DNA from: a virus
Direction: 5' to 3' (one strand)
IMG/VR virus record: IMGVR_UViG_3300017740_000114
Span: 1 to 20,711 of that record
DNA: 20,711 bases
In this document: positions 1-20,711 of the stretch, piece after piece
How the letters are laid out: each line of letters begins with the position of its first letter
How positions within the stretch are numbered: the stretch's first letter is position 1
The notes under the pieces: generated by a model
Told to the model about the DNA's origin: nothing
Databases searched by the model: none
Seen by the model: the letters and a program-made list of their open reading frames with translations, nothing else
Position numbers and translations under genes: made by a program

Positions 1-1902
1 AATGCCAATATGGTGGCGAATGAAGTTTTTATCGATACTGCAACTCTAAGAGAGAATGTAATAGCTCTTGCAAGAAATATTGGATATACACCTAAATCAA
101 GAAAAGCAGCAACATCTTCAATATCATTCTTTGTTGACACAACCAACATAACCCCCGTACCAGCATCCCTAACGCTTCGTAAGGGGACGGTAGTAGCGTC
201 TCAGGGAGTCTTTGGCGGTGGGTCGGGGTCATTCTGCATCTTAGACGATATAACGGTCCCTGTGGTCAATAAGATTGCTTCTTTCAATAATATACCAATC
301 TATGAAGGAACCGTTATAGAAAAGAATTTTACATATAGTGCTAGGAATCCTCAGCAAAAATTCATCTTACCCAACATTGGTATTGATACTGAACTGATTA
401 GAGTGGGCGTTAAGAATAATTCATCTTCTACAGCGACTGTAAAATATTCTTTACAAGATAGTTTGTTTTATATTGGATCAGAATCAAAAGTTTATTTTTT
501 ACAAGAAGTATCTGATGAAAGATATGAACTTTTCTTTGGTGATGGAAGTTTTGGTAAAAAACTTGATGACCAGAATTATATTACTGTTACATATTTGACC
601 ACTAATGGAGACGCTGGAAATGGATTTTCACAATTCTCCTTTAATGGAAGAATAACTTATGCAAGAGATGGTAATGAGTACACCGTTACAACTGGAATAT
701 CACTTGTAACACCAGAATTTAGTTCTAGGGGTGGATCTGCGATTGAGGGTGTAGAGTCTGTTAGAAAATATGCACCAAAAATTTATTCAACTCAAAATCG
801 TGCAGTAACCGCAGATGATTATGAAACTCTTATTCCAGCAAGAATATATCCAGATACTGAATCAATTTCGGTCTTTGGTGGAGAAGAATTAAATCCACCA
901 CAATATGGAAAAGTTTTTATTAGTATCAAACCTAAGTTTGGAGATTTCTTGCCAAACCTAATTAAAGAAAATATTAAATTAAAACTAAAGAAGTATGCAG
1001 TTGCAGGTGTTGTACCCGAAATCTTAGATCTTAAATATCTTTATATTGAAATAAGTTCAAAAATTTACTACAACACCAATTTAGCATCGTCATCAGCTGA
1101 TGTTTCTTCAATAGTTTCTACTAATGCCTCTAAGTATGCTAATTCTACTGAATTAAATAAGTATGGTGCTCGTTTTAAATATAGTAAATTTTTGAAAATT
1201 ATTGATGATAGTCATCCATCAGTAACATCAAACATTACTATTATGAGAATGAGAAGAGATTTGAGAATTGTACCAAGTACGATTGCAGAGTATCAAATTG
1301 GATTTGGAAATCAATTCCACATTGCAAATAGTGGTGGATATAATATAAAATCTTCTGGATTTAGAGTTTTTGGAATTTCTGAAAATTTATATCTCGGAGA
1401 CATTCCAAACTCAGAAGGAACAACTGGTTCATTATTCTTTTTTAGTCTTCCAAATGTAGGATCTCAAAATCCATCTATTGTAAGATCTAATATAGGAACT
1501 ATTGATTATATAAATGGGATAATAACTATCAATGCGGTTAATATTATTGCTGGTATAGAAAAAGATGGTCAACAAATTATTGAAATTCAAGCAACTCCAT
1601 TATCAAATGATGTTGTCGGATTACAGGACCTTTATTTGCAACTAGATACTAGTAACAGTACGTTTGAAATGGTATCAGACGAAATTGCATCGGGATTAGA
1701 TCCTTCAGCATCAAGTTATATCGTATCTTCTTCTTATGCAGAAGGTAATTTGGTTCGTGTTGGAGCCCCAGACAATGTTACACCTACTGTAGTTACTACT
1801 GCAGATATTACTACTACTAATAATTCTTTTACTGGAACAACTTCGACTTCCGGTGCTTCTGGTGGATCATCAACACCTTCGGGTGCTGGCGGCGGTTACT
1901 AA
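1..1902 (+). CDS. 6: Baseplate wedge protein gp6 (Baseplate_J family), 5'-partial
   Basis: The reading frame is open from base 1, so the gene begins upstream; the ATG at base 10 is internal (the frame reads NANMVANEVFIDTA across it). 633 residues are visible, and T4 gp6 has about 660. From family knowledge I expect roughly 60-70 N-terminal residues to be missing. Numbering from base 1, the hallmarks are a YELFFGDGSFGKKL segment near residues 175-188 and RAVTADDYETL near 267-277, typical of Baseplate_J/gp6 proteins. In T4, gp6 forms the inner ring that links the wedges around the hub. The C-terminal ~40 residues are a Thr/Ser/Gly-rich low-complexity tail ending in GAGGGY. The gene ends 19 bases before gp7, so the two are probably co-transcribed. 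Bases 151-240 are unusually GC-rich compared with the rest of the gene. Family call is firm; the missing length is inferred. Confidence 0.9.
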   Translation, partial: NANMVANEVFIDTATLRENVIALARNIGYTPKSRKAATSSISFFVDTTNITPVPASLTLRKGTVVASQGVFGGGSGSFCILDDITVPVVNKIASFNNIPIYEGTVIEKNFTYSARNPQQKFILPNIGIDTELIRVGVKNNSSSTATVKYSLQDSLFYIGSESKVYFLQEVSDERYELFFGDGSFGKKLDDQNYITVTYLTTNGDAGNGFSQFSFNGRITYARDGNEYTVTTGISLVTPEFSSRGGSAIEGVESVRKYAPKIYSTQNRAVTADDYETLIPARIYPDTESISVFGGEELNPPQYGKVFISIKPKFGDFLPNLIKENIKLKLKKYAVAGVVPEILDLKYLYIEISSKIYYNTNLASSSADVSSIVSTNASKYANSTELNKYGARFKYSKFLKIIDDSHPSVTSNITIMRMRRDLRIVPSTIAEYQIGFGNQFHIANSGGYNIKSSGFRVFGISENLYLGDIPNSEGTTGSLFFFSLPNVGSQNPSIVRSNIGTIDYINGIITINAVNIIAGIEKDGQQIIEIQATPLSNDVVGLQDLYLQLDTSNSTFEMVSDEIASGLDPSASSYIVSSSYAEGNLVRVGAPDNVTPTVVTTADITTTNNSFTGTTSTSGASGGSSTPSGAGGGY

Positions 1903-1921
1903 TTCAGAAATATACAAAAAA

Positions 1922-4900
1922 ATGGCAGAAACAAGAATCAAGTTTAGCAACATCGTTAAGAGTCAACTCCCATTATATGTGGAGAATGAGTTCCCTCTTA
2001 TCTCTGAATTTTTAAAACAGTATTATATTGGACAAGAATATAAAAGTGGACCTATTGATTTAATTCAAAATATTGATCAATATGTAAAACTAGATGAACA
2101 AACTTCAATAGATCATGAAGTAATTTTATCTGGTGATACTGATGCGTTTTCAACAACCATTAATATAAACCTTGAAGATTCACCAAAAGGAACTACGGAT
2201 TTTCCTAGTTCTTATGGACTTCTGAAACTAGGTAACGAAGTAATAACATATACAGGAAAAACATTATCTTCTTTTACTGGATGTATTAGGGGATTTAATG
2301 GAGTAACTTCATATAAGTCGGATTCTAATCCAGGGGAACTTGTCTTCAGTTCCACATCAGCAGAAGATCATAAAGACGGTGATACTATACAGAATTTAAG
2401 TTGTTTATTCTTAAAAGAATTTTTAAGCAAAACAAAAATTCAACTTTTACCTGGATTATCTGAGAGGCCACTCTCGTCCAATATTAACCAGAATTTATTC
2501 ATAAAGCAAGCAAAAGATTTCTATACAAGTAAAGGAACGGATGAGTCATATAGGATTTTGTTCAATGCTCTTTATGGAGTAAATGTTGAAATTGTAAAGC
2601 CAAGAGAATATCTATTCACACCTTCAAATGCTAGAAATTTAGTTACTTCCAATTTTCTAATTGAACCAATTTTTGGTAATCCTTCAGAGTTAGATAGTAG
2701 AACTATATTTCAAGGGGATAATGATGAAACATATACTTCGATATATGGTATAGAAAAAATTAATGCAGGAACTGGAAAAAATTTCTTTAAACTCTCATAT
2801 GATGATGGATATAATAGAGATATTAGAGTTCTTGGATCTACGACAGGTAACTTTAAAGTTGCACCAAAAACTCATATAATTGGAAATGTTTCTGCTGGAT
2901 CAACGTTTATTGATGTTGATTCAACAATTGGGTTCCCAAACTCCGGATCTCTTTACGTAGATTATCCCACAGGAGTTGCTAACCAAACTGGTATTGTATC
3001 CTATACCTCAAAAACAATCACCCAGTTCTTAGATTGTAGTAATATTACCGAAACTTTAATTGATGGTGATACATTAAGTACAGAAGATTTTGCCTTTGTA
3101 AAACCAGATGAAAACAATTCATCAATTGTAGTTCGCCTCTCTTCAGTTCTATCTGGATTTTCAAAACAAGATGGAATATATGATTATAAACCAGGGGATA
3201 GTTTTAATATAAAAACTCTTGGTGTTGAAGAAGATTCATTTAAATTTAAAAATTGGTTATATAATAATCCAGTAAAATATCTAATTGCAGATATTGAATT
3301 AATTGGAAATGTTTCACCAAAAACATATAAATTAACTTTAAACAAAGATAATTATTTGCTACTTGGTGATAATGTGACTGTTACTTCAGCATCAGGTATC
3401 GAAGTTTATAATGCAGAAATTTCTGATATTATTTCGTCTAAAGTTGTAACGATCAAGACTTCTGGTAATCTTATTACTGGTACAGAATATTACTTGCAAC
3501 GAAATATAAGAAAAGCAACGTCTACATTTTTTCCACAAATTAATAAGTTTCATGCAAACATTCAGAATGTTTATAAAAAACAATATGGAGATTCAATTTT
3601 AGTTGCATCAAACTCTTTACCTTCTTATAAAGAAAAACCAATTGTTGCAAATAAATCAACAAAAACTTTTAGTGGTACATTTGTAGGAACAACTTTAAAT
3701 ATAAAAGATCATGGATATTATAGTGGAGAATCTATATCATATACCCCACAAAAAATTGTAAGAAATGTAGACGTTGGTGATGGGCAGATTATAGAAGTTT
3801 CTACAATTTTATCGTCATTATTTGGTGGAGATGATGGTGGTGAAGGAATATATTATGTTTCCAGAGTAGATAACAATAATATAAAATTAGCAAAATCTTT
3901 AGCTAACTTATACACCTCAAAATTTGTAGTTATAGAGAGTACTACTACAGTTAGTAATAACATTCTAGAAAGATCTGAAACAAAAAATAAAAATATAGAG
4001 TCACAAAAACTTTATAGGGAAATTGCTACTCCTATCGATAGTGAAGTTAAAGTAGAAACGAAACCAGGTTCCACTGGAATTTTAGTTAATGGAGTTGAAA
4101 TTTTAAACTATAAATCAAAAGATATAATTCATACAGGAAGACTAGAAGAAGTTAAAGTATCTTCACCAGGAATTGACTTTGATGTAATTAATCCACCAGA
4201 ACTAACTATAGTAGATCCAGTTGGAACTGGTGCATCAGGATTTCTTGCAGTCAATGGAAGTTTAAGAGAACTTAGAATTATTGATAGGGGATTTGATTTT
4301 ACGGAAGTTCCTGTTGTTACGATAACTGGTGGGAATGGTAAGGATGCTAATGCCTTAGTTAATCTAAAGTTAATTTCACACTCTCAAGAATTTTTCTCTG
4401 ATCCTCAATCAAATAGAGTTGGTTTAGGATCTACTCTGTCTACTATTGGATTTTCTACTTATCATAAGTTTAGAAATGGGGAACAGTTAGTTTATAAACC
4501 AAACTCTCAACAAATTGTTGGTGGACTCTCTACTGATGCAACATATTTTGCAGAAGTTGTTGATGCCACTACAATTAAACTTCACAATACTGTTGGAGAG
4601 GCCGTTAGTGGTATTAATACAGTTACCTTATCTTTTAATGGTATAGGAAAACATACACTTGAGTGTTCTTCTAAAAAAGCAGTTGTAGATTCTATTAATA
4701 TTGTTAATAGTGGATTTGGATATCAAAATAAAAAAAGATCTGTTATTTCATCTGGAATTAATACTTCCTCTGATACTATTAATATAGAAAATCATGATTA
4801 TAAATCTGGAGAGATATTGCGATATTCTTCTGGAACTACAAACATTGGCGGATTAAGTAATGGGAATAATTACTATGTTACGGTAGTTGATGATAACAAC

Positions 4901-7900
4901 TTTAAACTATCTGAAATTGGATCTGCAGATGATGAAACTTTCTTCTATAAAACTAAACAATATGTAGATTTTAACACTTCTGGTAGTGGAACACATCACT
5001 TCAATTATATTCCCATCTCAGTATCAATTAAAGGTCCTGTTGGTATAGAAACTGTTACTGGAATTGAATCTAGTGCATATGAAGTTCAGGTTCAACCAAT
5101 TTTTAGAGGAGAACTTACATCGGTACATTTATCCGATAAAGGAACTGGATATGGAACTAATGAGATTATCAACTTTAAAAAACCACCCAATGTATCGATT
5201 ACTTCTGGAAAAAATGCCCAAGTTAATCCAATAGTATCTGCTGACGGAAAAATTGTTGAAGTAATTGTAAATAATGTTGGATCAGATTATACGTCTATTC
5301 CAGATGTAGACATACTCTCTTCTTCTGGAATTGGTTGTGTTTTAACTCCAATAATTGAAAATGGAATGCTTCGTGAAGTAAAAGTTATTGAACCTGGATC
5401 TGGATATATTTCTGGAGATGTTGATATTGAAATAGTTGCAACAGAAAGAGATTTTCAATTTATTCCTAGTCTGCAAACTTGGAGAGTCAATTTGTTTGAA
5501 AAATTATATAATAATAATTTAATCGGATCTGATGATGTAATTGTTAAAGCGGCATTGAATGAAAATTCTGGATTGCAATGTTACTCATTATATGCTCCTA
5601 GAGCATTGAGACAAATGATTTATTCTGTTAGTGAGTCAGGAAAAACTCTTTACGGAAAATTAGATCTAAAATTAGTAAACTCTCAAGAAACAGATTTTAC
5701 AGATCACTCACCTATCATTGGTTGGGCTTATGATGGAAATCCAATTTATGGTCCATATGGATATTCGAAAAAAGATGGGGGACTAGTAACCCTCATGAAG
5801 TCTAGTTACAAACTTAATACATCGCGTGTAAATGGACCACCAGTATCAGTTTTTCCATTAGGATTCTTTGTTGAAGACTTCACATATTATGAAAATGGCA
5901 ATGATGATTATCTTGACAGAAATAATGGAAGATTTTGCATAACTCCAGATTATCCAAATGGAGTATATGCATATTTTGTAACAATTAATCCAGATTCTAT
6001 AGAGTCTTCTGGATTGTTTGAAAACTTTAAACTTCCAACTTTCCCATATACTTTGGGTGACAAATACTATTCAACTCCTAACGAATTTAATTTCAAAAAA
6101 TCATCAAATCAAGATGATTATGATATTGAATCTAATAATTGGTGCAGAAATACAGTTTCATATAATTTAAGAGAAGACGGGGTTGAATACCCTTACATAT
6201 ATTCTCCAAACAATTTATCTCAGACTGGACAGATTGTATCTACAACTAGAGGAAAAGTTTCTAGAGTAGATGTAAAAAGTTCGGGAAATAATTATAAAGT
6301 CGGAGATACTTTAAATTTTTCAGATTCGGATGGAACTGGATTTGGAGCTGCTGGAAGAATTTCTAGACTGAAAGGTAGAGGTGTTAATAGTATTAGTGCG
6401 TCTACATCTAAAGTGTCAGACATAAAATTAATTCCTTCAAAAAAGAAAGGAACTTATATTGTAGAATCTACATCTCCCCACAATTTTAATGCATTAGATA
6501 TTGTCAATATCAGTGGAATTTCTACCACATCATCAAAAATTGAAGGATTCTATACAATTGGTGTATCTAGCGAAAGATTTGCAATATCTGGACTTGGAAC
6601 CACAGGAGTTGCTGTTGGTAGTACAAGTGTTACTGGATTAGTAACGTTCTTTAATGTATCTTCAAGTCTAGTTGGATCAAATATCGTACCTAATGATATT
6701 TTAGGTATTGGAACAGAAAGAGTAAAAGTTTTAAATGTAGATTTTAAAAACTCTAGATTCCGGGTTTTGAGATCCGTAGATGAAACTGTCGGTGGAATTC
6801 ATACTATTGGATCTTTATTGATAGAGGATTCGAGAAGATTAACTATTAATTCTGGATTTAAAGCACCATATGAATTTAAAAGAAATAAAGAAATCTACTT
6901 TGAACCAGGTGAAACTGTAGGTCTTGGTACAACGGCTGTTGGAATTGGGTCAGTATTGCAGTTTAGTTCTTTTGGATTAAACACAATTGGTCTTGGAACA
7001 ACTTTTGGGGCAAGTTCTCTTGCAGTTCCTATTAAATCACTGTATATAAGAAATCATAATTTACAAACCGGTGACATACTAACGTATTCTTCAAATGGTG
7101 GAAATGGTATAGTTTATAATGAATATCAAAATATTGGGGTTGCAGCAACTCTATCGGATAATCAACAATTGTTTGTTGCTAAAATTTCTAATGATTTAAT
7201 TGGAATTGCAACTCAAAGAGTTGGTTTGGGTTCAACTGGCGGATTTGATGGTGTAGGTAATACTTCAAAAACATTATTTTTCACTGGAATTGGTAGTGGT
7301 TCTAATCATAGTTTTAAAACAAATTATACTAATATTTCTGGAGATGTTTCAAAGACAACTGCGACTGTAACGACTGATTCGAATCATGGAATTCGTGCAG
7401 GTCATAATGTTATTGTAGATGTCAACCCATCATTTGCAACAACATATGTTGTAAAATATAATGATAAGCATAGAAGGACTCTAGTTGGAATTGAAACTTT
7501 TAGCGCAATTGGCGTTAATAGCACAACTAATACAATTAATATACTAAACCATGGTTATGAAAGTGGTGATAAAGTAATTCATTCATCATCTACACCATGT
7601 CAAGGATTGGAAAATGATAAGATTTATTATATTGTAAAAGTTGATAATGATAATATTAAATTATCAAACAGTCATTACGAATCAACTAATTTGACACCAA
7701 GTGTAGTTGGAATTTTAAGCACATCATTTGGTGAATTTGGACTTATTAATCCAGTTATTAAATCTTACAGAAGTTCTGAGTTAGAATTTGATATGTCAGA
7801 TTCTAGTTTAGCATTTGTTCAACAGGCTACACAATATTCAGCATTTAAACTTAATTTTTATACTAACGATAGTTATACAAATCTTTGGGAAACTGATCAG

Positions 7901-10900
7901 GTATCTTCAGGTTTCAGTATTTCTAGAACAGGATTTTCTGGAATATCAACAACTGCCAAAGTGGTAGTTTCTATAGGAAAAACCACACCAGAAAGATTAT
8001 ATTATAGGTTAGATCCTATTCTCGACAATAATTTACCTAAACAAAAATCAGAAATAATATCTGATTTAGAAGTTTCTAATCATAATTCCATTTTATCTCA
8101 AAATAGCATTTATAATGGCAATAGAAGAATTTCAATTGCAGGAACTAATTTCTTTACGTTTGAACTGAGTGAAGTTCCAGAATCAAATTCTTATGTATCT
8201 ACTTCATCGAGTATTACTTATACCACAGATTGTACGCATACAAATGGTCCAATATCTGCGGTAGAAGTTACTAGTTCTGGAAAAAATTACACTACTCTAC
8301 CTTCAATAACTTCTATCAATACTATTGAGGGAGAAAGAGGAGATCTTATATCCTTTAGTGATAATATTGGTGTTATTGAAAAAGTAAAAATTAATGATAT
8401 TGGATTTGATTTTCCAACAGACAAAACTTTAAAACCAAGTACTTCTCTGCCGCAAATAATTAATATCGACTCTTTTGCTAAAATTGAAAGTATTACTATT
8501 ACTTCTGGAGGTAGAGGATATTCTTCAGCACCAGACTTAGTATTTTTTGATGGTAAAACTGGCGATGAAATAATCGACCTTTCAACTAAGTATTCTTTGG
8601 GTGATTCTACGGTAACAATTTTAAGCAATACTAGAGGGATTAATAACTCTATTCCATCAGTATTACCAATAAGAAATACTAATGGAGTTGGTATCAGTAC
8701 AGTTGGATTTAGTACAATTACTAAAGATGTAACTGTTGAGATGGCAGTTGGATTTAGTACTGTTGGGAAATTCCCATTTGTAGTTGGTGATCAAGTTATG
8801 ATCGAAAATATCAGTATCGGTGGTACTGAAAGAGGGTATAACTCCAAAGATTATGGATATAAATTATTTACACTCACTTCTGTAACACCAAATATTGGTG
8901 GAATTGGAACAGTTTCGTATAATTTATCTGATGTATTGAATGTGGGAGAACTTCCAGGAGATTTTGATATAATCAATTCTTCTGGAATGATAATCGCAGA
9001 AAAAGATTTCCCAACTTTTAATATTCAATTGACAACTGGAAATTATCTTAGTGGAGAAAAAGTTACCACTAACGGTAAAGAAGGTGTCGTTCAAAGTTGG
9101 GATAGAACAACAAAGATCCTTAGAGTTCTTTCTAGTGATGATTTTGCAAGTGGTGAAGTTATACGAGGACTTACCTCAGAATTATCTGGAGTTGCATCAT
9201 CAATAACTTCTTATGAATCTTACTTTGAAACGGATGTTTCTTCTCAAATATTCAGTGGAAACCAAACTGGATCTGGATTCTTAAATGATCATTTGCAGAG
9301 ATTGCCGGATAATTTATATTATCAAAACTTTTCATATTCTTTAAAAAGTGTAGTTCCATTTGATACCTGGAAAGATACTGTATCTTCATTAAATCATACT
9401 CTTGGTTACAAAAAATTTGCAGACCTTCAAATTGAATCTACAAATTTAGATACCTCTTTATCTGTGGGTATTTCTACAGAATTAACTGATGTTACTGTCG
9501 TCAGTAGTTTGGATGGATTTATAGATCTTAATTGCGTATTTGATTTTGACATTGCTACAGAAAATAATCTTAATTTTTCTGATGGAAATAATATTCTTTC
9601 TAATGAAATTATTTTTAATAATAAAATTCTAAGTGACTTTACAGAATCATTTGGAAATAGAGTTCTTTCTATTGATGATATAAGTCCGAAATTTAATAGC
9701 AATCCAAGATCAACTGCTTTTAGTGTTCTGAATTCTTTTAATTTAAGTGATTCTAGATTTAGAAAATATTTTACTTATCTTAGAGATAAAAGATTTACTC
9801 AAGAAAGACAAGCTTTAATTGTTGATCTTATTCATGATGAAACATTTGGATATATCAACCAATATGCAAGATTAGAAACAGTATATGATCAAGGGTCTTT
9901 CGACTTTTCAATTTCTGGCACAGAAGGTCAACTTTTATTCTATCCAGTTAAGTCATCCGTGAATGACTATGATATTACAACAATTTCATATAATCTAAAT
10001 GACAATTTCTTAAGTACTGGTTCTACTTCTATCGGAGGAGTTTTAATTGATTCGGAAAGCACAATAGTAAGTGCTGGAACGACTGCAACAATTGTAAGTA
10101 TTGGTAACACCTATCATTCACTGAAAGTTCTTGTTGAAATTGCTCCTGATGTAGAAAACGTTTCTTATGGTGCAACATCTACATTTAATGTAAATGAATT
10201 TGAGGCTCAAGAACTTAATATTGTTCATGATGGATCAGATGTTTCTATTTTAGAGTATGGTAAGTTAACTACTTCACTAAGTGGATATAGTGCAATTGGA
10301 TTTGGAACTTACACAGCACGTCTCGATGGATCAAATATTAAACTTGACTTTAATCCATCTGGAATAGGAACTAATGCGGTAGTTAATACTATTGTTGTTG
10401 GTTTATCTTCGATATCTTCAGGAATTTCAACTGTTGACATTAAACATGCCAGATTGCAATCTACCATGACGGATATTGCATCATCTGGTTCTCCAATTCA
10501 AAATGTTGTTGCAGAATATCCAAGTCATATTTCTACTGAAATTGATAGGTATGATGCTGGATATTTTATGATTCAGATTCACGATACAACAAATGATAGA
10601 TACGAATTTTTAGAATATTTTGTTGTTGACGATCATATTGAAGGAGAAACATCTTCAGAAACATTCGATACAGAGTTTGCAAATATTCAAACTCACTCTG
10701 GACTTGGAACTTTTGGTTCTAGAGTAATAGCAAATTCTGTTGGACTCGCTGCAACCACTCAAGTCCTCTTTACACCGATATCAGGAATTGATGCAACCGT
10801 TCATGTATACACAAATGCTCTTAGAATTGAAGATGACACAAAAGATACTATTGATTTTACTAATGGTACTATAGAAACCGGATATGGTACATACACTGGA

Positions 10901-13900
10901 ACTGACAGAGACATAAAGAGAGAGTTTGAACTAACTCACAAGAATGATGCTATCTTTATTAAAGCTTTTGAAGGAGATAGCACTTCAATTGTTAATCTAG
11001 ATTCAAATACAATTACAATTCCAAATCACTTCTATGTGACGGGTGAGCAAATTGAATATACTTGCCCTGGTATTGGAATTACTCAATCCATTGGCATTGC
11101 TCAAACTACATTTCCTGTAACTGGTGTTACAACAACATTACTTCCAGAAACTGGAATATTTGCAATTAAAATTAATGACAACACAATTAAACTTGCTAGA
11201 AGTGCTGAAGATGCTTTAAACTCAATTCCAAAAGTACTTGATTTTACTTCAGTTGGGGTTGGAGTTGGTCACTCATTTACCGCAACAAACCAAAATCCAA
11301 AAGTACTTGTTGCAATTGATAACTTAATCCAGTCACCAATTGTTTCTACGGCAGTTACCACAACATTAAGTGATCAAGTTGTAACAACAGATAATATCGT
11401 CAATTTTACTGGAATCACCTCATTCTTTGGTGGAGATTTATTTAAGATTGGTAATGAAATAATGAAAATTGAGAGTATTGGTATTGGAACAGCAAATGCA
11501 ATCTCTGTTCGTAGGGGGTGGATGGGAACCACTATCCAATCTGGAATTGCAACAGGTAGTTTAGTAACAAAGGTTGTTGGAAACTATAATATTGTTGGAA
11601 ATAAACTCAATTTTGTTGAAGCACCATATGGAAATACTCCAATTGGAACTATAACAAATCCACCAGATCAAAGAGATTATACTGGAATAACTACTAGTTC
11701 TACCTTCCAAGGAAGAAGTTTCATGAGGACAGCGGCTCCAAATACTATTAATGAAACATATTATAAAAATTATGTTTTTGATGACATTTCTAGCAATTTT
11801 AACGGAATTGAAAATGAGTTTACTCTCAAGTCCAACGGAACAAATATAACTGGAATTGATAATGAAGGAGCTATTGTATTAATAAATGACATATTCCAAA
11901 CTCCAGGAAATGCTAATAATTATACTCTTTCCGAAAATACTGGTATAACTTCTATTAGTTTTGTGGGATTTGCACAGACTATAACATCTGATGTTGGTAT
12001 TAGTAGTTTCCCTAAAGGTGGAATAATTGTTTCTGTCGGTTCACAAAAAGGTCTTGGATATCAACCACTAGTGGCCGCTGGCGGTACTGCAATTATTTCT
12101 GGATTAGGAACTATTTCATCTATTAGTATTGGAAATAGTGGATCTGGATATAGATCCGGGATTCAAACTGTCAATGTTAGCGTTGGCACTTCTAGTCTTT
12201 CTGGATTAAATCTAGTTAGAGTTGGAATTGCCTCTATTAATAATGGAAATATAGTTAGTATAGCAATTACTAATCCAGGAACCGGATATACTGCATCAAA
12301 TTTACCATTTGTAGTAGTTGATAGTCCACTTTCATATTCAAATATTCCTTTGACATATACTTCTGGAGTAACTGGATTAGGAACACAAGCAAAAATTGAT
12401 GTTGTAGTTGGTCAAGGATCCAGTATTATTGATTTTGAGATTAAAAACACTGGTTATGGATATGGTAATGGAGAAACCCTTACTGTTGGATTTGGAGGAA
12501 CTACTGGAATTCCAACTACATCAGCGTTTACTTCATCAAATCAGTTTGAAATTGAAATTGAAAAAATCATTAATGACGAATTTACTGGTTGGTCTTTAGG
12601 TGTTATAGAAACGTTTGACGATGTTACTAGATTTATTGATGGCACTAGAATTGACTTCCCATTAATTAAGGCAGGTATTCCAATATCTATCAATAAGGCA
12701 AAAGGATCTAAAATCGAACTTGATCAATTACTTTTAGTATTTGTAAATGAGATACTTCAAATTCCTGGAAACTCATACAAATTTGATGGTGGTTCTCAAA
12801 TAACATTTACAGAACCACTAAAGATTGGTGATAAACTTACAATCAATTTCTATAAAGGAAGTGGAAGTGATCTTGATGTTATTGATAGAGAAGTTCTTGA
12901 AACTATTAAGTACGGAGATGAAGTTACTTTAAATTATAATCCAGATTTGGGACAAAAACCATATCAACAAGAAAATGCAAGAACAATTAGTACAGTAACT
13001 AATATTGATAGAGCTAAAACTCTTCCATATTTTGGTCCAGGCAATACTAGGGATACTACCTTTGAAAGACCAATTACGTGGTGTAGACAAACTGAAGATA
13101 AAATTATTAATGGACAAGAAGTTGGTAAAGATAGAGAACTTTACGAAGCAGTTATTAATCCAACCGCAAACATAATTAATTCGGTTAGTATTGGTTCTAC
13201 AATCATCTATGTTGATAGATTAAGACCGGTATTTGATCTTAATAATGAAAATGTAGATTCTAATTTTAGAGAAACCATTCAAAAAGAAATAACAATTTCT
13301 TCATCTGAAGTAACTGTAGGAGCGTCTGCAACCGCTGTTGTTTCATCTACAGGTACGATTGCTTCAATTGATGTAAACAACGGTGGAGTTGGTTATTCAG
13401 CGGCACCAGACGTTAGTGTTGGTATCGGGTCTATCACAGCAACAGCAACATCAACAATCATTAATGGAGTTGTCACTGGAGTTACTATTACCAATCCTGG
13501 TGCTGGATACACTCAAACTAACCCACCGTTAGTTCTTATCGGTCCTCCTTCACAACAAACAGAAACTTGTGATGTTTCTTCTTATTCTGGAGATTCAGGT
13601 GTTATTGTTGGATTTGGAATAACAACAGTTGGATTGACTAATGAAATTGGTTTAGATTTCCACATTCCATATAACTCAGAATTAAGAAATACAAATCTAG
13701 TAGGTGCTGCGATAACATTAAGTGGAATATCTGTTGGAGATTACTTTACTATATTCAATTCTAATGCTGGTGATGCACTAGGTGGTACACTTACATCTTT
13801 TGATACGTCTAATAACATAATAGGAATTACAACATTATTCATTGATTCAGTATTCCAAGCAAAATCTGTCCAAGTAGTCACCAGAACTATTGGTGGAATA

Positions 13901-14209
13901 TCCACTAATGTTGTAAGAGTAAATTCTTTAGCCACTGGAATAGGAACTATTGGATTTAGTTCGACTACAGAATCGTTTGATAGTACATTGTTCACTTTTG
14001 ACAATTCCGGATTAAAATCATTTACTGGCGGATTTACTACATCCAATTATTTTGGTGAATTTAGTTGGGGTAAAGTTATAGTTGATGCTAGAACTAAAGA
14101 ACTATCGCATGAAGCAAGAACTTTAAATGGATTCTCGGGATTATCAACTTCGGATACATTAACTCGAACAAGATATCTTAGATTTAAAAAGAACACCAAT
14201 ACAATATAA
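1922..14209 (+). CDS. 7: Giant baseplate wedge protein gp7-like with degenerate YHYH domain and internal repeats
   Basis: This encodes 4095 residues. I chose the ATG at 1922 (MAETRIKFSNIV) because it lies 19 bases after the gp6 stop; the frame is open to an ATG at 1853, but that start would overlap the gp6 tail and add 23 unconvincing residues. The call rests on position between gp6 and gp8, as in T4, and on an N-terminus (QLPLYVENEFPLISEFLKQY) that I recall from cyanophage proteins annotated as gp7 wedge initiator. T4 gp7 is about 1030 residues, so this is roughly fourfold larger. Residues ~1-250 look like the conserved wedge head. A YHYH-type domain (IIGWAYDGNPIYGPYGY) starts near residue 1264. 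The rest is beta-rich repeat modules, listed separately. I see no signal peptide, membrane segment or catalytic motif. The C-terminus (ELSHEARTLNGFSGLS) precedes a late promoter that overlaps the stop codon. The gp7 name is well supported by context; the role of most of the chain is unknown. Confidence 0.78.
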   Translation: MAETRIKFSNIVKSQLPLYVENEFPLISEFLKQYYIGQEYKSGPIDLIQNIDQYVKLDEQTSIDHEVILSGDTDAFSTTININLEDSPKGTTDFPSSYGLLKLGNEVITYTGKTLSSFTGCIRGFNGVTSYKSDSNPGELVFSSTSAEDHKDGDTIQNLSCLFLKEFLSKTKIQLLPGLSERPLSSNINQNLFIKQAKDFYTSKGTDESYRILFNALYGVNVEIVKPREYLFTPSNARNLVTSNFLIEPIFGNPSELDSRTIFQGDNDETYTSIYGIEKINAGTGKNFFKLSYDDGYNRDIRVLGSTTGNFKVAPKTHIIGNVSAGSTFIDVDSTIGFPNSGSLYVDYPTGVANQTGIVSYTSKTITQFLDCSNITETLIDGDTLSTEDFAFVKPDENNSSIVVRLSSVLSGFSKQDGIYDYKPGDSFNIKTLGVEEDSFKFKNWLYNNPVKYLIADIELIGNVSPKTYKLTLNKDNYLLLGDNVTVTSASGIEVYNAEISDIISSKVVTIKTSGNLITGTEYYLQRNIRKATSTFFPQINKFHANIQNVYKKQYGDSILVASNSLPSYKEKPIVANKSTKTFSGTFVGTTLNIKDHGYYSGESISYTPQKIVRNVDVGDGQIIEVSTILSSLFGGDDGGEGIYYVSRVDNNNIKLAKSLANLYTSKFVVIESTTTVSNNILERSETKNKNIESQKLYREIATPIDSEVKVETKPGSTGILVNGVEILNYKSKDIIHTGRLEEVKVSSPGIDFDVINPPELTIVDPVGTGASGFLAVNGSLRELRIIDRGFDFTEVPVVTITGGNGKDANALVNLKLISHSQEFFSDPQSNRVGLGSTLSTIGFSTYHKFRNGEQLVYKPNSQQIVGGLSTDATYFAEVVDATTIKLHNTVGEAVSGINTVTLSFNGIGKHTLECSSKKAVVDSINIVNSGFGYQNKKRSVISSGINTSSDTINIENHDYKSGEILRYSSGTTNIGGLSNGNNYYVTVVDDNNFKLSEIGSADDETFFYKTKQYVDFNTSGSGTHHFNYIPISVSIKGPVGIETVTGIESSAYEVQVQPIFRGELTSVHLSDKGTGYGTNEIINFKKPPNVSITSGKNAQVNPIVSADGKIVEVIVNNVGSDYTSIPDVDILSSSGIGCVLTPIIENGMLREVKVIEPGSGYISGDVDIEIVATERDFQFIPSLQTWRVNLFEKLYNNNLIGSDDVIVKAALNENSGLQCYSLYAPRALRQMIYSVSESGKTLYGKLDLKLVNSQETDFTDHSPIIGWAYDGNPIYGPYGYSKKDGGLVTLMKSSYKLNTSRVNGPPVSVFPLGFFVEDFTYYENGNDDYLDRNNGRFCITPDYPNGVYAYFVTINPDSIESSGLFENFKLPTFPYTLGDKYYSTPNEFNFKKSSNQDDYDIESNNWCRNTVSYNLREDGVEYPYIYSPNNLSQTGQIVSTTRGKVSRVDVKSSGNNYKVGDTLNFSDSDGTGFGAAGRISRLKGRGVNSISASTSKVSDIKLIPSKKKGTYIVESTSPHNFNALDIVNISGISTTSSKIEGFYTIGVSSERFAISGLGTTGVAVGSTSVTGLVTFFNVSSSLVGSNIVPNDILGIGTERVKVLNVDFKNSRFRVLRSVDETVGGIHTIGSLLIEDSRRLTINSGFKAPYEFKRNKEIYFEPGETVGLGTTAVGIGSVLQFSSFGLNTIGLGTTFGASSLAVPIKSLYIRNHNLQTGDILTYSSNGGNGIVYNEYQNIGVAATLSDNQQLFVAKISNDLIGIATQRVGLGSTGGFDGVGNTSKTLFFTGIGSGSNHSFKTNYTNISGDVSKTTATVTTDSNHGIRAGHNVIVDVNPSFATTYVVKYNDKHRRTLVGIETFSAIGVNSTTNTINILNHGYESGDKVIHSSSTPCQGLENDKIYYIVKVDNDNIKLSNSHYESTNLTPSVVGILSTSFGEFGLINPVIKSYRSSELEFDMSDSSLAFVQQATQYSAFKLNFYTNDSYTNLWETDQVSSGFSISRTGFSGISTTAKVVVSIGKTTPERLYYRLDPILDNNLPKQKSEIISDLEVSNHNSILSQNSIYNGNRRISIAGTNFFTFELSEVPESNSYVSTSSSITYTTDCTHTNGPISAVEVTSSGKNYTTLPSITSINTIEGERGDLISFSDNIGVIEKVKINDIGFDFPTDKTLKPSTSLPQIINIDSFAKIESITITSGGRGYSSAPDLVFFDGKTGDEIIDLSTKYSLGDSTVTILSNTRGINNSIPSVLPIRNTNGVGISTVGFSTITKDVTVEMAVGFSTVGKFPFVVGDQVMIENISIGGTERGYNSKDYGYKLFTLTSVTPNIGGIGTVSYNLSDVLNVGELPGDFDIINSSGMIIAEKDFPTFNIQLTTGNYLSGEKVTTNGKEGVVQSWDRTTKILRVLSSDDFASGEVIRGLTSELSGVASSITSYESYFETDVSSQIFSGNQTGSGFLNDHLQRLPDNLYYQNFSYSLKSVVPFDTWKDTVSSLNHTLGYKKFADLQIESTNLDTSLSVGISTELTDVTVVSSLDGFIDLNCVFDFDIATENNLNFSDGNNILSNEIIFNNKILSDFTESFGNRVLSIDDISPKFNSNPRSTAFSVLNSFNLSDSRFRKYFTYLRDKRFTQERQALIVDLIHDETFGYINQYARLETVYDQGSFDFSISGTEGQLLFYPVKSSVNDYDITTISYNLNDNFLSTGSTSIGGVLIDSESTIVSAGTTATIVSIGNTYHSLKVLVEIAPDVENVSYGATSTFNVNEFEAQELNIVHDGSDVSILEYGKLTTSLSGYSAIGFGTYTARLDGSNIKLDFNPSGIGTNAVVNTIVVGLSSISSGISTVDIKHARLQSTMTDIASSGSPIQNVVAEYPSHISTEIDRYDAGYFMIQIHDTTNDRYEFLEYFVVDDHIEGETSSETFDTEFANIQTHSGLGTFGSRVIANSVGLAATTQVLFTPISGIDATVHVYTNALRIEDDTKDTIDFTNGTIETGYGTYTGTDRDIKREFELTHKNDAIFIKAFEGDSTSIVNLDSNTITIPNHFYVTGEQIEYTCPGIGITQSIGIAQTTFPVTGVTTTLLPETGIFAIKINDNTIKLARSAEDALNSIPKVLDFTSVGVGVGHSFTATNQNPKVLVAIDNLIQSPIVSTAVTTTLSDQVVTTDNIVNFTGITSFFGGDLFKIGNEIMKIESIGIGTANAISVRRGWMGTTIQSGIATGSLVTKVVGNYNIVGNKLNFVEAPYGNTPIGTITNPPDQRDYTGITTSSTFQGRSFMRTAAPNTINETYYKNYVFDDISSNFNGIENEFTLKSNGTNITGIDNEGAIVLINDIFQTPGNANNYTLSENTGITSISFVGFAQTITSDVGISSFPKGGIIVSVGSQKGLGYQPLVAAGGTAIISGLGTISSISIGNSGSGYRSGIQTVNVSVGTSSLSGLNLVRVGIASINNGNIVSIAITNPGTGYTASNLPFVVVDSPLSYSNIPLTYTSGVTGLGTQAKIDVVVGQGSSIIDFEIKNTGYGYGNGETLTVGFGGTTGIPTTSAFTSSNQFEIEIEKIINDEFTGWSLGVIETFDDVTRFIDGTRIDFPLIKAGIPISINKAKGSKIELDQLLLVFVNEILQIPGNSYKFDGGSQITFTEPLKIGDKLTINFYKGSGSDLDVIDREVLETIKYGDEVTLNYNPDLGQKPYQQENARTISTVTNIDRAKTLPYFGPGNTRDTTFERPITWCRQTEDKIINGQEVGKDRELYEAVINPTANIINSVSIGSTIIYVDRLRPVFDLNNENVDSNFRETIQKEITISSSEVTVGASATAVVSSTGTIASIDVNNGGVGYSAAPDVSVGIGSITATATSTIINGVVTGVTITNPGAGYTQTNPPLVLIGPPSQQTETCDVSSYSGDSGVIVGFGITTVGLTNEIGLDFHIPYNSELRNTNLVGAAITLSGISVGDYFTIFNSNAGDALGGTLTSFDTSNNIIGITTLFIDSVFQAKSVQVVTRTIGGISTNVVRVNSLATGIGTIGFSSTTESFDSTLFTFDNSGLKSFTGGFTTSNYFGEFSWGKVIVDARTKELSHEARTLNGFSGLSTSDTLTRTRYLRFKKNTNTI
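2147..3088 (+). repeat. gp7 module C, copies 1 and 2 (IGNE / RG-turn type)
   Basis: Two diverged protein-level copies sit at 2147-2317 (residues 76-132; LLKLGNEVITYTG then FTGCIRGFNGVTSY) and 2900-3088 (residues 327-389; SLYVDYPTGV then GIVSYTSKTITQFLDC). A third copy is at 11405-11575 (residues 3162-3218; LFKIGNEIMKIESIG then ISVRRGWMGTT). The shared pattern is a Gly-rich lead-in, a hydrophobic strand with LGNE or a substitute, a short loop, then a C/V-R-G turn with Gly-Thr/Ser. Copies 1 and 3 are convincing by eye; copy 2 is weaker. The function is unknown; I infer a small beta domain. Confidence 0.55.
3686..3903 (+). repeat. gp7 module A, copy 1 (NHGY / YYV-VD-N-IKL type)
   Basis: Residues 589-661. 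It opens with LNIKDHGYYSGESISY and closes with YYVSRVDNNNIKLAKS. It is the first of six copies of a module whose pattern is a hydrophobic strand, N/D-H-x-Y/L, x-S/T-G-D/E, a strand, a variable loop, then Y-x-V-x-x-V/I-x-x-N-x-I/F-K/G-L/I. This looks like a compact beta domain. The function is not recognised. Confidence 0.6.
4138..5437 (+). repeat. gp7 repeat region: module B copies 1-6 interleaved with module A copies 2 and 3
   Basis: Module B has the pattern V-x-V/I-x-x-x-G-x-G/D-Y/F-x-x-x-P-x-V-x-I followed by a Gly-rich turn. Examples here are LRELRIIDRGFDFTEVPVV (from 4259), SVHLSDKGTGYGTNEI, VEVIVNNVGSDYTSIPDV and LREVKVIEPGSGYISGDV. Module A copy 2 is at 4421-4594 (STYHKFRNGEQLVY to FAEVVDATTIKLHN), and copy 3 at 4763-4924 (TINIENHDYKSGEILRY to YYVTVVDDNNFKLSE). 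After each of these A copies comes a closing strand of the form F-N-x-x-G-x-H-x-F/L (FNGIGKHTL; FNTSGSGTHHF). The order B-B-A-B-A-B-B-B suggests module shuffling rather than one simple tandem array. Confidence 0.65.
5582..6205 (+). other. Degenerate YHYH domain within gp7
   Basis: The region contains IIGWAYDGNPIYGPYGYS (near residue 1264), matching the characteristic WAYDG-P-YGP segment of the YHYH family (PF14240 by recall). It then has NGVYAYFVTINPD, with YAYF at 5966-5977 (residues 1349-1352) where bacterial family members carry Tyr-His-Tyr-His, and FPYTLGDKYYS, which aligns with the following conserved block. Both histidines of the name-giving motif are therefore absent, so any metal or catalytic role assumed for that motif is unlikely here. 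A structural role in the baseplate is the simpler reading. Domain limits are approximate. Confidence 0.7.
6251..6361 (+). repeat. gp7 module B, copy 7
   Basis: KVSRVDVKSSGNNYKVGDTL followed by FSDSDGTGFGAAG fits the V-x-V-x-x-x-G-x-x-Y pattern and the trailing Gly-rich turn of module B. It lies directly after the YHYH domain. Moderate support by eye. Confidence 0.5.
7028..7678 (+). repeat. gp7 module A, copies 4 and 5
   Basis: Copy 4 is at 7028-7219 (residues 1703-1766): SLYIRNHNLQTGDILTYSS, then LFVAKISNDLIGIATQ, then the closing strand FTGIGSGSNHSF. Copy 5 is at 7520-7678 (residues 1867-1919): TINILNHGYESGDKVIHSS, then YYIVKVDNDNIKLSNS. Copy 5 is the clearest match to copies 1 and 3, especially N-H-x-Y, SG-D/E and V-D-x-N-N/D-x-K-L. 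Confidence 0.65.
8249..8563 (+). repeat. gp7 module B, copies 8-10
   Basis: Three successive copies: ISAVEVTSSGKNYTTLPSIT (from 8252), VIEKVKINDIGFDFPTDKT, and IESITITSGGRGYSSAPDLV (to about 8540, followed by FFDGKTG). The third is close to the best conserved form, G-x-G-Y-S-x-A-P-D-V, also seen at residues near 3823 (GGVGYSAAPDV). Confidence 0.6.
9032..9217 (+). repeat. gp7 module E (SGE-V / TSG type)
   Basis: Residues 2371-2432: NYLSGEKVTTNGKEGVVQSW, a linker, ILRVLSSDDFASGEVIRG, then LTSELSGVASSI. The pattern is a GE-x-V strand, a G-x-x-G-V/A-x-A/V turn, a strand ending L-x-V/L, then a second F-x-x-GE-x-I/V-x-G. Similar units occur in the gp8 gene (about 17146-17280) and twice in the DUF4815 gene (about 17884-17940 and 20284-20463). 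Function unknown. Confidence 0.5.
10112..10822 (+). repeat. gp7 module F, two tandem copies
   Basis: Copy 1 is at 10112-10405 (residues 2731-2828): YHSLKVLVEIAPDVENVSYG, then ELNIVHDGSDVSILEYGKLT, then GTYTARLDGSNIKLDFNPSG. Copy 2 is at 10559-10822 (residues 2880-2967): YFMIQIHDTTNDRYEFLEYF, then VVDDHIEG, GTFGSRVIANSVGL and VLFTPISGIDATVHVY. Shared order of features: a strand ending in an acidic turn, Y-E-F/x-x-E-x-x-V, a loop, G-x-G/L-T-F/Y, then a strand ending F-x-P-x-G-x-x-A-x-V. They appear to be diverged tandem duplicates. Confidence 0.55.
10997..11212 (+). repeat. gp7 module A, copy 6
   Basis: Residues 3026-3097: SNTITIPNHFYVTGEQIEYT, an insert rich in GIGI and TTT, then FAIKINDNTIKLARSAED, and downstream the closing strand FTSVGVGVGHSF. 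This is the last A copy and lies 150 residues after the second F module. Confidence 0.6.
11405..11575 (+). repeat. gp7 module C, copy 3
   Basis: Residues 3162-3218: FGGDLFKIGNEIMKIESIG, then ISVRRGWMGTTIQSGIATGS. It matches copy 1 near the N-terminus (LLKLGNEVITYTG; CIRGFNGVTSY) across more than 3000 residues of separation, which indicates an old duplication or module exchange. Confidence 0.55.
11801..12868 (+). repeat. gp7 module D pair with module B copies 11-13 between them
   Basis: Module D copy 1 is at 11801-11977 (residues 3294-3352; ENEFTLKSNG, then IVLINDIFQTPGNANNYTL). Copy 2 is at 12641-12868 (residues 3574-3649; TRIDFPLIKAG, then LLLVFVNEILQIPGNSYKFD and IGDKLTINFYKGSG). The shared core is hydrophobic-V/I-N-D/E-I-F/L-Q-x-P-G-N-x-Y. 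Between them lie B copies: ISSISIGNSGSGYRSGIQTV (from 12110), IVSIAITNPGTGYTASNLPF (from 12251) and IIDFEIKNTGYGYGNGETL (from 12425). Confidence 0.6.
13352..13549 (+). repeat. gp7 module B, copies 14 and 15 (best conserved)
   Basis: Two adjacent copies: IASIDVNNGGVGYSAAPDVS (from 13355) and VTGVTITNPGAGYTQTNPPL (from 13472). They define the consensus V-x-I-x-N-x-G-x-G-Y-x-x-x-P-x-V. The DNA here is about 46% G+C over 13381-13560 (counted), above the surrounding gene. Confidence 0.65.
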
Positions 14210-14212
14210 ATA
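14205..14212 (+). promoter_or_regulatory. T4-type late promoter box for the fibre gene
   Basis: An exact TATAAATA, the T4 late-promoter consensus; cyanophages use a similar NATAAATA box. It overlaps the gp7 stop codon (TAA at 14207-14209). With the usual -10 placement, transcription would begin about base 14218-14220, giving a leader of roughly 12-14 bases before the ATG at 14232. In T4 such promoters are read by host RNA polymerase with gp55 and gp33. The sequence match is exact; activity is inferred. Confidence 0.7.
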
Positions 14213-14231
14213 TATTTAAACCCAAAAAATA

Positions 14232-15974
14232 ATGGCAAGACAGGTAATAGCAACGGGTTCATCTCCAAATGATGGTACAGGTGATAATTTAAGAGCCGGT
14301 GGTACAAAAATTAATGATAACTTTACCGAATTATATGATCTTTTTGGAAATGGAACTACTCTATCAAGTGGATCATGGGACGTAGTTAATTCTGGTATCA
14401 ACACTCTTTCTGACGTTGGTATTGGAACTACTAATCCTAGATTTACTCTCGAAGTAGGAGCAGTAGGTGCTTCAGGAACTTCTTTACATGTTAATGGTGA
14501 TGCTAGAATTACTGGAATAATTTCTACCACCCAAGTAATTATTAGTGGAGAAACGTTAACGGGAGCAGGTGTTACTTCACTTGTTGCTGGTTCGAATATT
14601 ACTTTATCTGGAAGTACTGGACAAGTGACAATTAATGCTTCTGGTGGAGGTGGTGGTGGATCAGCAGGTGTAGGTGGCACTTGGAGCAACTATGATGGTG
14701 TAACTGGTGTTACAACCACAAAGAAAGTAAAAATACAAAATGACTTAGAAGTTACTGGTGTAACAACATCAACTGGTGGTTTTGTTGGCACTCTAGATGG
14801 TGTTGTTGGTGGAAATTCACCAGCAGCTATCACGGGTACAACCATTACAGCAAATACTAATTTTTCTGGCAATCTTACAGGTAATGTAACTGGTAATGTT
14901 AGTGGTTCTTCTGGATCATGTAGTGGAAACTCTGCAACAGCAACAGTTTTAGCAGCATCCAGAAATATTGGTGGCGTTGCTTTTAATGGATCGGGAGATA
15001 TTAACCTTCCAGGTGTCAATCAGGCAGGAAATCAAGATACATCAGGGACTGCCGCAATTGCTACTAATGTTACAGTTACTGATGAGTCTACTGACACAAT
15101 TTGCTTCCCACTGTTTACAACTGCTGCTACTGGAAATTTACCACCTAAAAGTGGAACTAATCTTACCTTCAATTCAAGTACTGGTACTCTAAGTGCTAAC
15201 AATTTTGATGGTAATGCAACAGGATTGACGGGAACTCCCAATCTAGTTGTTGGTATCATTACTGCAACCTCACTTGAGGGTAATGCTTCTGATATGACAG
15301 CAGGTCAATGGGTTCTTGGTGCTAATGGAACTAGCGACTATACATTCACTGGTCCTGGATTAAGTGGAGCACAAAATGATCCGTCTCTTTATCTACAAAG
15401 AGGTAAAACCTATAAATTTGTAAATGGAATGGGTGCTCATCCATTTCAGATTCAATTAACTTCTGGTCAGGGTGGAACCGCATATAATAATGGAGTTACA
15501 AATAATGGAACATCAAGCGGAACTGTAACTATTGAAGTTAGACAAGATGCTCCTGATATTCTCTATTATCAGTGTACTTCTCATGCGAATATGGGAGGAA
15601 TATTAAATATTGTGGGTAGTGGAGTTCCAACTGGTGGTATTATTATGTGGTCTGGTGCTAGTGTTCCTGGTGGGTGGTCACTTTGTGATGGAACTAATTC
15701 GACTCCAGATTTAAGAGATAGATTTATTGTTAGTTCTGGAAGTGTATATTCTATTGGAGATACTGGTGGTGCTAATTCTGTTACTCTCACTGTAGATCAA
15801 ATTCCTGCTCACACTCACGCAATTACTGCCATTAATGATGGATCGCCATCCGCACCTTACTCATCACCCAGATCAGCTTATGCATCTGAGATTGATTCAG
15901 GATCCACAGGTGGTGGTCAGTCACACGAAAACAGACCTCCATATTATGCTCTTGCATTCATTATGAAAACTTGA
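14232..15974 (+). CDS. Fibre protein with cupredoxin-like and tail-collar domains
   Basis: This encodes 580 residues. The start ATG follows an A-rich leader 20 bases after the late-promoter box. Domains in order: an N-terminal motif (GSSPNDGTGDNL then KINDNFTELYDLF, residues ~9-39) that recurs in marine T4-like fibre proteins; VGIGTTNPRFTLEVG (~62-77), a common fibre segment; a polyglycine hinge near residue 140; fibre repeats including SATATVLAASRNIGGVAFNG (~235-254) and CFPLFTTAATGNLPPKSGTN; a cupredoxin-like domain (~358-462); and a phage tail-collar domain (~464-580; IIMWSGASVPGGWSLCDG, DLRDRFIV, IPAHTHAI), ending NRPPYYALAFIMKT. Collar domains occur in receptor-binding short and long tail fibres such as T4 gp12. 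His527 and His529 in PAHTH resemble the metal-binding His-x-His of gp12. In T4, gene 8 follows gene 7 directly, so this gene is an addition between them. Fibre identity is firm; its receptor and attachment site are unknown. Confidence 0.87.
   Translation: MARQVIATGSSPNDGTGDNLRAGGTKINDNFTELYDLFGNGTTLSSGSWDVVNSGINTLSDVGIGTTNPRFTLEVGAVGASGTSLHVNGDARITGIISTTQVIISGETLTGAGVTSLVAGSNITLSGSTGQVTINASGGGGGGSAGVGGTWSNYDGVTGVTTTKKVKIQNDLEVTGVTTSTGGFVGTLDGVVGGNSPAAITGTTITANTNFSGNLTGNVTGNVSGSSGSCSGNSATATVLAASRNIGGVAFNGSGDINLPGVNQAGNQDTSGTAAIATNVTVTDESTDTICFPLFTTAATGNLPPKSGTNLTFNSSTGTLSANNFDGNATGLTGTPNLVVGIITATSLEGNASDMTAGQWVLGANGTSDYTFTGPGLSGAQNDPSLYLQRGKTYKFVNGMGAHPFQIQLTSGQGGTAYNNGVTNNGTSSGTVTIEVRQDAPDILYYQCTSHANMGGILNIVGSGVPTGGIIMWSGASVPGGWSLCDGTNSTPDLRDRFIVSSGSVYSIGDTGGANSVTLTVDQIPAHTHAITAINDGSPSAPYSSPRSAYASEIDSGSTGGGQSHENRPPYYALAFIMKT
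15303..15617 (+). other. Cupredoxin-like domain with complete type-1 copper ligand set
   Basis: Residues ~358-462 of the fibre. YTFTGPGL and LYLQRGKTYKFVNGMGAHPF precede VRQDAPDILYYQCTSHANMG. The candidate ligands are His403 (codon 15438), Cys448 (15573), His451 and Met454. Cys-x2-His-x2-Met matches the ligand spacing of amicyanin (Cys92, His95, Met98 by recall), and the upstream His lies 45 residues before the Cys (39 in amicyanin). All four residues are seen directly; copper binding is inferred. Confidence 0.75.
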
Positions 15975-15981
15975 TAACAAC

Positions 15982-16016
15982 TTATCCTAGAAGAACTATG
16001 ATTTTTTGCAGGATAA
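15982..16016. repeat. Inverted repeat between fibre gene and gp8
   Basis: TTATCCT at 15982-15988 and AGGATAA at 16010-16016 form a perfect 7-bp inverted repeat around a 21-base spacer that contains six T residues. The right arm overlaps the gp8 late-promoter box. It could fold as a hairpin in RNA read through from the fibre gene, but it does not have the stem-then-U-tract form of a standard intrinsic terminator. It may be chance in AT-rich DNA. Confidence 0.4.
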
Positions 16017-16019
16017 ATA
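16012..16019 (+). promoter_or_regulatory. Probable late promoter box for gp8
   Basis: GATAAATA matches the T4 late consensus TATAAATA at seven of eight positions and fits the NATAAATA form reported for cyanophages. It lies 19 bases before the gp8 ATG, the same arrangement as the fibre promoter (19 intervening bases there too), in the only intergenic gap of the window longer than 25 bases. Activity is inferred. Confidence 0.6.
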
Positions 16020-16038
16020 ATAAAAAAAGTCTGTCAAA

Positions 16039-17592
16039 ATGGCTGCAATTATAACTGATCAAATTAGAATATTAAACGCAAAGAATTTTGTCGCTGGAAT
16101 TGCTAATGCTAACAATTCCTATTATTCTTTTGTTGGACTTCCAAATCCAACAGATTATTCTACGACATGGAACGATAATCCTCCTTCACCAAAAGATAAT
16201 TTTGATGAGGAAAATGATTATTGGAATACAATGATTGCTTTGAAGAGGATTAATTCCTCTGATGTAAGACAGGTTGTTCCAAAGAGAAATTGGTCTTCCG
16301 GAACAACTTTTGACATGTATCGTCATGATTATAGTAGATCAAACACTGCTTCGGTTTCTGGAGCAACTAATCTATACAATTCAAACTTTTACGTTTTGAA
16401 TAGTGATTTTAGAGTTTATATCTGCCTTCAAAATGGAACAGATCCAGAGAATACTCTTGGTAGACCATCTTTAGATGAACCACTATTTACAGATTTGGAA
16501 CCAAGAGCAGCTGGAACTAGTGGTGATGGTTATATATGGAAGTATCTTTATACCATTAAACCTGCGGATATTACTAAATTTGACTCTACAGATTTTCAAC
16601 CAGTTCCGATAGATTGGAGTACTAGTAATGATACTAGTTTAGTCAGAGAAAATGCCGTAGACGGTTCTATAAAAATTGTCACGATAACTAATCGCGGTGT
16701 TGGTTTAGGGACAGCAAATGTAACATATACAAGAGTTCCAATTAAGGGTGATGGGAGTGGGGCAGAGTGTACTGTTACTATTGACGGAGATTCAAAAATC
16801 AATGAGGTTACAGTATCATCTCAGGGATCTGGATATACATTCGGAACTTTAGATTATGAGTCTGGTGGTGTTCCTGTAGGTAGTACTCGACCAACATTTG
16901 ATGTTATCATTTCTCCACAGGGGGGACATGGTGCTGACATCTACAGAGAACTTGGGGCATATAGTGTTCTAATGTATTCTAGAATTGAAAGTGATAATGA
17001 AAATCCAGATTTTATCACAGGAAATCAATTTGCTAGGATTGGGGTTGTCGAAAACCCACTTTCTCCAGCTGGAGGATCGGTTTTAGAAATAGATAAAGCA
17101 AGTGCGGTTAATGCTTTAAAATTGACGGGTGTTGGATATAGTGAAGCATCTTTTACAGCAGATTCTTTTGTCACCCAAGTAGTTGGAACTGGGATCACTG
17201 CAGTAGGTAGAGTTATAAATTATGACCAAAATACTGGAGTTCTAAAACTTTGGCAAGATAGGACTGTTGCTGGATTTACCACAGCAGGCATTGGAATTAC
17301 CAATCCTACTTATGGATTCCTCATGAGGAATTTTACTGGCAATCCAACCGGAGATGGAACCGTTACAATTACACCATCTACAGGATTGCAGTTGAGTATT
17401 GATAGTTCATTTAATGATAACAAAACAACGATAAATAATCGTACATATTATCTTGGAATGGATTTTAGTAGTGGTGTTGCTTCTCCAGAAGTAAAACAGC
17501 ATTCTGGAAATATTATATACGTAGATAATAGACCTTCTATAACAAGATCGTCAAACCAAAAAGAAGACATAAAAGTTATCTTGCAGTTCTAA
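16039..17592 (+). CDS. 8: Baseplate wedge protein gp8, enlarged
   Basis: This encodes 517 residues; T4 gp8 has 334. Family marks that I recognise from T4 gp8 are VVPKRNW (residues 79-85; T4 VIPRRDW), GDGYIWKYLYTIKP (162-175; T4 GDGYVWEYLFEIPP) and the C-terminus HSGNIIYVDNRPSI with a KEDIKVILQF ending (488-517; T4 HSGEMIYMENRPPI and a related end). Gp8 is a dimeric wedge component that contacts gp7 and gp10 in T4. The extra length lies mainly in residues ~205-400. That stretch holds two copies of the gp7 module B (IKIVTITNRGVGLGTANVTY and INEVTVSSQGSGYTFGTLDY) and a module E-like unit near residue 370-415. It is preceded by its own late-promoter box and ends 6 bases before the next gene. The start has no clear Shine-Dalgarno sequence. 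Identity is very secure. Confidence 0.93.
   Translation: MAAIITDQIRILNAKNFVAGIANANNSYYSFVGLPNPTDYSTTWNDNPPSPKDNFDEENDYWNTMIALKRINSSDVRQVVPKRNWSSGTTFDMYRHDYSRSNTASVSGATNLYNSNFYVLNSDFRVYICLQNGTDPENTLGRPSLDEPLFTDLEPRAAGTSGDGYIWKYLYTIKPADITKFDSTDFQPVPIDWSTSNDTSLVRENAVDGSIKIVTITNRGVGLGTANVTYTRVPIKGDGSGAECTVTIDGDSKINEVTVSSQGSGYTFGTLDYESGGVPVGSTRPTFDVIISPQGGHGADIYRELGAYSVLMYSRIESDNENPDFITGNQFARIGVVENPLSPAGGSVLEIDKASAVNALKLTGVGYSEASFTADSFVTQVVGTGITAVGRVINYDQNTGVLKLWQDRTVAGFTTAGIGITNPTYGFLMRNFTGNPTGDGTVTITPSTGLQLSIDSSFNDNKTTINNRTYYLGMDFSSGVASPEVKQHSGNIIYVDNRPSITRSSNQKEDIKVILQF
16663..16875 (+). repeat. gp8 copies of the gp7 module B repeat
   Basis: Residues ~209-279 of gp8 contain two module B copies, the second with the GSGYT core. 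The 13-base string GGATCTGGATATA at 16825-16837 is identical to strings at 5396-5408 and 12140-12152 inside module B copies of gp7, all encoding GSGY. Confidence 0.6.
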
Positions 17593-17598
17593 AGAATT

Positions 17599-20500
17599 AT
17601 GCCACAGCAGACGAACCTTAACGTAGCACCATATTTTGACGATTTTGATGCAACGAACGATTACCACAAGGTACTTTTTAAACCTGGATATCCTGTCCAG
17701 GCAAGAGAGTTAACAACTCTACAGTCAATTCTGCAGAATCAAGTAGAAAAGTTTGGTCAGCATTTTTTTAAAGAGGGTGCTAAAGTAATTCCAGGTAATA
17801 CTGGGTATTCTCAACTTTATTACTCCGTTCAACTTGCAAATACGTTTCAGGGAGTCCCTGTCGAAGCATATCTAGATCAGTTAGTTGGTACAACAATTAC
17901 TGGACAAACGTCTGGTGTTACTGCAGTAGTTGATAGTGTATTGCCAGCAGTTGATTCTGAGAGAGGTACTGCAACTCTTTATGTTTCTTATGCAGGTTCT
18001 TCTAAGGTTGATAATACTACTCAGACATTTTCCAATGGTGAGTCTTTAACATGCAATCAAATTATAACTTCTGGATTATTAGGAAATTCTACTATTTCAG
18101 TTGGAGCTCCATTTGCAAATACTTTAGCATCAAATGCAACTTCAACTGGATCGGTATTCCAAATTGAAAATGGAGTATATTTTATTCGTGGATATTTTGT
18201 AAATGTAAATAAAGAATCAATAATATTAGATCAATATTCAAATAAACCTAATTATAGAATCGGTCTGTTTATTTCTGAAGAAATTGTAAATTCAAATTCT
18301 GATGAGTCATTAAATGATAATTCTCAAGGATTTAATAATTATGGGGCCCCTGGTGCAGATAGACTTAAAATTACTGCAAGTTTATTTAAAAAATCTCTTG
18401 ACGATTTTAATGATGACAACTTTATTCTTTTAGGAACTGTTGTCGATGGTGTTCTTCAAACGCCAAAAAGGAGAGGAAGTGCAAGAGGTGATGGATCAGT
18501 ATTTTATGACGACCTTTCTGATGTTTTAGCAAGAAGAACATACGATGAGAGTGGACATTATATTGTAAAACCATTTAATGTATCTATTGTAAATTCCCTA
18601 AACAATAATTTAGGAAATCAAGGTTTATATGAAGAAGGTCAATTTACTGCAGGAGGATCAACTCCTAGTCCAGATTTATCGGTTTGTAGAATATCTCCCG
18701 GTAAAGCGTATGTAAAAGGATATGAAATTGAAACAATAAGTCCAACTTTTATTGACGTACCAAAACCAAGAGTTACAAGAACTATTGAGAATGAATTTTT
18801 TCCATATAATACTGGTCCAACATTAAAACTCAATAGTGTTTATAGATCGCCAACAGTTGGTGTAGGTAATACTTTCATCTTAAGTTTAAGAGATCAGAGA
18901 GTTGGAGTAAATTCAGAAGCAGCTCCAGGAAATGAAATTGGTTTTGCAAGAGTATTTGATTTCAGATTAGAATCTGGATCATACAACACGTCATTCCCAC
19001 AAGATAATGAGTGGGGAATGTCAATGTATGACCTACAACCATTTACTAATATTACAGTTAATCATGCTATAGATTTATCAATTCCTTCACACGTTGAAGG
19101 TAATAGTAGTGGAGCAACTGCATTTTTAAGAAGTCCTGTTAGTGCCGGAACTGCATTAACAGTGTATGATCAAAAAGGAGAATTTATTAAAAATGAGACT
19201 TTAATTTTTAGAAGTGGAATTTCTACTCAAACAATTAGTGTCAATAGATCTATAGTCGATGTAACTTCTCAAAAAATTTCAGATGTAAAATCAGTTTATT
19301 CAAATACTGGAATTGCAAATGGAATCAATGGGGACAATGTAGTTGGAATTAATACATTTAGCGCAAATGTTGTCCAATCTCCATCATTAGTCGTAGGTGT
19401 TGCGTCAGTTACCGCTCTCAGTGGAGTTAGCACTATTTCCAGCACCAATAAATTATTTCCAGGAAATATAAAAGTTAATAATTTAATTGAATATTCGGAT
19501 CTTAGTGTATCTGAAGATCCAATTCTATCAAGAGTTGTGGGAGTTACTACGTCTGAAGTAACAGTAGTTGGTGTAACCACTGTCCTTGGAGTTGCTAATG
19601 GAAAACTTCCAACATCAGATTTTTCAGCATCTGATCTCAAAGTTGTTAATACTCAATTAGATTCATCTTCCGATGATACATTTTATACGGAATTGCCAAA
19701 AAATAATATTGCTACTATTGATTTAACTGATGGGGAAATAGTAATTAGAAAAGCATATACCGTAAATATTTCAGATAATAGATTAGATTCTACAAGTCTT
19801 ACATCAATTACTTTACCAGAAGGGGAAATTTATCTTTCATATTCTGATGAAAGATATTCTCTTATCAGATCTAATGGAATAACAGAACCACTTTCATCCG
19901 ATAGATTTTCATTCTCTGCAGATTTAAGAGAACTTCAAATTAGAGGTCTTGGACTTAATGATGAAGATTGTCAACTCATAACTACAGTAAGAAAATCTAC
20001 TGTAAAAGCTAAGAAAAAGATTAAAAATAGAGTTAAAACATTAGTAGTTGACAAATCTATAAATCCAGCATCTGGAATTGGTTCAACAACTATAAATGAT
20101 GGATTATCATATGGACAATATCCTTTTGGAACAAGACTTCAGGATAATATAATTTCTTTAAATGTTCCTGATGTTATACAAATTCACTCAATATATGAAA
20201 CATCTGATGTAAATTTAACGGATGATAATTTTGGCGCACCAGAAATGACTGTGACCCAGTTAAATGGTCCTAGTGCCTCAACTGGAGATATGATCATTGG
20301 CGAATTAATTGTTGGACAAACAAGTGGTGCCGTTGCAGTATTTGCGGAAGTTAAAGATACTTCAATTCTGAGATACCTTCCCAAAAATAATTTTAAATTT
20401 ATTGAAGGAGAAACTGTAACTTTCCAAGAGTCTTCTGTTTCTGGAGGGGTTGCTAGTTTAAATACCACTTCATTTAATATTTCTTCAAATTACACATTTG

Positions 20501-20711
20501 GATCGGGACAAAGAAATACAATTTATAATTATGGATTCTTAACAAGAAAAACTGATTCGGAAGCACCAAAAAATAAAATAAAAATATATTACAAAAGTGC
20601 TTCGTTTGATTCTTCAGATACTGGAGATATTGTTACCGTAGAATCGTATAATGATTTTAATTATTCAACAGAAGTTAAAGCTATTAATGGTATATTAAAT
20701 ACTGATATCAT
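17599..20711 (+). CDS. DUF4815 virion structural protein, 3'-partial
   Basis: The frame is open from the ATG at 17599 to the window end, giving at least 1037 residues; the gene continues downstream. The N-terminus (MPQQTNLNVAPYFDDFD, then HKVLFKPGYPVQARELTTLQ at residues 23-42, and FFKEGAKVIPG at 56-66) is the opening I recall for DUF4815 proteins (PF16075) of T4-like cyanophages. GVYFIRGYFVNV (~192-203) and RISPGKAYVKGYEIET (~364-379) are further marks of the family. It starts only 6 bases after the gp8 stop, so it is probably translated from the gp8 transcript. In T4 this position is held by gp9 and gp10, the fibre socket and tail pin; a comparable peripheral baseplate role is a guess from location. 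Two module E-like units (VGTTITGQTSGVTAVV near residue 96; IGELIVGQTSGAVAVF near 900) are seen. No enzymatic motif is visible. Confidence 0.82.
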   Translation, partial: MPQQTNLNVAPYFDDFDATNDYHKVLFKPGYPVQARELTTLQSILQNQVEKFGQHFFKEGAKVIPGNTGYSQLYYSVQLANTFQGVPVEAYLDQLVGTTITGQTSGVTAVVDSVLPAVDSERGTATLYVSYAGSSKVDNTTQTFSNGESLTCNQIITSGLLGNSTISVGAPFANTLASNATSTGSVFQIENGVYFIRGYFVNVNKESIILDQYSNKPNYRIGLFISEEIVNSNSDESLNDNSQGFNNYGAPGADRLKITASLFKKSLDDFNDDNFILLGTVVDGVLQTPKRRGSARGDGSVFYDDLSDVLARRTYDESGHYIVKPFNVSIVNSLNNNLGNQGLYEEGQFTAGGSTPSPDLSVCRISPGKAYVKGYEIETISPTFIDVPKPRVTRTIENEFFPYNTGPTLKLNSVYRSPTVGVGNTFILSLRDQRVGVNSEAAPGNEIGFARVFDFRLESGSYNTSFPQDNEWGMSMYDLQPFTNITVNHAIDLSIPSHVEGNSSGATAFLRSPVSAGTALTVYDQKGEFIKNETLIFRSGISTQTISVNRSIVDVTSQKISDVKSVYSNTGIANGINGDNVVGINTFSANVVQSPSLVVGVASVTALSGVSTISSTNKLFPGNIKVNNLIEYSDLSVSEDPILSRVVGVTTSEVTVVGVTTVLGVANGKLPTSDFSASDLKVVNTQLDSSSDDTFYTELPKNNIATIDLTDGEIVIRKAYTVNISDNRLDSTSLTSITLPEGEIYLSYSDERYSLIRSNGITEPLSSDRFSFSADLRELQIRGLGLNDEDCQLITTVRKSTVKAKKKIKNRVKTLVVDKSINPASGIGSTTINDGLSYGQYPFGTRLQDNIISLNVPDVIQIHSIYETSDVNLTDDNFGAPEMTVTQLNGPSASTGDMIIGELIVGQTSGAVAVFAEVKDTSILRYLPKNNFKFIEGETVTFQESSVSGGVASLNTTSFNISSNYTFGSGQRNTIYNYGFLTRKTDSEAPKNKIKIYYKSASFDSSDTGDIVTVESYNDFNYSTEVKAINGILNTDI

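Follow-up and report, generated by a model that had tools for sequence, protein, structure and literature searches.

A giant gp7-type baseplate wedge gene of a T4-like phage, with a conserved module series and a C-terminal tip that is exchanged together with a fibre gene

The window analyzed here, a virus record of 20,711 bases (IMG/VR record IMGVR_UViG_3300017740_000114), carries a single frame of 4095 residues within a row of baseplate genes, which raises the question of whether its product is a gp7, what its residues consist of, and which role they could play in the baseplate. On its plus strand the window contains gp6, the 4095-residue gene, a fibre gene and gp8, followed by the beginning of a VrlC/DUF4815-type gene, as listed below.

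10..1902, plus strand: gp6, its start probably lying beyond the window edge (phrog_219, E 1.5e-155; PF21387)
1922..14209, plus strand: gp7-type giant baseplate wedge gene, 4095 residues (open frame; phrog_2885; matches to phage records)
14232..15974, plus strand: fibre gene P0003, 580 residues, starting 22 nt past the gp7 stop (gp9/10-type N-terminus, cupredoxin-like domain, collar domain)
16039..17592, plus strand: gp8 (phrog_438, E 2.6e-163; PF09215, E 3.1e-17)
17599..20711, plus strand: VrlC/DUF4815-type large structural gene, running past the window end (phrog_358, E 6.3e-237; PF16075; called VrlC in relatives)

Identity and length of the wedge gene

The earlier note on this DNA had placed a protein of 4095 residues at 1922-14209; the coordinates and the length are both correct, and the translation is stop-free. 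The gene has gp6 upstream and gp8 downstream with one gene between; in the phages Bellamy and S-SM2, gp8 follows directly after gp7. The PHROG profile phrog_2885 ('baseplate wedge subunit'), that of the giant gp7 family of Kyanoviridae, has a long match at E=0 that covers residues 1-3429. Residues 1-2993 are matched by 472 of 50,697 phage records, mostly from Synechococcus and Prochlorococcus phages, with identities that are always below 60% and with Bellamy as the nearest relative (48.6%). The tail of the window gp6 is rich in threonine and glycine (...SGGSSTPSGAGGGY; window 1-1902). No tRNA genes were found in the window, and an NCBIfam search gave no match.

The assignment to gp7 comes from a region close to the N-terminus:

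2492..2800, plus strand: conserved wedge core, residues 191-293, homologous to T4 gp7 725-813 (hhalign; PDB profile search)

A profile of the N-terminal 520 residues, compared with 177,635 PDB sequences at E <= 10, matched only T4-like gp7 (5hx2 and relatives, E 1.2e-4; a second gp7, E 1.5e-4). In hhalign, a 97-row core profile aligned with T4 gp7 at probability 90.4 (P 1.4e-6), whereas reversed T4 gp7 gave P 0.64 and eight other T4 baseplate proteins (gp12 partial) gave no match (P >= 0.28). The 498-residue protein at the gp7 position of Xanthomonas phage X1 has core homology at probability 97.3, and the minimal gp7 proteins of X1 and of Stenotrophomonas phage BUCT608 (503 residues) adjoin gp6-position genes and share the core; an IMG/VR scan with the X1 protein retrieved one locus only. 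A single-sequence search of PDB with the whole protein had an enoyl reductase as its only match (E 0.012), which was rejected as spurious. Judged by its sequence, the window protein is a true gp7, that is, the wedge subunit of a T4-like (Kyanoviridae-type) phage; its description as gp7-like thus stands, since the core profile finds only T4-like gp7, both in PDB and among nine T4 baseplate proteins.

The structural model of residues 1-580 (mean pLDDT 73.7, pTM 0.50) has predicted N-terminal helices at residues 8-54 of low confidence (pLDDT 37-48), and residues 447-528 align with a beta barrel that is widespread among proteins. Foldseek ranked the T4-like baseplate chain 9f4a_A0 (1031 residues) second (E 4.2e-4, TM only 0.10) and the T4-like chain 5iv5_BJ 28th (TM <= 0.10); because of the TM of 0.10, Foldseek support for the gp7 fold is weak. 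The gp7 family does not appear among the VIA rows shown for the core.

A passage of a 2020 paper (PMC7029224) states that pelagi- and cyanomyophages have no T4 gp7, for which VrlC appears to substitute. This published statement is what speaks for a reading in which the window protein is not gp7 and VrlC replaces it, a reading that we consider very improbable: with the first ~1037 residues of VrlC, no match to T4 gp7 was obtained (hhalign probability 0.1, P 0.45), in contrast to the window core with its P of 1.4e-6. As far as that passage goes, the substitution of gp7 by VrlC does not hold for the cyanophage-type gene found here by sequence comparison, and the core assignment corrects the printed statement that these phages have no gp7.

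The earlier note had also named artificial joining of the frame by assembly as an outcome that would overturn its reading. One contig (L085) is 99.8% identical to the window gp7 over residues 926-4095, another (L087) is 91.5% identical over residues 28-4095, and six isolate phages encode collinear homologues of 4067-4337 residues at 38-52% identity. Since independent contigs and six isolates carry the collinear protein, the gp7 frame is not an artefact, and artificial joining is ruled out.

The length was regarded in the same note as unusual, a view that fails among cyanophages. Short complete gp7 frames are those of X1, BUCT608 and T4 (498, 503 and 1032 residues, respectively). Complete giant frames occur in S-CAM3 (3045 residues), S-PM2 (3048), S-CAM9 (3884), S-SRM01 (3895), Bellamy (4067), SynMITS9220M01 (4067), S-SCSM1 (4120), S-SM2 (4156), P-TIM68 (4307), S-B43 (4337) and P-HM2 (4454), and the longest complete frames read are those of Sf-CH5 (4878), S-SCSM2R (5172) and P-SSM2 (5195). 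In P-SSM4 the gene is annotated at 57144-79082, corresponding to ~7,312 residues, of which 5,546 codons were read as open. The gp7 gene of Bellamy takes up 6% of its record (12,204 of 204,930 bases). In the passages cited here, the 'baseplate wedge initiator' of S-SZBM1 (6,619 residues) was detected in virions with 71 peptides (PMC9146016), and a gene of S-CREM2 flanked by two other wedge genes (5,814 bases, 1,937 residues) yielded 91 unique peptides (PMC10665884). A giant gp7 of 3,045 to about 7,312 residues is therefore normal in cyanomyoviruses, and giant gp7 proteins are an already known, annotated and virion-detected family of ocean phages that seem to have cyanobacteria as hosts.

Two contigs, L078 (1719-3257 and 3261-12848) and L081 (3010-4551 and 4555-10737), carry a separate core gene followed by an arm gene. 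Their core frame has 513-514 residues and a glycine-rich C-terminus like the end of the window gp6; the arm frame continues from about residue 420 of the window gp7. In L009 (1816-13008) and L048 (5529-16382), gp7 lies in several frames, probably as a result of sequencing or assembly errors or of decay.

It is improbable that gp7 works as two chains, with the core cut from the arm or, in some phages, encoded apart from it. The separate core frames of L078 and L081 (to ~residue 420) and the two gp7 frames of B23 (2845 and 1081 residues) are consistent with such a division; however, each of the other complete isolate genes that were examined lies in a single frame, and the 6,619-residue product of S-SZBM1 was detected, according to the passage cited above, though peptides cannot show an uncut chain.

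Repeat modules and predicted fold

The residues beyond the core are largely organized into repeats. We compared 90-residue profile segments with the whole profile, using an alignment of seven homologues, and obtained 220 off-diagonal matches at a score of >=30 in the gp7 profile, versus 0 on the reversed profile. Module HMMs (E < 0.01) located six families in the window protein, with A present in 6 copies, B in 11, C in 3 (one of them weak, E 0.0032), D in 2, E in 2 and F in 2; the reversed control of all six families gave 0 matches under E 0.01. The features of this region are as follows, assigned by module HMM unless another basis is given.

2126..2293, plus strand: E module 1 (residues 69-124), inserted in the core (HMM E 4.7e-17; VIA Z 9.8 to phage GP4 chain 8jov_1)
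2876..3043, plus strand: E module 2 (residues 319-374) (HMM E 8.7e-19; VIA Z 10.7, 77 residues, rmsd 2.2, to phage Mystique tail tube 9n71_A)
3689..3916, plus strand: A module 1
4127..4348, plus strand: B modules 1 and 2
4439..4606, plus strand: A module 2
4769..4915, plus strand: A module 3
5108..5437, plus strand: B modules 3, 4 and 5
5696..5998, plus strand: YHYH-type domain (residues 1259-1359) (PF14240, E 1e-23, 84.7 bits, cut-off 25)
6623..6838, plus strand: F module 1
7037..7231, plus strand: A module 4
7523..7687, plus strand: A module 5
8240..8554, plus strand: B modules 6 and 7
9800..10873, plus strand: C modules 1 (weak) to 3 (residues 2627-2984)
11003..11221, plus strand: A module 6
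11348..11584, plus strand: F module 2
11774..11962, plus strand: D module 1
12104..12328, plus strand: B modules 8 and 9, near the ~3450-3463 insertion of relatives
12614..12811, plus strand: D module 2
13343..13552, plus strand: B modules 10 and 11

The self-comparison and the clean reversed controls support the earlier proposal that modules within a family are homologous to each other. That note gave no sequences, and on the assumption that its letters denote the same families, its counts (A6 B15 C3 D2 E1 F2) are reproduced for A, C, D and F and changed for B (11 at the cut-off) and E (2); it had missed the E modules within the core. Tandem Repeats Finder found no DNA-level tandem repeats in the window, thus the gp7 repeats are old and detectable only at the protein level.

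The order of the modules reads EEABBAABBBFAABBCCCAFDBBDBB in the window, EEABBAABFAABCCCAFDBBDBB in Bellamy and EEABBAABBBFAACCCAFDBDB in S-SM2, and it is much kept in the 5195-residue protein of P-SSM2 (EEAAABBBAACCCAFDADB), with weak B copies appearing or vanishing between phages at the HMM cut-off. Module HMMs found no A or C modules in S-PM2, S-CAM3 or the first 5,546 codons of P-SSM4, and the latter contain 17 B copies. As read from these strings, the gp7 modules form a conserved series, the order of which is largely common to related phages; the shuffling that had been proposed for them is accordingly rejected as a general description. None of the six families was found by module HMMs in T4 gp7, in agreement with the earlier suggestion of a part not present in T4. 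An insertion of ~197 residues after residue ~3450-3463 has been recurrently gained or lost among relatives, with a shorter form of ~86-92 residues in five loci (L222, L130, L131, L134 and L226); counting only insertions >100 residues, it changes 8 times on the tree.

The E modules align with small phage tail protein domains, namely the two chains listed above (9n71, 8jov) and 8vjh (Z 9.1), and E module 1 falls in an alignment gap in the 498-503-residue gp7 of X1 and BUCT608. The model of segment 575-1185 consists of confident beta modules (mean pLDDT 89.3, pTM 0.75), so that the extended outer structure envisaged in the earlier note is plausible as a beta-rich one. Foldseek of the repeat segment gave no match at E <= 0.001, and its VIA rows are dominated by one barrel. 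Near the end of the YHYH-type domain (window 5696-5998), YAYF stands at the site where, going by the family name, we presume a YHYH motif, and the histidines therefore appear to be lost.

A different function for this region would be that of a receptor-binding organ, with glycans on the host surface bound by lectin-like A modules and by the YHYH-type domain in place of the long tail fibres of T4; we consider it unlikely. The A-module regions align with barrels that include the phi92 endosialidase 4hiz (Z 7.1) and endosialidase NF 3ju4 (Z 6.7, 22% identity), at VIA scores close to the level of common arrangements. The barrel of endosialidase NF binds polysialic acid. The best PDB match of the A profile is likewise 4hiz, though weak (E 0.021), and the D modules resemble a K1-specific depolymerase (E 1.4e-4). 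However, unrelated barrels outscore the endosialidases, the best alignment being that to Uba1 (Z 9.2), and among close relatives identity differs rather little along the body, where no highly variable patch precedes residue ~3316. In the parts of the reports drawn on here, S-SZBM1, with its 6,619-residue gp7, shows no long tail fibres (PMC9146016), and S-CREM2, with a 1,937-residue protein at the gp7 position, has a long tail fibre gene (PMC10665884), a contrast that consists of two phages.

The C-terminal tip and the fibre gene

The end of the protein, which the earlier note had not singled out, behaves differently from the rest of the gene and is tied to the fibre gene downstream:

13604..14206, plus strand: exchangeable C-terminal tip (residues 3895-4095), proposed fibre socket (identity drop versus L100)
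13958..14017, plus strand: 20-residue hairpin of the tip (residues 4013-4032), named for its inferred shape (presence tied to the fibre cassette)

In segments of 25 residues, the window protein is 72-96% identical to that of contig L100 from residue 3720 to 3894 and 12-68% identical from there to the end; overall, identity falls from 86% immediately ahead of the tip to 40% inside it, and is 97% across the N-terminal half of gp8. In distant fibre-bearing relatives (L110, L119, L126 and L129), identity to the window is 49-52% before the tip and 55-59% within it. These comparisons show that the final ~200 residues stand apart from the rest of gp7 and move between phages in one block with the fibre gene.

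We tabulated 64 loci with a visible gp7 stop, comprising the window, IMG/VR loci and seven isolates; for loci that do not reach gp8, scoring of the cassette relied solely on the motif at the N-terminus of the gene that follows. Of the 34 loci in which a gp9/10-type fibre gene lies downstream, 33 have the hairpin, and of the 30 loci that have no such gene, 29 lack it. The two exceptions are S-B43 (L224), which has the cassette and no hairpin, and L145, in which hairpin residues were scored without a cassette in a poor alignment (29% identity). In the 29 loci with neither, gp8 starts 20-73 bases past gp7. The first fibre gene mostly starts 21-34 bases past gp7; in S-SCSM1 (L227) another frame lies between them, a gene at 20374-20925 annotated as 2OG-Fe(II) oxygenase. 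The cassettes of L110, L111, L116, L117, L140 and L141 contain a second frame of ~296-886 residues (partial in L111), with N-termini like MTQYVVTVKKGTDIDSFY or a loose variant of it. The more distant giants S-PM2, S-CAM3 and P-HM2 have other C-termini and lie outside the 64-locus count.

Relatedness among the loci was taken into account with two trees, both of the quick kind with SH-aLRT support only. The first tree, with 62 rows that include two very long branches (L145 and L224), gave 5 independent pairs, 4.0 of them in the same direction, 0.3 opposite and 0.7 with no difference (p 0.125). The second was built from the gp7 body without the tip for 45 of the 64 loci, leaving out L145, L224, 8 short-body rows and 9 near-copies, and in it long branches meet (L116 with L223; L226 with L227). 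On supported branches of this tree the cassette changes at least 7 times, and the hairpin follows it in 7 of 7 independent pairs (sign test p 0.0156). The insertion at ~3463, a control within the same gene ~430-450 residues before the tip, is uncoupled from the cassette (0.5 same, 0.5 opposite and 6 of 7 with no difference).

This pattern could also arise by linkage, with tip and fibre gene swapped only as neighbours, the tip contacting gp8 or another wedge protein, and the arm being a spacer or structural skirt. The block that is exchanged forms one contiguous piece, one crossover within the final ~200 codons would yield the same pattern, and one recombination event could move tip and fibre gene without protein contact, because the two adjoin. 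Against this, the hairpin is kept across fibre-bearing phages with bodies ~50% identical, and also in the isolates P-TIM68 and S-SCSM1, and the other indel in the gp7 gene is uncoupled from the cassette. We therefore hold neighbourhood alone to be a possible but rather unlikely explanation; since linkage alone could give co-transfer, the contact between tip and fibre is something that we infer.

The fibre gene itself encodes a product with a gp9/10-type N-terminus. Residues 3-45 of P0003 match PF07880, the N-terminal family of T4 gp9/gp10 (E 1.9e-5, just at cut-off), and the protein matches phrog_677, 'baseplate wedge tail fiber protein connector' (E 9.7e-47). Residues 360-461 (window 15309-15614) resemble a cupredoxin domain with the full set of what we take to be type-1 copper ligands (H, C, H, M), and all four residues are kept in 47 of 49 distinct related segments from the fetched loci. 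The segment falls within phrog_677 and other tail-fibre families; it has no PDB sequence match and no match to a Pfam copper family, and no description of a cupredoxin-like domain in a phage fibre was found in the open-access papers searched.

Proposed architecture and known systems

Taken together, these data favour, with a probability of roughly 0.6, a gp7 that serves as wedge scaffold and combines a homologous core, a long arm of beta modules and an exchangeable tip acting as fibre socket. As in T4 and XM1, each of the six wedges would have two gp6 copies joined by the N-terminal part; the module chain would form a long beta-rich arm at the baseplate rim, and the C-terminal tip would be the socket for the gp9/10-type fibre P0003, so that contact of the fibre with the host could pass to the wedge. 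The plan would be that of an enlarged T4/XM1 gp7, with the core in the wedge, inserted E modules, the beta arm and a C-terminal socket. In T4, as described in the cited part of PMC3004832, gp7 is a monomer present in six copies per tail, forms the pins with gp10 and gp11, and swings its domain A outward on host contact. In XM1, the passages cited from PMC10457771 describe a gp7 orthologue (gp17) of 242 residues with an N-terminal helix-turn-helix that joins the core bundle and with two unresolved stretches, one of them the C-terminus, that bind the tail spike. No solved structure of a baseplate of the giant type was found.

More tentatively, and at slightly less than even odds, we propose that ocean T4-like phages exchange the C-terminal ~200 residues of gp7 jointly with the gene of the fibre that plugs into them, that the arm is a modular fibre carrier with one chain standing for gp7, gp10 and gp11 of T4, and that the cupredoxin-like domain of the carried fibre has all the ligands of a type-1 copper site. 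No description of the conserved module order, of the assignment of the core to gp7 or of the exchanged tip-fibre cassette was found in the open-access papers searched; the tip exchanged with the downstream fibre gene appears to be the new part. Cyanomyoviruses abound in the ocean, and a gp7 tip whose form varies with the fibre gene offers a concrete, testable socket, which would help to predict the fit between fibre and baseplate. The module boundaries given here can serve for expressing and solving pieces of this very large protein.

Among known systems, the closest are gene 111 of Synechococcus phage Bellamy (baseplate wedge initiator, 4067 residues) and its counterparts in S-SM2, SynMITS9220M01, S-B43, P-TIM68 and S-SCSM1, which share with the window the gp6-gp7-gp8 order and the same module families and are collinear with it across 3,916-4,008 aligned residues at 38-52% identity; Bellamy, S-SM2 and SynMITS9220M01 differ in lacking the tip hairpin and the inserted fibre gene. 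The giant 'baseplate wedge initiator' of S-SZBM1, found in virions with its 71 peptides, is likened to the window protein by its giant size, as given in the cited part of PMC9146016. X1 and BUCT608 share the core homology and the place in the gene row, but have neither the E insertions nor the module arm. T4 gp7 (PDB entries including 5hx2 and 5iv5) has the homologous core and the neighbours gp6 and gp8, however it lacks the A-F modules, and its extra mass lies mostly before the conserved core (about 725 residues, compared with about 190 in the window), whereas that of the window gp7 lies mostly after it (about 3,800 residues).

Follow-up and report, generated by a model that had tools for sequence, protein, structure and literature searches.

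A cupredoxin-like domain with a candidate type-1 copper site in tail fibres of marine cyanophages

Results

A fibre gene between gp7-like and gp8 genes

The window, that is the whole stretch of 20,711 nucleotides analyzed here, comes from a marine cyanobacterial virus and covers part of a T4-like cyanophage genome. Its gp8 shares 74% identity with gp8 of Synechococcus phage S-SM2, and its gp6 shares 69% identity with gp6 of phage Bellamy. Between a giant gp7-like gene and gp8 lies an ORF (Table 1) that we assign to a tail or baseplate fibre because of its T4 gp9/gp10-like N-terminus (PF07880, 25.2 bits with a Pfam cut-off of 25) and its matches to PHROG tail families. One of these, phrog_677, the cyanophage "baseplate wedge tail fiber protein connector" (gp9), shows near full-length profile similarity (E 9.7e-47, fibre residues 1-462, profile positions 1-410 of 412), with the cupredoxin-like domain corresponding to its C-terminal part. 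The fibre of the window extends beyond this family into a collar-like C-terminus, and the family carries no copper annotation. In the giant gp7-like baseplate protein next to the fibre (ORF 1853-14209) there is a YHYH domain (PF14240), whose family has no known function.

The fibre gene is not present in every phage of this kind. No gene separates the gp7-like gene from gp8 in S-SM2, Bellamy and SynMITS9220M01, whereas RB11-B and P-TIM68 carry a fibre with the cupredoxin-like domain at the equivalent position, indicating that the gene behaves like an exchangeable cassette.

Table 1. Positions in the window of the fibre gene, its domains and ligand codons, and of a domain in the neighboring gp7-like gene.
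Feature	Position	Strand	Basis
Tail/baseplate fibre gene, 580 aa, ATG start	14232..15974	+	ORF; PF07880, phrog_677 and phrog_1800 matches
N-terminal baseplate-attachment segment, T4 gp9/gp10-like, residues 3-45	14238..14366	+	Pfam PF07880
Cupredoxin-like domain, residues 358-462	15303..15617	+	AlphaFold model, Foldseek PDB matches, family alignment
His403 codon CAT, candidate first ligand	15438..15440	+	Family alignment; kept in intact lineage
Cys448 codon TGT, candidate thiolate ligand	15573..15575	+	Family alignment
His451 codon CAT, candidate second His ligand	15582..15584	+	Family alignment
Met454 codon ATG, candidate axial-type ligand	15591..15593	+	Family alignment
C-terminal collar-like fibre region, residues 468-580	15633..15974	+	PF07484 weak; phrog_1800
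YHYH domain PF14240, residues 1282-1382 of gp7-like protein	5696-5998		Pfam E 1e-23

Ligand residues and predicted fold

A first-pass annotation made from the sequence had proposed that this fibre contains a complete type-1 copper motif, formed by His403, Cys448, His451 and Met454, in a cupredoxin-like domain beside a receptor-binding collar. All four residues are read in the fibre ORF, and the ligand loop Cys-Thr-Ser-His-Ala-Asn-Met has the Cys-x2-His-x2-Met spacing that it shares with amicyanin. No second Cys-x2-His-x2-Met motif occurs elsewhere in the window in any reading frame. A chance match to the motif is ruled out by its family-wide conservation in equivalent alignment columns. The domain part of the proposal is borne out by the predicted cupredoxin fold and the complete, conserved ligand set. 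The collar is more tentative: the PF07484 tail-collar match is weak (18.4 bits, under the Pfam cut-off of 24), and the assignment is backed by phrog_1800, a tail collar fibre protein family that covers residues 428-580.

An AlphaFold (AF2) model of the window domain, built from 91 aligned domains of the window and related viral contigs, has eight strands with a mean pLDDT of 93.7 and a pTM of 0.86. In the model, His403 lies in a loop just before a strand, Cys448 ends the penultimate strand, His451 sits in the following loop and Met454 directly precedes the last strand, which is the cupredoxin order. According to the first-pass annotation, a fold with the four residues far apart would have spoken against the copper site; in the main lineage, the predicted topology places them at the standard cupredoxin positions. 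A Foldseek search of the PDB with this model gave 12 matches at E<=0.001, all of them copper proteins (nitrite reductase 2dv6, rusticyanin, CueO, laccase), with plastocyanin and amicyanin lower in the list; the TM-scores to solved cupredoxins are moderate (about 0.4-0.55). By predicted fold and ligand order, the window domain is a cupredoxin Greek-key beta-sandwich. The fold search of BFVD also returned models of "beta-sandwich proteins" from Pithovirus LCPAC302 and Marseillevirus LCMAC201.

Distant kinship to known copper proteins

At the sequence level, the similarity of the fibre domain to known cupredoxins is weak and very distant. Searching the PDB with the window domain as a single sequence gave nothing at E<=10; with the family profile, almost all matches were type-1 copper proteins, albeit with a best E-value of 0.0015. 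In a profile comparison with cyanophage PetE (plastocyanin), which gave an E-value of 2.7e-4 and a probability of 41%, His403, Cys448, His451 and Met454 align with the four ligand positions of plastocyanin. The Pfam Copper-bind family (PF00127) weakly matches 42 of the 91 family members, and the second domain copy in the P-SSM2 fibre passes its curated cut-off (23.3 vs 21.2). The window copy itself matches neither PF00127 at E<=1 nor the NCBIfam amicyanin family TIGR02657, for which the P-SSM2 relative scores 23.4 bits, below the cut-off of 110.2. In Pfam, the window copy alone yields a sub-threshold At5g54830-like match only, and it falls under the curated cut-off of every copper family tried in Pfam and NCBIfam. 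Judged by these cut-offs, the fibre domain is neither a plastocyanin nor an amicyanin. A misplaced auxiliary plastocyanin gene was likewise considered and rejected: 11 of the 15 cyanophages tested encode a separate petE, with a signal-like leader in those that were read out.

Conservation of the ligand set and a ligand-free clade

Conservation of the four ligands was assessed in scans that differed in how far they depend on the motif itself. A first scan for viral homologues was excluded as a conservation test, since one of its patterns contained Cys-x2-His-x2-Met. The query of a second scan stopped short of this segment, with His403 included in one of six patterns; here, all four ligands were present in 67 of 81 complete homologues. 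They were also found in 28 of 29 domain copies from whole genomes of phage isolates, and in 10/10 copies from genome contigs, where the scan patterns include the Cys, so that this count is not independent for that residue. Pro404, directly after the first ligand His, is conserved as well (Pro in 218 of 223 intact domains).

Among 124 non-redundant domains placed in a tree that was calculated with the ligand columns left out, 92 are intact and 32 are not. Most of the latter (25 of 32) fall into one clade with a support of 99. Since a scan that started from one member of this clade added further members to it, its size is not a frequency. Of the 99 non-redundant domains outside this clade, 92 have the full quartet. 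Members of the clade carry Leu, Phe or Tyr in place of His403, mostly Asn, Ser or Ala in place of Cys448, and Gln or Glu in place of His451; Met454 is usually retained. At 90% clustering, the two His and the Cys are jointly missing in 45 of 51 non-intact domains; a test for concerted loss on independent pairs found just four pairs on supported branches and so lacked power. The free loss of Cys or His residues, which the first-pass annotation had named as a sign against a copper site, is not seen in the main lineage; this one separate clade lacks both His and usually the Cys. Members of the ligand-free clade (L209-L288) are found in virion-like proteins, some of them encoded by ORFs of 4300-4800 aa. 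One fibre (L089) carries two tandem copies of the domain, one intact and one degenerate.

The model of the ligand-free clade has a pLDDT of 92.9 and matches rusticyanin and other cupredoxins (TM up to 0.67, for rusticyanin). In contrast, the profile of this clade loses the type-1 copper matches in the PDB, with one plastocyanin left at E = 1. Sequence matches of the family are thus partly driven by the motif, whereas the fold assignment does not depend on it. As far as the models go, the fold does not need the metal site, for a whole clade without the ligands keeps it. Retention of the quartet in the main lineage, although the fold can do without it, suggests that selection acts on a putative bound metal.

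Distribution and mobility of the module

The first-pass annotation regarded such a domain as an unusual virion component. This view does not hold, as the domain is common across cyanophage fibres: tblastn searches recovered it in 325 phage records, 321 of which carry the name of a Synechococcus, Prochlorococcus or cyanobacterial phage. Its carriers include both T4-like Kyanoviridae and T7-like Autographiviridae such as P-GSP1, and some cyanophages of similar kind, namely S-SM2 and SynMITS9220M01, lack it. The few matches in bacterial assemblies all come from metagenome-assembled or single-cell genomes; the three that were scanned resemble phage tail or fibre genes, and these copies may be viral sequence.

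In complete ORFs, the domain is internal in 49 cases, C-terminal in 42 and N-terminal in 17; it stands, for example, at the C-terminal end of the phrog_677-type proteins of Syn9 and S-SSM5. This varied position indicates that the module moves between fibres. A comparison of the window with the related contig L001 also suggests that recombination has exchanged the domain region: the domain DNA (15300-15617 of the window) is identical, while the upstream, N-terminal part of the fibre differs (dS 0.23). The domain is also encoded by SSCSM1_231 of phage S-SCSM1, a gene annotated as "virion protein". The virion proteome of this phage was determined by mass spectrometry (PMC9602691).

Discussion

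The fold family described here is a known one, the cupredoxins, and its description in phage fibres is new as far as the literature was searched; we found no report of cupredoxin domains in phage fibres, with most subscription journals lying outside the search. Amicyanin and plastocyanin (PF00127) likewise have the cupredoxin fold with an early-loop His and a Cys-His-Met group on the last loop. They differ from the fibre domain, which has no export signal and is embedded in a fibre. Moreover, an Asn after the first ligand His is the rule in the plastocyanin and amicyanin families, and is also seen in phage PetE, whereas the fibre domain has Pro404 at this position. The best fold matches are found among nitrite reductase, rusticyanin and the multicopper oxidases (2dv6, 1gy2, CueO), and the His-Pro-Phe-x-Ile-x segment of the fibre is similar to the HPFHxH segment of the oxidases. 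In contrast to multicopper oxidases and nitrite reductase, the fibre domain is a single domain without the extra type-2 and type-3 His residues, and nothing in the present evidence points to an enzyme function.

We favor, as the probable explanation, a mobile cupredoxin module in a baseplate-anchored cyanophage fibre, whose intact type-1 His2-Cys-Met site would bind copper, be filled outside the host cytosol, and stabilize or equip the fibre. Copper is proposed as the metal because the ligand set is that of a type-1 site, and the predicted site would most likely bind one copper ion per chain. Since no export signal precedes the domain and the fibre must be assembled in the cytosol of the host, an environment poor in free copper, we infer that the site is filled during or after lysis or in seawater. 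The metal would most likely tie the loop of the first His to the Cys-His-Met loop and thereby harden an exposed fibre domain. Contact with the host surface, for binding or redox exchange, would fit the loss pattern equally well, and we consider it possible, if less likely than stabilization.

The same cytosolic assembly disfavors copper loading, and could also be read as a hint that the domain is a reused beta-sandwich, serving as a spacer or in adhesion, which is metal-free in nature and keeps its ligand residues for packing and hydrogen bonds. The shared predicted fold of the ligand-free clade, with its Leu/Phe/Tyr, Asn/Ser/Ala, Gln/Glu and Met residues, is in line with this, and the persistence of Met454 even there points to a structural value of its own. 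However, the same clade indicates that His403, Cys448 and His451 can each be replaced by packing residues, and yet the set is kept in nearly all non-redundant domains outside it, in T7-like and T4-like phages alike; nor would packing alone predict the exact quartet with amicyanin spacing. We regard a metal-free domain as unlikely.

Retention of the complete His2-Cys-Met set as a unit in most lineages, despite a fold that survives without it, would also be expected if the metal had an active part. Iron-binding HxH fibres are known from the T4 gp37 tip and Alteromonas phage R22Y, and metal-bearing phage fibres have been proposed to serve host entry in the case of iron (PMC11705849). These fibres resemble the predicted copper site in placing metal ligands in a phage fibre; they differ in that octahedral iron is held via paired His in a needle, rather than by a His2-Cys-Met site inside one beta-sandwich. 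By analogy, the fibre domain could be a redox-active or copper-delivering element, a copper "Ferrojan horse", in which blue copper on the virion would take part in electron exchange with a copper-handling protein of the host surface, or be bound by such a protein. The occurrence of the domain near fibre N-termini as well as C-termini is a poor fit to a dedicated receptor tip, and its absence from similar cyanophages such as S-SM2 and SynMITS9220M01 also speaks against such a role, to which we assign a rather small probability. Similarly doubtful is the strongest form of the copper hypothesis, namely that virions of T4-like and T7-like cyanophages expose functional blue-copper domains with bound copper on their fibres, take up this copper from the host or from seawater, and employ it in host recognition or electron exchange, so that marine phage particles would carry biologically bound copper.

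Apo-cupredoxin Cys/His/Met sites can accept zinc or other metals, but Met is a poor ligand for Zn or Fe. Another structural metal in place of copper, such as Zn(II), Ag(I) or Fe, therefore appears highly improbable despite the use of iron by fibres of T4 and other phages via HxH motifs (PMC11705849), as both the ligands and their order match a type-1 copper site and not an HxH iron site.

If the site of the favored mobile cupredoxin module does hold copper, some of the most abundant viruses of the sea would bear a metal centre on their attachment fibres, and ideas on metals in phage fibres that are based on iron would be extended to copper. Such a copper centre, if real, would have been hidden behind labels such as "hypothetical protein" or "baseplate connector". 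For the hosts Prochlorococcus and Synechococcus, copper is both scarce and toxic. The ligand-free clade represents a ready-made natural control for the role of the metal. Furthermore, weak plastocyanin-like matches in viral metagenomes should be interpreted with caution, as they may represent fibre domains rather than photosynthesis genes. A cupredoxin-like domain with all four ligands intact also forms the end of subtilisin-like proteases of the cyanophages ACG-2014e and S-H9-1 (L183:1264-3324 and L184:1303-3309).
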